DNA from: Gammaproteobacteria bacterium
Lineage (GTDB): Bacteria > Pseudomonadota > Gammaproteobacteria > GCA-001735895
DNA: 64,000 nt
Reading direction: 5' to 3'
NCBI GenBank assembly: GCA_030066085.1
Contig: JASJCI010000037.1
Span: 62,001-126,000, forward strand
The notes under the pieces: generated by a model
The model's database searches: none
Told to the model about the DNA's origin: nothing
What the model saw: only the letters and a program-made list of their open reading frames with translations
Position numbers and translations under genes: made by a program
Shown: piece by piece, positions 1 to 64,000 of the stretch
Layout of the letters: the number at the start of each line of letters is the position of its first letter
Position numbering within the stretch: the stretch's first letter is position 1

Positions 1-231
1 GGCGCCAGCCTGATGGGCTTCGGCAGCATGCTGGCCGGCGGCTGTGCCGTGGGCGCTGGCGTCAGCGGGGGCGTCATGCTGGTGATCTCGGCATGGGTTG
101 CACTGTTCGGTATGTGGATCGGTGCGGGTCTGACCGACTGGCTGGTGGATCGGCGCGCGGACGAAGCCCGGGCTGCGGCCGAGGCAGCGCAACGGGTTCC
201 GGGGCCGACCGCTGAATCCCTCCACACCTGA
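1..231 (+). CDS. YeeE/YedE-family sulfur-compound transporter, C-terminal fragment
   Basis: The reading frame is open from base 1, so the start lies before the window. The visible 76 residues contain a hydrophobic stretch with the cysteine motif GFGSMLAGGCAVGAG and the tail GMWIGAGLTDWLVD, followed by a short charged, Ala-rich cytoplasmic end. This pattern is typical of the last repeat of YeeE/YedE (Sulf_transp) proteins. In TsuA that family imports thiosulfate through a chain of conserved cysteines. The substrate here is not determined by the fragment. It could equally be a two-part YedE/YeeE pair. Confidence 0.75.
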   Translation, partial: GASLMGFGSMLAGGCAVGAGVSGGVMLVISAWVALFGMWIGAGLTDWLVDRRADEARAAAEAAQRVPGPTAESLHT

Positions 232-334
232 TGCGGGGATAGCGGACTCCTGCGCTACAGCCGAGCCGTCCGGATAACCATACGGCCCACCGAATTGCCG
301 ACAGGCATTCACGAGCGCGGGACTGCCGCGCTTG

Positions 335-1534
335 TCAGTCCGGCCGCAGCGCGTAAACGGTTTGCGCTTCGGCAATACCCTTCATGCGCTGGTTTTCGAA
401 TGCCAGCAGCGGCACGTCGAGATGTTCGGCAAACTCGTGTGAAAACAGGATGGGTTGAGCGAGTTCCCTGGTCAGCGATTCGAGCCGGGCCGCGCGGTTG
501 ACCGCGGTACCCATGACGGTGAAATCGAGTCGATCGAGCGATCCGACGTTACCATAGACGACTTCACCGACATTGAGCCCCACGCCGAACTCGATGGCGG
601 GTAAACCCTGGCGTCGGCGGCGATGGTTGAGGCTGGCAAGCGTATTGCGTGCATCGAGCGCGGCATCGAGCGCGGCATTACAGGCGAGGGAGGTGTCCTG
701 GTGCGCATCGATCGGAAACACGATCAGCATGGCGTCACCGATGAAGCGCAGAATCTCTCCGCCGCGGGCAGCCGCCGCCGCGCCCACGAACTCGAAGTAA
801 TCGTTCAACATGCCGATCAACTGTGCGGGGTCGAGGGTTTCGCTCAGTTCGGTGAAGTTGCGCAGGTCGCTGAACCACAGCGCGGCGTGGATCAGGTCCG
901 AGTCCCCGCGCGCGATCATGCCGGACAGCACCTTGTCGCTGGTGCGCTTGCCGATGTAGGTATTCAGCAGGGCACGCGACAGGTGACGCAGGCTCTGTAC
1001 CTCGAGAATCGGCACCAGGTAGTCACGCAGGCGCTGCAGCTTGTCGAGGTCAGCCTGGTGAAATCCGCCCTCGCGCTCGCTGACGACTATAAACGCGGCT
1101 GTGTAGCCGCTCGCGGTCAGAATCGGCATGGCCAGGTAGTCGCTAAAACCCTCATCGGCGAGTTCGCGGTAGGCACCGTGGGCGTTATCGGGCAATTGAT
1201 CGAGTCGCTGGCGCACGTTTTCCCGGGTTTCGATCAACTGCTGCAGGGGGCTGCCGATATAGCGTTCCGATTCGCGCACCGGGCGCTGGGCAAGCACCAG
1301 CCTGGTGGAGTCGGTCGCGCGGGTCCAGCTGGTTGCCACACCGACGATCTGCGGGTGCAGGGTCTGCAGCACGATACGCAGATGGCCGACCCCGGCGCCA
1401 CAGCGATCCAGGCAGTGTCCGAGCTCGCGGATAAAGCGCCGGTTATCGTCCAGGCGGCAACCCTTGGCGAACAGCCAGTCGATCACCGGCTGCAGTGACC
1501 AGTGCGGCGAGTTGCCGGGAGAGTTTTCGCTCAT
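335..1534 (-). CDS. Class III adenylate/guanylate cyclase with GAF-like N-terminus
   Basis: The protein has 399 residues. Roughly residues 30-190 resemble a GAF-like sensor with no membrane segment. Residues 215-380 form a class III cyclase catalytic domain. Visible catalytic residues are the metal-binding Asp223 (FSDLRNFT) and Asp267 (FIGDAM), Thr339, and Asn346 and Arg350 (VNRAARLE). The adenine-selecting lysine that normally sits four residues before the second Asp is Arg263 here. The product is therefore probably a soluble cyclic-nucleotide synthase, with substrate preference open. It is the only gene on the minus strand here and ends close to the converging yeeE-like gene. Confidence 0.85.
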   Translation of the reverse strand: MSENSPGNSPHWSLQPVIDWLFAKGCRLDDNRRFIRELGHCLDRCGAGVGHLRIVLQTLHPQIVGVATSWTRATDSTRLVLAQRPVRESERYIGSPLQQLIETRENVRQRLDQLPDNAHGAYRELADEGFSDYLAMPILTASGYTAAFIVVSEREGGFHQADLDKLQRLRDYLVPILEVQSLRHLSRALLNTYIGKRTSDKVLSGMIARGDSDLIHAALWFSDLRNFTELSETLDPAQLIGMLNDYFEFVGAAAAARGGEILRFIGDAMLIVFPIDAHQDTSLACNAALDAALDARNTLASLNHRRRRQGLPAIEFGVGLNVGEVVYGNVGSLDRLDFTVMGTAVNRAARLESLTRELAQPILFSHEFAEHLDVPLLAFENQRMKGIAEAQTVYALRPD

Positions 1535-1710
1535 GCCGCTATTCTACCCGAACGCCGGCAGATCGCCGCAAAACGGGGCCCCGGCCGGGTGCGTCGAGGG
1601 ACACAGCATGGCTCGGGTGCGGTCTATTGCCGCGCCGGAAGCCTTGTGCCGGGATTGCTCAGGGGTAACAATTCGGGACCAGGTGGATACTTACTCCGAC
1701 AAATCGTTCG

Positions 1711-3234
1711 ATGAGCAAGCCGAATCTCGCAGTTGACGAGCCCACGGGGCCGCGCAGCCTCGTGTTCGGCGCCAGTGGCTATATCGGTTCTAACCTGGTG
1801 CCTTACCTGCTCGAGCGGGCAGTCCGGGTGCGGGCGGTTGCGCGCGATCGCGCGGTGCTCGAGGCTCGCGGATGGCAGGGCGCGGAAATACTCGCCGCGG
1901 ACGCACTTGCGCCGGAGACGCTGGCAGCCGCGCTGGCTGATGTCGACACTGCCTACTACCTCGTGCATTCGATGGCCGCCGGGCGCGATTTCGGTCGTCT
2001 CGACGTGCAGGCAGCGGACAATTTTGCCGTGGCCGCGGCCGACGCCGGGGTAAGGGTCATCGTCTATCTCGGCGGATTGGTACCGGACGACGCCGATTCG
2101 GAGCACATTCGTTCGCGGCGCGATACCGGCGATGCACTGCGGCGCGGCAGGGTGCCCGTAATCGAGATACGCGCCGGTATCGTCGTGGGCCCCGGCTCGG
2201 CGGCTTTCGAGGTTATGCGCGATCTCGTCTACCACCTGCCGGTGATGCTGACCCCGCGCTGGGTGCGCGCCAGGTCGCCGCCGATCGCGCTCGACAACCT
2301 GCTGGAATACCTCCACCGCTTGCCGCGCCTCGCCGAGGCGGCCGGCGGTATTTTCGACGCCGCCGGCCCGGAAACGCTGGATTACGAACAAATGATGCGC
2401 ACGCTGGCGGAGGTTGCGGGCCGGCGACGCCCGCTGATCGTGCCGGTTGCGCTATTGACGCCGCGCCTGTCTTCCTACTGGTTGAAGTTCGTCACCTCGG
2501 TGCCAACCCCGGTGGCGCAGGCGCTGATCGGTGGGCTAAAACACGATTTCACTGCCGACACCTCTGCGATCGAGCGCCTGGTGCCGCAGCGGCTGCTGAA
2601 CTTCCGCGAATCGGTCGAAGCCGCTTTCGCGTCCGAACGGCAGGCGCGCGTCGAGGCCCGCTGGGTCGAAGGAGCCTTTAGCATGCGCAACCAACGGCCC
2701 GATTACGCCTTCTACGCCAAGCGCGCCTCGGGAGCAGCCCTCATTTCGGCGAGCCCGACGTCGGTGTGGAGAGTCGTGTCCGCGATCGGCGGTGCGAATC
2801 GCTACTATTACCTCAATTCGCTCTGGACCCTGCGCGAAGTGCTGGACTGGATGGTCGGCGGTCACGGATTGAAGCGAGGCCGGCGGCATCCGCAGGACCT
2901 GCGGCTCGGTGATCAAATCGATTCGTGGCAGGTTATCGGCCTCGAACCCGAGCGGCGCTTGACGCTCTCCTTCGGTATGCGCGCACCGGGCGCGGGAGTG
3001 CTCGAATTCGAACTGCTGCCGCTCGAAGCAGGCCGCACGCGCCTGATCGCAACCGCCTACTGGCACCCGGCCGGTGTCACCGGATTGCTGTACTGGTACT
3101 CGCTGGCGCCGGCGCACCGCCTCATTTTCGAGGGCCTGACCCGCGAGATCGGCCAGCGTGCCGAAGCTCTGGAAGCGGATGCTCGCAGCGCGTCGGCGTC
3201 CCAATCCGGGTCTCGATGGCCCGAGCGGCCGTAG
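1711..3234 (+). CDS. SDR-type NAD(P)-binding protein fused to DUF2867
   Basis: The 507-residue protein begins with an atypical short-chain dehydrogenase/NmrA-like Rossmann domain (GASGYIGSNL, about residues 20-29; YYLVHSM around residue 85). It ends with a DUF2867 domain (about 330-495) of the SRPBCC/polyketide-cyclase-like type. This two-domain architecture is common in proteobacteria, but the substrate is unknown. The ATG at 1711 is the first start after a non-coding gap and gives the Rossmann motif at the usual distance from the N-terminus. A role in quinone or lipid modification is only a guess. Confidence 0.8.
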   Translation: MSKPNLAVDEPTGPRSLVFGASGYIGSNLVPYLLERAVRVRAVARDRAVLEARGWQGAEILAADALAPETLAAALADVDTAYYLVHSMAAGRDFGRLDVQAADNFAVAAADAGVRVIVYLGGLVPDDADSEHIRSRRDTGDALRRGRVPVIEIRAGIVVGPGSAAFEVMRDLVYHLPVMLTPRWVRARSPPIALDNLLEYLHRLPRLAEAAGGIFDAAGPETLDYEQMMRTLAEVAGRRRPLIVPVALLTPRLSSYWLKFVTSVPTPVAQALIGGLKHDFTADTSAIERLVPQRLLNFRESVEAAFASERQARVEARWVEGAFSMRNQRPDYAFYAKRASGAALISASPTSVWRVVSAIGGANRYYYLNSLWTLREVLDWMVGGHGLKRGRRHPQDLRLGDQIDSWQVIGLEPERRLTLSFGMRAPGAGVLEFELLPLEAGRTRLIATAYWHPAGVTGLLYWYSLAPAHRLIFEGLTREIGQRAEALEADARSASASQSGSRWPERP

Positions 3235-3347
3235 CCGGGTCAGCGCAGTCAGCCCGGTAACCTGCAAACGATCTTCGCAAACTCGACGGTTGCGCGCGAG
3301 ACAGGTCCCGGAAACGGATTTTTATCCGAGAAATACCCGGCGGTGTG

Positions 3348-3376
3348 TTGTTGCGCCTCGACCGGCCGAGTAAAAT
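3348..3376 (+). promoter_or_regulatory. Predicted sigma-70 promoter of the aminotransferase gene
   Basis: TTGTTG (3348-3353) and TAAAAT (3371-3376) are separated by 17 bp and lie about 45 bp upstream of the aminotransferase ATG. A short CGGAT/ATCCG hairpin lies just upstream. The call rests on sequence pattern only. Confidence 0.45.
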
Positions 3377-3420
3377 CGGGCGGTTAGTGAGTCCAATCCT
3401 TTACCAGCCAGACAGGAACC

Positions 3421-4614
3421 ATGTTAGAAAATATTGCAGCGGCGCCAGCCGATCCGATCCTGGGTCTCAATGATAAATTCCTCAGCGATCCCCGCGGTGA
3501 CAAGATCAATCTCGGGGTCGGGGTGTACAAGGATGAAAACGGCAACACCCCGGTGCTGAACTCGGTCAAAAAAGCCGAGCAGCGCCTGTTCGAATCGGAG
3601 AACAGCAAGACTTACCTCGGGATCCCGGGTACCGCCGATTATGCGCTCGCGGTGCAGCAGCTGCTGTTTGGTGCCGATTCCACGATTGTTGCCGAGGGCC
3701 GCGCGCAAACCGCGCAAACCCCGGGCGGAACCGGTGGCTTACGGGTGGCCGCCGAGCTGCTCAGGCGCCAGATCGGCGCCCGGCGCGTATGGGTATCGGA
3801 TCCGACCTGGGCCAATCATGTCGGTATCTTCGAAGCCGCCGGGCTCGAGATCTCGCGCTACGCCTACTACGATGCCGACAGCCACGATATGGACTTCGAT
3901 GCGATGATGGCCGACCTCGAACAGGCCTCCGCCGGCGATGTGCTGCTACTGCACGGCTGCTGCCATAACCCGACCGGTATCGACCCCGACCGGGAGCAAT
4001 GGGCACGGCTCGCCGATCTGTGTTCGACCCGCGGCCTGCTGCCGCTGTTCGATTTTGCCTACCAGGGATTCGCGCGCGGCCTTGATGAAGACGCCGAGGG
4101 TTTGCGCCTGTTCGCCGAAAAATGCGATGAAATCCTCGTCGCCAGTTCGTTTTCGAAAAACTTCGGCATTTACGGCGAGCGTACCGGCGCCTTCACGCTG
4201 GTGGCCGCCAGCGCCGAGGTCGCCGCGACCGTATTCAGCCAGGTCAAAAGCATCATCCGCGTCATTTACTCGAATCCGCCGAAACACGGCTCGGCGCTGG
4301 TCGCCGCTATACTGGGCGACGCTGAACTGCGCGCCGAATGGGAAGCGGAACTGGCGACGATGCGCGAACGCATCAGGGAAATGCGCAACCTGCTCGTGAC
4401 TACGCTGAAAAACAAGGGCGTCGATCAGGATTTCACTTTCATCGAACGGCAGAACGGCATGTTTTCGTTTTCCGGCCTGAGCAAGGAGCAGGTCGTGAAA
4501 ATGCGCGAAGACTCGGCGGTTTACGCGGTCGATTCGGGTCGATTCAATGTCGCCGCGATGACCACCGACAACATGGATGCGCTGTGTGAAGCCATCGCCG
4601 CGGTGGTCACCTAG
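3421..4614 (+). CDS. Aromatic amino acid / aspartate aminotransferase (class I)
   Basis: This is a 397-residue PLP-dependent fold-type I aminotransferase, the same length as AspC/TyrB. It shows the N-terminal [10 protein letters not shown] and [10 protein letters not shown] motifs, the PLP lysine Lys246 in SSFSKNFG, and Arg374 in [10 protein letters not shown], which binds the substrate alpha-carboxylate. It would exchange amino groups between aspartate or aromatic amino acids and 2-oxoglutarate in the cytoplasm. The start follows an AGGA ribosome-binding site. AspC and TyrB activities cannot be told apart from sequence motifs alone, so no symbol is given. Confidence 0.93.
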
Positions 4615-4658
4615 GCGGCTGGCTCGATGCTGGCGCTTGTCGGCTCCAGGGCTGATCG

Positions 4659-5588
4659 ATGGCTAAACCGGATTCCGTAGCTTTCAGGGCAAGGGATTAC
4701 CTCTCCCCGCAACATTGGCCTTTCTGGCTTTTTCTCGGGTTTCTGCGCCTGATTTCGTTGTTGCCGTATCGCATCGAGATGGCTGTCGGGCGCCTGCTGG
4801 GACGCTTACTGGGCGTCGCGATGCCCTCGCGTGCGCGTACTGTGGACATCAACCTCGCCCGCTGTTTTCCCGACAAAACAGTCGCCGAACGAAAGCGGAT
4901 CAAATCGACCTGTTTCGAAAATGTCGGGATTGGGCTGATCGAAATGGCGATGTGCTGGTGGTGGCCCGAGGATAAATTGAAACAGCTGGTGGAAGTCAGG
5001 GGACTCGAAAATCTCGAGGCAGTCATCAATGATGGCCGCGGCGCGATATTGCTGACCGGCCATTTCACCAGCCTCGAGATCGGCGGCCGACTGTTTATCT
5101 GTTGCATGCCGATGCAGGCTATGTACCGCACCCAGGGTAACGAAATCTGGAACAGTTATATCTACTATCAGCGTGCTCGTTTTTGCGCCGACGTCGTGTC
5201 GCGGAATAATACGCGCCAGTTGATCAGGGGTATCCGCAAGCAGATTCCGACCTGGTACGCGCCCGACCAGGATTTCCGCCGCGAGCGTAACGTGTTTGCG
5301 CCGTTCATGGGGATCGCCACCGCCACCATTACCGCGGGTTCGCGCCTGGCCCAGTCCGCGAATGCGGCGATGTTGCCCTTTTATCCCGAACGCAAAGCGG
5401 ACGGCAGCGGGTATATACTGCACATCGACCCGCCGCTGGAACAGTTTCCGAGCGGGGACGACCTGCAGGATGCGACGAGGATAAACCAGGCAATCGAAAA
5501 ATACGTGCTGCTGTTCCCCGAAAACTACATCTGGCTTCACCGGCGCTTCAAAACCCGCCCGCCCGGCGAGCCACCGTTTTATCCCTGA
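4659..5588 (+). CDS. lpxL: Lipid A lauroyl acyltransferase (LpxL/HtrB family)
   Basis: The 309-residue protein matches LpxL/LpxM-type late acyltransferases. It has a hydrophobic N-terminal anchor (PFWLFLGFLRLISLLPY), the catalytic HX4E motif (His135 and Glu140 in TGHFTSLEIG), and the conserved YAPDQDF segment. The enzyme adds a secondary acyl chain from acyl-ACP to Kdo2-lipid IVA at the inner face of the cytoplasmic membrane. It therefore marks a Gram-negative with lipid A. It lies 44 bp after the aminotransferase and may be cotranscribed with it. The choice between LpxL and LpxM is not certain. Confidence 0.88.
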   Translation: MAKPDSVAFRARDYLSPQHWPFWLFLGFLRLISLLPYRIEMAVGRLLGRLLGVAMPSRARTVDINLARCFPDKTVAERKRIKSTCFENVGIGLIEMAMCWWWPEDKLKQLVEVRGLENLEAVINDGRGAILLTGHFTSLEIGGRLFICCMPMQAMYRTQGNEIWNSYIYYQRARFCADVVSRNNTRQLIRGIRKQIPTWYAPDQDFRRERNVFAPFMGIATATITAGSRLAQSANAAMLPFYPERKADGSGYILHIDPPLEQFPSGDDLQDATRINQAIEKYVLLFPENYIWLHRRFKTRPPGEPPFYP

Positions 5589-5775
5589 GTGACTGATCGT
5601 CTCCTGATTGCCGCGAACGCCGCCCGCATCGCCTCGGCTTTGCAACAGCCGGGTAAAAGTTGATGCTGAACGCGCTGAAAGCGATTTAAGCCGCTTATCC
5701 CGGGGTCCGATGGCCTTCGATCTGGCAGGTACGGTTGTAGCCAGGATTAAAGCGTGCCGGATTACCCCGTGGATC

Positions 5776-5814
5776 AAAAAAAAAGCCGGCTGTGCGCAGG
5801 CCGGCCGGCTTTTT
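5776..5814 (-). terminator. Rho-independent terminator of tRNA-Asn
   Basis: An 11-bp stem pairs AAAAAGCCGGC (5780-5790) with GCCGGCTTTTT (5804-5814). On the minus strand it is followed by a run of nine T, directly downstream of the tRNA 3' end. A shorter T run on the plus side means it may also terminate transcription coming from lpxL. Confidence 0.85.
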
Positions 5815-5820
5815 CGTGTT

Positions 5821-5896
5821 TGGCTCCCCGGGCCGGGCTCGAACCAGCGACCCAATGATTAACAGTCATTTGCTCTACCAACTGAGCTACCGGGGA
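5821..5896 (-). tRNA. tRNA-Asn (anticodon GTT)
   Basis: Read on the minus strand this is a 76-nt cloverleaf. The 7-bp acceptor stem pairs TCCCCGG with CCGGGGA, followed by discriminator G and an encoded CCA. The anticodon loop reads CTGTTAA, and the T-loop reads GGTTCGAGCC. All four stems can be drawn. Confidence 0.97.
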
Positions 5897-5923
5897 AGAG
5901 AGGCTGCGTATACTAATCCAACA

Positions 5924-5951
5924 GTAATAATACGGCAACCGGATTTGTCAA
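5924..5951 (-). promoter_or_regulatory. Predicted promoter of tRNA-Asn
   Basis: On the minus strand a consensus -35 TTGACA (5946-5951) is followed after 16 bp by TATTAC (5924-5929), about 28 bp upstream of the mature tRNA 5' end. The rest of the gap up to uvrB (5952-6179) shows no SOS box or other convincing element. Confidence 0.55.
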
Positions 5952-6179
5952 GCCCGGGCGCGGTGGACAGCTGATCCAGGGTCGGCGCCGATTACGCGCG
6001 CTTGAATTGGTGTCGATTGCCGCCAGATCAGGCAGCGGCCGCAAGCGGCTGGTCCGGCATATTCGAAACTGCTAAAGTGAACCGCTGGTCGCTGGCCCCG
6101 GCGCTTTATCCGGAGCAGAGCGATCCGCCCGGCACGCGCTGCCGTCTCGTCCACCTCGAACACGAAGATCGTTTTTTTC

Positions 6180-8210
<2,031 letters not shown>

Positions 8211-8293
8211 TCCCGCCGCTCCCGCTACGCGGGATGCACGCAAAGGGACAAAGGCGACTTGTGTGTGCGGCAAGCCGCGCGCAACTTGCGCAA

Positions 8294-8425
8294 GCCACCC
8301 CGCGACAGGCCGCGCGAAAAACGCTCCGCCCCCTCGCTGCACTCGGGGGCGGCACATCCCTGTGCCGCTCCTGCCTGGCCATCCCTGGCCAGGCAAAGTT
8401 TTCGCGCGGCCTGTCGCGGGGCGGC
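8294..8425. repeat. Compact palindromic element with three nested hairpins
   Basis: Perfect 23-bp inverted arms (8298-8320 and 8399-8421) extend to 27 bp with one mismatch. They enclose three further hairpins: CCGCCCCC/GGGGGCGG (8326-8333 and 8345-8352), GGCACA/TGTGCC (8351-8356 and 8361-8366) and GCCTGGCC/GGCCAGGC (8373-8380 and 8387-8394). The first two overlap by two bases. The element lies between the uvrB and tgpA 3' ends and contains no gene. It could act as a bidirectional terminator or be a miniature REP/MITE-like element. Confidence 0.8.
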
Positions 8426-8463
8426 ATCAGAGAATCCGGGGATGAGACCTGGTTTCCGCCCGG

Positions 8464-10449
8464 TTAGCGGATATCTTCGACGAGAGTACGCAACTGCTCG
8501 AGGGAGTGGCGGTTGGAACCCTGGCGTCCGTACTTGATGCGATTGTAGAGTTCGATGATTTTCGCCAGTTGCGCCGATTGCGGGTAGTCGCTGCGCTCGG
8601 CGCGTCGAAGGAAGGCGCGCGTATCTTCCGCCGGTCCGCGTGCCAGTCCCTGGCGGGCGAGTTTTTTCGACAGTCGGCGGAACAGGATCTCGTAAGCCTG
8701 GGGTTTCGGCGGGCGATCGCGATACCAGGAAACGAGCCAGTAAAGGCCGGTGACCCCCAGCAGCATGATCACCAGCGCGAATACCATGTCGGACCAGTTG
8801 TCGATGCCGATTTGCAGCCGGCTGAGAAAGTCGCGCTGGCGGCGTTCGTCGTAGTTCAGTACCCAGTCGTTCCAGCTATGCTGCAGGTTGTCCCAGCTGT
8901 ACAGGATATTGCCGAAGATCGGGTTGCGGTTCTGGATGCTGAACACCGAATCCTCGCCGCTAAGCGCGTTGTCGAGCCCTTGCTCGATCCTGCTGGGCGA
9001 GACCGCGGCGGTCGGATCGACGCGCACCCAGCCACGATCCTGCAGCCAGACCTCGGTCCAGGCATGGGCGTCGGACTGGCGCACGATCAGGTAGTTGCCG
9101 ACATTGTTGAATTCGCCGCCCTGGTAGCCGGTGACGATGCGTGCCGGGATACCGGCGGCGCGCATCAGCAGCGCAAAACTGCCGGCATAGTGTTCGCAAA
9201 AGCCGCGCCGGGTCTCGAACAGGAACTGGTCGACGACATTGCCGCGTAGCGCCGGCGGTTGCAGCGTGTAAACGTATTCCTGCTCGCTGAACATCCGCAG
9301 TACGTGATCGACGATATCCTCGGGCCGGTCATACTGTTGTGCCAGCGACCTGCCGAGCTCCAGCGTGCGCGGGTTCATCTGCTCGGGGTAGCCGAGGGTC
9401 AGCGCGAGGTAGTCGGAAGATTCGTTCAGCCCGACGCGGTAGCTGAGATGCGAGCGCATGTCGTAACGCAGCAGGTCGTTGATCTCCTTCTTGCTGGTCA
9501 GCTGAATATCCTGGGTCATGACGCTGTCTTCGATCAGCGCGGTCGGGATGTCGAGCGCCAGCAACCAGTGTTCACCGTTCGGTTCCAGCGTGACCGTGTA
9601 GGAGACCGGCTCGTCGAACACGGTCATGCGCAGTACCTCCAGCGGTTGCCTGGGCGCCTGGGTCCAGCGATAACCGTTGAATATCGGCATCACCGGACCG
9701 CGCCAGTAGAGCCTGCTCTGTTCCGGTACGGTGTCGTCGAAGTCCACCCGGAAGGCAACCTCGTTGCTGCGAATCAGGTTGCTGATCGCGCCCGGGGTCA
9801 TGTGGTCGCTAAGCCCGGTGACGCCACCGCGCTGCTCCGCGCTCAGTCCCCACAGGGGACCGGGTACGCGCGGCACCAGCACGAACAGGATCAGCATCAG
9901 CGGTATCGACAGCAGCACGAGTTTGCCGCTGGTGCGCAGGCGATCGAGCACCGGCGCGTGCTCGTCGCGCTGGTTGAGGGTAATCAGCGTGGCGGTGATG
10001 ACGATCAGGGTTGCGAACATCAGGGTGGCCGTCATGATGCTTTGCGAGTAGAGAAAATGGGTCGCGATCAGGAAGTAACACAGGAACACCAGGATCAGCA
10101 TGTCCCGATGGTAACGGCTCTCGAGGAACTTGAACGATGTCATCACCGTCAGCAGCGCCAGCCCGGCGTCGCGACCGACGATCGTCCAGTACTCGGCGAA
10201 CACGCCTATACCGCCGAACAGGACCAGCGGAATCAGCATCCACTTGGGTAATTCGCGTATCCGGCCGAGGTTTTGCAGGCTGCGCCAGCCGATCGCAACG
10301 ATAACGAGTACGATGATCCAGATCGGCAGCGTCAGGAAGTGTGGCGCCATCGAGAACAGGAAACAGAAACAGACCGCGAATACGCTGCCGCGACTGGCTT
10401 CCTCCTGGCCGATGCGCTGGTAGGGCAGAACCTGGTCAGCTGTCTTCAA
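8464..10449 (-). CDS. TgpA-like transglutaminase-domain membrane protein (DUF3488)
   Basis: The 661-residue protein starts with a cluster of transmembrane helices (about residues 25-195). It continues with an extracytoplasmic transglutaminase core, another helix near residue 560, and a cytoplasmic tail. The catalytic triad is visible as Cys418 (RGFCEHYA), His462 (SDAHAWTEVW) and Asp478 (WVRVDPTA). I prefer the TTG start at 10449: it has a GGAG ribosome site seven bases upstream and overlaps the DUF58 stop by 14 bp, whereas longer starts run inside that gene. In Pseudomonas, TgpA is essential, but its substrate is unclear. It forms an operon with DUF58 and MoxR. Confidence 0.88.
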   Translation of the reverse strand: MKTADQVLPYQRIGQEEASRGSVFAVCFCFLFSMAPHFLTLPIWIIVLVIVAIGWRSLQNLGRIRELPKWMLIPLVLFGGIGVFAEYWTIVGRDAGLALLTVMTSFKFLESRYHRDMLILVFLCYFLIATHFLYSQSIMTATLMFATLIVITATLITLNQRDEHAPVLDRLRTSGKLVLLSIPLMLILFVLVPRVPGPLWGLSAEQRGGVTGLSDHMTPGAISNLIRSNEVAFRVDFDDTVPEQSRLYWRGPVMPIFNGYRWTQAPRQPLEVLRMTVFDEPVSYTVTLEPNGEHWLLALDIPTALIEDSVMTQDIQLTSKKEINDLLRYDMRSHLSYRVGLNESSDYLALTLGYPEQMNPRTLELGRSLAQQYDRPEDIVDHVLRMFSEQEYVYTLQPPALRGNVVDQFLFETRRGFCEHYAGSFALLMRAAGIPARIVTGYQGGEFNNVGNYLIVRQSDAHAWTEVWLQDRGWVRVDPTAAVSPSRIEQGLDNALSGEDSVFSIQNRNPIFGNILYSWDNLQHSWNDWVLNYDERRQRDFLSRLQIGIDNWSDMVFALVIMLLGVTGLYWLVSWYRDRPPKPQAYEILFRRLSKKLARQGLARGPAEDTRAFLRRAERSDYPQSAQLAKIIELYNRIKYGRQGSNRHSLEQLRTLVEDIR

Positions 10450-11440
10450 GGCTAAACTCCGAATCCGGATCGCGTTGGCGGAACACGGCAAGCGCCAGCA
10501 GGCAGGCGTGCTTGTGCGCGTTACCGAAGCCCTGCTCGATGGTGACATCGGGCAGCCGCAGGCCGTATTTCTGCTCCTCTTTTTCCGCCGCCAGCACCAG
10601 CGCCGTCATCAGGCTGAGCTTTTCCTCGGGCGATCCATCGTGCAGCAGCGACCAGTCGATCCACAGCGACGGCCGCGCATTACCCTGGAAAGTCTTGGTT
10701 AGCAGCCCCTTGCCGCGTGCGTAGGCTTTCCACGAGATGTGGCGCAGCGATTCGCCCTTGCGGTGCTCGCGCAGGCCGGCGAAGTCGTCGCCCTCGATGG
10801 TGCTGGTCGACGTCTTGCCATCGTACTGCGCGATCATGGTCTGCTGCAGGCGCGCGTTTTCCAGCGGTCGCGGGTAAACCAGGATCGGCAGGTCGAACTT
10901 GAGCCAGCCCCAGGCATGAAACAGGCCCGTGGGATAGCGGGTGAACACGGTAACACCCTGCGGCCGGAACTGTCCGCGCCGGTGGGTGGGCAGGCGCAGC
11001 CGGGCTTCGCAACTGCCCTCGGGGTCCAGGCGCAGGTATACCGGTGACGCATCGCCGTACTGGATCCCGATCGCGTAGCGCCGTGACAGGTTGGCGTGGC
11101 TGACTTCAAAGCGAAAGTCGACCTGTTCGCCGCAAAACACCGGTCGCGGGATCTGCAGCTTGACCGAAATGCCGAGCAGGTTCTTGTGCGTGTGCCAGAG
11201 GCTGACGATCGCCAGCGAGGTCAGGGTAAAGGTCAGCACGAAGGCCATGCTGTTCTGGTAGTTGATCGCGGCCAGGAACAGCATCAGCAGCATCCCGGCG
11301 AACAGGTAGCCGAAACGCGTCGGCAGGATATAAAGCCTTCGGTTGTGCAGCGTGATGCTGTCGCGGCTGGGCGGATTGTGACTGTCGAACCAGCGGTCTA
11401 TGCGACGGCGCAGCGGGCGGGGGAGCGCGAGGGTTGCCAT
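10436..11440 (-). CDS. DUF58 domain protein (first copy)
   Basis: This protein of about 334 residues has two transmembrane segments near residues 45-90 (FGYLFAGMLLMLFLAAINY and the following VLTFTLTSLAIVSLW). The DUF58 region carries the hallmark GLREHRKGESLRHISWKAYARG (about residues 215-235, motif REHRKGESLRHISW). DUF58 has a vWA-like fold and almost always accompanies a MoxR ATPase. It is thought to act with it in assembling or activating envelope proteins, here probably together with TgpA. A TTG at 11452 is an alternative start 12 bp upstream. No clear ribosome site separates the two. Confidence 0.87.
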   Translation of the reverse strand: MATLALPRPLRRRIDRWFDSHNPPSRDSITLHNRRLYILPTRFGYLFAGMLLMLFLAAINYQNSMAFVLTFTLTSLAIVSLWHTHKNLLGISVKLQIPRPVFCGEQVDFRFEVSHANLSRRYAIGIQYGDASPVYLRLDPEGSCEARLRLPTHRRGQFRPQGVTVFTRYPTGLFHAWGWLKFDLPILVYPRPLENARLQQTMIAQYDGKTSTSTIEGDDFAGLREHRKGESLRHISWKAYARGKGLLTKTFQGNARPSLWIDWSLLHDGSPEEKLSLMTALVLAAEKEEQKYGLRLPDVTIEQGFGNAHKHACLLALAVFRQRDPDSEFSLEDS

Positions 11441-11463
11441 GAGCGGGCGCAAGCCGGGCTTCG

Positions 11464-12411
11464 TCAGGGAATCGCGATCTGGTCGACCAGTTCATGCACC
11501 ATGTCGACCACCGGCTGACTGTGCTGTTCAGCCGGAGTCAGGCGGTGCTCCGCAATTGCACCGAAAACCGCCTGGGTGTCGCCGGGTTCGACGTGGCTGC
11601 GACCGGCCATCAGCGCCCAGGCGCGACTGGCGCGAATCACGGCGAGGCCCGCACGTGGCGACAGGCCGTAAACGAACAGGCCGGGGTTGCGCGTGGCGTG
11701 AATCAGCTGCTGGACGTAACGCAACAGCGGATCGGAGCAGTGGATGTCGTCGACCGCGGCCTGGATTTGCAGGAAGCGTTCGATGCTGACGACCGGGTCC
11801 ATGCGGTGCATCAGCTCGCGCGGGTTGCGGCCGGCCAGCAGCGCACGCTCCGCCTCCATGTCGGGATAACCGAGCGATATCTTCATCATGAATCGGTCGA
11901 GCTGCGATTCGGGCAGCGGAAAGGTACCGGACTGGTCGAGCGGGTTTTGCGTGCCGATGACGAAGAAGGGCTCTTCGAGCTGATGGGTTTCACCCTCGAC
12001 CGTGATCTGCTTCTCTTCCATCGCCTCGAGCAGTGCGCTCTGGGTTTTCGGCGTGGCGCGATTGATCTCGTCGGCAAGAATGAAGTGCGCGAAAACCGGG
12101 CCGGGGTGGAATTCGAACCGCTGCCTGTCGGGATCGAAAATCGACACGCCGAGAATATCGGCCGGCAGCAGGTCGCTGGTGAACTGGATGCGGTTGAACT
12201 GCAGGCCGAACACCTGGGCGATGGTTTGCGACAGGGTGGTCTTGCCGACCCCTGGCAAGTCCTCGATCAGGCAGTGACCGCGCGCGATCAGGCAGCACAG
12301 CGAGAGTCTTACCTGGGCCGACTTACCCAGGATAACGGTCTCGATCGCGCCAATAGCGCGCTCGAGATCGGCCCGGATTTCGGGGATCGAGTTATCGGTC
12401 GTGTCCAGCAT
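11464..12411 (-). CDS. MoxR-family AAA+ ATPase (first copy)
   Basis: The 315-residue protein shows the Walker A motif LPGVGKTTLS (about residue 50), Walker B ILADEINRA, the sensor motif IGTQNPLDQSGTFPLPESQLDRF region (visible as TQNPLDQ and PESQLDRF), and the lid domain characteristic of MoxR. MoxR proteins are cytoplasmic chaperone-like ATPases that remodel partner complexes. This one leads the minus-strand operon MoxR-DUF58-TgpA. The ATG at 12411 has an AGG-type ribosome site. A longer start at 12441 would add ten atypical residues. Confidence 0.93.
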   Translation of the reverse strand: MLDTTDNSIPEIRADLERAIGAIETVILGKSAQVRLSLCCLIARGHCLIEDLPGVGKTTLSQTIAQVFGLQFNRIQFTSDLLPADILGVSIFDPDRQRFEFHPGPVFAHFILADEINRATPKTQSALLEAMEEKQITVEGETHQLEEPFFVIGTQNPLDQSGTFPLPESQLDRFMMKISLGYPDMEAERALLAGRNPRELMHRMDPVVSIERFLQIQAAVDDIHCSDPLLRYVQQLIHATRNPGLFVYGLSPRAGLAVIRASRAWALMAGRSHVEPGDTQAVFGAIAEHRLTPAEQHSQPVVDMVHELVDQIAIP

Positions 12412-12510
12412 GAAGTACCTGCAGCTAAGCAATACTGACAAAGTTTAGCGGAAATCGTTTATTTGTTTCGTGAAATCAGACACGCCAGCGCGCGTAAACC
12501 GAAAACCGTT

Positions 12511-13734
12511 TCAGACCGTGCGGCGGTGGCCAGCGGGTTTCCAGGCCGGGGAAATGACGTCCGGCATGGTCGATCGATCGAGCAGCCGCGCCGGCGACAG
12601 GGTCAGCGCACCGTAGCGCTCGTTGATGACATCCATGACCCGGTGCCTGCTCGCGCGACGGGGATGTTTGCGATGGAACAGGTCAGGCTGGCAGGCCGCG
12701 CGCGGTTCCAGCGCGACGATACGAACCTGCCACAGACCCTGGCCGTGCCAGGCCTGCTGCAGCCAGTTTTGGCCGAGGTGAAAGATTACCTGCTCGTCGT
12801 CGGTCGCCAGCAGCGAGCGTTCGACGCTATGCAACCAGCCCCGGTAAAGCCGCAGGCCGAACAGGAACTGCTGCGCGACCAGCCCGTGACGCCGCATGCG
12901 CTCGGCGAGGCGTTGCGCCATGTGCAGCAGGAACACGCGCAGCAGGTCGGGATCCCGCGTATTCGGCGGCAGTACCTTGCCGTGTCCGAGCGAGCGCGGC
13001 GACGGCATCGGGCCGCGGTGCACCGGTTCGGGGTCGAGTCCCTGGGCCATCAGCCAGATCCGTCGGCCCGGGTTGCCGAAGCGTTTGCCGAGCACGCTGA
13101 TCGGCAGGCGGCGAAGTTCGCCGCAGGTGTGCACGCCGTAGCGGGCCAGCAGGCTGGCGATGCCCTGGTTGACGCCGCATAACTCGACCAGGGGCACATC
13201 GGCCAGGCGCGCGGCCGCCTGCGAGGGTTCGATCACCGTCAGGCCATCCGGTTTCTGTTGCCGGGCGGCAAACTTGGCGGTGGTCTTGTCGCCCGCGACG
13301 CCGACCGAACAGGTGACGCCGGAAACCTCGTACACGGACTGCTTGACCCGCTGCGCGATTTCCAGCGGCGAACCCCATAACCGTCGGCAGCGGGTAACGT
13401 CGAGAAATGCCTCGTCCACCGAAAATACCTCGATTTCCGGGGTAAATCGGGCCAGCGCGGTCATGATCGCGGTCGATACCTCGGCATACCGTCGTGGCCG
13501 GCTGGTGGTATGAATAAGGTCAGGGCACAGCCGACGAGCCTCGCGAATGTGCATGCCCGTGCGCACGCCCCGGGCCCGCGCGGGGTAAGAGCAGGTGATG
13601 ATGCAGGTGCCGATATCGCCGTTGGTCAGGGCCAGTGGCCGGGCGCGCCACTGCGGATGATCGACCTGCTCGACCGACGCGAAGAAAGCGTCCATGTCGG
13701 CCAGGATAATGACCCTGGGCCATTGCCCGCTCAC
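12511..13734 (-). CDS. Y-family translesion DNA polymerase (UmuC/DinB-like)
   Basis: The 407-residue protein carries the Y-family palm residues in LADMDAFFASVEQ (residues about 11-23) and FSVDEAFLDV (about 104-113). It also has an HhH/thumb region (GVNQGIASLLARYGVHTCGEL, near residue 185) and a little-finger domain. The tail DVINERYGALT/VISPAWKP resembles UmuC and DinB C-termini. It would copy past DNA lesions at the cost of mutation. Its ATG overlaps the stop of the UmuD-like gene by four bases, so the two are translationally coupled and under the same SOS-type promoter. Confidence 0.92.
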   Translation of the reverse strand: MSGQWPRVIILADMDAFFASVEQVDHPQWRARPLALTNGDIGTCIITCSYPARARGVRTGMHIREARRLCPDLIHTTSRPRRYAEVSTAIMTALARFTPEIEVFSVDEAFLDVTRCRRLWGSPLEIAQRVKQSVYEVSGVTCSVGVAGDKTTAKFAARQQKPDGLTVIEPSQAAARLADVPLVELCGVNQGIASLLARYGVHTCGELRRLPISVLGKRFGNPGRRIWLMAQGLDPEPVHRGPMPSPRSLGHGKVLPPNTRDPDLLRVFLLHMAQRLAERMRRHGLVAQQFLFGLRLYRGWLHSVERSLLATDDEQVIFHLGQNWLQQAWHGQGLWQVRIVALEPRAACQPDLFHRKHPRRASRHRVMDVINERYGALTLSPARLLDRSTMPDVISPAWKPAGHRRTV

Positions 13735-14072
13735 GGGTAACGCCGGATCTGGCCGATGACCTTGCCCTGGATCTCCACTCGCGAGCGCGCCAGCACGTCG
13801 CGCGCCAGCGCCGGGTGATCCGAGATCAGCTCGATGCGATCGCCGTCGACGAAGCGTATACGCTTCAGCGCGACTTGTTCGTTGTCGATCAGGGCGACGA
13901 CGATATCGCCACTGACGGCGTGCCTCTGGCTCTGCACTACCAGCGTGTCGCCGCGGTAAATGCCCGATTCGACCATCGAATCGTCACGCATCTCGAGCGG
14001 GTAGCGGCCGGGCTCGGTCAGCAGCGCCAGCAGGCCTTCGCGATTGTCGTAGTGGCTGATCGAGTTTGTCAT
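13731..14072 (-). CDS. Short S24-family (UmuD'-like) protein
   Basis: The 113-residue protein matches the catalytic half of UmuD/LexA. The Ser nucleophile sits in RDDSMVESGIYRGD (about residue 34) and the Lys in VALKRI (about 69). It lacks the N-terminal arm and has no Ala-Gly or Cys-Gly cleavage pair before the Ser motif, so it resembles already-processed UmuD' (115 residues in E. coli). It pairs with the Y-family polymerase downstream. Longer starts at 14096 or 14111 would lie within the promoter described next, so the ATG at 14072 is preferred, implying a very short 5' leader. Confidence 0.85.
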   Translation of the reverse strand: MTNSISHYDNREGLLALLTEPGRYPLEMRDDSMVESGIYRGDTLVVQSQRHAVSGDIVVALIDNEQVALKRIRFVDGDRIELISDHPALARDVLARSRVEIQGKVIGQIRRYP

Positions 14073-14082
14073 GTCGTCGATT

Positions 14083-14111
14083 ACTATAGAGAACATAATG
14101 AGAACATTCAA
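14083..14111 (-). promoter_or_regulatory. SOS promoter with GTTC-N7-GTTC LexA-type box upstream of umuD-like gene
   Basis: On the minus strand the -35 TTGAAT (14106-14111) and -10 TATAGT (14083-14088) are spaced exactly 17 bp apart. The spacer contains the direct repeat GTTC-N7-GTTC (14091-14105). That repeat is the LexA operator known from Alphaproteobacteria, not the CTGT-N8-ACAG box of E. coli. Its position would block RNA polymerase when LexA is bound. Confidence 0.75.
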
Positions 14112-14486
14112 GCGCTTTGCCGACAGACACCGCGGCTGCCGGAATGCGCCGGGAAGCCGGGTCGGGTGACATTTTGCCGCTGCCCCCGGGGTGACGTCGT
14201 AAGCGGATTTGCGCAGTGACTCGCTCGACGCCGTCCTGATTAATAGGGACAGTGATGATCGGCAAGGCAGGTTATTGCTTTTCGCTATTGAATAGGTACT
14301 CTGATTGGGGTGCTTTCGCCCGAAGCAGGGCTATTTTGCACAGCAAAGGGCTCAAGCCGCGGAAAATATTCTGTAAATCGATTGATATTGTCAATCGATG
14401 AATACGGCCTCACGTCTATCGCTCCCTGTGCTTATCCATTATAAATACGGGCCTGATAATAAATTATAAGTTGCAGTAGGAAACTG
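14112..14486. other. Divergent intergenic region, AT-rich towards the response regulator
   Basis: No gene is seen in these 375 bp. The first 150 bp have the local composition. From about 14270 the sequence becomes A+T-rich and holds the inverted repeat listed separately, plus TATAAA/TAATAA stretches that may be the response-regulator promoter. The response-regulator gene has an AGGA ribosome site. Confidence 0.6.
14377..14399. promoter_or_regulatory. Perfect 9-5-9 inverted repeat, candidate operator
   Basis: The arms ATCGATTGA and TCAATCGAT are perfect complements around the spacer TATTG. The repeat lies about 88 bp before the response-regulator ATG. The regulator that would bind is unknown. 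It resembles an FNR site at first glance, but the half-site spacing is one base short. Confidence 0.5.
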
Positions 14487-15611
14487 ATGTCCGATCAGGC
14501 CTCGATAATCTGCGTCGACGACGAACCCGTTAACCTGGCGATCATGGAGGAGCTGTTACAGGAGGGGTTCGCATTGCGTACCGCTCGCTCCGGCAGCGAA
14601 TGTCTCGCCGCGGTCGCCGAACAGGTGCCCGACCTGGTGCTGCTGGATGTCAACATGCCCGATATCGACGGACTCGAAACCTGCCGCCGCCTGCGTGGCG
14701 AACCGACGACGGCTGATTTGCCGATCATCTTCATTTCCGCGCTGGCCTCGACCGAAGAACTGATGGCGGGCTACGAAGCCGGTGGCGACGACTACATCAC
14801 CAAGCCGTTCAGCGAAGAGATCCTGCGCAAGAAAATCGACGTCGTGCTTGCCAGCCAGCAGCGCAAGCGCGAGCTGCAGCTGATATCCGACCAGGCGGTC
14901 GAGGCGCTGGCGGACAATATCAGCGTGACCGAGTCGCTCGCCGTGGTCGTGCGCTTCCTGTACCAGAGCCATGCCGCGCGCAGCCGCGACGAACTGGTGC
15001 GCAACGTGTTCGATTGCCTGCGCGAACTCGAACTCGACAGCAGCCTGCTGCTGGTGGACGAGCCCGAAAATCGCATCTGGTTCAGCGACGATATCGAGCG
15101 GCCGATGGAAAGCCAGATCCTCGAAAGCCTGCGCGGCCAGGATCGGGTGGTGAGTTTCGGCACGCGTCTCGCGCTGAGCTCGGATCACGCCACGCTGCTG
15201 GTGCGTAACCTGCCGCCGCAGGGCGAACGCGGCGAGCAGTTGCGCGAACAGCTCAGTATCCTGATGGAAGGACTCGACGCCCGCCTGCGCGGTATGGCCG
15301 AGCGGCGCGCGCTCGACGAGCGCAGGCAGTTACTGTTGAGCTTGCTGGCGACGGCACGGGAAAACCTGGCCGAAATAGAGCGCATGCACCAGCGTCAGAC
15401 CCGGCGCGGCAGCGAAGCACTCGATGACCTGCGCCACGAGTTCGAACGCGATCTGCCTGAACTGGGCCTGTCGCGCGAACAGGCTGCCAGTCTCAAGCGC
15501 ATGGTGGAAACGGTCACAGGCGAGCTGGAGGCGATTCTCGAGGCGGGGCTGAAGATCGACGAACGTTTCGCCGAGGTTGTCGAGGCGCTCGCCGAGGCGC
15601 TCAGCGAGTAA
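14487..15611 (+). CDS. Response regulator with uncharacterised C-terminal coiled-coil region
   Basis: The protein has 374 residues. Residues 6-125 form a CheY-like receiver with acidic Asp11/Asp12, phospho-acceptor Asp54 (LLLDVNMPDIDG), Ser84 and Lys106 (YITKPF). The remaining 250 residues contain no DNA-binding, GGDEF or HD motif that I can recognise. They are charged and helical, with heptad-like stretches around residues 270-340. It probably signals by protein contact rather than by binding DNA. No histidine kinase gene is adjacent, so it is an orphan here. Confidence 0.85.
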   Translation: MSDQASIICVDDEPVNLAIMEELLQEGFALRTARSGSECLAAVAEQVPDLVLLDVNMPDIDGLETCRRLRGEPTTADLPIIFISALASTEELMAGYEAGGDDYITKPFSEEILRKKIDVVLASQQRKRELQLISDQAVEALADNISVTESLAVVVRFLYQSHAARSRDELVRNVFDCLRELELDSSLLLVDEPENRIWFSDDIERPMESQILESLRGQDRVVSFGTRLALSSDHATLLVRNLPPQGERGEQLREQLSILMEGLDARLRGMAERRALDERRQLLLSLLATARENLAEIERMHQRQTRRGSEALDDLRHEFERDLPELGLSREQAASLKRMVETVTGELEAILEAGLKIDERFAEVVEALAEALSE

Positions 15612-15768
15612 CCGAATTCCGGCTTTGCCTGCGCGCGGATACGAGATAACCCCAAACTAATCCGCACCGGCGACGAAGTTCAGGGTATCATCGGCGGCCA
15701 CGAGCGCGGTGGATTCCCCGGCGACAGCCCATGGAACCCGACGCGCCGGACCGACAATCGAGCCTGAC

Positions 15769-16956
15769 ATGAGACAAGCAGTTATCGTATCCACGGCGCG
15801 TACGCCGATCGGCATGGCCTTTCGCGGCAGCCTGAATAACATCAAGTCACCAACCCTGACCGCGCACGCGATCAGGCACGCGGTTCAGCGTGCCGGCGTC
15901 GACGGCGGCGAGGTAGAAGACGTCATCGTCGGCGCGGTACTGACTGCCGGAACGGCCGGTATGAATGTCGCACGCCTGTCGTCGCTCGCGGCCGGGTTGC
16001 CGGTCAGCGTGCCGGCCCAGACCGTCGATCGCCAGTGTTCTTCCGGCCTGATGGCGGTTGCGATCGCGGCCCGGCAAATCGTGGTCGACGGCATGGAAGT
16101 CGTGGTAGCGGGCGGACAGGACAATATATCCGCGGTGCAAAACCAGTATTTCCCGTGGGTGGCGGACAGCGCCGATGAAAACGTGGTGCTGCATGCCGAG
16201 CACGCCTACATGCCGATGCTGATGACCGCCGAGAACGTCATTCAGCGCTACGGCATCAGCCGCGAGGCGCAGGACAGGTACGCGCTGCAGTCGCAGCAGC
16301 GCACCGCCGCGGCGCAGCAAGCCGGCCGCTTCGACGATGAAATCGTGCCGATCGATGCGATCCGCGCAATCAAGGACAGGGACAGCGGGGAAATCTCCTA
16401 CCACGAAACGCGCCTGGAGCGGGACGAGGGCAATCGTCCGCAGACGACGCTGGAGGCGCTCGCCGGGCTCAACCCGGTGGTCGAGGGCGGCAGCGTCACC
16501 GCGGGCAACGCCAGCCAGTTGTCCGACGGCGCATCGGCCTGTGTGCTGATGGAGGCCGCACAGGCGGAAAAACGCGGGCTGCAGCCGCTGGGTGTTTATC
16601 GCGGCATGGCCGTGGCGGGCAACGCACCCGAGGAAATGGGGCTGGGTCCCATTTTCGCGGTGCCGAAGCTGCTCGAACGTCACGGGCTCGAAATCGACGA
16701 TATCGACCTGTGGGAACTCAACGAGGCCTTTGCCTGCCAGGCGCTCTATTGTCGCGATCGCCTCGGCATCGACAACGAACGCTACAACGTCAACGGTGGT
16801 TCCATTTCGATCGGTCATCCCTACGGCATGACCGGTGCGCGCCTGGTCGGGCATGCCCTGCTCGAAGGTCGCCGTCGCGGTGCGAAATTTGTCGTCGTGA
16901 CCATGTGTGTCGGCGGCGGCATGGGTGCCGCGGGGTTGTTCGAGGTGCTGTCGTGA
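15769..16956 (+). CDS. Thiolase family protein (acetyl-CoA acyltransferase)
   Basis: The 395-residue enzyme has all three thiolase catalytic residues: nucleophile Cys90 in DRQCSSGLM, His350 in GHPYGMTG and Cys380 in [15 protein letters not shown] is a further family motif. It could either cleave 3-ketoacyl-CoA or condense two acetyl-CoA units. The start at 15769 gives the normal N-terminus [15 protein letters not shown]. An upstream in-frame ATG (15709) would add 20 unrelated residues. No beta-oxidation partner lies beside it, so the chain length is unknown. Confidence 0.93.
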
Positions 16957-17639
16957 ACCTGCGCCGGCTGCTGGTGTTCCAGGGCATCCCGGCGCTGGTG
17001 ATGCTGATACCGTTCGCGTGGTACCTGGTGGTCGGCAGCGATCGCGGGCTCAAGGGTGAAGCGGGCCTGATCGAAAACCTGACCGTGCTGTTCCTGGTGG
17101 TGGCGATCGGCTTTTCCATCGCCGGCATGTTCAAGGCACGGCGGCTGGGCCTCGGCGGTCTGCAACTCGGCTGGCTGGCGCTGATGATTCTCGGTTCGAC
17201 CTATTTTGCGCTCGAGGAGATTTCCTATGGTCAGCACCTGTTCGGCTGGGGTACCGCGGAAACCTGGAAAGAGCTCAACGACCAGGACGAGACCAACCTG
17301 CATAACGTCCACGCGATATTCGACCAGGTACCGCGCGCGATCCTGACCCTCGGAATCCTGGTCGGTGGTATAATCCTGCCGCTGTATCGCCATTTCCGCG
17401 GCATCGAGTTGCAGCCCTCGGATCGATTCTACTGGCAGTGGCCGACGCTCGACTGCCTGACCGTCGGCCTGCTCGTAATCCTGATCCGGCCAATACTGAC
17501 GGTGTTCGACACCGGCATGATCAACACCGGCGAGACCAAGGAAAACCTGATCGCGATGTTCATCATGCTTTACTGTATCTCCCTGCACAACCGGCTCGCC
17601 GCCCATCTTCGACAGTCGGGCGAAGCAGCCGGCCCGTAA
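16953..17639 (+). CDS. Multi-spanning membrane protein of unknown function
   Basis: A GTG start overlaps the thiolase stop (GTGA) and gives 228 residues. About six hydrophobic segments can be seen (near residues 7-28, 42-64, 74-92, 128-148, 165-188 and 195-212). A conserved-looking motif, [14 protein letters not shown], lies near residue 88 and is typical of a widespread uncharacterised membrane family with an EEISxGQ signature. The tight overlap suggests coupled translation with the thiolase, but no functional link is evident. Confidence 0.75.
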
Positions 17640-17691
17640 AAACTGCGGGACAAAAGTGCCGGCGTGCGCGGCACGAGCCGACCGGCGCGAT

Positions 17692-18498
17692 TTATTTCCC
17701 TTTCCACACCGGAGCGCGTTTCTCGGCGAACGCACGCGGCCCTTCGAGAAAGTCCTCGGATTGCAGCATGCGTTGGTAAATCGGCAGATTGTTGTTACCC
17801 GGTTTGGTTGCAGCGAAGGCTTGCGGTAGCGGCAGGGTGTGAATCGCCGGCACTACTTCCTTTAACGCCTGTAGCGCCAGCGGCGCCCCGCGTGTAATTT
17901 CGCCGGCCAGCTCCAGTGCGCGGGCACGCAAATCGGCGGCGGCACAGGTTTCGCGCACCAGGCCCCAGCGCAGGGCCTCGTCGGCGCCCATCCGGCGGCC
18001 GGTATACAGCAGGTCCATGGCGACGTTGTAGGGTATCCGGCGCGGCAGGATTTGCACCGCGCCGACGTCGGGCAGGAAACCGCGCTGCATCTCGGGCAGG
18101 AAAAACTCGCTGTGTTCGGCAGCCAGCACCAGGTCGCAGGCCAGCGCAATTTCGAAACCGCCGCCGACCGCCATGCCGTTGACCGCGGCAATCACCGGTT
18201 TCTTGAGGCCCCAGAATTCGCTGATGCCGGCAAAGCCGCCGGGACTGGCGAAGGCGCTCTCGACCGCTGCGTCGACGTCGTCGAAAGCCGCAATTTCCTT
18301 GAGGTCCCAGCCCGCGCTGAAAAAACGTTCACCGCCGCCGGTAATGATGCCGACGCTGAGATCGTCGTCTTCCTGCAGTTCCGACAGGGCGGCATAGATG
18401 GCGCGCGAGACCTCGGCGTTGATAGCGTTGGCGGGCGGTCGATCGAGCGTGATCTCGAGAATCTGCGGGTGGCGTTCGATACGAATTTCGGCGGTCAT
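17692..18498 (-). CDS. Enoyl-CoA hydratase family, carnitinyl-CoA dehydratase-like (CaiD-like)
   Basis: The 268-residue crotonase-fold protein resembles CaiD along its length. It has the FSAGWDLKEIA oxyanion region, AVNGMAVGGGFEIALACD, and the characteristic C-terminus SEDFLEGPRAFAEKRAPVWKGK. CaiD interconverts crotonobetainyl-CoA and carnitinyl-CoA. The start at 18498 (MTAEIR) fits CaiD, and a longer ORF would run into the divergent gene's promoter. On the minus strand a TTGACA hexamer (18537-18542) may be its -35. The facing acyl-CoA synthetase could supply its CoA substrate. Confidence 0.85.
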   Translation of the reverse strand: MTAEIRIERHPQILEITLDRPPANAINAEVSRAIYAALSELQEDDDLSVGIITGGGERFFSAGWDLKEIAAFDDVDAAVESAFASPGGFAGISEFWGLKKPVIAAVNGMAVGGGFEIALACDLVLAAEHSEFFLPEMQRGFLPDVGAVQILPRRIPYNVAMDLLYTGRRMGADEALRWGLVRETCAAADLRARALELAGEITRGAPLALQALKEVVPAIHTLPLPQAFAATKPGNNNLPIYQRMLQSEDFLEGPRAFAEKRAPVWKGK

Positions 18499-18566
18499 GG
18501 CAAAATCACTAAATTGCTGGCAAGGGCGCCAATATATGTCAAAATCCGGCGGCAATCACCGCCCGG

Positions 18567-20672
18567 ATGATGTCCATGGCTCACTGGCTATCGCGCTTGC
18601 TGGCGCCGCGATCGATCGCGATCGTCGGTGCGTCCGAACGTCCGGGCAGCCTCGGCGGCAGCACCCGGCAACTGCTGGTCGACAGCGGCTACCGCGGCAC
18701 GATTTTCGCGGTAAACCCGAAGTACACCGGGTTGTTCGGCCAAACCTGTTACGCCGATCTGGAACAACTGCCGCAAGTTCCCGACCTGGTCGTGTTCGCG
18801 ATCAGCGGCCTGGCGCTGGAGCGCAGTTTCGAACAGGCCATCGCGCTCGGCGCGGGCGGTGCAGTCATTTATGCCGCCAACCACCTGCCGGACGAAACCG
18901 AACCCGGGCTCGTTGCGCGCCTGCGTGAGCGGGCCGCCAGCGCCGGCATGCCGGTGATCGGCGGCAATTCGATGGGCTTCTACAACCACGACGATGGTGT
19001 CTTCGTCAGCTTCGATAGGCCGCCGCCGGGCCGTCCCGCGGGGCACATCGGCCTGATCGTGCACAGCGGTTCCGCCATGACCTACATGGCCAATAACGAC
19101 GCGCGCTTCTGTTTCAACTACGTTATTGCCAGCGCGCAGGAGATCAACGCCAGTTTTGCCGACTACATGGATTACCTGCTGGAGCAGGAATCGACCCGCG
19201 TGGTGGCGCTGGTGCTGGAAAACGTGCGCGATGTGCCGGCATTTGTCGCCGCGCTGGAAAAGGCGCGTGCGCGCGCGATCCCGGTACTGGTGGCGCGCCT
19301 GGGCCGCACCGAGCGCGCGGCCCGCATGGCGCTCAGCCATTCCGGCGCCATCGTCGGCAACCAGCAGGCGCTGGTTGCGCTGTGCCGGCGCTACGGCGCG
19401 GTGCTGTGTCGTGACATGGATGAAATGCTCGTCACCGCGATGCTGTTCGGCGCCGGTTGCCGGGTCGAGGGCGGCAGGTTTGCCAGCATGCTCGACTCCG
19501 GCGGCATGCGCGAGCAACTGCTTGATCTCGCCGACGACCATGGCATCGAGTTTGCCGCCATCGCCGACGAGACCGCTGCCGTGTTGCGCGACCGGCTCGA
19601 ACCGCACCTCGAAGCGGTCAACCCGATGGATGGCATGGGTGATCTCGGGCGCAATACCGAAGACACTTACCTGGCCTGCGGCAAGGCGCTGCTCGACGAT
19701 GCCGACAGCGGCCTGCTCGGATTCGAATTCGAGTTTCGCGACGGTTTTTCGCATTACCCGCAAATGCTCGACGTTGCGCTCGAACTCGCCAGCCACAATC
19801 ACAAGCCGGTGATCCTGATCAACAGTTGCGCCTTCGCCGACCTGGCAGCGACCGCGGCGCGCATGACCTGGCAGGGCGTTCCGGTCGTCAACGGCATCGA
19901 CCTGGCCCTGCGCAGCATCGCGCACCTGATGGCCTGGCGACCCGCGGCCGCGTTGCCGCGGGTCGATTACCAGGCCGATCCAGCGATGCTCGGGCGCTGG
20001 CGCGAGCGCCTGGCGCAGGGTCAAGTGCTCGACGAAGCCGAGGCGCTGGCCTTGATGCGTGACTTCGATTTGCCGGTGGTCGAGTTTGCCCGCGTCGAGG
20101 ACCTGGCAGCCCTGCAAATCCAGGCACGGCGGATCGGTTACCCCGTGGTGCTGAAAACCGCGGCAGGCGGAATCGCGCACAAGTCCGACGTGGGCGGTGT
20201 AATAACCGGTGTGGCCGATCAGGCTGAACTCGAAACGGCCTACGCCGATCTGCGCGCCCGGCTCGGCGCTCCCGTGCTGGTGATGCCGCAGGTCGATGCC
20301 GGCGTCGAGGTAGCGCTCGGCCTCAACTACGATCCGCAGTTCGGTCCGCTGGTCGTGGTCGCCTGCGGCGGCATCATGATCGAGTTACTCGGCGAGCGCG
20401 CTTTTGCACTGGCGCCGCTGACGCGCGCCGAAGCCGGGGCCATGCTCGACCAGACCCGCCTCGCGCAGCTGCTGGCCGGATTTCGCGGGCGGCCGCCGGC
20501 CGACCGCGATGCGCTGGTAAACCTGATCCTGCAGTTCGCCGACCTGGCAGCCTGCCTGGGCGACCAGCTGGCGGAGATCGACCTGAACCCGGTCATCGTC
20601 GGGCCCTCGGGCGTCACCATCGTGGATGCCCTGGTCGTGCCGCAAATCGCCAGCGCCCGCAGCCGGCAATAA
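18567..20672 (+). CDS. NDP-forming acyl-CoA synthetase (acetate-CoA ligase family, fused alpha/beta)
   Basis: The 701-residue protein fuses a CoA-binding domain (APRSIAIVGASERPGSLGG, residues 10-30), a ligase-CoA domain with the phosphohistidine His258 (ALSHSGAIVGN), and a C-terminal ATP-grasp domain (about 470-695; VLKTAAGGIAHKSDVGG and EIDLNPVIV). Such enzymes interconvert acyl-CoA plus ADP and Pi with acid plus ATP. It is divergently paired with a CaiD-like hydratase across 68 bp, so an unusual acid such as crotonobetaine or carnitine is a possible substrate. Protein acetyltransferases of the Pat type share the domains but carry an extra GNAT domain, which is absent here. Confidence 0.9.
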   Translation: MMSMAHWLSRLLAPRSIAIVGASERPGSLGGSTRQLLVDSGYRGTIFAVNPKYTGLFGQTCYADLEQLPQVPDLVVFAISGLALERSFEQAIALGAGGAVIYAANHLPDETEPGLVARLRERAASAGMPVIGGNSMGFYNHDDGVFVSFDRPPPGRPAGHIGLIVHSGSAMTYMANNDARFCFNYVIASAQEINASFADYMDYLLEQESTRVVALVLENVRDVPAFVAALEKARARAIPVLVARLGRTERAARMALSHSGAIVGNQQALVALCRRYGAVLCRDMDEMLVTAMLFGAGCRVEGGRFASMLDSGGMREQLLDLADDHGIEFAAIADETAAVLRDRLEPHLEAVNPMDGMGDLGRNTEDTYLACGKALLDDADSGLLGFEFEFRDGFSHYPQMLDVALELASHNHKPVILINSCAFADLAATAARMTWQGVPVVNGIDLALRSIAHLMAWRPAAALPRVDYQADPAMLGRWRERLAQGQVLDEAEALALMRDFDLPVVEFARVEDLAALQIQARRIGYPVVLKTAAGGIAHKSDVGGVITGVADQAELETAYADLRARLGAPVLVMPQVDAGVEVALGLNYDPQFGPLVVVACGGIMIELLGERAFALAPLTRAEAGAMLDQTRLAQLLAGFRGRPPADRDALVNLILQFADLAACLGDQLAEIDLNPVIVGPSGVTIVDALVVPQIASARSRQ

Positions 20673-20958
20673 CCAGCGACGAATACCAGCGCCAACCAGC
20701 GCGTAAAAAATCCGCAAACTTGCGCCTGGCCCGATTCGCTCAGGCGCCAGCGAGGAATTCCCGGAAAGGATATTCAGCGATACTCGTGAGTGATGATCGT
20801 CGCATTTGACGGGGTCAATGACCGGTGCGCAACCCGCGCGCAGCGACCGGGCGAGCGCCGTTTTCGCTGCTATACTCAGACTGTTCCCTTAATTCCAAAA
20901 TGTGGCGTGATCCCCGGTGCGACAGGTTTCGCAGCGGGTCGACGGCAGGAGAAAGACT

Positions 20959-21714
20959 ATGACCGATATCTACGCGACTCCCGAGGCCGATCTCGGCCGC
21001 CAGGCTGGCGGCGTTCGCGACGGTGGCAACATCGACGACGCGATCGCCGGCAACATCGAGGTCGGTATGCTCGAAACCATGGGCGAAGCCTGGCGGGGAA
21101 TGAAAGGCTTCAAGCTCAAGTGCCACATTGCCACCGTGCTGTGGTTCCTGGTGTACCTCGGCGCCGCGATGCTGAGTATTCCCATCATGCTGGGTATGCT
21201 GGCCCTCGGCGCGGATGAAATCAGTGCTTCGCTGCTGTCCTCGCTGCTGCAATTGATCGCGGTTACCGCGACCATGCCGATGCTCGCCGGCATTACCATC
21301 ATGGCGATCCGTCATTCGCAGGACAAGTCGGTTTCGGCCGGCATGGTGTTTCGCTATTTCCATCGCATCCCGGGCGTGCTGCTGTGGTACCTGCTGTTTT
21401 CGATCCTGGTCACGATCGGCTACCTGCTGCTGATTTTGCCGGGCATCTACCTGTCGTTCGCCTACATGTTTTCCCTGCCCCTGATGATCGAAAAAGACAT
21501 GGGTGCCTGGCAGGCACTCGAGGTGTCGCGCAAGGCAGTCACGCGCCTGTGGTTTCGCGCCACCGGTTTCCTGCTGCTGGTGGTACTGTTGATCATCATA
21601 GGTACCATCCCGCTGGGTATCCCGCTGATCTGGATCATTCCGTGGACAACCCTGGCTTACGCGCTGATATACTTCAAGCTGTTTGGCGCGGAGGCAGAGA
21701 CGCTGGCCGACTAG
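20959..21714 (+). CDS. Polytopic membrane protein, first gene of MoxR-DUF58 envelope operon
   Basis: The 251-residue protein has a soluble N-terminus of about 60 residues followed by around five to six hydrophobic helices. It contains the sequence LILPGIYLSFAYMFSLPLMIEKD, of the sort found in DUF975/YciC-like and BPSS1780-type membrane proteins (key part LPGIYLSFAYMF). The start follows an AGGAGA ribosome site. A -10-like TATACT lies near 20871. Eleven bases separate it from the RDD gene, so it probably belongs to the seven-gene operon. Its function is unknown. Confidence 0.78.
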   Translation: MTDIYATPEADLGRQAGGVRDGGNIDDAIAGNIEVGMLETMGEAWRGMKGFKLKCHIATVLWFLVYLGAAMLSIPIMLGMLALGADEISASLLSSLLQLIAVTATMPMLAGITIMAIRHSQDKSVSAGMVFRYFHRIPGVLLWYLLFSILVTIGYLLLILPGIYLSFAYMFSLPLMIEKDMGAWQALEVSRKAVTRLWFRATGFLLLVVLLIIIGTIPLGIPLIWIIPWTTLAYALIYFKLFGAEAETLAD

Positions 21715-21725
21715 GGAATTGCTGA

Positions 21726-22421
21726 TTGCTGGACACACGCTACAGGGTCGAGATCCCGGGCGGCATTAAACTCGAAGCCCAGGTTGTCGGCCCGATACCC
21801 CGTTTCTTCGCGCTCGCGATCGATTTAACGATCCGCGGCGTCCTGTTTTTCCTGCTGTCGCTGGCGATGATACCCTTTGCCGCTCTCGGCGCGGCCGAAC
21901 TCGGTGGCGGCCTGTACCTGATCCTGCTGTTCCTGATGGAGTGGTTTTATCCCGTGCTGTTCGAAGTCTTGTGGCGCGGGCAGACCCCGGGTAAACGGGT
22001 GCTCGGGATCTCGGTCATCAACGATGACCTTACGCCGGTTACGCTCGGCCCTTCGCTGGTGCGCAACCTGTTGCGCGTGATCGATTTCCTGCCGCTGATG
22101 TATCTCGCGGGGCTGGTGTGCATGTTATCCAATCGTCGCTTCCAGCGACTCGGCGATCTTGCCGCCGGCACGCTGGTGATCAGCGTGCGCGAAACCGCCA
22201 AGCCGGCGGCAATCGAAAACATCGAGCCGCTGGCGCCGTCAACGGCGCTGCTGCGCAGCGAACAGACCTCGATCATCGACTTCCTGCACCGCAGCCGGCA
22301 ACTCTCCGAACCTCGACAGCACGAGCTGGCCGCGATCCTGGATGGCGTTACCCACGAGCCGAGCGAAAACGGCGTGGATAAACTGCATCGCATCGGTGCC
22401 TGGTTCCTGGGCGTGCGATGA
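21726..22421 (+). CDS. RDD-family membrane protein
   Basis: The 231-residue protein, with a TTG start, contains an RDD domain. It has the Arg and Asp residues in PRFFALAIDLTIRGVLFF (residues about 22-40), the GQTPGKRVLGI loop, and the later RRFQRLGDLAAGTLVI. A 70-residue cytoplasmic tail follows. RDD proteins are small polytopic membrane proteins, some of them implicated in ion exchange. In this gene order (RDD-SpoIIM-DUF4129-DUF4350-MoxR-DUF58) the role is undetermined. It overlaps the next gene by four bases. Confidence 0.87.
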   Translation: MLDTRYRVEIPGGIKLEAQVVGPIPRFFALAIDLTIRGVLFFLLSLAMIPFAALGAAELGGGLYLILLFLMEWFYPVLFEVLWRGQTPGKRVLGISVINDDLTPVTLGPSLVRNLLRVIDFLPLMYLAGLVCMLSNRRFQRLGDLAAGTLVISVRETAKPAAIENIEPLAPSTALLRSEQTSIIDFLHRSRQLSEPRQHELAAILDGVTHEPSENGVDKLHRIGAWFLGVR

Positions 22422-23374
22422 AACAGCAGCTGTTCGAAGCGCAACACGAGGATACCTGGGCACGGATCGAGGAATCACTCGGCAAGCCGGGTAAGGCCGA
22501 CAACAGCCGGATCCTGTCCGAGCACTACCTGCTGCTGTGTCATCATCTCGCGATTGCGCAGGAGCGCATGTACGATGCCGCGCTGGTCGAACGCCTCAAC
22601 CGGCTGGTACTGGATCTCTACCGCGAACTGTACCGCTATCGTTCGGAGACGCGGCTCAATCTCTACGCTTTCGTGCTGCGCGACTTTCCGCACGCGATCT
22701 ACCGGTTGCGTTACTACGTGCTGATTGCGGCGCTGCTGTTCGTGCTGCCGTTGCTGATCGCCGGAACCTGGACCTATTTCGACGACGAGGCGGTGTACAG
22801 CCTGATGGACGGGTCGCAGGTGCGCGACGTCGAGCGCATGTACGATCCCGAGGCGCGCAAGCTGGGGCGCGAACGCGAGGCCGATACCGACCTGTTCATG
22901 TTCGGTTTTTACATCAAGAACAACATCAGCGTCGCGTTTCGCTGTTTTGCCGGCGGCATGGTGGTCGGTATCGGCACCCTGCTGGTGCTGCTGTTCAACG
23001 GCATGTTTATCGGCGGCATCGCCGGGCACCTGACCCGGCTCGACTACGTCGACACCTTCTATCCTTTCGTCATCGGTCACGGCTCTTTCGAGCTGACCGC
23101 GATCGTGTTCAGCGGTGCGGCCGGACTGCGCCTCGGCTACGCGATCCTGCACCCCGGGCAGTTCTCGCGACTCGATGCGTTGCGCCTGGCCGGGCGCGAC
23201 GTCATTCCGATGCTGTACGGCATCGTGATCATGCTGATCGTGGCGGCGTTCCTGGAGGCTTTCTGGTCATCGAGCGCCAGCTTGCCGATCGCGGTCAAGT
23301 ACTCGGTGGGCGGGTTACTGTGGGCGCTGGTACTGGGTTACTGCTTTTCGGGGTGGCGTCGTGAATCTCGATAA
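22418..23374 (+). CDS. SpoIIM-like (stage II sporulation M) membrane protein
   Basis: The 318-residue protein carries a cytoplasmic N-terminal helix-rich part, a first membrane helix at about residues 102-120 (VLIAALLFVLPLLIAGTW), and a core of further helices. The core holds the SpoIIM motifs FGFYIKNNISVAFRCFAGG and GHGSFELTAIVFSGAAGLRLG (key residues IKNN and HGxFE). Non-sporulating bacteria use this family in envelope processes, commonly beside RDD and MoxR genes. It overlaps both neighbours, which supports a single transcript. Confidence 0.87.
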   Translation: MKQQLFEAQHEDTWARIEESLGKPGKADNSRILSEHYLLLCHHLAIAQERMYDAALVERLNRLVLDLYRELYRYRSETRLNLYAFVLRDFPHAIYRLRYYVLIAALLFVLPLLIAGTWTYFDDEAVYSLMDGSQVRDVERMYDPEARKLGREREADTDLFMFGFYIKNNISVAFRCFAGGMVVGIGTLLVLLFNGMFIGGIAGHLTRLDYVDTFYPFVIGHGSFELTAIVFSGAAGLRLGYAILHPGQFSRLDALRLAGRDVIPMLYGIVIMLIVAAFLEAFWSSSASLPIAVKYSVGGLLWALVLGYCFSGWRRESR

Positions 23375-24860
23375 GATCCAGGTCAATGCCTGTCTGCGTT
23401 CGGGCTGGCAGGCGATCGATCTCGGCTTCCTGATGGCCCGCGCCTGGTACCGACCGCTGTTCCTGGCCGGCGCCATTCCCGCGCTGATCTGTTTCGTGCC
23501 GCTGCTGATCCTGTTCCTCGAGGATCCTTTCTGGGCCGGCTTTTGCGCGTGGTGGCTGAAGCCTTTTTTCGAACGCGTGCCGCTTTATGTCGCCAGCCGC
23601 AAGCTGTTCGAGGACGAGCCGTCCTACGGCGATATTCTGGCGCGCGCGCGGCGCCTGTTCACTTTCGACATGCTGCCACTGCTGTTGTGGCGGCGGCTGT
23701 CGGTGCAGCGCGCGTTCAATGCGCCGGTATCGGTACTGGAGGAACTCAAGGGCAGTGCGCGCGCGAAGCGCCTGCGTGTACTGCACGGCAAGTACAGCGA
23801 CGTGGCGATGAGCAACCAGTTCGTCTGTTTCTGCTTCGAGATGATTTTCACCATCGGCCTGGTCCTGATGTTCCTGTTCTTTACCCCCGAGCGCTTTTTC
23901 ATCGAGGTCTACGATTCCTACGACGAACTGACCCTGGCCGGCGAATGGATCTATACCCTGGCCGCGTTGATCGCGATGACCCTGATCATGCCGTTTCACA
24001 GCATGGCGGGGTTTTCGCTGTACCTGAACCGGCGCATCGAACTCGAGGCCTGGGATATCGAAATCAACTTTCGCAGCCTGGCCAATCGCAAGCAGCGCGC
24101 CGGCGGGCTTGCTGCCTGGCCACTCGCGCTTGGCCTGGCCCTGTGTCTCGGCCTCGGCGCGCCCGCCGGCGTCGATGCCGCCACGACACACGATCGCGAG
24201 AGTGCCAGGGAGCTGATCGAAGAGGTGCTGCGCGGCGCGGATTACGGCCAGCAAAAAACCGTGTCGAAGTGGCGCTTCAAGGAATGGGAAGACGAGGACG
24301 AGGGCGACGAAACCATCCCGGAGTGGCTGATCGAATTTATCGAGTGGCTACTGCGCAACGGTAACTGGAGTGACGGCGCCGGTAACCTGGCGCTCTGGCT
24401 CAAGTTCATGTTGATCGCCGTTTTCGTGCTGCTCGCTATCTACCTGTTGAAGCGTTACCAGGGGCCGCTCGGCAGCCTGGTGCGGCGCGAGCGCCGCCAG
24501 GCCGCGCCGGAAGTCCTGTTCGGGCTCGAAGTCACGCCCGAGAGCCTGCCCGAAGACGTGACCGCCGAAGTGCGCCGCCTGTGGCTGGACCAGGCTTACC
24601 GCGAGGCTATCGGCCTGCTGTACCGTGCCTCGCTGTCGCGCCTGATCGACCGGCACGAGCTCGCATTCCGCGATTCGCACACGGAAGCGGAATGCGCGGC
24701 GCTGGTGAGCGAGCGCGGGATAGAGTCGCTGTCGACGTTTTTCGATGAGTTGACGCGGGTCTGGCGCCGCCTGGCTTACGGCCATCAGTTGCCACCCGGG
24801 GAGGTCATCGACGACCTTTGCCGCGGCTGGCAGCGGGAGTTGTCCGATGCGGTGGATTAA
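23361..24860 (+). CDS. DUF4129-containing membrane protein
   Basis: The 499-residue protein starts with GTG within the end of the SpoIIM-like gene. Four to five membrane helices lie in residues 25-240 and another near 350. The C-terminal DUF4129 stretch is visible as RRLWLDQAYREAIGLLYRASL and the LTRVWRRLAYG region (about residues 400-480). DUF4129 is also found at the C-terminus of some TgpA-like transglutaminases. Here it is a separate protein, so the operon may build a TgpA-like assembly from parts. The function is unproven. Confidence 0.82.
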   Translation: MNLDKIQVNACLRSGWQAIDLGFLMARAWYRPLFLAGAIPALICFVPLLILFLEDPFWAGFCAWWLKPFFERVPLYVASRKLFEDEPSYGDILARARRLFTFDMLPLLLWRRLSVQRAFNAPVSVLEELKGSARAKRLRVLHGKYSDVAMSNQFVCFCFEMIFTIGLVLMFLFFTPERFFIEVYDSYDELTLAGEWIYTLAALIAMTLIMPFHSMAGFSLYLNRRIELEAWDIEINFRSLANRKQRAGGLAAWPLALGLALCLGLGAPAGVDAATTHDRESARELIEEVLRGADYGQQKTVSKWRFKEWEDEDEGDETIPEWLIEFIEWLLRNGNWSDGAGNLALWLKFMLIAVFVLLAIYLLKRYQGPLGSLVRRERRQAAPEVLFGLEVTPESLPEDVTAEVRRLWLDQAYREAIGLLYRASLSRLIDRHELAFRDSHTEAECAALVSERGIESLSTFFDELTRVWRRLAYGHQLPPGEVIDDLCRGWQRELSDAVD

Positions 24861-26076
24861 GTGGCTACTGCTGGCAGTTCTGCTCGGCGGTATCGCCGGG
24901 TTGTTCTACCTGAGTATCGAATTCTACGAGGAGGAGATCGAGACGGCCTGGTCGCTGGAAGCCCTGCGCAATCCGTACCTGGCCGCGCAGCAGTTCATGC
25001 AGCGCAGCGGTACCGAGGTGACCGATGCCGTCGGCCTGGCCGAGCTCGAGCAGCTCGACGACGTCGGCACCCTGTTCATCGGCTCGCCCAACCAGGTGGC
25101 CAGTCCCCGCCAGCTGCGCCAGTTGCGCGAATGGATGGAGCGGGGCGGCCGAGTAATCTACGCCGCCAGCTCGGTCGAGCACGAGGAAGACCTGCTGCTC
25201 GAGGCCTTCGATGTCGAGGTCCGCTGGCGCGATGGCGATGACGAAGCCGATGAAGAGCAGTCCCTGGCCGACACCATGCGCGAGTACAATCGCCAGATCG
25301 AGGAGGGCAGAACGCGCGCAGAGATCGCGCAGGACGAGGACGAAGGCTACAGCCGCACCGTTGTCGAGTTCGGCGGCGCCATCGGCAACCTCGAGATCGC
25401 GTTCGATGACGGCAGGGTGCTCACGCATCCCTATATCGTCGGTACCGGCTACGATATCGACAAACCCATACCCGACGGCTGGCATTACTCCGAGTACGGC
25501 ATTCACTTCATGCAGTTCGATGTGGGTGACGGACAGCTGAACCTGGTGGTCGATCCCGGGATCTGGACTTCGTACCGGATCGATCAGCACGATCACGCCT
25601 ACCTGCTGTGGCTGCTGGCCGGGGGAGACGCCGGGCTCGCGATGCTGCGCCCGGTGCTGCAGGATTCGATCTGGACGCTGTTCGCCAACAATGCGCGCGA
25701 GTTTTTGCTTGCGGGCGGCCTGCTGCTGCTGTTGTGGATCTGGCACCTCGGCCATCGCTTCGGCCGCCTCGTGCCGCGTGATTTGAGCCGTACACGCGCG
25801 CTGGCGGAACACTTTTCCTCGCTGTCGCATTACCTCTGGCATCGACGCCAGGGTGAATACCTGATCGAGCCCCTGCGCCAGCGTGTCATGTCGCGCGCCA
25901 GCCTGCACCTCGCCGGTTTTGCCAGCGCGGCGCCGGAGCGCCAGCTCGAACTGCTGGCCGAGCGCAGCGAGTTGAATGCCGAGGCTATCGCGCGCGCACT
26001 CAGGGACAACGAGTTCACCGAGAGCACCTTCGTCCAGAAGGTGAGACTGTTAAAACGTATCGAGCAATCACTATGA
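24847..26076 (+). CDS. DUF4350 domain protein
   Basis: The 409-residue protein has an N-terminal membrane anchor (WLLLAVLLGGIAGLFYLSI), a DUF4350 domain on the outer side (NPYLAAQQFMQRSG and the LRQLREWMERGGRVIYAAS segment), an acidic linker, and a second helix at about residues 280-302. A cytoplasmic tail with a winged-helix-like look follows. It overlaps DUF4129 by 14 bp and the MoxR gene by four, so it is cotranscribed. DUF4350 resembles the glutamine-amidotransferase-like beta-sandwich folds, but no catalytic Cys is apparent. Confidence 0.83.
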   Translation: MRWIKWLLLAVLLGGIAGLFYLSIEFYEEEIETAWSLEALRNPYLAAQQFMQRSGTEVTDAVGLAELEQLDDVGTLFIGSPNQVASPRQLRQLREWMERGGRVIYAASSVEHEEDLLLEAFDVEVRWRDGDDEADEEQSLADTMREYNRQIEEGRTRAEIAQDEDEGYSRTVVEFGGAIGNLEIAFDDGRVLTHPYIVGTGYDIDKPIPDGWHYSEYGIHFMQFDVGDGQLNLVVDPGIWTSYRIDQHDHAYLLWLLAGGDAGLAMLRPVLQDSIWTLFANNAREFLLAGGLLLLLWIWHLGHRFGRLVPRDLSRTRALAEHFSSLSHYLWHRRQGEYLIEPLRQRVMSRASLHLAGFASAAPERQLELLAERSELNAEAIARALRDNEFTESTFVQKVRLLKRIEQSL

Positions 26077-27032
26077 ACGAAACGACTACCCCCGGACGCT
26101 CCACGGCGGATGCGCTCAACGCGCTGCGTCAGCATGTCAACAGCCGCCTGATCGGCCAGCAACAGGTGGTCGACCAGGTACTGGTTGCATTGCTGGCCGG
26201 CGGCCACGTACTGATCGAGGGTGTACCCGGGCTCGGCAAGACCCTGCTGGTGCAAACGCTCGCGGCCGGTATCGGCGGCAAGTTCAAGCGCATCCAGTTC
26301 ACCCCGGACCTGATGCCGGGAGACGTTACCGGGCACGTGATGTTCGACATGTCGCAGAGCAAGTTCGTGCTCAAGCAGGGCCCGGTTTTCACCAACCTGT
26401 TGCTGGCCGACGAAATCAACCGCGCGCCGGCCAAAACCCAGGCCGCGCTGCTGGAGGTAATGCAGGAGCGCCAGGTCACCCTGGATGGCAAGTCGATGGA
26501 GGTCGGCAGCCCGTTCATGGTGCTGGCGACGCAAAACCCGATCGAACAGGAAGGCACTTATGCGCTGCCGGAGGCGGAGCTCGATCGTTTCATCATCAAG
26601 ATCAATATCGATTACCCGTCCGCCGCCGACGAGGTGGCGATCGCCAGCCGCTACGCGCTGGAAAACTTTGCTGGCGGTGACGGCAGTAGTTCGCAGCTCA
26701 TCGACGTCGACGCGGCGCAGGCACAGTGTGCGGCGATCGTGGTCGACGACAAGGTCGCCGAGTACGCCGTCGAGCTGGTGCGCGCGACTCGCGGCACGAC
26801 GCTGTTGCGTCACGGCGCCGGTCCTCGCGCCAGTATCGCGCTGCTGCGCTGCGCACGCGCGCTGGCCCTGATCAACGGCGTCGACTACGTCACGCCGGAC
26901 GACGTCAAGCAAATGATCCTGCCGGTGTTGCGTCATCGCGTCATACTCGCGCCCGAAGTCGAAATCGACGGCCTCGGGGTCGACGAAGTCCTGCGCAACC
27001 TGCTCGACAAGGTCGACGCGCCGCGCGCATGA
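26073..27032 (+). CDS. MoxR-family AAA+ ATPase (second copy)
   Basis: The 319-residue MoxR protein has Walker A GVPGLGKTLLV (about residues 50-60), Walker B LLADEINRAPAKTQ, and sensor LATQNPIEQEGTYALPEAE (key part ATQNPIEQEGT). It is closer to the canonical MoxR pattern than the first copy. It is the sixth gene of the envelope operon and overlaps the DUF58 gene by four bases (ATGA). This spacing suggests equal-stoichiometry production of ATPase and DUF58 partner. Confidence 0.95.
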   Translation: MNETTTPGRSTADALNALRQHVNSRLIGQQQVVDQVLVALLAGGHVLIEGVPGLGKTLLVQTLAAGIGGKFKRIQFTPDLMPGDVTGHVMFDMSQSKFVLKQGPVFTNLLLADEINRAPAKTQAALLEVMQERQVTLDGKSMEVGSPFMVLATQNPIEQEGTYALPEAELDRFIIKINIDYPSAADEVAIASRYALENFAGGDGSSSQLIDVDAAQAQCAAIVVDDKVAEYAVELVRATRGTTLLRHGAGPRASIALLRCARALALINGVDYVTPDDVKQMILPVLRHRVILAPEVEIDGLGVDEVLRNLLDKVDAPRA

Positions 27033-28354
27033 GGCCATCACGCCGCCTGCTTTACCTGCTGCTGGCCATGTTGGCGCTGGGCCTGCTGAGCGCCTGCGCC
27101 ACGATTTTCGCATGGGCGCCGGCAGGCGAACTGCGAATCCTGTTCTGGGGCGCCGGTGCCGTCGTGTTGCTGCTCGCCGTACTCGACTGGGCGGCGCTGC
27201 GGCGACCGCAGCTGCATGTGGAACGCAGGCTCGATCCGCACCTGGCGCTGGGCGTACGCCAGCGCGTCGAGCTGGCGCTGGTCAACGAGGGCGGTGCGCG
27301 CGTGAAGCTGGGGTTGACCGACTTCGCGCCGCCACAGATCCAGGTCGACCAGATGCCGCTGGCGCTGGCGCTCGACCCGGGCGAGCGGGTCGAGGTGCGT
27401 TACGCGATTCATCCCCTGCGGCGCGGGCTCGCCGAGTGGGGCCGGGTTGCCTGCCGGGTGGCTTCGAGCTGGGGGCTGTGGGAGAAAAACTACTATTACG
27501 GGGAAGGCCAGCAGGCCAAGGTATATCCGAACTACAAGCCGCTGTTTCGCTCGTCGTTCGTCGGCAGCGAGCAGCTCTACGTCGATCTTGGTATGCAGCT
27601 GCGCCAGCGCCGTGGCGAAGGCACCGATTTCCATCAGCTGCGGGATTTTCGCGTCGGCGATTCGCTGCGCCAGGTGGACTGGCGCGCGACCGCGAGATTC
27701 CAGAAACCGATCTCGCGCGAATACCAGGAAGAACGCGATCAGCAGGTTGTTTTTGTACTCGACTGCGGCCGCCGTATGCGCGCCAAGGACGGTGAGATCA
27801 GCCACTTCGATCATGCCCTGAATGCGCTGCTGATCTCGGCCTTCGTCGCGCTGCGCCAGGGAGACAGCGTCGGCCTGATGAGCTTCGCCGGCCAGTCGCG
27901 CTGGGTGCCGCCGATCAAGGGACGCTTCCAGATCAGCCACCTGCTGGACCAGATCTACGACCTGCACAGTTCGCCGGCCACCAGCGATTATCTCGAGGTG
28001 GCGCAGCAGCTGCTCGCACGCCAGTCGCGCCGCTCGCTGATCGTGTTCATCTCGTCGCTGGAGCCGCAGGACCGGGAGGACCTCGGCCAGGCCGCGCGGC
28101 TGCTGTCACAGCGCCACCTGGTCATGGTTGCCTCGATGCGTCAGCAGGCGCTGACCGAGACCCTGGCGAGCGAGGTTGTTTCGCTCGACGATGCACTGCG
28201 CTATTGCGGCGTCACCCACCACCTGCAGCAGCAGGCGGCGATGTTCGCCGAGCTGCGCAGCAACAATGTCATCGTCGCCGATACGCCGCCAGCATACATG
28301 CACGCGGCACTCATCAGTGAATACATGGCGCTCAAGCGGGGCGGTGTGTTCTGA
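27029..28354 (+). CDS. DUF58 domain protein (second copy)
   Basis: The 441-residue protein begins with two hydrophobic helices (about 7-28 and 35-52) and continues into DUF58. The hallmark is DFHQLRDFRVGDSLRQVDW (residues about 205-224). A vWA-like part follows in which the metal-site loop reads VLDCGRRM, a degenerate MIDAS lacking the usual DxSxS. The ATG at 27029 overlaps the MoxR stop. A much longer in-frame ORF starts at 26726 but runs inside moxR. It is the last gene of the operon. Confidence 0.9.
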   Translation: MRPSRRLLYLLLAMLALGLLSACATIFAWAPAGELRILFWGAGAVVLLLAVLDWAALRRPQLHVERRLDPHLALGVRQRVELALVNEGGARVKLGLTDFAPPQIQVDQMPLALALDPGERVEVRYAIHPLRRGLAEWGRVACRVASSWGLWEKNYYYGEGQQAKVYPNYKPLFRSSFVGSEQLYVDLGMQLRQRRGEGTDFHQLRDFRVGDSLRQVDWRATARFQKPISREYQEERDQQVVFVLDCGRRMRAKDGEISHFDHALNALLISAFVALRQGDSVGLMSFAGQSRWVPPIKGRFQISHLLDQIYDLHSSPATSDYLEVAQQLLARQSRRSLIVFISSLEPQDREDLGQAARLLSQRHLVMVASMRQQALTETLASEVVSLDDALRYCGVTHHLQQQAAMFAELRSNNVIVADTPPAYMHAALISEYMALKRGGVF

Positions 28355-28441
28355 GCCGCGCTCGCTGCCCCGCATGGCTCGAGTCCGCGGATCGCCGCGC
28401 GCTGACGCCCGCGACCCGTCCAGGCACGGGGGCGGCAGTCC

Positions 28442-28482
28442 TTGATGCGCATCAAAATCCGTCCATGGTGGCGGTCTATGAT
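28442..28482 (+). promoter_or_regulatory. FNR/ANR-dependent class II promoter
   Basis: A perfect FNR consensus, TTGAT-GCGC-ATCAA, spans 28442-28455. A -10 hexamer TATGAT (28477-28482) would place the transcription start near 28490, which centres the FNR site at about -41.5, the class II activation position. The following gene is the TerB-like ORF. Confidence 0.65.
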
Positions 28483-28518
28483 TAAATACAGGGTTAGCTA
28501 ACCGGGGAAAACAAAATC

Positions 28519-28953
28519 ATGTTCGATTCACTAAAACACTGGCTCGATACGCTGCGCGAGCAAAGCCACCTGTTCGAACATGCCGACGATGCGGTGCTGC
28601 ACGCGGCACTGGCGTCGGTGCTGTACCACATCATGAGTGCCGACGGGCGGGTCGACGCGAGCGAGAAACGCGTATTCGACCGAATCATGCGCGAGGAATT
28701 CGAGCTGGCGAACGACCAGATCGATCATCTGTACCAGGCTGCCAAGGCATCGAATGCCGACGTACATGGTGACCTGCATACCATCAACTTTTACCTCAAA
28801 CATAACCCGGCGGTGCGCATGACGTTCATGCAGAAGCTGCTGCAGATGATCGACGTGCATGGTGCGGAGGAACACGAACTCGAGCTGTTTTACGAGGCAT
28901 TACACGAGATTTTCCCCGAGGTGCGGGAAATGCGTGGCGACGCGGACCTGTAG
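28519..28953 (+). CDS. TerB-like (tellurite-resistance/DjlA-type) small protein
   Basis: The 144-residue all-helical protein contains the acidic TerB/DUF533-type motif MSADGRVDASEKRVFDRIM (about residues 38-56) and a second similar helix pair later, MIDVHGAEEHELELFYEAL. TerB domains bind divalent metal and occur in stress proteins such as TerB and DjlA. No other ter gene is nearby. The gene is cytoplasmic, monocistronic and positioned 37 bp after the predicted FNR-regulated promoter, suggesting expression at low oxygen. Confidence 0.8.
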   Translation: MFDSLKHWLDTLREQSHLFEHADDAVLHAALASVLYHIMSADGRVDASEKRVFDRIMREEFELANDQIDHLYQAAKASNADVHGDLHTINFYLKHNPAVRMTFMQKLLQMIDVHGAEEHELELFYEALHEIFPEVREMRGDADL

Positions 28954-28985
28954 ACCGGCTTCCGGCCCGGCTGGCGAGGCTGCAC

Positions 28986-29321
28986 TCAGTTGAACGGTTC
29001 GCGCAGCAGGTAGCGACCGTCTTCGAATTCGCTGAAATACTCCAGCAGCAGTGGATGTTCGATCGGCTCGATGCTGTCGTCTAGTTCCAGGTTGCGCTCG
29101 GCGACGTAAGTCGTATGCGGATGGCCATGCACCAGCACGTGATACCAGGGTTTGTTGCGCGGCGGCCTCGATCGAGCGACGCTGCGATACCAGTCCTCGC
29201 TGCCCTCGAAGTTCCGGTCGACGTCGAAAATAACGCCGCGATAATCGAACAGGCGATGGTGGACCAGTTCACCGACGGTGAAGCGCGCACGACTGATGTT
29301 GACCACCCGCTCCGACATCAC
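28986..29321 (-). CDS. hspQ: Heat shock protein HspQ
   Basis: The 111-residue protein matches HspQ (YccV-like, hemimethylated-DNA-binding domain family). It has FTVGELVHHRLFDYRGVIFDVD near the N-terminus (key part VGELVHHRLFDYRGVIFDVD), then NKPWYHVLV, TTYVAERNLE and the C-terminal FEDGRYLLREPFN. In E. coli HspQ is a small adaptor that enhances Lon protease and helps degrade unstable DnaA. Translation may start at the first or second ATG (29321 or 29318). It converges with the TerB-like gene. Confidence 0.93.
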   Translation of the reverse strand: MMSERVVNISRARFTVGELVHHRLFDYRGVIFDVDRNFEGSEDWYRSVARSRPPRNKPWYHVLVHGHPHTTYVAERNLELDDSIEPIEHPLLLEYFSEFEDGRYLLREPFN

Positions 29322-29370
29322 GGGCTGCCGATCGCGAGCGGGGATCCTGCCGCCCCGACCGACTGCAAGA

Positions 29371-29393
29371 GCTCCCGGCTGCGGCCCGGGAGC
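29371..29393. repeat. GC-rich hairpin upstream of hspQ
   Basis: GCTCCCGG (29371-29378) pairs with CCGGGAGC (29386-29393) around a seven-base loop. It is not followed by a T run on either strand. It lies between the copA 3' end and hspQ, so it may be transcript-end processing structure or part of the hspQ leader. Confidence 0.5.
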
Positions 29394-29485
29394 GCGACTA
29401 TGTCTTTATCCCTGGCGGAACGGGTTTTCATCGTGTCGGTTTGCCGGCAAGTACACTGATGGGACTATACCAGACTTTGGTGACG

Positions 29486-29507
29486 GCCCGGCTCGATCGA
29501 GCCGGGC
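29486..29507. repeat. Perfect 22-bp palindrome downstream of copA
   Basis: A perfect palindrome of two 11-base arms, with GCCCGGCTCGA as the left arm, is centred between 29496 and 29497. It lies about 50 bp past the copA stop. It could fold as the copA transcript end or serve as an operator for hspQ. There is no T run. Confidence 0.6.
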
Positions 29508-29558
29508 AGGTCGATTTGAAATCGTCCTGCGACGACTGGCCGCGCTCGATTCGGTGAT

Positions 29559-32075
29559 TCAGACGCTGGGGCGGAAGCGGCGCAGGCGCAGCGCGTTGGT
29601 CACCACCGAAACCGAGCTCAGCGCCATGGCCGCCGCGGCAATCATCGGGTTCAGCAGCGGCCCGCCGACCAGCAGCAGGGCGCCTGCCGCGATCGGGATA
29701 CCCGCGCTGTTGTAGGCGAAGGCCCAGAACAGGTTCTGGCGGATATTTCGCAGGGTGGCGCGGCCAAGTTCGATGGCGGTCAGAACGCCGGTTATCGAGC
29801 CGCGCATCAGCACCACCTGCGCGGTCTCCAGCGCGATGTCGGTACCGGCCCCGATCGCAATGCCCACGTCCGCCTGCGCCAGTGCCGGCGAGTCGTTGAT
29901 CCCGTCGCCGACCATGGCGACGCGTTTGCCGTCGGCCTGCAGTTCCCGGATCGCGCCGGCCTTGTCCTCCGGCATTACCTCCGCGATAACGCGGTCGATA
30001 CCCGCCTCGCGCGCAACCGTTGCGGCCGCGTGGCGGTTGTCGCCGGTCAACATCACGACCTCGAGCCCGGCGGTGCGCAACGCGTCGACCGCGGCCGCAG
30101 TTTCCGCCCTGAGCGTGTCGGCGATCGCCAGCAGACCGGCGTAGCGGCCGTCCAGCGCGAGATACACCGGGGTCTTGCCGTCGCGGGCGCAGGACGTTGC
30201 CGGCGCAGGCTCGGTTTCGATCACCCCGTTTGCCTGCATCAGGGCCAGGTTGCCCAGCAGCAGCGAGCGACCATCCACCGTGGCCGACAGGCCTCGTCCG
30301 GGAACGGCCTGGAAATCGCTGACCGGCAGGCCTGGCAGGCTGCGCGCCTCGGCGGCGGCCACGATCGCCGCTGCCAGCGCGTGTTCGGAGCCGGTCTCGG
30401 CGCTGGCCGCGAACCGCAGCAAGCTGTCGGCATCGAAGCCGTCAGCAGCAACGATATCCGTTACCGCGGGTTTGCCCGTGGTCAGGGTGCCGGTCTTGTC
30501 GAACACGATCGTATCGATCGAGCGTAACTGTTCGAGCGCCTCGCCCCCCTTGATCAGAACGCCGTACTCGGCACCTCTGCCGGTTCCGACCATGATCGCG
30601 GTCGGGGTTGCAAGTCCAAGTGCGCAGGGGCAGGCGATGACCATAACCGCGATAAAGATCGTCAGCGCGAACGGCAGATTCTCGCCCGCCAGCAGCCACG
30701 CCAGCGCGGCCGCGCTGGCGATGCCGATCACGACCGGAACGAAAATGCCGGAAACCCGGTCAGCGAGCCTTGCAATGGGTGCCTTGCCGGCCTGCGCCTG
30801 CTCCACCAGGCGGATGATCTGGGCCAGCGTGGTATCGGCGCCGATCCGTTCGACCTCGACGACGATGCTGCCATTCTGGTTGAAACTGCCGCCGGTTACC
30901 GGGTCGCCGGCGCGTTTCTCCACCGGCAGGCTCTCACCGGTCAACATGGATTCGTCGATCGCGGTGGCGCCCTCGATCACGCGGCCATCCAGCGGTATAC
31001 GCTGCCCCGGCTTGACCCGCATACGATCACCGACGCGAATGACATCGACCGGCAGCTCGGTCTCGCCGCCGTCGCGCAGGACCAGCGCCGTGCGCGGCTG
31101 GATCGCCATCAGTTTGCGAATCGACAGCGACGTGCGGCCGCGCGACAGGGCCTCGAGGTACTTGCCGAGCATGACGAAGGCGAGTATCGCGGCCGCGGTT
31201 TCGTAGTACAGCAGGCCGACCGCCGCGCTGTCGCCGGCAGCCACGCGGGCCGTATTGACCAGCGAGTACAGCATCGCGGAACCGGTTCCGAGCAGAATCA
31301 GCGAATCCATGTTGGGTGCTCGCCGCCAGAGGTTGCCGGCACCACTGCGGTACATGTGACGACCGATCCAGACCACGGGCAGGATCAGCGCGAGTTGCGC
31401 AAGGGCAAAATTCAGCGGTGCCGAGGCGGGTGCCAGCCAGGCGGGTAGCGGCATGCCGATCATGTGGCCCATGGTCAGAATCAACAGCGGCAGGGTGAAT
31501 GCCAGTGCGCTCAGTACCGCGCTACGCTGTGAGCGCAAGGCCATGTCACGCTCCAGTTCGCGCCTGTCGTCGACCCCCGATGCAGCGTCGATTCGGGGTT
31601 CGAAGCCGGCCGCGAGGATCGTATCGCTGACCCGGGACAGGGACGTGATCGCGGGATCGAACCGGATCGTGGCGTTGTCGTTCAGCAGGTTGACCGCAAC
31701 GCTACTGACGCCGTCGAGGTCGCCGACGACCTTTTCCACGCGCGCCGCGCAGGCGGCACAGCGCATGCCTTCGATCGCCAGCAGCACTTCGCGGATGGCG
31801 GGGTTTTCGCGCACACCGTAGCCGGCGTCACGAATCGCAGCGCCGATTGTGTTCAAATCGGTACGCGTCGGATCGAATTGCAGGTCGAGGCGCTCGGTCG
31901 CGAGATTGACATTGGCCATGTCGACGCCGTCGAGAGCGCCGACGACTTTTTCGACGCGTGCCGCGCAGGCACCGCAATGCATACCCTCGATATCGAGCAC
32001 TGCCTGCATAGACGAAGCCGCGGATTCGTCATTGCGCTGCTGCACGGGGCAACCGCTTGACGGGTTGGCGCCCAC
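29559..32075 (-). CDS. copA: Copper-exporting P1B-type ATPase
   Basis: The 838-residue protein has two N-terminal heavy-metal-associated domains with metal sites [13 protein letters not shown] and [13 protein letters not shown]. It also has eight expected membrane helices, the CPC motif in [13 protein letters not shown] (about residue 480), the phosphorylation motif [11 protein letters not shown] (Asp about 525), an HP-type site (EHALAAAI), and [10 protein letters not shown]. It exports Cu(I) across the inner membrane. Translation starts at GTG with an AGG ribosome site. It lies 31 bp downstream of csoR in the same operon, consistent with copper induction. Confidence 0.96.
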
Positions 32076-32106
32076 GGTTACCTGTGTCCCGGGTCAGTCA
32101 TGGCGA

Positions 32107-32439
32107 TCACATCCGGCCGACAACCTGCACGATTTCCTCGATTTTTTCGCTGAGCTCGGCAGAATCGGGCGAGGCCGCCGCCGTGCTCACGCAATGGTGC
32201 AGGTGTTTTTCGAGCACACCCATCTGCACCTGCTGCAGGGCAGACTGAACCGCCTTGATCTGGTTGACGATGTCGATGCAGTAGCGCCTCTGCTCGATCA
32301 TGCGGGTGATACCCTTGATTTGCCCGTCGATGCGTGCGAGCCGACTGAGCTGGCTCTGGTGATCGGGATAGAAAGCCTGGATGCTGAGGCCTTCGATTGC
32401 ATGACCGGCGGAATCTTCGCCGGTGCGAATGTCTTTCAT
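32107..32439 (-). CDS. csoR: CsoR-family copper-sensing repressor
   Basis: The 110-residue all-helical protein belongs to the CsoR/RcnR/FrmR family. The copper-type ligand triad is visible as Cys in RRYCIDIVNQ, His in VLEKHLHHC and the following Cys. The order Cys-His-Cys distinguishes copper sensors from RcnR and FrmR. The repressor would dissociate from DNA on binding Cu(I). It is the promoter-proximal gene of csoR-copA and has a matching operator in its promoter, so it is probably autoregulated. Confidence 0.92.
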   Translation of the reverse strand: MKDIRTGEDSAGHAIEGLSIQAFYPDHQSQLSRLARIDGQIKGITRMIEQRRYCIDIVNQIKAVQSALQQVQMGVLEKHLHHCVSTAAASPDSAELSEKIEEIVQVVGRM

Positions 32440-32473
32440 GTCGGTATCTGGCCTCGTATGACAGGAGTGAGGT

Positions 32474-32502
32474 ACTATACCCCCCTAGGGTACTTCTCGC
32501 AA
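32474..32502 (-). promoter_or_regulatory. csoR-copA promoter with CsoR operator
   Basis: On the minus strand -35 TTGCGA (32497-32502) and -10 TATAGT (32474-32479) are 17 bp apart. The inverted repeat TACCC-N5-GGGTA (32478-32492) covers the spacer and the edge of the -10. It has the same half-sites and spacing as characterised CsoR operators such as that of Bacillus subtilis copZA. Confidence 0.75.
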
Positions 32503-32560
32503 CAGAAGAGCGGCCGCCAGCCGGATCGGGATTTCGCTCCAGCGGTGTACCGCGACGGAT

Positions 32561-33289
32561 TCAGAAGATCGTGTTTTCGTAGAAGTGATGCGCCGTATTG
32601 CAACGGCTGGTGCGCAATTCGACCGGGGTGTCTTCGAGGGTTAACGCAATTCTCTCGATCTGCAGCAGCGCCGCACCCGGCGCGACCTCGAGCAGGGTTG
32701 CCTCGCGTTCCGATGCGCCTACCGCCTTCAGGCACTCGCTGGCGCGATGGATGGTAATGCCGTATTCGCGCTGGTAGAGCTCGTAAAGCGTATTGGGCAG
32801 GTTTCCCTCGCCATCCAGGCCAAGCCCCTCGAACAGTTCCGCCGGCAACACGATGTTTTCCAGTATGGTCGGCCGCTCGTCGAAACGCCGGATGCGCTCG
32901 ATATTGATGACCCGGCTGCCGCCGGGCAGATGCAGTTTCGCGGCTTCCGCGCGGGAAGCGGCTTTCCTGCGCAAGTGCAGCACCGAGCTCTGTGGCAGCG
33001 CTTTTTGTCCATCGTCGGCGGCGATATGAAAAAAGTGGAACAGCGCGCGCTCCTGGTCGTGGGTGGAAACGAAGGTTCCCCGTCCCTGTTTGCGAGTCAG
33101 GACGTTCTTTTCGACCAGTTCCGTGATCGCCTTGCGCACGGTACCCTGGCTTACGCCAAGGTCCTGGGCCAGCTGGATTTCGCTGGGTATGGCGTCACCG
33201 GGCAGCCAGTCGCCGCGCCCGATCCTGGCCACGAGCAGCTCCTTTATCTGCATGTAGAGCGAAATGGAACCCTTGTCTGTCGATAACAT
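32561..33289 (-). CDS. GntR-family (HutC/UTRA type) transcriptional regulator
   Basis: The 242-residue protein has an N-terminal GntR winged helix (YMQIKELLVARIGRGDWLPGD, helix-turn-helix IPSEIQLAQDLGVSQGTVRKAI) and a C-terminal UTRA effector domain (ENIVLPAELFEGL, CNTAHHFYENT). The start at 33289 is the first ATG giving a normal GntR N-terminus. The 33388 ORF start adds an unlikely basic extension. It faces the suyAB-like cluster across 230 bp holding a long palindrome. It therefore most likely represses that cluster until a pathway metabolite binds the UTRA domain. Confidence 0.9.
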   Translation of the reverse strand: MLSTDKGSISLYMQIKELLVARIGRGDWLPGDAIPSEIQLAQDLGVSQGTVRKAITELVEKNVLTRKQGRGTFVSTHDQERALFHFFHIAADDGQKALPQSSVLHLRRKAASRAEAAKLHLPGGSRVINIERIRRFDERPTILENIVLPAELFEGLGLDGEGNLPNTLYELYQREYGITIHRASECLKAVGASEREATLLEVAPGAALLQIERIALTLEDTPVELRTSRCNTAHHFYENTIF

Positions 33290-33413
33290 GTTCGGCCAAC
33301 CTCGCTGGCTTGTTGCTGACTGTCGAAACGTCCGGCTGCTGCATCGTCTTCGATCCCTCGGTTTGAGCGACCGGCTCGTGCCTAGCATAGCCAGCCAGGG
33401 CGGAAAAGACTAG

Positions 33414-33481
33414 TTGTACAATCAAATAATCTTATATAAGACTATTTGATTGCAAGCACATTGCTGTGCAATAATTCCGCC
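33414..33481. promoter_or_regulatory. Candidate GntR operators and promoter of the catabolic cluster
   Basis: The sequence 33419-33452 is a 34-bp palindrome with a single mismatched pair (outer arms CAATCAAATA and TATTTGATTG, core TCTTATATAAGA). It is flanked by the smaller palindromes TTGTACAA (33414-33421) and TTGC-TGT-GCAA (33471-33481). A possible -35 TTGATT (33446-33451) and AATAAT (33470-33475) would start transcription about 40 bp before suyA, so a repressor bound here would cover the -35. Confidence 0.6.
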
Positions 33482-33519
33482 CCAGCAATTTATCAGCAAA
33501 CTTCAACCCGGAGATTCAA

Positions 33520-33801
33520 ATGATCGATTTTGTTGTGCACGACGATGGAGACAGCGTCGGGGTCGTCGTCGTCGAAGGCGTCAAGGCGGGAGACGAGTTG
33601 ACGGGATGGGTAATGGACCAGAACATCGACATTACCTTCAAGGCCGCCAGCGATATCCCGATAGGGCACAAACTGGCCATCAAGGCCATGCAGGAAGGCG
33701 ATACCGTGATCAAGTACGGCACCGACATCGGCAAGGTTGTGGCCGACATCGGCGTCGGCGAACACGCCCACGTTCACAATATCAAGACCAAGCGCTGGTA
33801 A
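33520..33801 (+). CDS. UxaA-family lyase small subunit, SAF domain (SuyA-like)
   Basis: The 93-residue protein is a stand-alone SAF domain as found at the N-terminus of UxaA/GarD dehydratases. It ends in the motif GEHAHVHNIKTKRW, and DIPIGHKLAI lies mid-protein. As a separate small subunit next to a large one, it matches SuyA of (2R)-sulfolactate sulfo-lyase, which splits sulfolactate into pyruvate and sulfite. Related split enzymes can dehydrate sugar acids. It has a GGAG ribosome site and is the first gene of the cluster, behind the presumed GntR operator. Confidence 0.85.
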   Translation: MIDFVVHDDGDSVGVVVVEGVKAGDELTGWVMDQNIDITFKAASDIPIGHKLAIKAMQEGDTVIKYGTDIGKVVADIGVGEHAHVHNIKTKRW

Positions 33802-33847
33802 GCGCCTGCACCCAACGATTCATATTCCCTAATTCGGAGAACCAGTA

Positions 33848-35023
33848 ATGTCTCAAGACTTAGCAAACGCCAGTTTCTCGGGGTATCGGCGCGAGAATGG
33901 CCGGGTCGGCGTCCGTAACCACGTCATCATCCTGCCGGTCGACGATCTGTCCAACGCGGCCTGTGAAGCCGTGGCCAATAACATCGCGGGAACCATGGCG
34001 CTGCCTCATCCCTACGGAAGGCTGCAGTTCGGCGAGGATCTCGAGCTGCATTTCCGCACGCTGATCGGCACCGGGGCCAACCCCAACGTTGCCGCCGTCG
34101 TCGTCATCGGCATCGAAAACGGCTGGACCCAGAAAATTGTCGACGGTATAGCGGCCACGGGCAAACCGGTCACCGGTTTCGGCATCGAGCAGCACGGCGA
34201 TCACGAAACCATCATGAACGCTTCCAAGGTCGCCAAGGAGTACGTGCAGTGGGCGTCCGAACTGGCGCGCGAGGAAGCGCCGATCAGTGAACTGTGGGTT
34301 TCCACCAAGTGCGGCGAGTCGGATACCACCTCCGGCTGCGGCGCCAATCCGACCGTTGGCAACGCCTTCGACAAGCTCTACCCGCACAAGGCCACGCTGC
34401 TGTTCGGTGAAACCTCGGAAATTACCGGTGGCGAACATCTCGTCGCGGAGCGTTGCAGAAATGACGAAGTGCGTGAGCGCTTCATGTTCATGTTCAACCG
34501 CTACCAGGACCTGATCGACCGTTTCAAGACTTCCGACCTGTCCGACTCGCAGCCCACCAAGGGCAATATCGAGGGCGGCCTGACCACGATCGAGGAAAAG
34601 GCGCTCGGCAATATCCAGAAGATCGGCAAGGAGTGTGTCATCGATGGCGTGCTCGACAAGGCCGAGGCACCGACCGGCCCCGGCCTGTGGTTCATGGATT
34701 CGTCGTCGGCGGCGGCGGAAATGGTCACCCTGTGCGCGGCCGCGGGTTACGTCGTGCACTTTTTCCCGACGGGACAGGGCAACATCATCGGCAACCCCAT
34801 CATCCCGGTGATCAAGCTGTGCGCCAACCCGCGCACGGTACGCACCATGGGTGAACACGTCGATGTCGACGTCTCGGGCCTGTTGCGCAAGGAAATGTCG
34901 CCGAGTGACGCGGGTGACGCGCTGCTGGACATGATGTTCCGTACCGCCAACGGTCGCCTGACGGCTGCCGAGGCGCTCGGACATCGCGAGTTCGTACTCA
35001 CGCGTCTTTACGAGAGCGCCTAG
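33848..35023 (+). CDS. UxaA-family lyase large subunit (SuyB-like)
   Basis: The 391-residue protein matches the large domain of UxaA/SuyB enzymes. Its motifs are [28 protein letters not shown], the metal-ligand region [17 protein letters not shown] (Cys residues near 160-170), [25 protein letters not shown] (key part [17 protein letters not shown]), and [11 protein letters not shown]. The family uses an Fe or Fe-S site for beta-elimination on 2-hydroxy-acids. The strong overall likeness to SuyB favours sulfolactate or a similar 3-substituted lactate as substrate. No sulfite exporter or sulfite dehydrogenase gene is in the window. Confidence 0.85.
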
Positions 35024-35050
35024 CGTTTCGACAGGAGGCTGCCGGGCCGA

Positions 35051-35083
35051 CGGGCGCAACGGGAAAAACACCCGTTTCGCCCG
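35051..35083 (+). repeat. Strong intercistronic hairpin after suyB-like gene
   Basis: A 13-base stem with one mismatch (CGGGCGCAACGGG at 35051-35063 against 35071-35083, loop AAAAACA) follows the suyB-like stop by 27 bp. No T run follows. It may stabilise the suyAB part of the transcript or partly terminate it before the ThDP enzyme gene. Confidence 0.55.
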
Positions 35084-35242
35084 GTGTCGGCTGCGGCAGG
35101 TGACTGCCTTCGGTGCGCCTGGCCTGCATCGGGTTGCTTACCCGGAGCGCTCGGCCGGGGTGACGAAACCACGCCGGTGGCCGAACCGCCGGCAAGGCTT
35201 GCGGCGCCGTTATCGATTTCAATCAATCGCGGAGCGTAATTA

Positions 35243-36850
35243 ATGCGGGGTTCTGATCTCGTAGCCCATAGCCTGGCCAGCGCCGGTGTCCGGGTAATCT
35301 TTTCCCTCTCCGGCAACCAGATCATGCCGATCTACGATGCCTGCATCGATGCCGGTATCCGCATCATTCATACCCGGCACGAGGGGGCCGCGGTGTACAT
35401 GGCCGAAGCCCATGCGCAACTCACCGGGCAGCCCGCGGTTGCCATGGTGACGGCCGGCCCCGGTTTTACCAGCAGTCTCGGACCCCTGTGTGCCGTGCGC
35501 GCCGCGGAAAGCCCGGTCCTGCTGATCAGCGGTGATTCGCCGCTGGCGGGCGACGGCAAGGGTTGTTTCCAGGAGCTCGACCAGGTCGGCATGTCGAGTT
35601 CGGTGACCAAGCTGTCGTTACGCGCCACCCGGGCCGAGAACCTGGGCTTCGATATCGCGCTGGGCCTGCGCGTGGCCGCTGCCGGTCGTCCGGGGCCGGT
35701 GCACCTGGCATTGCCGTTCGACCTGTTGCAGCAAAACCTGCAGGATCCGGTGTTGCCTGCGGCCGAAGATTTCCGGGCCGAGGTCATCGCGGCCGAGGCC
35801 GACGCGCTGCAGGGAATATGCGCATCGCTGGCGCGGGCCGAGCGACCGTTGATCCTGACGGGACCGGCGATGAATCCGACCCGTGCTCCCTGGCTGTTAC
35901 AACTGGCCGATGTTGTCGATACACCGGTGGTGGCGATGGAAAGTCCGCGCGGCCTGAAAGATCCCTGCCTCGGGAATTTTGCCAGCGTGCTTGCGCAGGC
36001 CGATGTGATCCTGCTGCTCGGCAAGATCGTCGACCACACGCTCGGCTTCGCTCAGCCGCCGGCGATCGCCGACGATTGTCGACTGATGGTGGTCGATCCG
36101 GACACCGATATGCTGGATCGCGCGCGGCGCGCGCTGGGCGCTCGCCTGCTGCGGGCACATCGCGCCGACGCCGGCGCCACCGCCCGCGCGTTGATCGCGA
36201 TGGCCCCGGGCGGCGGGGATCGCTCGCAGTGGCGCGCCCGGGTAGCGCAAGCCATGACAAGCAGGCCGGATGATATCGACGCAACCGGCAGTGAGCGCAT
36301 ACACCCCGCGTTACTTTGCGCCGCGGTGCAGAATTTCCTGCAACATGCGAAAGAGCCCGTGCTGATCATCGATGGTGGTGAATTCGGCCAGTGGGCACAG
36401 GCCTGTGTGACAGCCGAAACCCGCATAATCAACGGCCCGTCGGGTTGTATCGGCGGCTCGATCTGTTACGCGCTGGCGGCAAAGATTGCCCGCCCCGGGG
36501 CCACCGTGCTCGCGCTGCTCGGAGACGGCACGGCGGGATTTCATTTTTCCGAGTTCGAAACCGCGCATCGCTACGGGGTGAAATTTATTGCCGTTATCGG
36601 GCACGACGCGCGCTGGAATGCCGAGTACCTGATTCAGCAGCGGGATTTCGGCGAGGACCGAATCTACGAGTCTGAACTCGATCCGACCCGTTACGACCTG
36701 GCGGCGGCCGGTTTCGGCTGTCACGGCGAGCACGTGACCGATCCCGCGAAGCTCGACGCGGCGCTGCGGCGTGCCGCTGACAGCGTATTGCCGACCTGCC
36801 TCGTGTGCGAGATCGACGGTCAACCCGCCCCGTCGGCAGCAGGTCACTGA
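35243..36850 (+). CDS. ThDP-dependent enzyme, acetolactate synthase-like (first copy)
   Basis: The 535-residue protein has the three-domain fold of the acetolactate synthase/2-oxoacid decarboxylase family. The ThDP-activating Glu is in TRHEGAAVYMAEA (about residue 48). The pyrophosphate and Mg2+ motif reads LLGDGTAGFHFSEFETAHRY (about 420). It lacks the FAD-pocket signature I would need to call it a true AHAS, and no regulatory subunit lies nearby. In this operon it more likely decarboxylates or ligates a 2-oxo acid made by the FMN oxidase. It has a GGAG ribosome site. Confidence 0.85.
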   Translation: MRGSDLVAHSLASAGVRVIFSLSGNQIMPIYDACIDAGIRIIHTRHEGAAVYMAEAHAQLTGQPAVAMVTAGPGFTSSLGPLCAVRAAESPVLLISGDSPLAGDGKGCFQELDQVGMSSSVTKLSLRATRAENLGFDIALGLRVAAAGRPGPVHLALPFDLLQQNLQDPVLPAAEDFRAEVIAAEADALQGICASLARAERPLILTGPAMNPTRAPWLLQLADVVDTPVVAMESPRGLKDPCLGNFASVLAQADVILLLGKIVDHTLGFAQPPAIADDCRLMVVDPDTDMLDRARRALGARLLRAHRADAGATARALIAMAPGGGDRSQWRARVAQAMTSRPDDIDATGSERIHPALLCAAVQNFLQHAKEPVLIIDGGEFGQWAQACVTAETRIINGPSGCIGGSICYALAAKIARPGATVLALLGDGTAGFHFSEFETAHRYGVKFIAVIGHDARWNAEYLIQQRDFGEDRIYESELDPTRYDLAAAGFGCHGEHVTDPAKLDAALRRAADSVLPTCLVCEIDGQPAPSAAGH

Positions 36851-37077
36851 GCTGAAATCCCGCCGCTGGGCACAACCCCCGCTGATGTCTCGCTGGCCCC
36901 GGTGTCGAGGCTTGCGGATACCGCTTGCGGCCGCGGCAGCCGGCCTGGCAAGAGCCCGAGAGTCGAAATTCGAAGCGCGTCATGCTTCCGCTTGCAGTCG
37001 CTGTTCTTCGGCGACGCATCAGGATAGACTTGCGTGCCTGATTCAAGGTCGGCGCAGCAGCAGGAGTCGTCAGTCGC

Positions 37078-38217
37078 GTGAGTAACAGGATTTTCAGCAC
37101 GTCGGATGCGCGCAGGCTTGCCAGGCGACGCCTGCCGCGCATGATTTTCGACTTCATCGACGGCAGTGCCGGTGAAGAGCAATGTTCCCGGCTTAACGTC
37201 GACAAACTCGATGCCCTGCGACTGTTGCCCCGCGTGCTGGTCAACGTCGAGGGTCGCAAGCAGCAGAAATCACTGTTCGGACGTAGCTGGGGTCTGCCGT
37301 TCGGCATCGCGCCGATGGGCATGTGCAACCTGACCTGGCCGGGCGCCGACCTGATGCTCGCGGATGCCGCGCGCAAGTACGATATTCCCCTGGGCCTGTC
37401 GACCATGGCCTCGAGCAGTATCGAGGCCACCGGCGAACGCGTCGGCGACCGGGCCTGGTTTCAGCTCTATGTCGGCGAATCGGAAGCGGTCGCCAACCGC
37501 CTGCTCGAACGCGCCGAAAAGGCGGGGTTTACCCACATGATCCTGACCGTCGATGTCCCGATCATCGGTGTACGCCCGCGCGAGCAGCGCAACGGTTTCA
37601 AGTCGCCGTTTCGCATCGGGCCGCGCCAGTTGCTGGATTTTGCGCTGCACCCGCAGTGGTCGCTGACCACCCTCAGGACAGGTATGCCGAGGCTGGCCAA
37701 CGTCAATCTGCCCGGCGGCGAACAGCTGAAACGGGACGAGGCTCGTGGTTTGCTCGACTGGGATTACCTGGCGCGTTTACGCGCACGCTGGCCGGGCAAG
37801 CTGATCGTCAAGGGTGTGCTCGGCGGTGAGGATTCGATTCGCATCCGCGACGCCGGGGCAGATGCCATTTGCGTTTCCAATCACGGCGGTCGGCAGTTCG
37901 ACAGTTCACCCGCGGCGATCGAAATGCTGCCGCTTGTGCGCCAAGCGGTTGGCCCAGACTATCCGCTGTTGTTCGACAGTGGCGTGCGCAGTGGGGAAGG
38001 GGTCATGAAAGTACTGGCACTGGGCGCCGATTTTGTCCTGATTGGCCGCCCCTTCCTGTATGCCATGGGTGCGGGCGGCTACGCCGGCCTGTGCGAATTG
38101 ATCGAGATGCTGCGCAACCAGATCGATATCGGCCTGGCGCAGATCGGTTGTCCCGATGTCGAGGACCTGGATTCGAGTTATGTGCTGGACGAATCGAAGG
38201 GGGTGAACGCTAGATGA
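37078..38217 (+). CDS. FMN-dependent alpha-hydroxy-acid oxidase/dehydrogenase (LldD family)
   Basis: The 379-residue protein, with a GTG start, is a TIM-barrel flavoprotein of the L-lactate/mandelate dehydrogenase family. Visible elements are IAPMGMCNLTWPGAD, TMASSSIEATGERVGD, the YVG strand, LIVKGVLGGEDSIR with the flavin lysine, and the catalytic SNHGGRQFDSS with His. It would oxidise a 2-hydroxy acid to a 2-oxo acid, feeding the flanking ThDP enzymes as in the mandelate pathway. The substrate may be sulfolactate or another 3-substituted lactate. Its stop overlaps the next start (ATGA). Confidence 0.9.
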   Translation: MSNRIFSTSDARRLARRRLPRMIFDFIDGSAGEEQCSRLNVDKLDALRLLPRVLVNVEGRKQQKSLFGRSWGLPFGIAPMGMCNLTWPGADLMLADAARKYDIPLGLSTMASSSIEATGERVGDRAWFQLYVGESEAVANRLLERAEKAGFTHMILTVDVPIIGVRPREQRNGFKSPFRIGPRQLLDFALHPQWSLTTLRTGMPRLANVNLPGGEQLKRDEARGLLDWDYLARLRARWPGKLIVKGVLGGEDSIRIRDAGADAICVSNHGGRQFDSSPAAIEMLPLVRQAVGPDYPLLFDSGVRSGEGVMKVLALGADFVLIGRPFLYAMGAGGYAGLCELIEMLRNQIDIGLAQIGCPDVEDLDSSYVLDESKGVNAR

Positions 38218-39914
38218 AGGTTCGCGGCGGCATGCTGCTTGCGCGCGCTTTCCAGGAAAAGGGCGTAACGCAGGTGTTCACCCTCAGCGGCGGCTTCTGC
38301 AACCCGGCGCTGGAAGGTTTCATGGAGTGTGGTATCCCGGTGGTCAATGCGCCGCACGAGCAGGTAGCCGGTCATCTCGCCGATGGCTACACGCGAATCA
38401 CTCGCCGCCCGGCGGTGTGCCTGGTAGGCCCCGAGGGTTTCGCCAACGCCGTGCCGGCGATGATGGAAGCCTGGGGCGAACGTTCGCCGGTGATATTCGT
38501 GACCGGATCGAGCACGCTCAAACGCCAGGGCAGCGGTGGTTTCAAGGAAATCGACGATGTCAGTATCGCCGCGCCGCTGACCAAGTACAGTGTCTCGATC
38601 ACGGATGGCGAGCGGATTTCGGAGTTCGTCGACCGCGCCTGGAAAATTGCGCTGTCGGGATATCCGGGTGCCGTGCACCTGAGCCTGCCGGTCGATATCA
38701 TGTTCAGCTCTTACGACGCGGATGCCATGCGCAACGAACGGCCGTGGGATCGAGGGGCGGGCCGGGTTGCGCGCGCCTGGCCCTGTCCGCGGGATCTCGA
38801 AACCGTGCTGGAGCTGGTGCGCGCTGCGCGCAAGCCGGTAATCATCGGTGGTCACGGCGTCTGGTGGGCCGGCGCCGAGGAGCAACTCGAAGCCAGCGCG
38901 CGGCGGCTCAATATCCCGGTATTCAACGTGCCCTACCACCAGAAACTGCTGTCCGAGGCAAGCGACGTCTACATGGGGCTGGCCGACGTGCACCAGTACC
39001 ATCCGTCGCGCCGGGTGCTGCAGGAATGCGACCTGGTGCTGATGGTTGGCGCACGGCTCGACAACCAGATGAATTTCGGTAACCCGCCCCTGTTTCCGGC
39101 AGGCACCCGGCTCGTCTGCATCAACGGTTCGCCGGAAGAAATCGAGCACAACCGCGCCGCCGACCTGAACCTGCTGTCCGATCCCGGGGCGTTTTTCGAT
39201 GCGCTCGCCGAACTCGAACCGCTCTCGCCGGACTGGCTCGAGACCAACCGTGAATGGCGCGCGGCGTGGGTCGACGAGATGCTGGCCGACATACCCGCGC
39301 TGGCAGACGACCGCATCCATCCGCTCGCGCTCGCGCTCGACGTGCAGGCGGCGATGCGCGACGACGACTGGCTCGTAATCGACGGCGGCAACACGCACTT
39401 CTGGTCCGAGATCGCGGTCAACATCGCCGGCCATCGTGGTCTGCGGCTCGGCAACGTGCTGCACCCCGGCACTTTCAGCATGCTCGGCGTCGGCGTGGCG
39501 TTCGCCGCCGCGGCCTGTATCGACGATTCGTCCCGCCGGCTGGTGGTCATCAGCGGCGATGGCGCCTTCCTCTCCGGCGGCTCGAGCATCGAGGCGGCAT
39601 TCCAGGAAAACCTGCCGATTGTCGTCGTGATCGACAACAACGGCGGCCTCGACTGCATATCCCAGCAACAGGAGCGCCTGTTCGAAAACGGCCGGCATTT
39701 CGCCACCGACTTTCGTGATATTCCGTTCCACGGCATGTTCGAGGGGCTCGGCGGTCACGGCGAACTGGTCGAGCGCCGTGCCGACCTGGTGCCGGCAATC
39801 GAACGCGCGCTGGCCAGCGGCAAGACCGCCTGTGTCAACGTCAGGACGGTGGGGCATATCAGTCCGATCGTACTGGCCACCACCAGCAAGCGCGACAAGG
39901 CGTCGATCGAGTAA
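38214..39914 (+). CDS. ThDP-dependent enzyme (second copy)
   Basis: The 566-residue protein belongs to the ThDP decarboxylase/lyase family, with Glu in NAPHEQVAGHLADGYTR (about residue 47) and the GDGAFLSGGSSIEAAFQ motif (about 448). It clearly differs from the first copy in length and N-terminus (MLLARAFQEKGVTQVFTLSGG). Its four-base overlap with the FMN oxidase and two-base gap to the following gene show a shared transcript. Possible roles are 2-oxoacid decarboxylase, sulfopyruvate-type decarboxylase or a carboligase. It does not look like Xsc. Confidence 0.85.
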   Translation: MKVRGGMLLARAFQEKGVTQVFTLSGGFCNPALEGFMECGIPVVNAPHEQVAGHLADGYTRITRRPAVCLVGPEGFANAVPAMMEAWGERSPVIFVTGSSTLKRQGSGGFKEIDDVSIAAPLTKYSVSITDGERISEFVDRAWKIALSGYPGAVHLSLPVDIMFSSYDADAMRNERPWDRGAGRVARAWPCPRDLETVLELVRAARKPVIIGGHGVWWAGAEEQLEASARRLNIPVFNVPYHQKLLSEASDVYMGLADVHQYHPSRRVLQECDLVLMVGARLDNQMNFGNPPLFPAGTRLVCINGSPEEIEHNRAADLNLLSDPGAFFDALAELEPLSPDWLETNREWRAAWVDEMLADIPALADDRIHPLALALDVQAAMRDDDWLVIDGGNTHFWSEIAVNIAGHRGLRLGNVLHPGTFSMLGVGVAFAAAACIDDSSRRLVVISGDGAFLSGGSSIEAAFQENLPIVVVIDNNGGLDCISQQQERLFENGRHFATDFRDIPFHGMFEGLGGHGELVERRADLVPAIERALASGKTACVNVRTVGHISPIVLATTSKRDKASIE

Positions 39915-39915
39915 C

Positions 39916-40260
39916 ATGGCGACCCTGTCCTCGCACGTCCTCGACTCGCTGCGCGGTACCCACGCGGCGGGTATTCGCTGCGCGTTGTACCGCATCGACG
40001 ATAACACCCGGGTGCCGGTGTTCGAGGTCGGCGCCGACGCGGAGGGACGAATATCGCGCGCGCTGGAGTTCGCCGCCGGGGTCGCCGAGGCCGAGTTCGA
40101 ACTCGTGCTGCATGCCGCGAGCTATTTCGCTGACCAGGGCCTGGATGCGACGGGCTGCGTGCGTGAGGTAGTCCTTCGATTTCACGCCGCACAAGGTGGT
40201 CGCTATCACCTGCCGGTCATGCTTGCGCCCCATTCCTACTCGACCTGGTGGTCGGACTGA
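39916..40260 (+). CDS. Transthyretin-like / 5-hydroxyisourate hydrolase-like protein
   Basis: The 114-residue protein aligns with HIU hydrolases: LSSHVLDSLRGTHAAGI at the start (His7), an Arg in DAEGRIS, and the C-terminal RYHLPVMLAPHSYSTWW with the active-site His. The family's diagnostic C-terminal Tyr-Arg-Gly-Ser is replaced by Trp-Trp-Ser-Asp. No uricase or OHCU decarboxylase gene is present. It may therefore hydrolyse a different cyclic amide or ureide formed in this pathway. Confidence 0.8.
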   Translation: MATLSSHVLDSLRGTHAAGIRCALYRIDDNTRVPVFEVGADAEGRISRALEFAAGVAEAEFELVLHAASYFADQGLDATGCVREVVLRFHAAQGGRYHLPVMLAPHSYSTWWSD

Positions 40261-40265
40261 CGCGC

Positions 40266-41387
40266 GTGGGCGCGGCGAAACTCAGCGTATCGCGCCGCCA
40301 GCGGGCTACCCCCTATACCCCGCGCGTAACGGCGCTGGGGGTAACCGACTTTTCCGTCGTCAATCATACGATCCTGCCCAAGGGCTTCGGCCGCAGCGTC
40401 GCCGAGGACTACTGGCATCTGCGTTCGGCGGTCCAGCTGTGGGACGTCGGCTGCCAGCGGCAGGTCGAAGTCAGCGGCCGCGACGCGGCGCGCCTGGTGC
40501 AGTACCTGACGCCGCGCGATCTTACCGCCGCCGAGGTCGGTCAGTGCCTGTACGCGCCGCTGATCGACGACGATGCCGGCATGCTCAATGATCCGATCAT
40601 CCTCAAGCTGGCCGAGGATCGCTTCTGGTTGTCGATCGCGGATGCCGACATCCTGCTGTGGGTCCGCGGTCTTGCCCACGGCATGGGCTTCGAGGCGGAG
40701 ATCGACGAACCGGATGTCTGGCCACTGGCGGTGCAGGGCCCGCGGGCGGTCGAACTCGCCAGCCGGGTGTTCGGCGATGTGCTGCGCGACCTGCCTTTCT
40801 TTCGCTTCGTGCCGGTAACGTTTGCCGAGCGGCCCTTGCTGGTGGCGCGCAGCGGCTACAGCCTGCAGGGCGGCTTCGAAATCTACGTCGATGGCTTCGA
40901 CCGCGGCACGGCGGTGTGGGACGCGCTGTGGGCGGCGGGACGTGACCTGGATCTTGCCCCCGGATCCCCCAACCTGATCGAACGCATCGAGAGCGGGCTT
41001 TTGTCCTACGGTAACGAAATGACGCGCGCGAACAATCCGCTCGAATGCAACCTCGATCGATTCTGCCGGCTCGACGGCGCGATCGATTGCATCGGGCTAG
41101 ACGCGCTGCGGCGTATTGCCGAAGCCGGCCCCGAACGCCGGATCCGCGGCCTGCGTTTCGACGGCGATCCCTGTCCGCCATGCCAGCACCCGTGGCCGCT
41201 GCGGGTGGACGGCGGCTACGCCGGGCAGGTGACCTCGGCGATCTGGTCGCCGCGATTTGAACAAAATGTCGCGCTTGCTATGCTTGAACGCACACACTGG
41301 GACGAGGGCACCCCGGTTTCGATCGAATGCGGCGATGGTTCGCTGCGCCGCGGCGAGGTTTGCGACCTGCCCATGGAGGAAACTTGA
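40266..41387 (+). CDS. DmdA-like tetrahydrofolate-dependent demethylase (GcvT family)
   Basis: The 373-residue protein is recognisably closer to DMSP demethylase DmdA than to glycine-cleavage T protein. It has an SRRQRATPYTP N-terminus, LWDVGCQRQVEVSGRD, MLNDPIILKL, LARSGYSLQGGFEIYVDG (read in part as ARSGYSLQGGFEIYVDG), PNLIERIESGLLSYGNEM and the end EVCDLPME. DmdA moves a methyl group from DMSP to tetrahydrofolate. The GTG at 40266 gives the same N-terminal length as the SAR11 enzyme. A GTG at 40248 is also possible. The tyrosine before the NHMLLP motif of DmdA is Val here (VVNHTILP), so the substrate may differ. Confidence 0.85.
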   Translation: MGAAKLSVSRRQRATPYTPRVTALGVTDFSVVNHTILPKGFGRSVAEDYWHLRSAVQLWDVGCQRQVEVSGRDAARLVQYLTPRDLTAAEVGQCLYAPLIDDDAGMLNDPIILKLAEDRFWLSIADADILLWVRGLAHGMGFEAEIDEPDVWPLAVQGPRAVELASRVFGDVLRDLPFFRFVPVTFAERPLLVARSGYSLQGGFEIYVDGFDRGTAVWDALWAAGRDLDLAPGSPNLIERIESGLLSYGNEMTRANNPLECNLDRFCRLDGAIDCIGLDALRRIAEAGPERRIRGLRFDGDPCPPCQHPWPLRVDGGYAGQVTSAIWSPRFEQNVALAMLERTHWDEGTPVSIECGDGSLRRGEVCDLPMEET

Positions 41388-42211
41388 GCGCGATCAAGAC
41401 GATGAAGCTCTACCAGCACGTCGAGCGCATTTACCGGGAGCTGGGAGAACTGGGCAAGAACGCGGATGATCCGCTAACGGTCGAGGAACTCAGCGCGTTC
41501 GACCAGCTGCACTATCACGGCACCCAGGCGCTCGATATCGCGATGGCAATGGTCGGGGTCGAAGGCGAGCCGCGCTGGCTGGAGATCGGTTCGGGTCTCG
41601 GCGGTCCGGCGCGCTACCTCGCCGCCTACAGTGATGCCCGTGTCACCGCGCTCGAATTGCAGGCCGATCAGCACGAAATTGCCACCAGCCTGACCGCGCG
41701 TTGCGGGCTCGCCGACAGGGTCGAGCACGTGCGTGGCGATATCCTCGACTTCGAGCGTCCCGAGGGTAGTTACGATGCGATCCTGAGCTGGCTGTCGCTG
41801 TACCACATCAAGTATCGTCCGCTGCTGCTGGAGCGCTGCCGGCAGTTACTGGCACCGGGCGGCCGGTTTTACACCGAGGACCTGACCGCGCGGCGCGATA
41901 TCGACGAAGCGCACATGCAGGAACTGGAACGCGATCTGTACGCGATCACGCTGCGCCGCATCGACCAGTACCGGCAAGACCTGGAGAACGCCGGCTTCGT
42001 GGTCGAGACCTGCCAGAGCATGAGCTCGAGCTGGGCCGAGTTCGTGCGCGTGCGGCTGGCGAAATTTCGCGCTGACCGCGCCCGCCACCTGCGCGTGCAC
42101 GGCGAGGCGGCGGTCAATGCGATGACCGACTTTTATTCCGCCGTCAATCGCCATTTCCAGGCGGGCAGGCTCGGCGGGCTCAGACTGTGCGCGGTAAAAC
42201 CGGGAGATTAA
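41384..42211 (+). CDS. Class I SAM-dependent methyltransferase
   Basis: The protein of 275 residues carries the SAM-binding motif WLEIGSGLGGPARYLA (about residues 62-77), the acidic ALELQ strand end, and motif III-like LLAPGGRFYTEDLT. The TTG start overlaps the DmdA-like stop and has GGAGGA just upstream. An ATG at 41402 is the alternative. The acceptor is unknown. Sitting directly after a demethylase, it could methylate a pathway intermediate or accept methyl equivalents from the same pool. Confidence 0.85.
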   Translation: MSAIKTMKLYQHVERIYRELGELGKNADDPLTVEELSAFDQLHYHGTQALDIAMAMVGVEGEPRWLEIGSGLGGPARYLAAYSDARVTALELQADQHEIATSLTARCGLADRVEHVRGDILDFERPEGSYDAILSWLSLYHIKYRPLLLERCRQLLAPGGRFYTEDLTARRDIDEAHMQELERDLYAITLRRIDQYRQDLENAGFVVETCQSMSSSWAEFVRVRLAKFRADRARHLRVHGEAAVNAMTDFYSAVNRHFQAGRLGGLRLCAVKPGD

Positions 42212-42216
42212 CCGAC

Positions 42217-42888
42217 ATGAGCGACTGGAAGCACGCCTACCGATCCTTTTACTACGAGACCGCCGATGAGCCCGAGGACATCCGCCTCGATCCCGCGCGC
42301 ACCGCGCTGCTGGTGATCGATATCCAGAATACCTACATGGAGGTCGATCCCGACCCGGTCGAGGCCGAACGCTGGGCAGCGTTTCGTCGGCGCATGAACG
42401 ACCAGGTAATCCCGGGTACCGGCGAGCTGATCGCAGCCTGTCGCGAGCGCGGCGTCGAGATCATCTTCGCGCGTATCGCCTGCCTCAAACCGGACGGGCG
42501 CGACCGCTCGCTGAGCCAGAAAAAACCGGGCTTCAACTACCTGCTGTTGCCGAAGGACCGCCACGACAGCCAGATCGTGCCCGAGCTGACGCCGCAACAG
42601 GATGACATCGTCGTGGTCAAAACCACCGACAGCGCGCTGACCGGCACCAACCTGCGCCTGGTGCTGCGCAACATGGAAATCAGCGACGTGATCGTTGCCG
42701 GTATCTTTACCGATCAGTGCGTCAGTTCGACCGTCCGCAGCCTGGCCGACGAAAGTTTCGGCGTGGTCGTGGTCGAGGACTGTTGCGCGGCGGCGACCGA
42801 CGAGCTGCACCTGAACGAGCTGCGATCGATCAACATGATCTACTGCCATGTCGTGCAGTCGGAAGACGTGAGGGATTTTCTTGCCTGA
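42217..42888 (+). CDS. Isochorismatase-family cysteine hydrolase
   Basis: The 223-residue protein has the family's catalytic triad: Asp in LLVIDIQNTYMEVD (about residue 35), Lys in VVVKTTDSALTGTN (about 130) and Cys in FTDQCVSSTVRSLAD (about 168). This family includes N-carbamoylsarcosine amidase, biuret hydrolase and ureidoacrylate hydrolase, so C-N bond hydrolysis is the likeliest reaction. It starts five bases after the methyltransferase and overlaps the next gene by eight bases. Confidence 0.88.
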   Translation: MSDWKHAYRSFYYETADEPEDIRLDPARTALLVIDIQNTYMEVDPDPVEAERWAAFRRRMNDQVIPGTGELIAACRERGVEIIFARIACLKPDGRDRSLSQKKPGFNYLLLPKDRHDSQIVPELTPQQDDIVVVKTTDSALTGTNLRLVLRNMEISDVIVAGIFTDQCVSSTVRSLADESFGVVVVEDCCAAATDELHLNELRSINMIYCHVVQSEDVRDFLA

Positions 42889-44449
42889 TCCCGCGGTATT
42901 CGCAAACTACTACGAAGCCCCGTCAGTCGATCGCCCCGAAATCTGGTGTTACAGCGACCGGCCGTGTTACGCGCCCGGCGATATCGTGCGTTTTCATGTT
43001 TCCACCAATGCGCCGCGCTACAGCCTCGAGATCGCGCGCGATGCGCTGGACTTCGAAATCTATCACCGTCGGGACGATTTGCCCGGCAGCTGGCACGATA
43101 CGCCGCGTAACGCCTCCGAGATCGGTTGCGGCTGGCCGGTGGCGCTGGAATTCGAACTCCCGCTGGACTGGCCTTGCGGTGGCTATCGCGTTACCTGCCG
43201 CATCGATACCGCCGACGGCCCGCTCGAGCAGCACTACCTTTTCCTGTTGCGTTCCGCGCGCCGCGGACGCGGTCAACGGCTGTTGCTGATTTCGTCCACC
43301 GGCACCTGGAGCGCCTACAACAACTGGGGCGGATCGAATCATTACGAGGGAATTGCCGGTCCCGACGGCAACGACTTTGCCCCCGTCGTGTCGCTCGAGC
43401 GTCCGCTCGCGCGCGGATTTGTCGTGCTGCCGGCGGATGCACCGCGCGCGGCGCCCGCGCGCGCGCCGGATGCCGACGCGCCGGTGTCTTACCCGCACAT
43501 GAGCTGGGCCCATGCCAACGGTTATTCGAAGAAGTACGCCTCGGCCGGCTGGGCGATTCACGAGCGCCATTTCGTACACTGGGCGGAACGTAACGGCTAT
43601 GCCCTGGATATCGCCTCGCAATACGACCTGCAGCTCGATCCCGCGGTGCTGGAAGACTATCCCTGCATCGTTTTTATTGGCCACGACGAGTACTGGTCGT
43701 GGGAAATGCGCGATGCGGTCGATGCCTATGTCGATGGCGGCGGGCGGGTCGCGCGCTTCGCCGGTAATTTCCTGTGGCAGACCCGGCTCGAGGACGACGG
43801 TCGGCGCCAGGTCTGCTACAAGTACCGGGCGCGCGCCGAGGACCCGTTACGCGGCAGCCAGCGCACTACCACCGCCTGGGAGGCCGCCGAAGTCGGGCGC
43901 CCGGGCGCGCTGACCTTCGGCCTCAACGGAATTCGCGGCGTGTATGCGGGCTGGGGCGGCTGCGTTGCGTTCGGCGCCGGCGGTTTTCCGCTGTACCGCG
44001 CCGACCACTGGGCGTTCGAGGGTACCGGGCTCGGTTACGGCGATGTGCTCGGTGCGCAAAGCCGGGTATTCGCCTACGAAGTCGACGGACTCGATTACGT
44101 CATCCGCGAGGGGTTGCCGTATCCGTCGGGACGTGAAGCGGTGCCCGACGGTCTCGAAATCCTCGCCGTCGGGCTCGCGTCGAACGAGGAAATTGCGCGC
44201 GGGGTAGTGCAGGACGAGCTGTTCCTGGCTGGCGACAACCTGTTCAAGGCCGAAATCCTGTACGGCGAAGCAACCGCGGACAACATCGCCCGCGCCAACC
44301 GTGGCTCGGGCATGATCGTGCACTTCGAGCGTGGTCGCGGCGAGGTGTTCCACGCCGGCAGCGTCGAGTGGATCGCGGGGCTGATCCGGCGCGATGCCCA
44401 GGTAGAGCGGGTTACGCGGAACGTACTCGACCGCTACCTGCGACGCTGA
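42881..44449 (+). CDS. N,N-dimethylformamidase large-subunit-like protein
   Basis: The 522-residue protein, with a TTG start, matches the C-terminal region of DMFase large subunit. It shows STGTWSAYNNWGGSNHYEG, FIGHDEYWSWEMRDAVDAYVDGG (key part GHDEYWSWEMRDAVDAYV), GRVARFAGNFLWQTR, DHWAFEGTGLGYGD and a terminal EVFHAGSVEWIAGL. DMFase is an iron amidohydrolase whose metal is bound by Tyr and Glu residues. The Tyr/Glu pair in DEYWS may be part of that site. No small-subunit gene is present, and the protein is shorter than DmfA2, so it is a relative, not the known enzyme. Confidence 0.85.
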   Translation: MPDPAVFANYYEAPSVDRPEIWCYSDRPCYAPGDIVRFHVSTNAPRYSLEIARDALDFEIYHRRDDLPGSWHDTPRNASEIGCGWPVALEFELPLDWPCGGYRVTCRIDTADGPLEQHYLFLLRSARRGRGQRLLLISSTGTWSAYNNWGGSNHYEGIAGPDGNDFAPVVSLERPLARGFVVLPADAPRAAPARAPDADAPVSYPHMSWAHANGYSKKYASAGWAIHERHFVHWAERNGYALDIASQYDLQLDPAVLEDYPCIVFIGHDEYWSWEMRDAVDAYVDGGGRVARFAGNFLWQTRLEDDGRRQVCYKYRARAEDPLRGSQRTTTAWEAAEVGRPGALTFGLNGIRGVYAGWGGCVAFGAGGFPLYRADHWAFEGTGLGYGDVLGAQSRVFAYEVDGLDYVIREGLPYPSGREAVPDGLEILAVGLASNEEIARGVVQDELFLAGDNLFKAEILYGEATADNIARANRGSGMIVHFERGRGEVFHAGSVEWIAGLIRRDAQVERVTRNVLDRYLRR

Positions 44450-44465
44450 GGAGCTGAGGAGCCGA

Positions 44466-45023
44466 TCAGTTACCGGAAAGGGCCGGGTCCCAGGGCTCCA
44501 GTTCCGAGAGCTGGTTACCATCCACCACGGTATCGGGCCCGCCGAAGAACTGCCGCCGTTCGCCGAACACCTCGGTTACCACGGTCCACACGGTGTCCTT
44601 GTAGTCAAAGTACAGCGAGCAGCTCGTGGCAAACCCGTCGGGGCGCTTGATACAGACCAGGCCCTTGCGACTGACGTCCCAGCTGAAGTTGGAAAACTCC
44701 TTGCCTTCCCAGATGTAGTCCAGCCGGCCGCTCGGGTGGAAATAGGCGCCGCCGTTGGCCCATTGCTGGGTTTTACCGGAGAGGTGCGCGGTGGCCTGTT
44801 CGCGGTCGAGGCGCACGGCGCCGTCATTGGTGATTCTTTCCTCGAGCGAAGCAGCACGCGGGTTTTCCTGGCTCTGCTCGGGGCCTTGTTCGGTTATGGC
44901 TTCATCAGTGGCCGTGCGGTCGTACTGGACCGCGGAGCCGATGGCGGGTTCAACCATAAGCGCGGTTAGCAGGCCGCAGGACAACAGTAACAGCGGGAAT
45001 CGGCTGGCAAGGTTTCGCAACAT
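44466..45023 (-). CDS. Secreted protein of unknown function (DUF995-like)
   Basis: The 185-residue protein starts with a signal peptide (FPLLLLSCGLLTALMVEPAIGSA). A polar, Glu/Gln-rich linker and a beta-rich domain follow, with two cysteines that could form a disulfide (GLVCIKRPDGFATSCSLYF). The pattern of WANGGAYFHPSGRLDYIWEG resembles DUF995 proteins, but I am not certain. The start at 45023 has a good AGGAG ribosome site. It converges with the DMFase-like gene and is not part of that cluster. Confidence 0.72.
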   Translation of the reverse strand: MLRNLASRFPLLLLSCGLLTALMVEPAIGSAVQYDRTATDEAITEQGPEQSQENPRAASLEERITNDGAVRLDREQATAHLSGKTQQWANGGAYFHPSGRLDYIWEGKEFSNFSWDVSRKGLVCIKRPDGFATSCSLYFDYKDTVWTVVTEVFGERRQFFGGPDTVVDGNQLSELEPWDPALSGN

Positions 45024-45398
45024 GACATTTCTCCTGTGGCGGTTTGCGCCCGGTTGCTGGCGGACAGGCGCAAACAAAAATCCGGCCCCGTGCCTGGTTT
45101 GTCGCATTGGCCAACGACCAGGTTCTTCGGGTACACCAATCGCCCAACCATGCCCGAATGGTGCTGACGCGTCAAGTTATGCCGCTGGCAGGAACCGTGC
45201 TGCTTTCAGCCTGCTGCAGGCGATGAGTCGGACCGTCAGCGGGCTTTGCGATCAGCGAATACCGGTCTTCGTGCGCCGGAGCACGGCGGGAATCGCGGCC
45301 GACCCGGGCGGGCAGGGCGAGCGCGTCCGCAATGGGACTTTCGGACCTGTCCGGCTTGTTGTTATGCTGGCGATTCTCGGCCAGCAGGAAACACACCG
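45024..45398. other. Divergent intergenic region with a 5' UTR hairpin
   Basis: The region contains no gene. GTTTGCGCC (45042-45050) and GGCGCAAAC (45067-45075) form a perfect 9-bp stem in the leader of the minus-strand secreted-protein gene, ending 18 bases before its ATG. No convincing promoter was found for the GNAT gene. Confidence 0.5.
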
Positions 45399-46154
45399 AT
45401 GTCGGAAATCGATTCGCTCGAACAGGCCTTTCCAAGGCCCCTGTCGGGAGCTGCCGTCGCGCAGCAACCGCCCGGACTGATACCGTCGCGCGCACCGTTG
45501 CGCGGTAAAACCGTCGAGCTCGTAGCGCAGGACGCGAGACGCCACGCGGCGGACCTGTATGCCGCCGGCCATGAATCCGACGCGGCGCTCAAGACCTGGG
45601 ATTACATGACTTACGGTCCGTGGCGGTCGCTCGACGAATACCGCGCGACCCTGCGCGCGCAATCCGCCAGTTTCGACACGATCTTCTACGCTATCCGGCC
45701 GCTCGACCAGCATCGTTTCGAGGGCCAGAGCAGCTACCTCGATATCAATCCGCAGATGGGCGTGATCGAGATCGGCCATATCTGGTTCGGCCCTCGGCTC
45801 GCTCGCACCCGCGCCGCGACCGAGGCACTGTACCTGATGATCCGCCACGCGATGGACGACCTCGGCTATCGCCGCATGCACTGGCGCTGTAACGCGCTCA
45901 ATGCCAAATCGCGCCAGGCCGCGCGCCGGCTGGGTTTCCGTTTCGAGGGGATTTTTTACAACCACATGATTTTCAAGGGCAACAATCGCGACACGGCCTG
46001 GTACTCGATTCTCGACGACGAATGGCCGGAGGTGCGCGGCATTCTCGAGACCTGGCTGGACGACGCCAATTTCGCCGGCAACGGTAGCGCGAAGACATCA
46101 CTCGCAAGCCTGATGTCCGACCGCTCGCCGAGCAATCGGGGCAACCGCGAGTAA
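45399..46154 (+). CDS. GNAT-family N-acetyltransferase (RimJ/RimL type)
   Basis: The 251-residue protein carries the RimJ/RimL-like GNAT fold: KTVELVAQDARRH near the start, IGHIWFGPRLARTRAATEALYLMIRHAMDDLGYRRMHWRCNALNAKSRQAARRLGFRFEG as the acetyl-CoA region (key segments ARTRAATEAL and NAKSRQAARRLGF), and a final HMIFKGNNRDTAWYSI. It transfers an acetyl group to an unknown amine or protein N-terminus. The ATG at 45399 follows an AGGA site. The longer ORF start at 45246 is not supported. Confidence 0.88.
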   Translation: MSEIDSLEQAFPRPLSGAAVAQQPPGLIPSRAPLRGKTVELVAQDARRHAADLYAAGHESDAALKTWDYMTYGPWRSLDEYRATLRAQSASFDTIFYAIRPLDQHRFEGQSSYLDINPQMGVIEIGHIWFGPRLARTRAATEALYLMIRHAMDDLGYRRMHWRCNALNAKSRQAARRLGFRFEGIFYNHMIFKGNNRDTAWYSILDDEWPEVRGILETWLDDANFAGNGSAKTSLASLMSDRSPSNRGNRE

Positions 46155-46222
46155 CGCCGGCCAGACGCAGGATCCTCGTATCCTTCTTTCGTCCGCTCGA
46201 TTACCCGCCGCGGAACCGACCT

Positions 46223-47506
46223 CTAGCGGGCCAGGACCTTTTTCACCGCGCCGCCGCAGGCAACGCGATGGTTGCGCACGTAATCCTCGTGATTTTCCTC
46301 GACCCTGCCCAGGTCGTAGACGTAGTTCACCATGGTGCCGAGCGCGCGCTGCATGCCCTTGTCCGAGGGATTGGCGAGCAGGTTGATACGCTCGAGCACC
46401 GCGCCGTTGCGCAGGTGAAAGCGTGCCACCGGATCGAGCGCTTCGCCGGCGCCGGTTTTTTCGTCGACCAGGTAGCGCGCGGCCAGGGTTTCGAGCCGCT
46501 CCCGCTGACGTTCGTCGGCATCCGGTCCGAACTCGGCCAGCAGCGTGCCGATCTCCGGTTGTTCCTGCGCGCGCGTATCCAGCCAGCGCCGCAGTCCGGG
46601 AACCGGGGAGATGGTGGCGAAGGTTTTCAGTTGCGGGAAGCGCATCTGCAGGCTGGTTGCCACCTGCTTGATCAGGAAGTTGCCGAAGGACACGCCCGCG
46701 AGGCCGCGGTGGCAGTTGGATATGGAATAAAACACGGCGCAGGACGGGCTCCCCGGAATTGTTCCGTCGGCATCGCGCTCGAGAATCTCCGCGATCGTGC
46801 GCGGTACCTGTTCGGTCAGCGCAACCTCGACGAATACCAGCGGTTCGTCTTCCATCGACGGGTGGAAAAACGCGTAGCAGTAGCGGTCCTCGGGCTGCAG
46901 GCGGGCGCGCAGCGCGTCCCAGCTTTCGATTTCGTGCACTGCCTCGTAGGCGATGATCTTTTCCAGGATATGCGCCGGCGTGGTCCAGTCCACCGGCTCC
47001 AGCAGCAGGAAACCGCGGTTGAACCAGGCGTTGAACAGGTGGTGAAAATCGGTATCGATCCGGCGCAGGTCGGGGTGTTCGCGGATGATTTCCAGCAGGT
47101 GCTCGCGCATGCGGACCAGGCGCCGGGTACCGCCCGGGGTCAGGTTAATGCGCCGCAGCAGCTCCCGGCGCCCGGGTTCGGCCGCGGTCGTCACGGCCAG
47201 CAGGTTGTCGGTGTCCGGCGCCTGTTCGTAAAGCTCCACCGCGGCACGAATCGCGTCGGCATCGATGTCGTAGTCGTCGTGCAGCAGCCTGAAAAACGCC
47301 AGCCTGCCATCGCTGTCGAGTTGCTCGTAGGCATTGAGTATGCGCTCGGCGAGGAGCAGGGCGGAATACTCGCCATCGGATGCGATCATCATCGCGCACA
47401 GCGATTCGAGACTTTCGGTCTCTTCGCCGAACAGGTGTCGGCGCAGTACGGCGGGTGTCCAGCGCGCCAGGCGCAGGGATGGCATCAGGTCCTCGAAAAA
47501 TGGCAT
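46223..47506 (-). CDS. Malonyl-CoA decarboxylase
   Basis: The 427-residue protein corresponds to the mammalian/rhizobial MCD family. An N-terminal helical domain is followed by a GNAT-like catalytic domain with GVSFGNFLIKQV, the catalytic Ser300 in TISPVPGLRRWL, and His364 in RFHLRNGAVLERINLLAN (key part FHLRNGAVLERIN). It converts malonyl-CoA to acetyl-CoA and CO2. No matB synthetase or malonate transporter gene is adjacent, so it may help regulate malonyl-CoA rather than catabolise malonate. Confidence 0.92.
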   Translation of the reverse strand: MPFFEDLMPSLRLARWTPAVLRRHLFGEETESLESLCAMMIASDGEYSALLLAERILNAYEQLDSDGRLAFFRLLHDDYDIDADAIRAAVELYEQAPDTDNLLAVTTAAEPGRRELLRRINLTPGGTRRLVRMREHLLEIIREHPDLRRIDTDFHHLFNAWFNRGFLLLEPVDWTTPAHILEKIIAYEAVHEIESWDALRARLQPEDRYCYAFFHPSMEDEPLVFVEVALTEQVPRTIAEILERDADGTIPGSPSCAVFYSISNCHRGLAGVSFGNFLIKQVATSLQMRFPQLKTFATISPVPGLRRWLDTRAQEQPEIGTLLAEFGPDADERQRERLETLAARYLVDEKTGAGEALDPVARFHLRNGAVLERINLLANPSDKGMQRALGTMVNYVYDLGRVEENHEDYVRNHRVACGGAVKKVLAR

Positions 47507-47717
47507 TGCGTCGGTTGCTCAGGTTATCCAGTGGGCGCTCGAAGCGGGGCGCTGCACGACCGTCCCGCTGCCTCGCGCGCAGTGTAAACCGCCGGCGGTA
47601 CTTTCCCAAGAGATTTGCCGAAAAGCTTTACCGACCGATGTTGCGGGCGGCTTCTGCGGTCGCCGTTTGCCGATGAGGGCCGCAACCGGGGGGCCGGCGC
47701 GGGCCGGCAACCGCGGT

Positions 47718-48653
47718 TTACTCGTAGACGATGTCAGCCGTGTCGTAGACGACGTCGGCGGTGTAGTTGATCGTCGTGTCGTCGTAGTTCAGATGGGACT
47801 TCAGTTCCTGCCAGACCGACTCGGAGTTGATCAGGCGCACGTGATCGTACTGCTTGGTGACCAGCAGCCGGGTCAGCGGGTAGCGGGCGCAGAACTTGGC
47901 TGAATCCAGCACCGCGCTCTCGCTATCGGTCTCGTCATGCGCGACCACGGTATAGTCGCCGTATCTCGCGAGGTGGCGCGCCAGCTCCAGCTTCTGGTAT
48001 TCGTTGCGATAGATCGCGGTGAAACGGCTGGCGTATTGCTTGACCAGTTCATTGTCGAGTCCCAGTTTGACCAGCCGCTTGAGGAAAAACAGCTTGTAGT
48101 TGAACACCGGCGAGATCAGGAACAGCGGGGTATCCTTGAGCAGGGCCGGGCGCGCGTTGGCGATCGACACGCAACCGGTGGAATGACCGACAACCGCGGC
48201 CAGGCCGTCGCCGCCGTTTTTGCGAATCCGGTTGAGCACGAAGTTGGTGGTGGCGATGCACTGTTGCGGCGTACCGGGCTTGCGCTCGCTCTGGCCATGG
48301 CCGAGGTGGTCGAATGCCATGGCGCTGAAACCGATTTGCGACAGGCCGCGCATCAGCGGGAAAAACTGGACCGCGTTGCCCCCCCAGCCGTGGACGAAAA
48401 CCACGCATGGGCCCTTGCCGGTGCGGTAGACGCGCACGGTGCCGTCGTCGGTTTTCAGGTCGGACTGGTCGAAACCCCGCGGCAGGCGAAAGGTCTTGCT
48501 GGTGCGTGTCGCCGGCATGAACAGCTGGGCGTCGATCTTGGTATTGGTCCAGCCCGGCAGGACCCTGTTCAGCAGGACGCCGCGTTTGCGGGCGAAGAAG
48601 GACGTCAGGTTCCCGAGTCCCGAGTTTTCGGCTGTGGTCATTGTCTTAATCAT
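47718..48653 (-). CDS. Alpha/beta hydrolase
   Basis: This alpha/beta hydrolase of about 311 residues has the oxyanion motif FVHGWGGNAVQF, the AFDHLGHGQS loop, the nucleophile elbow VVGHSTGCVS, and a C-terminal TKQYDHVRL containing the likely catalytic His. No signal peptide is evident. The start is uncertain (48698, 48653 or 48641), and none has a clear ribosome site. The last 14 residues consist of a seven-residue unit repeated (TADVVYD, TADIVYE), encoded by a 21-bp tandem duplication. The substrate is unknown. Confidence 0.82.
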   Translation of the reverse strand: MIKTMTTAENSGLGNLTSFFARKRGVLLNRVLPGWTNTKIDAQLFMPATRTSKTFRLPRGFDQSDLKTDDGTVRVYRTGKGPCVVFVHGWGGNAVQFFPLMRGLSQIGFSAMAFDHLGHGQSERKPGTPQQCIATTNFVLNRIRKNGGDGLAAVVGHSTGCVSIANARPALLKDTPLFLISPVFNYKLFFLKRLVKLGLDNELVKQYASRFTAIYRNEYQKLELARHLARYGDYTVVAHDETDSESAVLDSAKFCARYPLTRLLVTKQYDHVRLINSESVWQELKSHLNYDDTTINYTADVVYDTADIVYE

Positions 48654-48800
48654 CGATTTTTCGTTATGTCTTTTGATTTTGCCGATAATCATAGCCAATG
48701 GCCACGCCGCTGGTCGGTAAATAAGTCACAGCGAACGGCGGTAAAAGTTGGCACGCAAGAGCAGGAATGAGACTCGTATCGCAGTCCGGCAAAATACTTG

Positions 48801-49841
48801 TCAAAAATCGGCCGCCAGGCGATACCCGGTCAAAATCCCGCGGGTATTGAGTATCGGCAGGCGGACATGCGCGGCGAGCGCCTCGAGATCTGCGTCGCGC
48901 AGGATTTCGAGTTGATGCAGGGCACCCAGCAGCGCAATTTCCGCGGCCTCGCGGTTGCCGTCGTCGATCTTGAGCGCCAGCCCGAGGCCGCGCCCGGGCA
49001 CGGTAGCGGTAAAAACGCCGTCCGCGCCGGTCTTGACCAGCACCCGGCGTCCGGTCACCAGCATCAGGTCGGTGCACAGGCGGCCGCTACCGGCGACCAT
49101 GAATGGATTGGCGGCGATGGCGGTGGTGATCCGTTCGATTGCGTCGATGCGCGTCGCGCCCAGGTCGTCGGGTGCGGCAAAGCGCGCGAACGCGGTCGCG
49201 ATCGCGGTTAGCGGCATTGCGATCACCGGAATGCCGCAGCCGTCGTAGCTCCAGGGCAGGCGGCGCATATCGACCCCGCCCATCGTCCCCAGGGCGTCGA
49301 ACCAGCGCTGCTGCGCGGGATGCTCGCGTTCGCTATAACCCCGCGTGTTCTCGCCGAGACAGCGCGCCGTGGTCAGCATGCCGGCATGTTTGCCGGAGCA
49401 GTTGTTGTGGAGCCTGCCGGGATCCTGGCCAGCGAGCAGCATCGCGCGGGCAGTCGGTTCGTGCAGCGGCGCGTGCGCGCCGCATTCGAGTGCGTCCTGA
49501 CCGAGTCCAAGGCGCTCGAGCCAGGCGTCGATCAGGTCGGTATGCCGGGGTTCGGCGTTGTGCGACGAACAGGCCAGCGCGATTTCGGCCGCGCCCAGTG
49601 CGTAATGATCCGCCGCGCCGGTCTCGAGCAGCGGCAACGCCTGCAACGCCTTGATCGCCGAGCGCGGGTAGACCGCTGCGCCGATATCGCCGCGCGACCA
49701 GACGATGCGGCCGCGCGGATCGCAGACCACGATCGCGCCGCGATGGCGGTTTTCGACCAGGTCACCGCGCGTTGCGTGTACCAGGACGGGATTGGAAGCG
49801 GACAAATCGGGGACCGGTTGATTTTGCCTGGGCGTAATCAT
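48801..49841 (-). CDS. L-asparaginase of the Rhizobium etli type (class 3, PF06089)
   Basis: The 346-residue protein matches the ReAV family. Its residues fall at a constant offset of 13 from the Rhizobium enzyme: Ser61 and Lys64 (RSAIK), Ser93, Cys148 and Lys151 (NNCSGKHAGM), and Cys202 (DGCGIPV). This reproduces the paired Ser-Lys active sites and the Cys-Lys-Cys zinc site. It would hydrolyse asparagine to aspartate and ammonia in the cytoplasm. A start at 49880 would add 13 residues with no homology. Confidence 0.88.
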   Translation of the reverse strand: MITPRQNQPVPDLSASNPVLVHATRGDLVENRHRGAIVVCDPRGRIVWSRGDIGAAVYPRSAIKALQALPLLETGAADHYALGAAEIALACSSHNAEPRHTDLIDAWLERLGLGQDALECGAHAPLHEPTARAMLLAGQDPGRLHNNCSGKHAGMLTTARCLGENTRGYSEREHPAQQRWFDALGTMGGVDMRRLPWSYDGCGIPVIAMPLTAIATAFARFAAPDDLGATRIDAIERITTAIAANPFMVAGSGRLCTDLMLVTGRRVLVKTGADGVFTATVPGRGLGLALKIDDGNREAAEIALLGALHQLEILRDADLEALAAHVRLPILNTRGILTGYRLAADF

Positions 49842-49916
49842 AGACGAGCAGCGAGCGCAAATGAAATCCCGCTGTGACACGGGGCTCGCGAAGACCGTTC
49901 TGACACCGCTGGATGT

Positions 49917-50810
49917 TCAGTCGCGGTCCGGGTTCGGTGCGCCATCGGCGATCGGTTTACGCAAGCGCTTCAGCTGCAGCGTTATCAGCGCCACGCCGGC
50001 AATGGCGAGGCAACCCCCGAGCATAATCTTCGGCGTCAGGGACTCGCCGAGAAAAGCGATGCCGCCCGCCACCGACGTCACCGGCAGCAACAGCAGGAAG
50101 GGCATGACCTGGTTGACGCTGTAGAGGCCGAGCAGACGATACCAGAGGGCGTATCCGAGCGCGGTCATGACCAGGCCGAGGTAGATCACCGCACCCCAGG
50201 CGGCGATCGACGCGGTCCGGATCTGCTCGACCTGATCGTGTTCCAGCAGCCACGAGGCGAGGAACAACTGCGGCGCCGCGAACAGGGCGACACCGCTGAG
50301 CAGTCTGAATCCGCCGAGGTTGCCGAGTTGCTTGATCATGATCTGGCCGACGGCCCAGGTAAAGGCGCCGCCGATGACGAGGAACGCGTAAACCAGCTCC
50401 CCCTGCAGCTTCGGTTCGCCGATAATCAGCACCGCGCCGACGAACGCGACGACCACGCCGAGCGCCTGGCGAGCCGTAATCCGGTCGCCGAGTACGAGCC
50501 AGGCGAGCAGCAGCCCGAACGGCACCTCGAGCTGCACCAGCAGGGCGGCGGTTGACGCGTCGATACCGCGCAAACCGTGGAAGGTCAGGCTGTACTGCAG
50601 GGCGGCGCTGACCAGCGATATCCAGAACAGCGAGCGGTACACGCCCGCGGGAGGTCGGAAAAACCAGACCAGGCACAACGCGGTCAGGGTGAAGCGCAGC
50701 GCCATCAGCAGGATGGGCGAGAAGTGCGACATCGCCGCCTTGGCGACGATAAAACCCATGCCCCAAATGACCGCCACCGCGACTGCGCTGGCGGTATCGA
50801 CGGCCTTCAC
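49917..50810 (-). CDS. EamA-family (drug/metabolite) transporter
   Basis: The 297-residue protein consists of ten hydrophobic helices in two EamA repeats (AVAVIWGMGFIVAKAAMSHFSP at the start, and a second repeat from about residue 145, beginning GGAFTWAVGQIMIKQ). Members of this family export amino acids and metabolites across the inner membrane. It is separated from the BCCT operon by a 70-bp gap on the same strand and from the asparaginase by 75 bp. The substrate cannot be read from sequence. Confidence 0.9.
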   Translation of the reverse strand: MKAVDTASAVAVAVIWGMGFIVAKAAMSHFSPILLMALRFTLTALCLVWFFRPPAGVYRSLFWISLVSAALQYSLTFHGLRGIDASTAALLVQLEVPFGLLLAWLVLGDRITARQALGVVVAFVGAVLIIGEPKLQGELVYAFLVIGGAFTWAVGQIMIKQLGNLGGFRLLSGVALFAAPQLFLASWLLEHDQVEQIRTASIAAWGAVIYLGLVMTALGYALWYRLLGLYSVNQVMPFLLLLPVTSVAGGIAFLGESLTPKIMLGGCLAIAGVALITLQLKRLRKPIADGAPNPDRD

Positions 50811-50881
50811 GGCAAAAAACGGGCCGACGGTTGCCCGTCGGCCCGCGATTGCCGGCTAGTCGCGCAAAGCCCTTGCGACGG

Positions 50882-51334
50882 TTACTCCCGCACCACGGTC
50901 ACGGAACAGCCCGCGTGGCGCGCCACCCGCGCCGAATTGGGTCCGAGCAGGAAGTCGGCCAGCGACGGCCGGTGCGCACCCATGACGATGTGGTCGATTT
51001 TCAGGTCCTTGGCGGCCTCGACGATCTCGCGGTAAACGGTACCGTTCTCGACAACGACGCCGGCCTGCATTTCCTTCGGTACATGGGCGTTGGCGATCTT
51101 TTGCATATCCCTGGCCGCTTCGTCTTTCCATTCCTGCAGCGGGTAGTCGGTGGAACCGTGCATCTCGCCGCGTATGGCGTAACGCTGGTCGATGCCGGGC
51201 GTAATACCGGGAATCACCGTCATCAGGTAGATCCTGGCATCCTTGACGCCGGTCGCCATTTCGACGGTTTTCTGAATGACCATCTCGGACAGGCTGTCGT
51301 CCTCGAGGTCGATCGGTGCTAGGTAGTTTGGCAT
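50882..51334 (-). CDS. Universal stress protein (UspA/TeaD-like)
   Basis: The 150-residue protein has a single Usp fold with an ATP-binding G2xG9xG(S/T)-like signature in IVMGAHRPSLADFLLGPNSARV (key MGAHRPS and GPNS). It starts three bases after the binding-protein gene and is the third gene of the BCCT operon. In TRAP osmolyte transporters a Usp (TeaD) encoded in the same operon modulates uptake, so a similar regulatory part for the BCCT system is likely. Confidence 0.92.
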   Translation of the reverse strand: MPNYLAPIDLEDDSLSEMVIQKTVEMATGVKDARIYLMTVIPGITPGIDQRYAIRGEMHGSTDYPLQEWKDEAARDMQKIANAHVPKEMQAGVVVENGTVYREIVEAAKDLKIDHIVMGAHRPSLADFLLGPNSARVARHAGCSVTVVRE

Positions 51335-51337
51335 GAC

Positions 51338-53257
51338 TTATTTCCCCCCTGATTCCGGATCCGTTTCATAGCCTTCCGGCATCTTGAAATTGGGCGGGCT
51401 GGGCAGGAATATCATCCAGCCGACCCAGACCGTGAACAGGATCATCAGTATGTTGAGTATCGAGATGTCGGCCGCAAACGGCAGTGATTTGTCGACCACG
51501 GTGATTTCCGGCACCAGCGAGCCGTGCACCGGGATTGCGGGGTCTATGACGTCGGTTTCACCGAGCGCGGCGCGAATCGATTCGACCGTGCTGGCACTGA
51601 CCGGGATGGCGGCGCTGGAATCGATGCCGGCGGTACCGGGACCGACTTCGCCCGCGGTTTGCGCGGTCTTGGCCGGGCTGGCCAGCACCAGCTGCGTGGA
51701 GACACTGGTGACCGCGTTGCCCTGCGACGGGTAACTGCCGCCCGGGATAGTGGCCGGACGAATGAAACTGAAGCGCGCGGTATGTCCGCCCGCGGCCCAT
51801 TCCGACAGGTCGACCAGCTTGTACAGGCCACTGCGCATCAAGCTGCCGATCGATCGTTCACCCTGCGGTGCCATGACGAAAACGGCGTCGTGCTGGCCGC
51901 TTTTCATCGCCAGCAGCTGGGCGCGTACCGGGTCGTCGGAATTGATCACTTCGACCGAATCGGCGAGCCCCAGCGAAGCCAGCAGCATATCGAGTACCTG
52001 CGCCGAGCCGGATCCCTGCGGACCGGTCGAGACCTTGCTCATCGCGGTAATCGAATCGCTGCCGTTGCCGAGTGTTATCAGGTGGGCCGTCTTGTAGCCC
52101 AGCACCGCGAAAGCCTCGGCCAGGCCCTTGCCGGCGGGACCGTCGTCGCCGAGCGCAAAAAAGGATTCCGCACCGACGATCGCCACGCGCGATTCGCCGG
52201 CCGCGAGCGATTCCAAGGGGCCGGCGCTGGCCGATAGCTGCAGGTCGCTGCCGGCAAAACCGGCGCGTACGGCACGCAGGGCGCGCGCGGTATCGATGTT
52301 GCGGCCGATACCGGCATCACCGACCACCGCGATCTTGGCGGCTGTGCTGCCACCCGCACCTTCGGGCAGTAATCCCTTCGAAAAAAGAAAACCGGCCGCG
52401 ACGGTGGCTGCTGACTGGGCGTCGAGATCGACCGCCTTGTTCAGCGCCTGCATATCGGCCGCGGTTATCGAGCCGCCGAGCTTTTCCAGTACCTCGCGCA
52501 AGCCCTTCAGGTTGGCGAGGGCGTCGCTGCGCACCAGCGGCGCAACCTGGTAGACCGGGAAAAAGCCGAGATCATCCTCCAGCACTACCAGGTCGTACTC
52601 GGCGATCTGGCCGTCGGTGCCGAACAGTTCGCCGACGTCGGCACTGCCGTCGAGCAGCGCGGAGACGATCTGGTCCTTGCCCTCGGTACCCACCTCGAAC
52701 TCGATGGTACTGCTGCCGGTAATACCGTAACGCCGGTTCATCTGCTGCAGACCGTCGGCGGGACGCTGGGTGAAGTCGTCGTCGACCGCGAAGGTCACCC
52801 CCGAGCGGCCGGCCAGGTCGCTGATCTTGCTAACCCCCAGTTCCGATGCGCGGTCGCGGGTCATGACCATGACATAGTCGTTGGAAAAGCCGAACTTGCT
52901 GGTCATCTCGAGACCGAGCGGCTTGAACAATGACTGCACGGTCGCGGTGGACGCGTCGCCATCGCTGGTCGGCGCCTGGCCGAGAAAGATCAGGCTGGTG
53001 CCGTTGTACTCGGGGTATACGTCGAGTACGTCCTGCTTGACCGCTTCCATGATCTTTTGCGTGGTGCCGAACGGAATACTGCGTTCGACCGGGATACCCT
53101 CGGCTTCGGCCATTTGCGCGATCATTTCGGCGAGAATCATGCTTTCCGCGAAAGGCTTGGCGCCGACACGGAGGCTCTTGCTGTCGCCGCCGCCGCAGGC
53201 GGCGAGCAGGGAAGCGAGGAGCGCGAGTGCCGAGAATTTCATTATCGATTTCATCAT
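51338..53257 (-). CDS. Lipoprotein with fused OpuAC-type and TAXI/NMT1-type solute-binding domains and C-terminal membrane anchor
   Basis: The 639-residue protein starts with a lipoprotein signal (ALLASLLAACGGG, lipidated Cys21). A glycine-betaine-binding OpuAC-like domain follows (LRVGAKPFAESMILAEMIAQ region, YPEYNGTSLIF, about residues 29-290). Next comes a second domain resembling TAXI/NMT1 binding proteins (STGPQGSGSAQVLDMLL, IPGGSYPSQGNAV, about 310-550). A Pro/Ser-rich linker leads to one membrane helix (about 600-622). It starts 12 bp after the BCCT gene with an AGGAGG site. Binding proteins normally serve ABC or TRAP systems, so this pairing with a BCCT carrier is remarkable. Confidence 0.9.
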   Translation of the reverse strand: MMKSIMKFSALALLASLLAACGGGDSKSLRVGAKPFAESMILAEMIAQMAEAEGIPVERSIPFGTTQKIMEAVKQDVLDVYPEYNGTSLIFLGQAPTSDGDASTATVQSLFKPLGLEMTSKFGFSNDYVMVMTRDRASELGVSKISDLAGRSGVTFAVDDDFTQRPADGLQQMNRRYGITGSSTIEFEVGTEGKDQIVSALLDGSADVGELFGTDGQIAEYDLVVLEDDLGFFPVYQVAPLVRSDALANLKGLREVLEKLGGSITAADMQALNKAVDLDAQSAATVAAGFLFSKGLLPEGAGGSTAAKIAVVGDAGIGRNIDTARALRAVRAGFAGSDLQLSASAGPLESLAAGESRVAIVGAESFFALGDDGPAGKGLAEAFAVLGYKTAHLITLGNGSDSITAMSKVSTGPQGSGSAQVLDMLLASLGLADSVEVINSDDPVRAQLLAMKSGQHDAVFVMAPQGERSIGSLMRSGLYKLVDLSEWAAGGHTARFSFIRPATIPGGSYPSQGNAVTSVSTQLVLASPAKTAQTAGEVGPGTAGIDSSAAIPVSASTVESIRAALGETDVIDPAIPVHGSLVPEITVVDKSLPFAADISILNILMILFTVWVGWMIFLPSPPNFKMPEGYETDPESGGK

Positions 53258-53269
53258 GTCTCGATCCTC

Positions 53270-54817
53270 CTAGGCCTGGTCCGTATCGGCGTCGGCATCG
53301 GGATGCCGCACCTCGGTGTGGATTTCGCGCACCATCGGATCTTCGCGCACGACGCGGAAAAAGGCCGCGAGCTGCATGATGATGATGAAGGTGAACGGGA
53401 TCGCGCCGGTGATCGCCATCGCCTTGGCCACCTTGACACTCTCGGTGACGATGGTGGCGACGGTGATGCCGGTGATGATCAGGCCCCAGGTCAGCTTGAG
53501 CCTGGTCTGCGGGTTCAGGCTGCCGCGACTGGTCATCATGCTGATGACGAAGGTGCCGGAATCGGCGCTGGTCACGAGGAAGATGAAGATCAGGCAGACC
53601 GCGAGGAAGTTCAGCAGCGTGGTGCCGGGGAAGTACTCGAAGAACGCGAACAGGGCACCCGCGACGTCGGCGAACACTTTTTCGGTGATGCCGCCCGCGC
53701 CGAACATTTCGATGTGGATCGCGGCGCCGCCGAAGGCGGCGAACCACAGCATCGATACGATGGTCGGTACGCCAACCACGTAGATGACGAACTCGCGAAT
53801 CGTGCGGCCGCGGCTGATACGCGCGATGAAGATGCCGACGAAGGGCCCCCAGGCCAGCCACCAGATCAGGTAGGTCAGGGTCCAGCCGTGGAACCAGTTC
53901 CAGGAACCGGCCGGCGTGTAGGCATAGGTCTTGAACGACATCGGGATCAGCTGGATCAGGTAGTCGCCGATCGCGTAGATGAAGGACTGGAACAGGTAGG
54001 CCGTCGGGCCACCGAACAGCACCACCAGCAGGATCAGGATCGCGACGATCATGTTGATGTTACTGAGGATCTTGATGCCCTTGTCGACGCCGGTACAGGC
54101 CGACAGCAGGAAACAGACCGTCATGACCGCGATGATGATCATGCTCATGGTCACGTCCTGGTTGGTGTCGAACACCGCGCTCATGCCGGAGCGCACCATC
54201 AGGGTACCCATCGCCAGCGAGCCGGCGAGGCCGAAGATGACCGCGATGACCGCGAGGATATCGGCGGTGTTGCCGACCTGGCGCAGGGTGCCGGGGCTGA
54301 AAACGTTCTTGAAACCCACCAGGATCGGGGTTGATACCATCGACGGCAGCTTCAGGCGAAACGTGAAGTAGGCGATAACCAGCGCACAGCAACCGTAGAT
54401 CGACCAGGCGTGCAGGCCCCAGTGGAAATTGGTGATGACCATCGAATTACGCGCCGCCATCGCGTTTTCGGCTTCACCGACGGGCGGGGTCGCGAAGTGG
54501 TAGATCGGCTCGGCCACACCCCAGAACAGCAGGCCGGAACCCATGCCGGCGGCGAACAGCATCGCGACCCAGGAACCGGTGCTGAATTCCGGTTCGTCGG
54601 TATCGGCGCCGAGCTTGATGTCACCGTACTTGGAAAATGCCATACCCCCCATGATGACGAGGAACGCGGTACACAGCGCGAGGAAGTACCAGTCGAGCGC
54701 GGTGAGCGAATAGTTGACCAGCCACTGGGCCGAACCGGTCATCGAATCGGGGTCGGCGACACCCCAGATAGCGATGGCCGCGCACAGGACCAGCGAAACG
54801 AGCATTACGGTATTCAT
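53270..54817 (-). CDS. BCCT-family betaine/carnitine/choline-type transporter
   Basis: The 515-residue protein has twelve predicted helices. It shows the BCCT signatures AAGMGSGLLFWGVAEPIYHF and the long aromatic helix WNWFHGWTLTYLIWWLAWGPF (key FHGWTLTYLIWWLAW), then FIARISRGRTIREF. Such carriers import quaternary amines or DMSP using Na+ or H+. The C-terminal tail is acidic and short, unlike BetP's osmosensor tail. It is the first gene of the operon BCCT, binding protein, Usp. A run of seven G lies in its leader just upstream of the ATG. Confidence 0.95.
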   Translation of the reverse strand: MNTVMLVSLVLCAAIAIWGVADPDSMTGSAQWLVNYSLTALDWYFLALCTAFLVIMGGMAFSKYGDIKLGADTDEPEFSTGSWVAMLFAAGMGSGLLFWGVAEPIYHFATPPVGEAENAMAARNSMVITNFHWGLHAWSIYGCCALVIAYFTFRLKLPSMVSTPILVGFKNVFSPGTLRQVGNTADILAVIAVIFGLAGSLAMGTLMVRSGMSAVFDTNQDVTMSMIIIAVMTVCFLLSACTGVDKGIKILSNINMIVAILILLVVLFGGPTAYLFQSFIYAIGDYLIQLIPMSFKTYAYTPAGSWNWFHGWTLTYLIWWLAWGPFVGIFIARISRGRTIREFVIYVVGVPTIVSMLWFAAFGGAAIHIEMFGAGGITEKVFADVAGALFAFFEYFPGTTLLNFLAVCLIFIFLVTSADSGTFVISMMTSRGSLNPQTRLKLTWGLIITGITVATIVTESVKVAKAMAITGAIPFTFIIIMQLAAFFRVVREDPMVREIHTEVRHPDADADTDQA

Positions 54818-55060
54818 TTGGAAAGACCCCCCCTGGGGTTTTGCACCCCTGATAATTGTTATTGATGCGCTTGCTGGTCCATGAAAACAGAACTTGGCCG
54901 AATTTGCCAGCGCACGTCGGTGATGCGCGCGAGGATAGGATTTCCTATCAGCGTTGTCTATACCCCTAAAACTGAAATTTATGGTAATTCGTTACCGGCC
55001 GCGCAAACGGAGCCAGGCTCATAAAGCGGATTTATCAGAATCGTGGCAAATAAAACTGGT

Positions 55061-55411
55061 TTATTCGCGTGCGGCGATGATGCCAATTTCCACCAGCAGG
55101 TCCGGCGTCGCCAGGCGGGCCTCGATGCAGGCCCGGGCCGGGGCATGACCCTCGGGCACCCAGGCGTCCCAGATCTCGTTCATCTGCGCAAAGTGGCCGA
55201 TACTGGCGAGCCAGACCTGGGCACTCAGGATGCGGGTTTTGTCGGATCCCGCTTCGGCGAGCAGGTCGTCGATCTTCTGCAGCACCTGGCGAGTCTGCTC
55301 CTGCACGTCGGCGGCGGGATCGGCGGCTACCTGGCCGGCCAGGTAAATCGTATCGCCGTGAACCACGACCTGGCTCATGCGCTGGCCGGTATGATGGCGG
55401 GTAATGGACAT
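55061..55411 (-). CDS. RidA-family (YjgF/UK114) protein
   Basis: The 116-residue protein has the RidA fold motifs VVHGDTIYLAGQVAAD, QTRQVLQKIDDLLAEAGSD, and the active-site Arg in APARACIEARLATPDLLVEI (key PARACIEARL). RidA deaminates reactive enamine/imine intermediates released by PLP enzymes. Many operonic relatives work in specific amine catabolic routes. It lies 26 bp downstream of the M24 gene on the same strand and thus probably acts in the same pathway. Confidence 0.93.
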   Translation of the reverse strand: MSITRHHTGQRMSQVVVHGDTIYLAGQVAADPAADVQEQTRQVLQKIDDLLAEAGSDKTRILSAQVWLASIGHFAQMNEIWDAWVPEGHAPARACIEARLATPDLLVEIGIIAARE

Positions 55412-55437
55412 GTCGATCTCCTCGATATGTGGGTGAG

Positions 55438-56595
55438 TTACCGATCCACGGTCAGGATCTTGCGCGGATAATCGGTGATGTATTCGACGCCGGTTTCGGT
55501 CACCACCACCGAATCGCCGATGCGGCCCCCGACATTACCGTCGACACTGATACCGCCGTCGACGGCAAAGGTCATACCGGCCTGCAACACGGTCTGGTCA
55601 CCCTGCTTGAGTTCGGGCGATTCGAGGTAGGCCATGCCGATGGAGCGTCCCGTTCGATAGCCGGTTTGGTAGCCGCGCTCGCGGTAAACCTCGTTGGCCG
55701 CCTCGGCGACCGACTCGGCGGTAACCCCGGGTCGCATCGCCGCGATCGCGGCCTGCTGCGCGTCGATCGCAGCCTGCTGCACCGCGGCGGCTTCGTCGGA
55801 GACCTCGCGGATGAAAAACATGCGGTCGAAGCCGAGCTTGTACTGCTTGAACTGGGCCATGTTGCAAAAACAGAAATAGACCGGGTCACCCTTGGCCAGC
55901 GGCTTGACGCTGGCGCGGCGATGCACCATCGACGTGTCGCGACCGGACTGCATGATCTGCAGGTTATGAATCATCGGCGAGATAAAAGCTTCCCAGCCGC
56001 GCGCGGTCAGGAAACCGGCCGCCTTGCGGGTGCCGGCATCGATTACCGCCAGCGCGGCCTCGTATTCCGGACGGCCTTCGCCGAGTGCACCCTCGGCGGC
56101 GGCCATCATCGCGCCGGCGATCTGGCCGGCCTGTTGCATGACCTCGATTTCTTCCGCTGACTTGATCATGCGCATTTCACCGAGCAGCGGTGCCACGTCC
56201 TGCAGCACCACGCCGGGCATCTGCTCGTCGAGCCAGTTGCGCACGATCGCCGGCAAGGCGGCACGTTCGACCCCGATGCGACCCGGGTCCGAGCCGAGCG
56301 CAGCGGCGAGCACGTTCTCCCAGCGATTGGCGCCAGCGTCTTCCCAGGTCAGCACGTCGTCGACCCAGGTCATTGCCGAGACCATCTCGCTCTCCATCAG
56401 CGGGGTGATCACCTGTGCACCCGAATCCGGGCGCAGCAGCAGGAAGGTCGGCCGGCCGAACTCGACCGACAGGTAGCCCCAGAAGCCGGCGAGGTAGGCG
56501 ATCGAGCTCTCGTCGGTGATGATGGCGGTATCGATACCGGCGTCACGCAGGCGTGACAGGAAGGTGGCGGTGCGCTGGCGAGCCTGGTCGAGCAT
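55438..56595 (-). CDS. M24-family creatinase/ectoine-hydrolase-like enzyme lacking metal ligands
   Basis: The 385-residue protein has a creatinase N-terminal domain (TDESSIAYLAGFWG) and a pita-bread domain. The five metal ligands of aminopeptidase P are all replaced: Asp by Cys242 and Gly255, His by Arg317 (TGRSIGM), Glu by Asp346 and Gly360 (RIGDSVVVTE). The His at 225 (SMVHRRAS), equivalent to creatinase's catalytic His, is kept. Metal-free creatinase and ectoine hydrolase (DoeA/EutD) are the known parallels. The ATG at 56595 has a GGAA site. It sits with RidA and near the BCCT carrier. Confidence 0.88.
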   Translation of the reverse strand: MLDQARQRTATFLSRLRDAGIDTAIITDESSIAYLAGFWGYLSVEFGRPTFLLLRPDSGAQVITPLMESEMVSAMTWVDDVLTWEDAGANRWENVLAAALGSDPGRIGVERAALPAIVRNWLDEQMPGVVLQDVAPLLGEMRMIKSAEEIEVMQQAGQIAGAMMAAAEGALGEGRPEYEAALAVIDAGTRKAAGFLTARGWEAFISPMIHNLQIMQSGRDTSMVHRRASVKPLAKGDPVYFCFCNMAQFKQYKLGFDRMFFIREVSDEAAAVQQAAIDAQQAAIAAMRPGVTAESVAEAANEVYRERGYQTGYRTGRSIGMAYLESPELKQGDQTVLQAGMTFAVDGGISVDGNVGGRIGDSVVVTETGVEYITDYPRKILTVDR

Positions 56596-56802
56596 GGTGT
56601 TTTCCGGCTTACGGGATCGGAGCCACGTGTATATCACAGCCGGACCCGGCAGAACATCGAATTCGGCCGGCCGGCGGTTGCACTGGCAGTCATCCTGTCG
56701 TGGTTGCGCGGCCGTCCCGTACCCGGCTGGCCACGCCGATTGTGCTGGCCTTGCCGCTGCCAGCCGTGTATACCAGTTTAAATGCGAGAGGAAAATGCTG
56801 CG

Positions 56803-57570
56803 ATGAAAGACTGCCTGTTGCCCGCGCCGGCAGCGCAAACGATTCGCTTCGATGCCGGCCGGCACGCGCGCGCCAAACTCGGTTTCGTCCTGCTCGCGAC
56901 CGAGCAGACCGTGCAGGACGATGTCGTGGCGCTGCGCCCGCCGGGGGTGGGTGTACATTTTGCGCGCGCGGCGATAGCGGATTCGATTACCAACGCATCG
57001 CTCGCGGCGCAGGCCGAGCTGCTCGCGGATTGCGCGGCCACGCTGTTGCCGGACGGCAGTCTCGATGTCGTCTGCTACGCCTGCACCTCGGGCAGTCTCG
57101 TGATCGGTGAGGAGCGCGTATTCGCCGAGCTCAAACGCGGTTCCCCGGGGGCCACGCCAACATCGCTGATCAGCGGGGTGATCCGCGCGTTACGGGCCCT
57201 CGATGCGCGGCGCATTACCATCGCAACCCCGTATCTCGACGAAGTCAATCAGCGCGAGGTTGAATACCTCGAAGCGGCTGGCTTCGAGGTATTGTCGATA
57301 CGGGGGCTCAACCTCGAACGTGACAGCGACATGGTGCGCGTGACGCCGGACTATATCGCCGAGTTTGCGCTGGCGCAGGATCATGTCGATGCCGACGCGA
57401 TCTTCGTCTCCTGCGGCGCGCTGCGTACGCTGGACGTTATCGGGGAGATCGAACGCAGGGCCGGTAAACCCGCTGTCTGCAGCAACCAGGCGATGATCTG
57501 GGATTGCCTGCGACTGGCCGGCATCGACGACCGGATCGAGGGTTATGGCCGCCTGCTAGCGACGCTGTGA
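56803..57570 (+). CDS. Maleate isomerase / EutA-like Asp/Glu racemase superfamily protein
   Basis: The protein of about 255 residues carries the two catalytic cysteines of the superfamily in VCYACTSGSLVIG (about residue 100) and FVSCGALRTLDVI (about 210), plus TSLISGVIRAL and ATPYLDEVNQREV. It is of the maleate cis-trans isomerase/arylmalonate decarboxylase/EutA type. EutA occurs in ectoine-utilisation clusters next to an M24 hydrolase, as here, where the M24 gene is divergent across about 200 bp. An in-frame ATG at 56782 is an alternative start. Confidence 0.85.
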   Translation: MKDCLLPAPAAQTIRFDAGRHARAKLGFVLLATEQTVQDDVVALRPPGVGVHFARAAIADSITNASLAAQAELLADCAATLLPDGSLDVVCYACTSGSLVIGEERVFAELKRGSPGATPTSLISGVIRALRALDARRITIATPYLDEVNQREVEYLEAAGFEVLSIRGLNLERDSDMVRVTPDYIAEFALAQDHVDADAIFVSCGALRTLDVIGEIERRAGKPAVCSNQAMIWDCLRLAGIDDRIEGYGRLLATL

Positions 57571-57580
57571 AGCGAGCGAG

Positions 57581-58786
57581 TCAGTCGCTTGCGCGGCGGC
57601 CGTGGCCGTAAAAAAGTCGGCTCGGTGCATTCGGATCGGCACGCTCGATCCACAGGAGATGTAAATCGCCGCGCTCGTCGAGCGCAACCGACGGGTGGGA
57701 CTGTTCACCGGGACCGGAGGCAATGGGTGGCGTGATGTCTTCGCCCCAGCTGTCGTCTTCGTCGTAGCGACTGAGCCACAGGTCCGAATCGCCGCGGCGG
57801 AAGTCGTCCCAGGCGACGACAAAATCGCCTTCCTCGTTACCGGCGACCGCGGGATTGTAGTGCGGCTCACGATCACCCTCGGCGCCGTGCACGCGCTCGT
57901 TGGGCCCGAAACCGTCCCCGTGGGCGCCGAGCGCGGCGTAAATCCCGTAACCCACACCACCCCGGCGCTTGTCCATCCAGGCGGCGAGCAGTTCGTCTCC
58001 GGCGAAGCCCGCCAGCGCAACCCGGGTTACGCCGCTGCCCTTGTCGTATTCATTGCGATTGGAAAAAAATTCGTTCAGATGGACTGGCTGGCCGAAGCTG
58101 GCACCGCTGTTTGCGGAAAAACTCGTCAGCAGGCGCGTGTGGCCGGCGCGACGATCTTCCCAGGCGATGGCGAGGGCATCCCCGGCGGCGGCGAGAGCGG
58201 GAAACTGCAGCGGCGCTTCGAGACCGTCCGCTTCGACCGTGACCGACGACTCGAGCCGCAACGACAGCCCCTGTTCGATTGCCAGCCGCGCAACGCGCAG
58301 GAACCAGCGCCCGTCGCTGCGTTCGCGCCACGCCGTGTAGGCGATATTGCCGCCGCCGGCGACCGTTGCGTGTCCGGCACCGGTGGCCAATTGCAGCGGT
58401 GGCGACATCGCGTCGGCATCGAGCAGGCGCAGGTATACCGCCGCGTCCTGCTCCCAGGCGACCAGGAAGCGCCCGTCGTCGAGCGCGGCAATGGCCGGTT
58501 CGTAGGCTTCGTCTCCGGTGCTCAGCTGCCGCGTCGGCGTGAAATCGTCCGTGCCGGTTACCCGGATGCGCGCGTACACCTGCGGACTGCCGTCGCGATT
58601 GTCTTCCCAGGTCACGGCCACGGTGTCGCCGGCAACGGCGATATGTCTGCGCCCGGCACCGTCGAGATGCTGAAACACGCCGGTGGCGGGAGGGGGTGTT
58701 AGCGCGACCGGCGGCTCGAAACGCCAGTCCGCGTTGACGGCGAACGGCAGGGCGAGCAGCAGTAGCGCGGCCAGGCGCGGCTTCAT
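57581..58786 (-). CDS. Exported beta-propeller (BNR/sialidase-like repeat) protein
   Basis: The 401-residue protein has a clear signal peptide (RLAALLLLALPFAVNA) and then repeated four-stranded blade sequences with recurrent W-E/D-D-x-R motifs: VTWEDNRDGSPQVYARI, IAWEDRRAGHTRLL, AAWMDKRRGG, VAWDDFRRGDSDLWL and LLWIERADP. These are typical of BNR/Asp-box-like propellers. No catalytic sialidase residues can be assigned. Its start overlaps the thioredoxin-like gene stop, so both are exported products of one transcript. Confidence 0.82.
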   Translation of the reverse strand: MKPRLAALLLLALPFAVNADWRFEPPVALTPPPATGVFQHLDGAGRRHIAVAGDTVAVTWEDNRDGSPQVYARIRVTGTDDFTPTRQLSTGDEAYEPAIAALDDGRFLVAWEQDAAVYLRLLDADAMSPPLQLATGAGHATVAGGGNIAYTAWRERSDGRWFLRVARLAIEQGLSLRLESSVTVEADGLEAPLQFPALAAAGDALAIAWEDRRAGHTRLLTSFSANSGASFGQPVHLNEFFSNRNEYDKGSGVTRVALAGFAGDELLAAWMDKRRGGVGYGIYAALGAHGDGFGPNERVHGAEGDREPHYNPAVAGNEEGDFVVAWDDFRRGDSDLWLSRYDEDDSWGEDITPPIASGPGEQSHPSVALDERGDLHLLWIERADPNAPSRLFYGHGRRASD

Positions 58787-59274
58787 TGGCTCGCGGAATA
58801 GTCGGCCAGCGTCTGCTCGCGGTAGTGGCCGCCTTTGATAAAACCGTGGTAGTGATTCATCTGCGTAATACTCTGAAATCCGGCCTTTTTGAACAGCGGC
58901 TTCTGCTCGGGCGAGAAAAACACGAAGGTCGGTGTACCGAGGATGCGGTTGCGGGTAGCAAACTGCATTTCGGTGGTGCGCTCGCCGTTGGCCAGGCGGA
59001 TGCGGTTGCCGCTCTCGGTATCGACATAGGCGAGTACGAAGTCCTCGCTGTAGCGACGCCGCAGGTCGGGGTCAGTGAATACCTCGGCATGCATCTTGCG
59101 ACAGGTAGTGCAACCGTAGCGGCCGAAATACAGCAGCATCGGCTTTTGCTGCTGCTGCGCGCTTTGCCAGGCCTCACCCAGCGGCAGGAAAGCGTAAGCC
59201 TCCGGCGGCGCGGCGCGGGCAATGCCGGCGGCCAGCGCGAGGCAGACGAGCAGGGTTGTAACAGGGCGTATCAT
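58783..59274 (-). CDS. Periplasmic thioredoxin-like protein
   Basis: The 163-residue protein has a signal peptide (TLLVCLALAAGIARA) followed by a thioredoxin fold with Cys55-x-x-Cys58 (FGRYGCTTCRKMH) and the cis-Pro segment ILGTPTFVFF. It resembles SoxW/DUF255-like periplasmic reductants that act on specific partners. The ATG at 59274 gives the signal peptide its correct n-region. The longer ORF (59361) does not. Its stop overlaps the beta-propeller gene start by four bases. Confidence 0.88.
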   Translation of the reverse strand: MIRPVTTLLVCLALAAGIARAAPPEAYAFLPLGEAWQSAQQQQKPMLLYFGRYGCTTCRKMHAEVFTDPDLRRRYSEDFVLAYVDTESGNRIRLANGERTTEMQFATRNRILGTPTFVFFSPEQKPLFKKAGFQSITQMNHYHGFIKGGHYREQTLADYSASQ

Positions 59275-59366
59275 CCGGCAGTGGTCCGATCGATCGCAGA
59301 ACCGCCAGTATCCGCGGTTTCGGGCGGGTTGAAATACCCTGATGGGGGTAGATTTCCACACCGCTC

Positions 59367-60701
59367 CTACTCGATCCGGGCGCGCGCACCACCGTCGGCA
59401 AAACGGATTTCGACCTCGTCGTCGCGCTGCAGCTCGCTTGCCGAGGTCACCAGCCGATCATGCTTGCTGACCGTTGCAAATCCGCGCCCCAGGGTTTTCA
59501 ACGGGCTCAGTGTATCGAGCGCGCGCGACTGCAGCGACAGCCGGTGGCGCGCCAGCAGCAGTGCTTTTTGCATCGCCGCCTGGTGCTCGCCGCGCAGGCG
59601 CTCGAGGCGCTCGCGATGGCGATCGATGCGCAGGCGGGGGTCGGCCTGCGCCAGCAGCGAACGACACAGCTGCAGCCGGTGGCGCTGTTCGCCGAGGCGG
59701 ACCTGCAGACGTTCGCGCAGGCGGGTTTGAACCTGCTGCAGGCGCTGGCGGAACTGCTCGACCTGGCGCACCGGATGTTGCTGGTCGAGCGCGCGCCCGA
59801 GATAACCCAGGCGTTCGCGCGCCTGCTGCAGCCGCAGTTCGATCTGGCCCTGCATGCGCGCGACGCGGTCGTCGATACCCAGCATCAGCTCGTTGCGGTC
59901 CGGCGTGATCGATTCCGCCGCCACCGACGGTGTCGGCGCGCGCAGATCGGCGACAAAATCGGCGATGGTGAAATCGATTTCGTGACCCAGGCCGGTAATC
60001 ACCGGCAGGGGAAAATCGGCCAGGTCACGTGCCAGCTGCTCGTCGTTGAAACACCACAGGTCTTCCAGCGAGCCGCCGCCACGGACCAGCAAAACGACGT
60101 CGCAGCCGCCGTGCTCGCGCACCCGCGCGAGCGCGCTGCGGATCTCGCCGGTCGCGGCCTCGCCCTGCACCGCGGTCGGGAAAAGCAGTACCGGCACGTG
60201 CGGGGCGCGGCGCGCGATCACCGACAGCACGTCGCGAATAGCGGCACCGGTGGGCGAGGTGATCAGCGCGATATGGCGCGGGTGGGAAGGCGGCGTTTGC
60301 TTGCGCGCGGCGTCGAACAGTCCCTCGGCCGCCAGTTTCGCCTTCAATTGTTCGTAGCGGCGCATCAGTTCGCCGACGCCGGCGTCCTCCAGGTGATCGA
60401 CGATCAGCTGGAATTCCCCGCGCGCTTCGTACAGCGAGACCTGTGCGCGGACCAGCACCTGTTGCCCGTTTTGCGGCTGGAAACCGACCCGCGTATTGCG
60501 CCCGCGAAACATGGCCGCGCGGCACTGCGCCTTGTCGTCCTTGAGGGTGAAGTACCAGTGGCCCGAGGCGGGACAGGCAAAGTTGGAAATCTCGCCCTCG
60601 ATCCATAACGTACCGAGACCCTGCTGCAGCATGGTCTTGACCTCGAAATTGAGCGCGGACACGCTCCAGATGGCCTCGGTCGTCGGTTGTTGCGGTAACA
60701 T
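59367..60701 (-). CDS. xseA: Exodeoxyribonuclease VII large subunit
   Basis: The 444-residue protein is colinear with XseA. It has an N-terminal OB fold (WIEGEISNFACPASGHWYFTLKD, key GEISNFACPASGHWYF), the catalytic region ALITSPTGAAIRDVLSVIARR, VLLVRGGGSLEDLW, TGLGHEIDFTIADFVAD (key GLGHEIDFTIADFVADLRAPTP), a long coiled coil (about 275-410) and the C-terminal TLGRGFATVSK. With XseB it degrades single-stranded DNA. It is divergent from guaB, as in E. coli. The ATG at 60701 gives the standard N-terminus. Confidence 0.97.
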   Translation of the reverse strand: MLPQQPTTEAIWSVSALNFEVKTMLQQGLGTLWIEGEISNFACPASGHWYFTLKDDKAQCRAAMFRGRNTRVGFQPQNGQQVLVRAQVSLYEARGEFQLIVDHLEDAGVGELMRRYEQLKAKLAAEGLFDAARKQTPPSHPRHIALITSPTGAAIRDVLSVIARRAPHVPVLLFPTAVQGEAATGEIRSALARVREHGGCDVVLLVRGGGSLEDLWCFNDEQLARDLADFPLPVITGLGHEIDFTIADFVADLRAPTPSVAAESITPDRNELMLGIDDRVARMQGQIELRLQQARERLGYLGRALDQQHPVRQVEQFRQRLQQVQTRLRERLQVRLGEQRHRLQLCRSLLAQADPRLRIDRHRERLERLRGEHQAAMQKALLLARHRLSLQSRALDTLSPLKTLGRGFATVSKHDRLVTSASELQRDDEVEIRFADGGARARIE

Positions 60702-60759
60702 CGGGTGCGGCGTGATGGTCAAAAAACGGTAGTGTACACGAGCCGCACGCCGTTCGCCC

Positions 60760-60870
60760 CGAGTCGTCATTGCGGCAGGCCTGCGGGAGAAAAAAAGTCA
60801 CGCGGCGACGAAGCGATCCGCAGCTGCGTGGCAGGGGTCGGGAGATTGCTTCGCGGCGCTCCCGATAACC
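60760..60870. repeat. Degraded dispersed intergenic repeat
   Basis: The stretch reads GTCATTGCGG ... GACGAAGCGATCC ... GGGAGATTGCTTCGCGGCGCTC. This resembles the common proteobacterial intergenic repeat with complementary GCAATGAC and GATTGCTTCG units. Only partial inverted complementarity remains, and no second copy is in the window. Confidence 0.4.
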
Positions 60871-60905
60871 GGGCAACGCCGTCAATACGACAGGTTTTGG
60901 AACTA

Positions 60906-60940
60906 TCTCACTGTCGTTGAGACGCGCATTACTTTATAAT
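60906..60940 (+). promoter_or_regulatory. guaB promoter region
   Basis: A consensus -10 TATAAT (60935-60940) lies 30 bp before the guaB ATG. The -35 at 17 bp spacing (TGTCGT) is poor and overlaps the inverted repeat TCTCA-N7-TGAGA (60906-60922), which may bind a regulator. No PurR-type box is visible. Confidence 0.5.
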
Positions 60941-60969
60941 CGCGCTTTGCAACAGACCCCGGAGCCGTC

Positions 60970-62424
60970 ATGCGCATCAGCCAGGAAGCCCTCACTTTCG
61001 ACGACGTCTTGCTGGTCCCCGCCAAATCGGAAATTCTGCCCAACGAAGCCGTACTCGGCACCCGCCTGACACGAACCATCGACCTCAATATTCCGCTGAT
61101 TTCAGCGGCGATGGATACCGTCACCGAATCGCGCCTGGCGATTGCGATCGCGCAGGAGGGCGGTCTCGGCATCGTGCACAAGAACCTGTCGGTCGAGGAA
61201 CAGGCGCGCGAAGTCGCCCGGGTCAAGAAATACGAAAGCGGCGTGATCAAGGATCCGATCACGATATCGGCCGATACCCTGGTGCGCGACGTGATCGCGC
61301 TGACCGAGGAACGCAGGATTTCCGGCTTGCCGGTGATCGGCGACAACGGTCTCGCCGGCATCGTGACCAAACGCGACCTGCGCTTCGAGAAGAACCTCGA
61401 TCAACCCGTGTCGTCGATCATGACGCCGCGCGATCGCCTGGTGACGGTCGGCGAGGGTGCGGAAAAGGACGAAGTCCTCGACCTGCTGCATCGACATCGC
61501 ATCGAGCGCCTGCTGGTGGTCGGCGACGACGGCGATCTGCGTGGCATGATCACGGTCAAGGACATTACCAAGTCGACGGTTTACCCGCTGGCCTGCAAGG
61601 ACGAGTTCGGTCGCCTGCGTGTCGGTGCCGCGGTCGGTACCGGCGACGAAACCGAGGCGCGCGTGCGTGCGCTGGTCGACGCCGAGGTCGACGTGATCGT
61701 GGTCGACACCGCGCACGGCCATTCGCGCGGCGTGCTCGAGCGGGTCGGCTGGGTCAAGAGCAAGTTTCCCGACGTGCAGGTCATCGGCGGCAATATCGCG
61801 ACCGCGGCAGCGGCACGCGACCTGGTCGATGCCGGTGCGGACGCCGTCAAGGTCGGTATCGGACCGGGATCGATCTGCACCACGCGCATCGTCGCCGGTG
61901 TCGGGGTACCGCAGATTTCCGCGATCAGCAATGTTGCCGAAGCGCTCGAAGGCACGGGCGTGCCGGTCATCGCCGATGGCGGCATCCGCTTTTCCGGCGA
62001 CGTCTCCAAGGCGCTGGTCGCCGGTGCTTACGCGGTCATGATCGGCAGCATGTTCGCCGGCACCGAGGAAGCACCGGGCGAGGTCGAGCTGTTCCAGGGA
62101 CGTTCGTACAAGTCATACCGCGGCATGGGCTCGATTGCAGCGATGCAAAAGGGCTCCAGCGATCGCTATTTCCAGGCCGATAATGCCGACGAAAAGCTGG
62201 TGCCCGAAGGTGTCGAAGGGCGGGTACCCTACAAGGGGCCGCTGGCCAACACGGTCTACCAGTTGCTTGGCGGCGTGCGCTCGAGCATGGGCTATGTCGG
62301 CTGCGCGACGATCGAGGAGATGCGCACCCGTCCCGAGTTCGTCAAGGTGACCAACGCCGGAATGCGCGAATCGCACGTGCACGACGTAACGATCACCAAG
62401 GAAGCGCCGAACTACCAGGTTTGA
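60970..62424 (+). CDS. guaB: IMP dehydrogenase
   Basis: The 484-residue enzyme has the TIM-barrel start [15 protein letters not shown], an inserted pair of CBS domains (about residues 95-205; [15 protein letters not shown]), the catalytic loop [15 protein letters not shown] with Cys303, the flap [14 protein letters not shown], and the C-terminal [14 protein letters not shown]. It converts IMP to XMP with NAD+, the first step to GMP. It is followed after 117 bp by guaA with two small hairpins between them. Confidence 0.98.
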
Positions 62425-62448
62425 TTTTGCCAGGTTGCTCAATTAGCC

Positions 62449-62468
62449 ATTCCCGCACAGGCGGGAAT
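62449..62468. repeat. Tetraloop hairpin, first of two between guaB and guaA
   Basis: ATTCCCGC (62449-62456), loop ACAG, and GCGGGAAT (62461-62468) form a perfect 8-bp stem 24 bp after the guaB stop. It matches the widespread ATTCCCGC...GCGGGAAT dispersed intergenic palindrome. Confidence 0.7.
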
Positions 62469-62498
62469 CGGGTTCGGCCACTTCAGGACATTCAACAG

Positions 62499-62518
62499 GT
62501 CCCCGCTTGCGCGGGGAC
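62499..62518. repeat. Tetraloop hairpin, second of two between guaB and guaA
   Basis: GTCCCCGC (62499-62506), loop TTGC, and GCGGGGAC (62511-62518) form a perfect 8-bp stem ending 23 bp before the guaA ATG. Together with the preceding hairpin it forms a head-to-tail pair, as in REP/BIME-like repeats. Confidence 0.7.
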
Positions 62519-62541
62519 GACGCTCTGTTATTCGAGGTTCG

Positions 62542-64000
62542 ATGACCGATCTACATGACGACAGGATCCTGATCCTGGATTTCGGCTCGCAGTACACCCA
62601 GTTGATTGCGCGCCGCGTGCGCGAGGCCGGCGTTTACAGCGAGATCTATCCCTGGGATGCGCCGTTCGAGCAGATCAGCGACTTCGGCGCGCGCGGTTTT
62701 ATCCTGTCCGGCGGGCCCGAATCGACGCTCGCTCGCGATCGCCCCGAGGTACCGGCCGGGCTGTTCGATCTCGGCCTGCCGATCCTTGGCATTTGTTACG
62801 GCATGCAGGCGATTGCCGAACAGCTCGGCGGCAAGGTGGAGAACGTCGGCAAGAGCGAATTCGGCTACGCCAGCGTGCGCGCGCGCGGACATACCGATCT
62901 GTTGCGCGATATCCAGGATCACGCAACCGCCGAGGGTCACGGCATGCTCGACGTGTGGATGTCGCATGGCGATCGGGTTGCCGAGCTGCCGCCCGGATTC
63001 AAGCTCATGGCCAGTACCGAAAGTGCGCCGATCGCCGGTATGGCGGACGAGGAGCGCCGGATTTACGGCCTGCAGTTTCACCCCGAAGTCACGCATACGC
63101 GCCAGGGTATGGCGATTTACGCGCGCTTCCTGCACCAGATCTGCGGCTGCGGGTCCGAGTGGACCTCGCACAATATCATCGAGGCCACGATTGCCGACGT
63201 GCGCGAGCGGGTCGGCAACGACGAGGTAATCCTGGGCCTGTCGGGCGGCGTCGATTCGTCGGTAGTGGCGGCACTGCTGCACAAGGCAATCGGCGAGCAG
63301 CTGACCTGCATCTTCGTCGATACCGGCCTGTTGCGCTATCGCGAGGGTGATCTCGTGATGGAACAGTTCGCCGAGCACATGGGCGTGCACGTCATCCGGG
63401 TCGACGCCGAGCAGCGTTTTCTCGCGCGCCTCGAAGGACTTACAGATCCGGAAGACAAGCGCAAGGCCATCGGCAACCTGTTCATCGAAATCTTCGAGGA
63501 AGAGGCGGGCAGGCAAAACGACGCGAAGTGGCTCGCGCAGGGCACGATTTACCCCGACGTGATCGAATCCGCCGGCGCCAAGACCGGCAAGGCGCACCTG
63601 ATCAAGTCGCATCACAACGTCGGCGGCCTGCCCGAGGACATGAAGCTGGACCTCGTGGAGCCGCTGCGCGAACTGTTCAAGGACGAGGTGCGCCATATCG
63701 GTGTCGAACTCGGGCTGCCGCGGGAAATGGTGTACCGCCACCCGTTTCCCGGGCCGGGACTCGGCGTCCGTATCCTCGGTGAAGTCAACAAGAAGTTTGC
63801 CGATACTTTGCGTCTCGCCGATCACATCTTCATCGAGGAGTTACGCAATCACGACCTGTACGACAAGGTCTCGCAGGCCTTCGTCGTGTTCCTGCCGGTC
63901 AAGTCGGTCGGCGTTACCGGCGATGGCCGCCGCTACAACCACGTCGTCAGTCTGCGCGCGGTCGAGACCATCGATTTCATGACCGCGCGCTGGGCCGACC
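62542..64000 (+). CDS. guaA: GMP synthase (glutamine-hydrolysing), 3' end beyond window
   Basis: About 486 of the roughly 520 residues are present. The N-terminal amidotransferase shows [17 protein letters not shown], Cys85 in GICYGMQAI and [10 protein letters not shown]. The ATP-pyrophosphatase domain has the P-loop [11 protein letters not shown] (about 233-243). The dimerisation part shows [15 protein letters not shown]. It aminates XMP to GMP using glutamine. The frame is intact to base 64000, so truncation is only by the window edge. Confidence 0.98.

Follow-up and report, generated by a model that had tools for sequence, protein, structure and literature searches.

A widespread four-gene cassette with DmdA-like and HIUase-like members, a candidate catabolic system for a methylated onium compound

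Results and discussion

In the stretch of gammaproteobacterial DNA analyzed here (64,000 nucleotides of contig JASJCI010000037.1; hereafter the window), positions 37078–41387 carry four genes for an FMN enzyme, a thiamine diphosphate (ThDP) enzyme termed Th2, a 5-hydroxyisourate hydrolase (HIUase)-like protein and a DmdA-like protein. We propose, with a probability of roughly 0.5, that this region is one copy of a widespread cassette for the breakdown of a methylated onium compound, which either is itself a 2-hydroxy acid or is turned into one. The proposal builds on the families, order, conservation and co-occurrence of the genes, from which each reaction and the substrate are deduced. The DmdA-like enzyme would transfer a methyl group from a sulfonium (or quaternary ammonium) center to tetrahydrofolate (THF), and the FMN enzyme would oxidize the 2-hydroxy acid to a 2-oxo acid either before or after the demethylation. 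Th2 would decarboxylate or cleave the 2-oxo acid, and the HIUase-like protein would hydrolyze the product of Th2. In the genus of the source genome, the operon would additionally supply isochorismatase-like and N,N-dimethylformamidase (DMFase)-like hydrolases and often a methyltransferase, with a SuyAB-GntR sulfolactate module probably working separately alongside.

Searches of open PMC papers, among them searches on homarine, mycosporine and DMSHB, found no description of such a cluster. The first-pass annotation of this DNA knew of no described pathway with this gene set. The cassette would add a demethylation route beside those for DMSP and glycine betaine, and would give the HIUase family a second function.

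Organization of the locus

ORF and family scans placed ten ORFs on the forward strand, with coordinates and families approximately as in the first-pass annotation, which had counted nine or ten genes on one strand. The ten ORFs and the divergent regulator upstream of them are as follows.

32561–33388, minus strand: GntR/UTRA regulator (Pfam GntR and UTRA), divergent from suyAB
33520–33801, plus strand: SuyA-like small subunit (SuyA/UxaA-N-like; weak TIGR03248 match, 27.5 bits)
33848–35023, plus strand: SuyB-like large subunit, (2R)-3-sulfolactate sulfo-lyase type (Pfam GD_AH)
35243–36850, plus strand: Th1, ThDP enzyme of the HACL/BAL-like group, outside the conserved cluster
37078–38217, plus strand: FMN-dependent 2-hydroxy-acid oxidase/dehydrogenase (FMN; Pfam FMN_dh), cassette gene 1
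38214–39914, plus strand: Th2, ThDP lyase/decarboxylase, cassette gene 2
39916–40260, plus strand: HIUase-like transthyretin-fold hydrolase (HIU; scanned as the longer ORF 39715–40260), cassette gene 3
40248–41387, plus strand: DmdA-like THF-dependent demethylase (Dmd; GCV_T, NF009133), cassette gene 4
41384–42211, plus strand: SAM methyltransferase-like protein (alternative start 41327)
42187–42888, plus strand: isochorismatase-like amidohydrolase (Iso), an addition in this genus
42881–44449, plus strand: DMFase large-subunit-like hydrolase of 522 aa (DMF; Pfam DMFA2_C, 230.5 bits)

With these starts, every junction from FMN to DMF is an overlap or a single base, and the tiny gaps and overlaps reported earlier from the FMN gene onward hold. 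The gaps upstream are wider, namely 46 bases between SuyA and SuyB, 219 between SuyB and Th1, and 227 between Th1 and FMN. Between 32400 and 44700, neither terminators (10 vs. 8.7, sd 2.9) nor promoters (4 vs. 2.4, sd 1.5) were in clear excess over shuffled sequences. As to the recurrence of the gene order elsewhere, the comparison with 19 relative loci left the exact ten-gene order to this genome only, while the order from FMN to DMF recurs. FMN to DMF is supported as a conserved operon with no assigned function. The ten genes do not look like one pathway, and their core is the four-gene cassette.

The SuyAB-GntR module and Th1

SuyAB and GntR appear, judging from their homologues and gene context, to form a known sulfolactate/DHPS-type module separate from the cassette. 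The small and large UxaA/GD_AH subunits are split and stand in an hps/suy context. The closest plasmid homologue of SuyB is a UxaA-family protein in the annotated hpsN/hpsO cluster of C. pinatubonensis (79.5% over 391 aa), and SuyA is 59% identical to its homologue in the same cluster; within the genus, SuyB identity is 92–94%. GntR shares 40% identity with its counterpart next to suyAB-like genes of Paracoccus versutus, where the order GntR-SuyA-SuyB is the same, and it lies beside SuyA in all seven relative loci that hold SuyA. An HpsN-like gene was found near SuyAB in three relative loci (L064, in which the copy is 60.6% identical to annotated HpsN, L075, and L076, which also has TRAP genes). 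Unlike the SuyAB-HpsNOP cluster of DHPS degradation, the source genome carries its HpsN-like gene on another contig.

The first-pass annotation held that all ten genes, SuyAB and Th1 included, act together, possibly on one methylated C3 sulfonate. Indeed, the ten genes share one strand here, and SuyAB-GntR lies next to the FMN cassette in six relative loci, with the arrangement GntR-Iso-DMF in a seventh. Nevertheless, SuyAB is opposite in strand to GntR and the genes that follow in 7 of the 7 relative loci holding it, and Th1 (at ≥38% identity) was detected in none of the 19 relative loci, seven of which span GntR to FMN. These two observations speak against joint action of all ten genes and led us to discard a single pathway. 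Furthermore, in the loci read, this genus is the only one with the SuyAB module next to the cassette, the cassette loci outside the genus yielded a single SuyB match (29%), and the closest plasmid homologue of SuyB belongs to an hpsN/hpsO cluster. Altogether, we regard degradation of one C3 sulfonate by all ten genes as highly improbable.

Distribution and co-occurrence of the cassette genes

A search with Th2 recovered 465 loci, from SAR11, SAR116, SUP05 and alpha-, beta- and gammaproteobacteria. Among the best 80 of the 465, the HIUase-like gene was present in 78, the DmdA-like gene in 75 and the FMN gene in 66, and all four genes occurred together in 62. Th2 and HIU were separated by no more than 100 bases in 74 of 78 loci. 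As the order FMN-Th2-HIU-Dmd recurs in distant lineages, the grouping exceeds chance, and the presence of this order in members of SAR11, SAR116, SUP05 and other lineages, some of which are abundant in the ocean, implies that the degraded compound is probably common. Of 76 relatives scanned, 16 genomes had both Th2 and a high-scoring HIU type (167–215 bits), always as adjacent genes, and neither occurred in any of the remaining genomes. Matches of the ordinary HIUase type (65–91 bits) were separate genes in 31 genomes. The distances among the cassette proteins correlated with each other (r = 0.86–0.90 for 63 sequences, uncorrected for the species tree). No Th2 was found on plasmids among 72,556 records at an E-value of 1e-100. 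One locus, L153, which like L145 belongs to Pelagibius sp. Alg239-R121, possesses Th2-HIU with neither FMN nor Dmd, and the Th2-HIU pair may therefore need no methylated substrate.

The FMN enzyme, Th2 and the HIUase-like protein

The best PDB match of the FMN enzyme was (S)-mandelate dehydrogenase. Three of the 14 FMN-less loci carry other candidate enzymes: in L098 and L104 an ApbA-family gene immediately precedes Th2, and in L153 HIU is followed by a GlcD-like FAD oxidase. Such enzymes may keep the 2-hydroxy-acid step where FMN is missing.

The nearest solved ThDP enzymes to Th2 are those of the oxalyl-CoA decarboxylase/2-hydroxyacyl-CoA lyase (HACL)/benzaldehyde lyase group. Th2 keeps the Glu, GDG-N and F-x-E positions, and is near-invariant at 280 of 566 columns across 81 sequences, but unlike that group it has an invariant C-terminal tail of its own. 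Th2 fell short of the equivalog cut-offs for oxalyl-CoA decarboxylase and HACL (TIGR03254, 180.6 vs. 739.4; NF058623, 230.5 vs. 600) and reached no NCBIfam cut-off among the matches listed (25 of 51 families; the best being 265 vs. 587). Glyoxylate carboligase is not known to have the corresponding Glu, and the conserved E49 argues against this identity for Th2. The predicted structure of Th2 was poor (pLDDT 63.5).

The HIUase-like protein shares the transthyretin fold with HIUase (model pLDDT 93.7; top PDB match 8uw4 with a TM-score of 0.84) and keeps H7, R45 and H98, which we take to be the HIUase catalytic residues. On the other hand, it scored below the TIGR02962 cut-off (66.2 vs. 87.45 bits, as ORF 39715–40260). 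The C-terminal YRGS motif is a hallmark of HIUase, but the Tyr is replaced by Trp in 79 of 79 cassette proteins; the ordinary copies end in YSTYRGS in 18 of 20 fetched, whereas of the other two, one yielded no frame and the tail of the second was unrelated. The cassette proteins formed a clade distinct from the 18 ordinary HIUases of relatives. Thus, we reject an ordinary purine HIUase on the grounds of the sub-threshold score, the Trp for Tyr, the distinct clade and the separate ordinary copies in relatives. We tentatively suggest that Th2 and the HIUase-like protein carry out a new two-enzyme chemistry, in which a 2-oxo acid derived from an onium 2-hydroxy acid undergoes ThDP-dependent cleavage and the transthyretin-fold enzyme, acting on a non-purine substrate, hydrolyzes the product. 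Together with the DmdA-like protein, the pair could constitute an undescribed route in SAR11, SAR116, SUP05 and sediment gammaproteobacteria by which DMSHB or a related compound, made in abundance by phytoplankton, is mineralized and its methyl group passed to tetrahydrofolate.

The DmdA-like protein

The DmdA-like protein shares the GcvT fold and domains with DmdA of Pelagibacter ubique (PDB 3tfh), and passes the NF009133 equivalog for DMSP demethylase (520.9 vs. a cut-off of 410); at 31 of 42 compared positions, the commonest letter in the cassette family is that of DmdA. These features would fit a simple DMSP demethylation operon, with a true DmdA and unrelated passengers. However, the cassette proteins formed a clade of their own beside the one reference DmdA in a tree without support values, and all 66 cassette proteins compared have V in place of Y32 of the solved DmdA, presumably a position of the DMSP pocket; at this position, the source-genome paralogues L002–L006 have Y and L007 has A. 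In the same tree, the solved DmdA groups with another DmdA-like gene of the source genome, located at C1. Moreover, in contrast to the DMSP demethylation pathway, no gene of the DmdB/C/D type (AMP-ligase, acyl-CoA dehydrogenase or enoyl-CoA hydratase) was found among the ten genes. Considering the separate clade, the V for Y and the lack of DmdB/C/D-type genes, we reject plain DMSP demethylation as the best reading and deem it very unlikely. Since the copy in the window passes the usual model, caution would be needed in surveys before DmdA-like cassette genes are called DMSP demethylases.

Neighboring genes and the candidate substrate

The commonest partners of the cassette were a Dpp/Gsi-type ABC transporter (33 of 80 loci) and an S51 peptidase-like gene (28 of 80). 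The other neighbors suggest methylthio/sulfonium compounds in some loci and N-methyl compounds in others. In the first group, L101, L110 and L153 have genes for SBP56 (of the methanethiol-oxidase family, albeit far under the MtoX model cut-off, 148 vs. 650), a CoA-binding protein and Fer2. In L103 and L105, FMN-Th2 is preceded by genes for adenosine deaminase, MtnA and methylthioinosine phosphorylase, and L129, L132, L135 and L143 carry a homocysteine methyltransferase-like gene (126.8 bits, under the cut-off of 215). With Dmd close to DmdA and such methylthio neighbors, a sulfonium compound is still a good candidate; the first-pass annotation had already named one from phytoplankton as plausible. 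As a single substrate, we weakly favor a dimethylsulfonio or methylthio 2-hydroxy acid, for example DMSHB, which would be converted via MTHB and MTOB to methanethiol. It is hard to see where the HIUase-like step would fit into that route, DMSHB leaves the ABC transporter and S51 peptidase-like partners unexplained, and the nitrogen-compound neighbors (MttB-like, OYE-type, choline-sulfatase-like and BADH-like) speak against it.

The main alternative to a DMSHB-type substrate is an N-methylated relative. The cassette could complete the degradation of an N-methylated amine or betaine from which MttB-, OYE- or second GcvT-type enzymes strip the first methyl groups elsewhere, a possibility that falls well short of probable. 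MttB-like genes belonging to a single cluster adjoin the cassette in 11 loci, from SAR116 and further alphaproteobacteria, Pelagibius and one member of the Granulosicoccaceae; counted at any identity, MttB-like genes occur in 18 loci. Pelagibacteraceae and further alphaproteobacteria account for 12 loci with a second GcvT-type gene. L136 and L138 carry an OYE-type flavoprotein, L139 has a choline-sulfatase-like gene (284.6 vs. a cut-off of 433), and five alphaproteobacterial loci have a BADH-like gene. The opposite-strand neighbors in L152 comprise MttB, a DapA-family gene, an aldehyde dehydrogenase and a DAO-type oxidase, and OpuAC and BCCT genes lie approximately 7–10 kb downstream in the window. 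Two observations oppose an N-methyl substrate. In other lineages, genes of the methanethiol-oxidase family and for methylthioadenosine salvage lie next to the cassette, and the Dmd family groups next to the solved DmdA, apart from the GcvT-fold paralogues L006 and L007 (again in the tree without support values).

Additional genes in the genus

Among the loci examined, the isochorismatase-like and DMFase-like genes adjoin the cassette only in this genus. The isochorismatase-like protein has D45, K145 and C178, which we assume to be the catalytic triad of the family, and scored far below the RutB and biuret-type cut-offs (81.5 vs. 377.95 and 78.1 vs. 370 bits, respectively). The DMFase-like protein shares the DMFA2_C domain with the large subunit of DMFase (PDB 6lvb), but is 522 aa long as opposed to 775 aa, and the overall match was weak (about 30.6 bits). 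Y399 and E521 of DMFase are iron ligands; E270 aligns with E521 in a significant segment, Y146 aligns with Y399 only in a non-significant one (−1.8 bits), and the third ligand is unaligned. No DMFase small subunit was recognized among the flanking ORFs scanned.

With three families of C–N hydrolases in one operon, a ureide or amide pathway was also considered. FMN would make an oxamate- or oxalurate-like acid from a carbinol-type 2-hydroxy acid, Th2 would decarboxylate it to a formyl compound, the HIUase-, isochorismatase- and DMFase-like hydrolases would release formate and an amine, and Dmd would demethylate the amine. The proximity of Th2 to oxalyl-CoA decarboxylase is consistent with this scheme, as are an Ldh_2-type gene (malate/lactate/ureidoglycolate dehydrogenase, below the cut-offs) after Dmd in L109, L111 and L117, and locus L071, which retains FMN-Iso-DMF with no Th2, HIU or Dmd, in a genome without Th2. 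However, no Iso or DMF gene was detected next to the cassette in other genera, Iso scored far under the RutB cut-off, and the annotated part of the neighbors includes no uricase, hydantoinase or allantoinase. We therefore consider this scheme improbable and retain the onium-compound cassette as the preferred reading. The methyltransferase is often part of the operon within the genus and is missing in some relatives; outside the genus, one 30% match was detected near the cassette, in L161.

The ten genes and the apparent separation of SuyAB from the cassette

ORF and family scans recovered all the ten plus-strand genes proposed in the first-pass annotation, with the families claimed, in this 4.39-Mb genome. 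The order is SuyA, SuyB, Th1, FMN (2-hydroxy-acid oxidase), Th2 (ThDP lyase), HIU-like (transthyretin-fold), Dmd (DmdA-like demethylase), methyltransferase, Iso (isochorismatase-like) and DMF (DMFase large-subunit-like hydrolase), with a GntR gene divergent from SuyA. The tight packing reported from FMN to DMF was confirmed, the junctions overlapping or lying 1 base apart, and Th1 is flanked by gaps of 219 and 227 bases.

35243-36850 (+), Th1, the first ThDP gene
37078-41387 (+), FMN, Th2, HIU-like and Dmd, hereafter the cassette

The proposal that the ten genes act as one unit was not supported. In 7 of 7 relative loci with SuyAB, these genes lie on the strand opposite to GntR and the subsequent genes, and no Th1 was detected at ≥38% identity in the relatives (19 loci, 18 genomes); 7 of these loci span GntR to FMN and many others are cut. 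The genes following GntR in the seven SuyAB-holding loci are the FMN cassette in six and Iso-DMF only in L076. Since inverting SuyB-SuyA-GntR as a block yields the window order, a local inversion seems to explain why the genes share one strand here.

SuyAB is a known module, apparently separate from the cassette. The window SuyB shares 79.5% identity with a UxaA-family protein of Cupriavidus pinatubonensis, the cluster of which starts with annotated hpsN and hpsO, with transporter and dehydrogenase genes in between. The Paracoccus versutus homologues are ordered GntR-SuyA-SuyB, with histidinol-dehydrogenase-like, sulfate exporter-family and sulfite oxidase genes nearby. An HpsN-like gene is found near SuyAB in the relatives L064, L075 and L076 (in the last with TRAP genes), while that of the window's genome is on a different contig. 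A GbcA-like Rieske oxygenase gene (L064 1218-2384 (-), and L075; 150.8 against a cut-off of 670) adjoins the HpsN-like gene beside SuyAB. A heavy-metal P-type ATPase and a metal-sensitive repressor are encoded just upstream of the GntR gene in the window (29559-32439 (-)).

Distribution of the cassette

When 84,980 species genomes were scanned with a Th2 alignment, 465 loci were confirmed, and the 80 best (≥69% identity in the best segment) were kept. As these were picked by Th2 alone, the neighbor counts are not circular, but the set represents the closest Th2 relatives rather than a random sample, and at least 7 loci (including L139) match contigs fetched from the window's genus in length, so they are the same records and not independent. 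The 80 loci are of SAR11, SAR116/Puniceispirillum, SUP05, Granulosicoccaceae, Polaromonas and other betaproteobacteria, Hyphomicrobiales and others; the few bearing Chloroflexi names may, we suspect, be misbinned.

The gene-order search suggested in the first-pass annotation supported only a part of the operon: FMN-Th2-HIU-Dmd recurred (all four genes in 62/80), whereas SuyAB, Iso and DMF were not found beside the cassette outside the genus, apart from a single SuyB-like match of 29%. The HIU-like gene follows Th2 within 6 kb in 78 loci (within 100 bases in 74), Dmd is present within 8 kb in 75, and FMN in 66; by our criterion, only two missing genes, FMN in L093 and L135, fall at contig ends. 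Across 398 genomes sampled evenly from the phylum, only the window's genome and one other had Th2 at E 1e-150, so that the cassette is patchy. Among 76 relatives, Th2 and the cassette-type HIU-like gene (167-215 bits) occur in the identical 16 genomes, adjoining each other every time. Weaker HIU matches (65-91 bits) are separate genes in 31 of the 76; of 20 fetched, 18 end in YSTYRGS, one has no frame and one has an unrelated tail. These 18 proteins and 79 cassette HIU-like proteins formed separate clades with a support of 1.0. Protein distances of the four cassette members are correlated (r 0.86-0.90; 63 sequences, uncorrected for the species tree).

The cassette is conserved and apparently of no assigned function. 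No description of it was found in open PMC papers. Passages of PMC3160333 mention SAR11 aminomethyltransferases of unknown substrate, and those passages make no mention of an FMN-Th2-HIU-Dmd cluster.

Among the 19 genus or family loci, selected for holding Dmd or DMF and many of them cut, Iso was found in 13, DMF in 14 and the methyltransferase in 10. In L071, FMN-Iso-DMF is present but Th2, HIU and Dmd are missing; L076 carries GntR-Iso-DMF; and in L077, which belongs to a different genus in the same family, a DMF of 53% identity occurs with no cassette. Iso and DMF appear among the 80 loci only in those close to the window's genus, and a 30% methyltransferase match lies near the cassette in L161. 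Of 369 genomes sampled across the class, only that of the window had DMF at E 1e-60.

Cassette proteins and the candidate substrate

Most simply, the cassette would process a methyl-onium 2-hydroxy acid; both the chemistry and the substrate are our inference. Th2 has a mean identity of 76% (63 common sequences) and 280 near-invariant columns of 566 (81 sequences), with E49, GDGAF and the tail KRDKASIE in 81/81 and NNGG in 80/81. Among solved enzymes it is closest to oxalyl-CoA decarboxylase/2-hydroxyacyl-CoA lyase, formolase and benzaldehyde lyase, and it reached the cut-off of none of the 25 NCBIfam families listed (out of 51). In the HIU-like protein (predicted structure, pLDDT 93.7; top fold match, the HIUase 8uw4), H7 (79/79), R45 (78/78, one gap) and H98 (79/79), which we take to be the catalytic positions, align with those of solved HIUases, and W111 is also invariant (79/79). 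The Q, Y, D, K, H and R motif positions of FMN are invariant in 67 sequences, and the site presumably equivalent to Tyr24 of spinach glycolate oxidase is F in 54 and Y in 10. Dmd passes the DMSP demethylase model, yet forms a clade separate from DmdA. One position is V in 66/66 cassette proteins, Y in solved DmdA and the paralogues L002-L006 of the window's genome, and A in the paralogue L007 and in 12 second GcvT-type proteins of Pelagibacteraceae and other alphaproteobacteria in the same comparison set. This genome has 21 GcvT/DmdA-fold matches; five, including the cassette copy, match the cassette Dmd at ≥40%.

In loci without FMN, other enzymes are suggestive of taking over the 2-hydroxy-acid step, and only suggestive because no replacement was recognized in 11 of the 14 (two at contig ends). 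An ApbA-family gene lies directly upstream of Th2 in L098 (TIGR00745, 236 bits; cut-off, 141) and L104, and a GlcD-like FAD oxidase gene directly after HIU in L153 (250.8 against a cut-off of 567.9). In Pelagibius sp. Alg239-R121, L153 represents a second copy of Th2-HIU, preceded by a TctA gene (TctC and TctB by eye) and followed by the GlcD-like gene; neither FMN nor Dmd was found in this locus.

Neighboring genes

Checking co-occurring transporters, as the first-pass annotation advised, revealed a Dpp/Gsi-type ABC transporter in 33/80 loci (at any identity), which together with an S51 peptidase-like gene (28/80) is the commonest partner outside the genus. In the genome G391, the transporter genes share 72-82% identity with their counterparts in loci of SAR116, Polaromonas or Granulosicoccaceae.

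The sulfur- and nitrogen-related neighbors below were chosen after viewing the lists, from partly annotated neighbors, and their counts represent occurrence, not enrichment. On the sulfur side are SBP56, CoA-binding and Fer2 genes, which lie upstream on the same strand in L101 and L110 and on the opposite strand in L153; adenosine deaminase, MtnA and methylthioinosine phosphorylase genes, each passing its curated cut-off, upstream of FMN-Th2 in two similar MAGs (L103 and L105); a homocysteine methyltransferase-like gene in four loci (≥63%); and BCAT in nine Pelagibacteraceae loci. On the nitrogen side are MttB-like genes of one cluster in 11 loci, an OYE-type flavoprotein in L136 and L138 (with a 36% relative in L139), a choline-sulfatase-like gene in L139, and a BADH-like gene in five alphaproteobacterial loci.

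The SBP56 of the SBP56/CoA-binding/2Fe-2S ferredoxin triad is 84-87% identical across the three differently named lineages of L101, L110 and L153. MttB, DapA-family, aldehyde dehydrogenase, DAO-type and GntR (by eye) genes are grouped in L152 (724-6730 (-)), and the group resembles genes for hydroxyproline-betaine use. After DMF, the relatives L065 and L068 carry malonyl-CoA decarboxylase, OpuAC and BCCT genes. Two further groups were seen in the window:

51338-54817 (-), fusion protein with an OpuAC glycine-betaine-binding and an NMT1/TAXI-like domain, adjoined by a BCCT transporter gene
55061-55411 (-), RidA-family gene
55438-56958 (-), M24 peptidase/ectoine-hydrolase-like gene (below cut-offs), beside the RidA-family gene

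Follow-up and report, generated by a model that had tools for sequence, protein, structure and literature searches.

The secondary carriers known to depend on a solute-binding protein (SBP) are the TRAP, TTT, and TAXI-GltS transporters. Jaques et al. (2025; PMC12344293) point out that all of these are elevators, or are modelled as such, and that SBP dependence may call for something intrinsic to the elevator; further classes would test this proposal. TAXI-GltS, BP0403/BP0402 of Bordetella pertussis, was described in 2025 (PMC12344293) and pairs a lipid-anchored multi-domain TAXI protein with a sodium symporter to which it is translationally coupled, the two genes overlapping. Thus, TRAP is not the only precedent for an SBP-dependent secondary carrier. 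BCCT carriers have the LeuT fold and are described as rocking (PMC10862720). BetP, BetT, TmaT, and DddT work without an SBP; a prediction made earlier for the present locus from the sequence alone (the original prediction) starts from the premise that BCCT carriers normally work alone. In Halomonas elongata, the TRAP transporter TeaABC is modulated by TeaD, a universal stress protein (Usp) (PMC9006882), and earlier work has remarked on Usp genes that adjoin TRAP genes (PMC11574862).

The window, that is, the whole stretch of 64,000 nucleotides that was analysed, carries on its minus strand a BCCT carrier gene, a 12-bp gap, a gene for a two-domain lipoprotein, a 3-bp gap, and a Usp gene. This arrangement is as claimed in the original prediction, and the coordinates were re-checked and confirmed; the span given there, 51338-54817, ends at the lipoprotein gene and omits the Usp gene that it describes (50882-51334). 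The features of the unit and its neighbours are as follows.

53270..54817, minus strand: BCCT carrier, 515 aa, LeuT fold (PF02028, structure comparison, invariant residues).
53258..53269, minus strand: gap of 12 bases between the BCCT and lipoprotein genes (direct sequence reading).
51338..53257, minus strand: two-domain tethered solute-binding lipoprotein, 639 aa (Pfam, alignment, AlphaFold2 (AF2) model, homologue conservation).
53195..53257, minus strand: lipoprotein signal peptide and lipobox LAAC, residues 1-21, with C21 as the predicted lipidation site (C21 invariant in 17 homologues).
52361..53182, minus strand: OpuAC/ProX-type binding domain, lipoprotein residues 26-299 (AF2 model, alignment to 1sw1).
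51503..52345, minus strand: TAXI-type binding domain, lipoprotein residues 305-585 (Z to 1us4 and 8s4j, NMT1_3).
51404..51460, minus strand: C-terminal transmembrane helix, lipoprotein residues 600-618, followed by a short, predicted cytoplasmic tail (hydropathy, model).
50882..51334, minus strand: universal stress protein, 150 aa, predicted cytosolic regulator (PF00582, conserved alignment).
55061..55411, minus strand: RidA/L-PSP, a neighbour outside the core unit (family search).
55438..56607, minus strand: M24 hydrolase, creatinase/DoeA-like, a neighbour and a possible clue to solute catabolism (family search).
49917..50810, minus strand: EamA-family exporter-like protein, a neighbour that distant units do not have alongside (family search).

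The lipoprotein gene has a GGAGG sequence resembling a ribosome-binding site, which shares bases with the stop codon of the BCCT gene. Among the window neighbours searched (Usp, EamA, RidA, M24, and asparaginase), no DctQ or DctM membrane component of a TRAP transporter was found beside the lipoprotein gene; the adjacent carrier is the BCCT. ABC permease or ATPase genes are adjacent neither in the window nor at the annotated distant loci described below. The GltS/ESS-family carrier that defines the TAXI-GltS class is also not what is found here, the carrier being a BCCT.

PF02028 covers residues 4-493 of the carrier, with 530 bits against a cut-off of 27. Comparison with BetT, BetP, and TmaT gives about 290-310 bits, with 31-35% identity to BetP and TmaT. 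The model of the carrier (pLDDT 75.6) matches BetP and TmaT with Z of about 43-45, and other LeuT-fold carriers come next, with Z of 18-21. The aromatic-box residues W133, W138, Y141, W319, W320, and W323 and the GMG motif, G91-M92-G93, are invariant; with the alignment, we take these to be the counterparts of the BetP residues. In family, fold, aromatic box, and GMG motif, the protein is thus like BetP, BetT, TmaT, and DddT. By sequence and predicted fold it is an ordinary BCCT with its own substrate site kept; that it transports is an inference. Since the betaine-type site is complete, the carrier could work alone. The C-terminal end of the carrier after the last helix is short.

The lipoprotein gives Pfam matches to OpuAC (E 1.7e-46, residues 27-291) and to NMT1_3/TAXI (E 3.2e-8, residues 407-528, 34 bits against a cut-off of 27). 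Structure prediction of the lipoprotein alone, which had been proposed as a check, was performed with AlphaFold2 using 15 homologues (mean pLDDT 80.8) and gave two complete, separate binding domains. In this model, residues 26-299 match solved betaine-binding structures of the ProX/OpuCC type with Z of about 31-35, and residues from about 305 to 585 match TAXI proteins with Z of 21.5 (1us4) and 21.2 (8s4j), at an rmsd of 3.1-3.5 over 250-256 residues. The second domain thus has the TAXI fold, as predicted by the model. The lipoprotein does not reach the whole-protein cut-off of TIGR02122 (NCBIfam), scoring 41.5 bits against 84.35, so the second domain is a divergent relative rather than a TAXI protein proper. 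The OpuAC-like and TAXI/NMT1-like domains of the original prediction have therefore held. Anchoring at both ends, also claimed there, holds as a prediction. At the N-terminus, C21 of the lipobox is invariant in 17 homologues. At the C-terminus, a hydrophobic helix at about 600-618 (596-616 in the AF2 model) has its match at the same place in all 17 homologues, with a hydropathy of 2.2-2.7 over 19 residues.

We take K13, Y63, T66, Y111, R149, Y214, and Y190 to be the ligand residues of ProX. In the alignment to 1sw1, the first six of these correspond to K34, Y84, T87, Y128, R165, and Y236 of the lipoprotein, which are invariant across 17 proteins, down to 31% identity with the window lipoprotein. 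The fourth tyrosine of the cage, ProX Y190, is replaced by F212, and this position varies; hence six of the seven ligand positions are identical. The first domain therefore belongs to the OpuAC/ProX family, having, as judged from model and alignment, both the fold and the cation-pi and carboxylate ligand residues of ProX, OpuCC, and OpuBC. Unlike those proteins, it has no ABC permease or ATPase alongside, and in the same polypeptide it is followed by a TAXI domain and a membrane helix.

What is the function of the TAXI-type domain? Invariant positions number 41 of 274 in the OpuAC domain and only 13 of 226 in the TAXI domain. Given this large difference in conservation, we take the OpuAC domain to be the ligand domain. 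It may be that the TAXI domain serves mainly for docking or positioning, but this division of roles is an inference. Another explanation is that there are two ligands, the OpuAC domain binding the transported betaine and the TAXI domain binding a second solute, either for the same BCCT or as a signal. In its favour are the completeness of the TAXI fold and the TAXI-like motifs that the second half of this domain retains. Against it, this domain is much less conserved than its OpuAC partner. Furthermore, the sequence alignment to VcGluP begins downstream of ligand residues such as Y45 and Q93, and the half that contains them cannot be aligned by sequence. We consider two ligands unlikely and retain the OpuAC domain as the ligand domain.

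The association of the carrier with the lipoprotein is not confined to the window. A same-strand BCCT gene lies directly upstream at 25 of 25 loci with a full-length lipoprotein, counting only full-length homologues with enough upstream sequence; the arrangement is thus beyond chance. Sixteen of these loci are from the genus, two from related Gammaproteobacteria, one from a distant gammaproteobacterium, and six from outside the class (32-41% identity). The distant loci are L031 and L034, from the two related Gammaproteobacteria; L037/L073, from another gammaproteobacterial family; L035, from Paracoccus aminovorans; L036, from the cultured Martelella sp. NC18; and L072, L074, L075, and L076, from four further genomes outside the class. 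Their lipoproteins are 58-61% or 32-41% identical, and the BCCT gene is directly upstream in all. The neighbours beyond the triad of BCCT, lipoprotein, and Usp genes vary from clade to clade (RidA, for example, is absent beside the L031 and L034 units), while the triad itself is kept. Overlapping or abutting junctions are the usual signature of translational coupling. The BCCT and lipoprotein genes meet in ATGA at L036 and L075, in GTGA at L076, and in TGATG at L073.

The linkage is also specific. In a survey of 41 genomes of the family, the lipoprotein is found in 17 and a BCCT of the 88-93% identical type in 16; these are the same genomes, the 17th lipoprotein being cut by a contig end. The remaining 24 genomes have neither. 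More distant BCCTs in the family genomes (42% identity or less) are never accompanied by the lipoprotein. The genome of the window itself has a second BCCT, C39, that is unlinked. In the relative G014, M24, RidA, EamA, and asparaginase genes are found in order, with both the BCCT and lipoprotein genes gone and a shortened usp relic left. Since such genomes are draft assemblies, single absences are weak evidence. When a BCCT profile was run blind over 337 genomes from the class to which G725 belongs, the two best carriers (865-908 bits) both adjoined a lipoprotein gene, whereas none of the other 19 carriers (530 bits or less) had one within 1.5 kb. In a set of 1,771 BCCT-bearing plasmid records, the linked carriers account for the top three matches, each with more than 50% identity. 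No SBP lies directly beside the BCCT in three weaker matches that were inspected. A match on a Gemmatirosa plasmid was rejected, since by open-reading-frame (ORF) reading it is an ordinary ABC ATPase with an SBP-permease fusion. This survey of BCCT neighbourhoods, which the original prediction had called for, ties the lipoprotein to the closest carriers and not to others. In a tree, 12 of the 13 linked BCCTs group in a single clade (support 100/99), distinct from BetP, BetT, TmaT, and DddT, and L037 is unresolved near unlinked carriers, so that one or two origins are possible. The BCCT and lipoprotein distances correlate with r = 0.965 over 18 loci, but joint inheritance alone predicts such a correlation, and it is no proof of contact. 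Thus, the linkage is old, specific, and conserved.

These data bear on the possibility that the lipoprotein works with an ABC or TRAP transporter whose genes lie elsewhere, its place in an operon with the BCCT being incidental. The first domain is homologous to the binding proteins of ABC transporters, and ABC-type betaine transporters exist in this genome. However, neither the family genomes nor the distant searches yielded a full-length lipoprotein homologue away from a BCCT, so the observation that was to refute the original prediction, a lipoprotein gene apart from BCCT genes in comparable genomes, did not occur. The BCCT and lipoprotein are also present or absent together. Furthermore, this genome has two more strong OpuAC proteins, and both lie beside ABC genes by ORF reading, while the OpuAC-TAXI lipoprotein adjoins the BCCT gene. 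A separate ABC partner is therefore strongly disfavoured, and we regard this explanation as very unlikely. Functional coupling of some kind between carrier and lipoprotein is very likely, even without experiment.

The Usp protein is recognised by PF00582 (E 2.7e-19, 70.5 bits) and carries a nucleotide-binding-type motif, GAHRPSLADFLLGPNS, in the conserved alignment. Its gene directly follows the lipoprotein gene at 23 of 25 loci (that at L034 is cut by the contig end), overlaps it at L076 and L075, and is absent at two of the 25, the distant loci L036 and L073. Its best NCBIfam match is UspF, well under the cut-off. Hence, of the original description as TeaD-like, the gene position has held and the likeness to TeaD itself has not been shown; the analogy with TeaD rests on gene position only.

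A serious rival, which is possible and cannot be excluded from sequence, is that the lipoprotein is a solute sensor, in which the C-terminal helix would relay ligand binding to the BCCT or Usp and so gate a carrier fed directly from the periplasm. The one membrane helix and the short tail that follows it in the cytoplasm, the Usp encoded next door with its overlapping genes at L076 and L075, and a carrier site as complete as in BCCTs that work alone would all fit a sensor. The short C-terminal end of the carrier would also fit, since regulation might then come from partners. Against a sensor, L036 and L073 have kept the BCCT-lipoprotein pair in the absence of Usp, the cytoplasmic tail is just a few residues in several homologues, and TAXI transporters include examples whose SBP is anchored to the membrane (Roden et al. 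2023, cited in PMC12344293).

We favour solute delivery over sensing. In the proposed mechanism, the C-terminal helix and the N-terminal lipid would fix the lipoprotein to the outer face of the inner membrane, and the ProX-type domain would capture a betaine-like zwitterion, a quaternary ammonium compound or a related one, in the periplasm. The TAXI-type domain, beside the membrane helix, may dock on the BCCT carrier or position the lipoprotein over it. The solute would be handed to the outward-open carrier, which would import it together with ions (Na+, if BetP is a guide), and the cytosolic Usp may modulate the carrier, as TeaD does for TeaABC. What computation has shown is the gene organisation, the domain content, both anchors, the intact ligand-site residues of both proteins, the conserved and specific linkage, and the joint loss. 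Physical contact, solute delivery, the roles of the TAXI domain and Usp, and the substrate are all inferred, without experiment. The binding-protein-dependent BCCT system of the original prediction is thus supported by linkage and is likely, with dependence of uptake and substrate unproven.

Some observations run against delivery. The TAXI domain has no explanation if the OpuAC domain already binds the solute. A carrier with a complete site might act alone, no experiment is available, and L036 and L073 lack usp.

How does this unit compare with the described systems? The likeness to TRAP systems that had been proposed is supported, with TAXI-GltS now added as the nearest precedent. As in TAXI-GltS, a multi-domain, lipid-anchored SBP with a TAXI domain is encoded beside a symporter without a TRAP membrane gene, and SBP dependence is proposed. 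However, the TAXI-GltS carrier is GltS, a modelled elevator, whereas here it is a LeuT-fold BCCT. The extra domain in TAXI-GltS is PilO-like and not a second binding domain, while here it is an OpuAC domain of the betaine-binding type. The TAXI-GltS ligand is glutamate, and no C-terminal helix is described in the relevant sections of PMC12344293, in contrast to the helix of the present lipoprotein. With TeaABC/TeaD, the unit shares an SBP, a secondary carrier, a Usp gene, and, by inference, compatible-solute uptake; but TeaABC is a TRAP transporter with DctQ/DctM-type parts, in place of a BCCT carrier and an SBP with OpuAC and TAXI domains.

The combination of an SBP with a secondary carrier is of a kind already known; what is new, as far as we have searched, is the fold of the carrier and the fusion of OpuAC with TAXI. 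No description of a BCCT linked to such an SBP was found in the open-access literature searched, which leaves out most subscription journals; the suggestion that the system may be undescribed stands to that extent. Because the carrier has the LeuT fold, the question of whether an elevator is required becomes testable. On balance, and with only a slight preference, we read the unit as the first SBP-dependent carrier of the LeuT-fold (rocking-bundle) type, a fourth class beside TRAP, TTT, and TAXI-GltS in which an elevator would be unneeded. If this is true, such a BCCT would refute the proposal that an elevator is required, would add high-affinity scavenging as a route for betaine-like solutes, and would change the reading of BCCT genes in environmental genomes.

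The solute is unsettled. It is possible that ectoine-, creatine-, or betaine-like compounds are transported, as these would fit the window neighbours M24, RidA, and an EutA-like gene. Ectoine is not upheld beyond a mere possibility, since both neighbours fall far short of the family cut-offs: the M24 protein scores 98 against 613 for DoeA, and the EutA-like gene 203 against 318 for EutA. Among solved structures, creatinase, 1chm, is the best full-length relative of this M24 protein, and we take the catalytic histidine to be apparently kept and the acidic ligands apparently changed. Creatine is not upheld either, because of these apparent changes and because the M24 gene persists in relatives without the triad. 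A gene for an MttB-family methyltransferase follows the unit at L031, and only there; it would fit a quaternary amine without settling it as the substrate.

The window BCCT carrier (53270-54817) has a leucine at the apparent position of BetP T246, the local sequence being FGLAGS in place of FGTACS. T246 of BetP is a residue of the Na1 site. Because of this leucine, the sodium coupling of the window carrier may depart from that of BetP, although this is inferred from the sequence. The sodium coupling of DddT is also reported to differ from that of BetP.

At L035, the Paracoccus aminovorans plasmid locus, a frameshift at about 7516-7522, within a stretch rich in G, breaks the linked BCCT gene in two, and the annotation shows no BCCT at this gene. 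The frameshift could be a sequencing error or could reflect recent decay, and these two possibilities cannot be distinguished.

L085, from the related genome G014, is a natural deletion of the BCCT-lipoprotein pair. Both genes are absent, and a shortened usp relic (7220-7447), with its nucleotide-binding motif changed (LLTPNS vs LLGPNS), is flanked by RidA and EamA genes.

The nearest full-length solved relative of the window M24 protein (55438-56607) is creatinase (1chm); orthologues of this protein are also present in genomes without the triad. Divergent from the operon is a EutA/arylmalonate decarboxylase-like gene (56782-57570), whose product scores 203 bits to EutA, under the EutA cut-off. 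At L083 (4568-7653, genome G022), the triad is missing from its place after the M24 gene, and genes for a flavin oxidoreductase of the OYE family and a member of the enolase superfamily stand there instead.

In the related gammaproteobacterial loci L031 (1671-3113) and L034 (2585-4120), a gene encoding SBP_bac_3 and SLT domains (MltF-like) lies upstream of the triad. After the triad, L031 has genes for an MttB-family methyltransferase, a DAO oxidoreductase, an amidohydrolase and a D-amino-acid transaminase (8526-13664), possibly a betaine catabolic operon.

On a Peptoclostridium acidaminophilum plasmid (L088), sarcosine reductase genes are followed by a BCCT gene and then an M24 family gene. 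This BCCT-M24 pairing is similar to that of the window, but no solute-binding protein directly adjoins it. On a Roseobacter denitrificans plasmid (L086), a 44-codon hypothetical gene overlaps the BCCT gene, and gltS is next.
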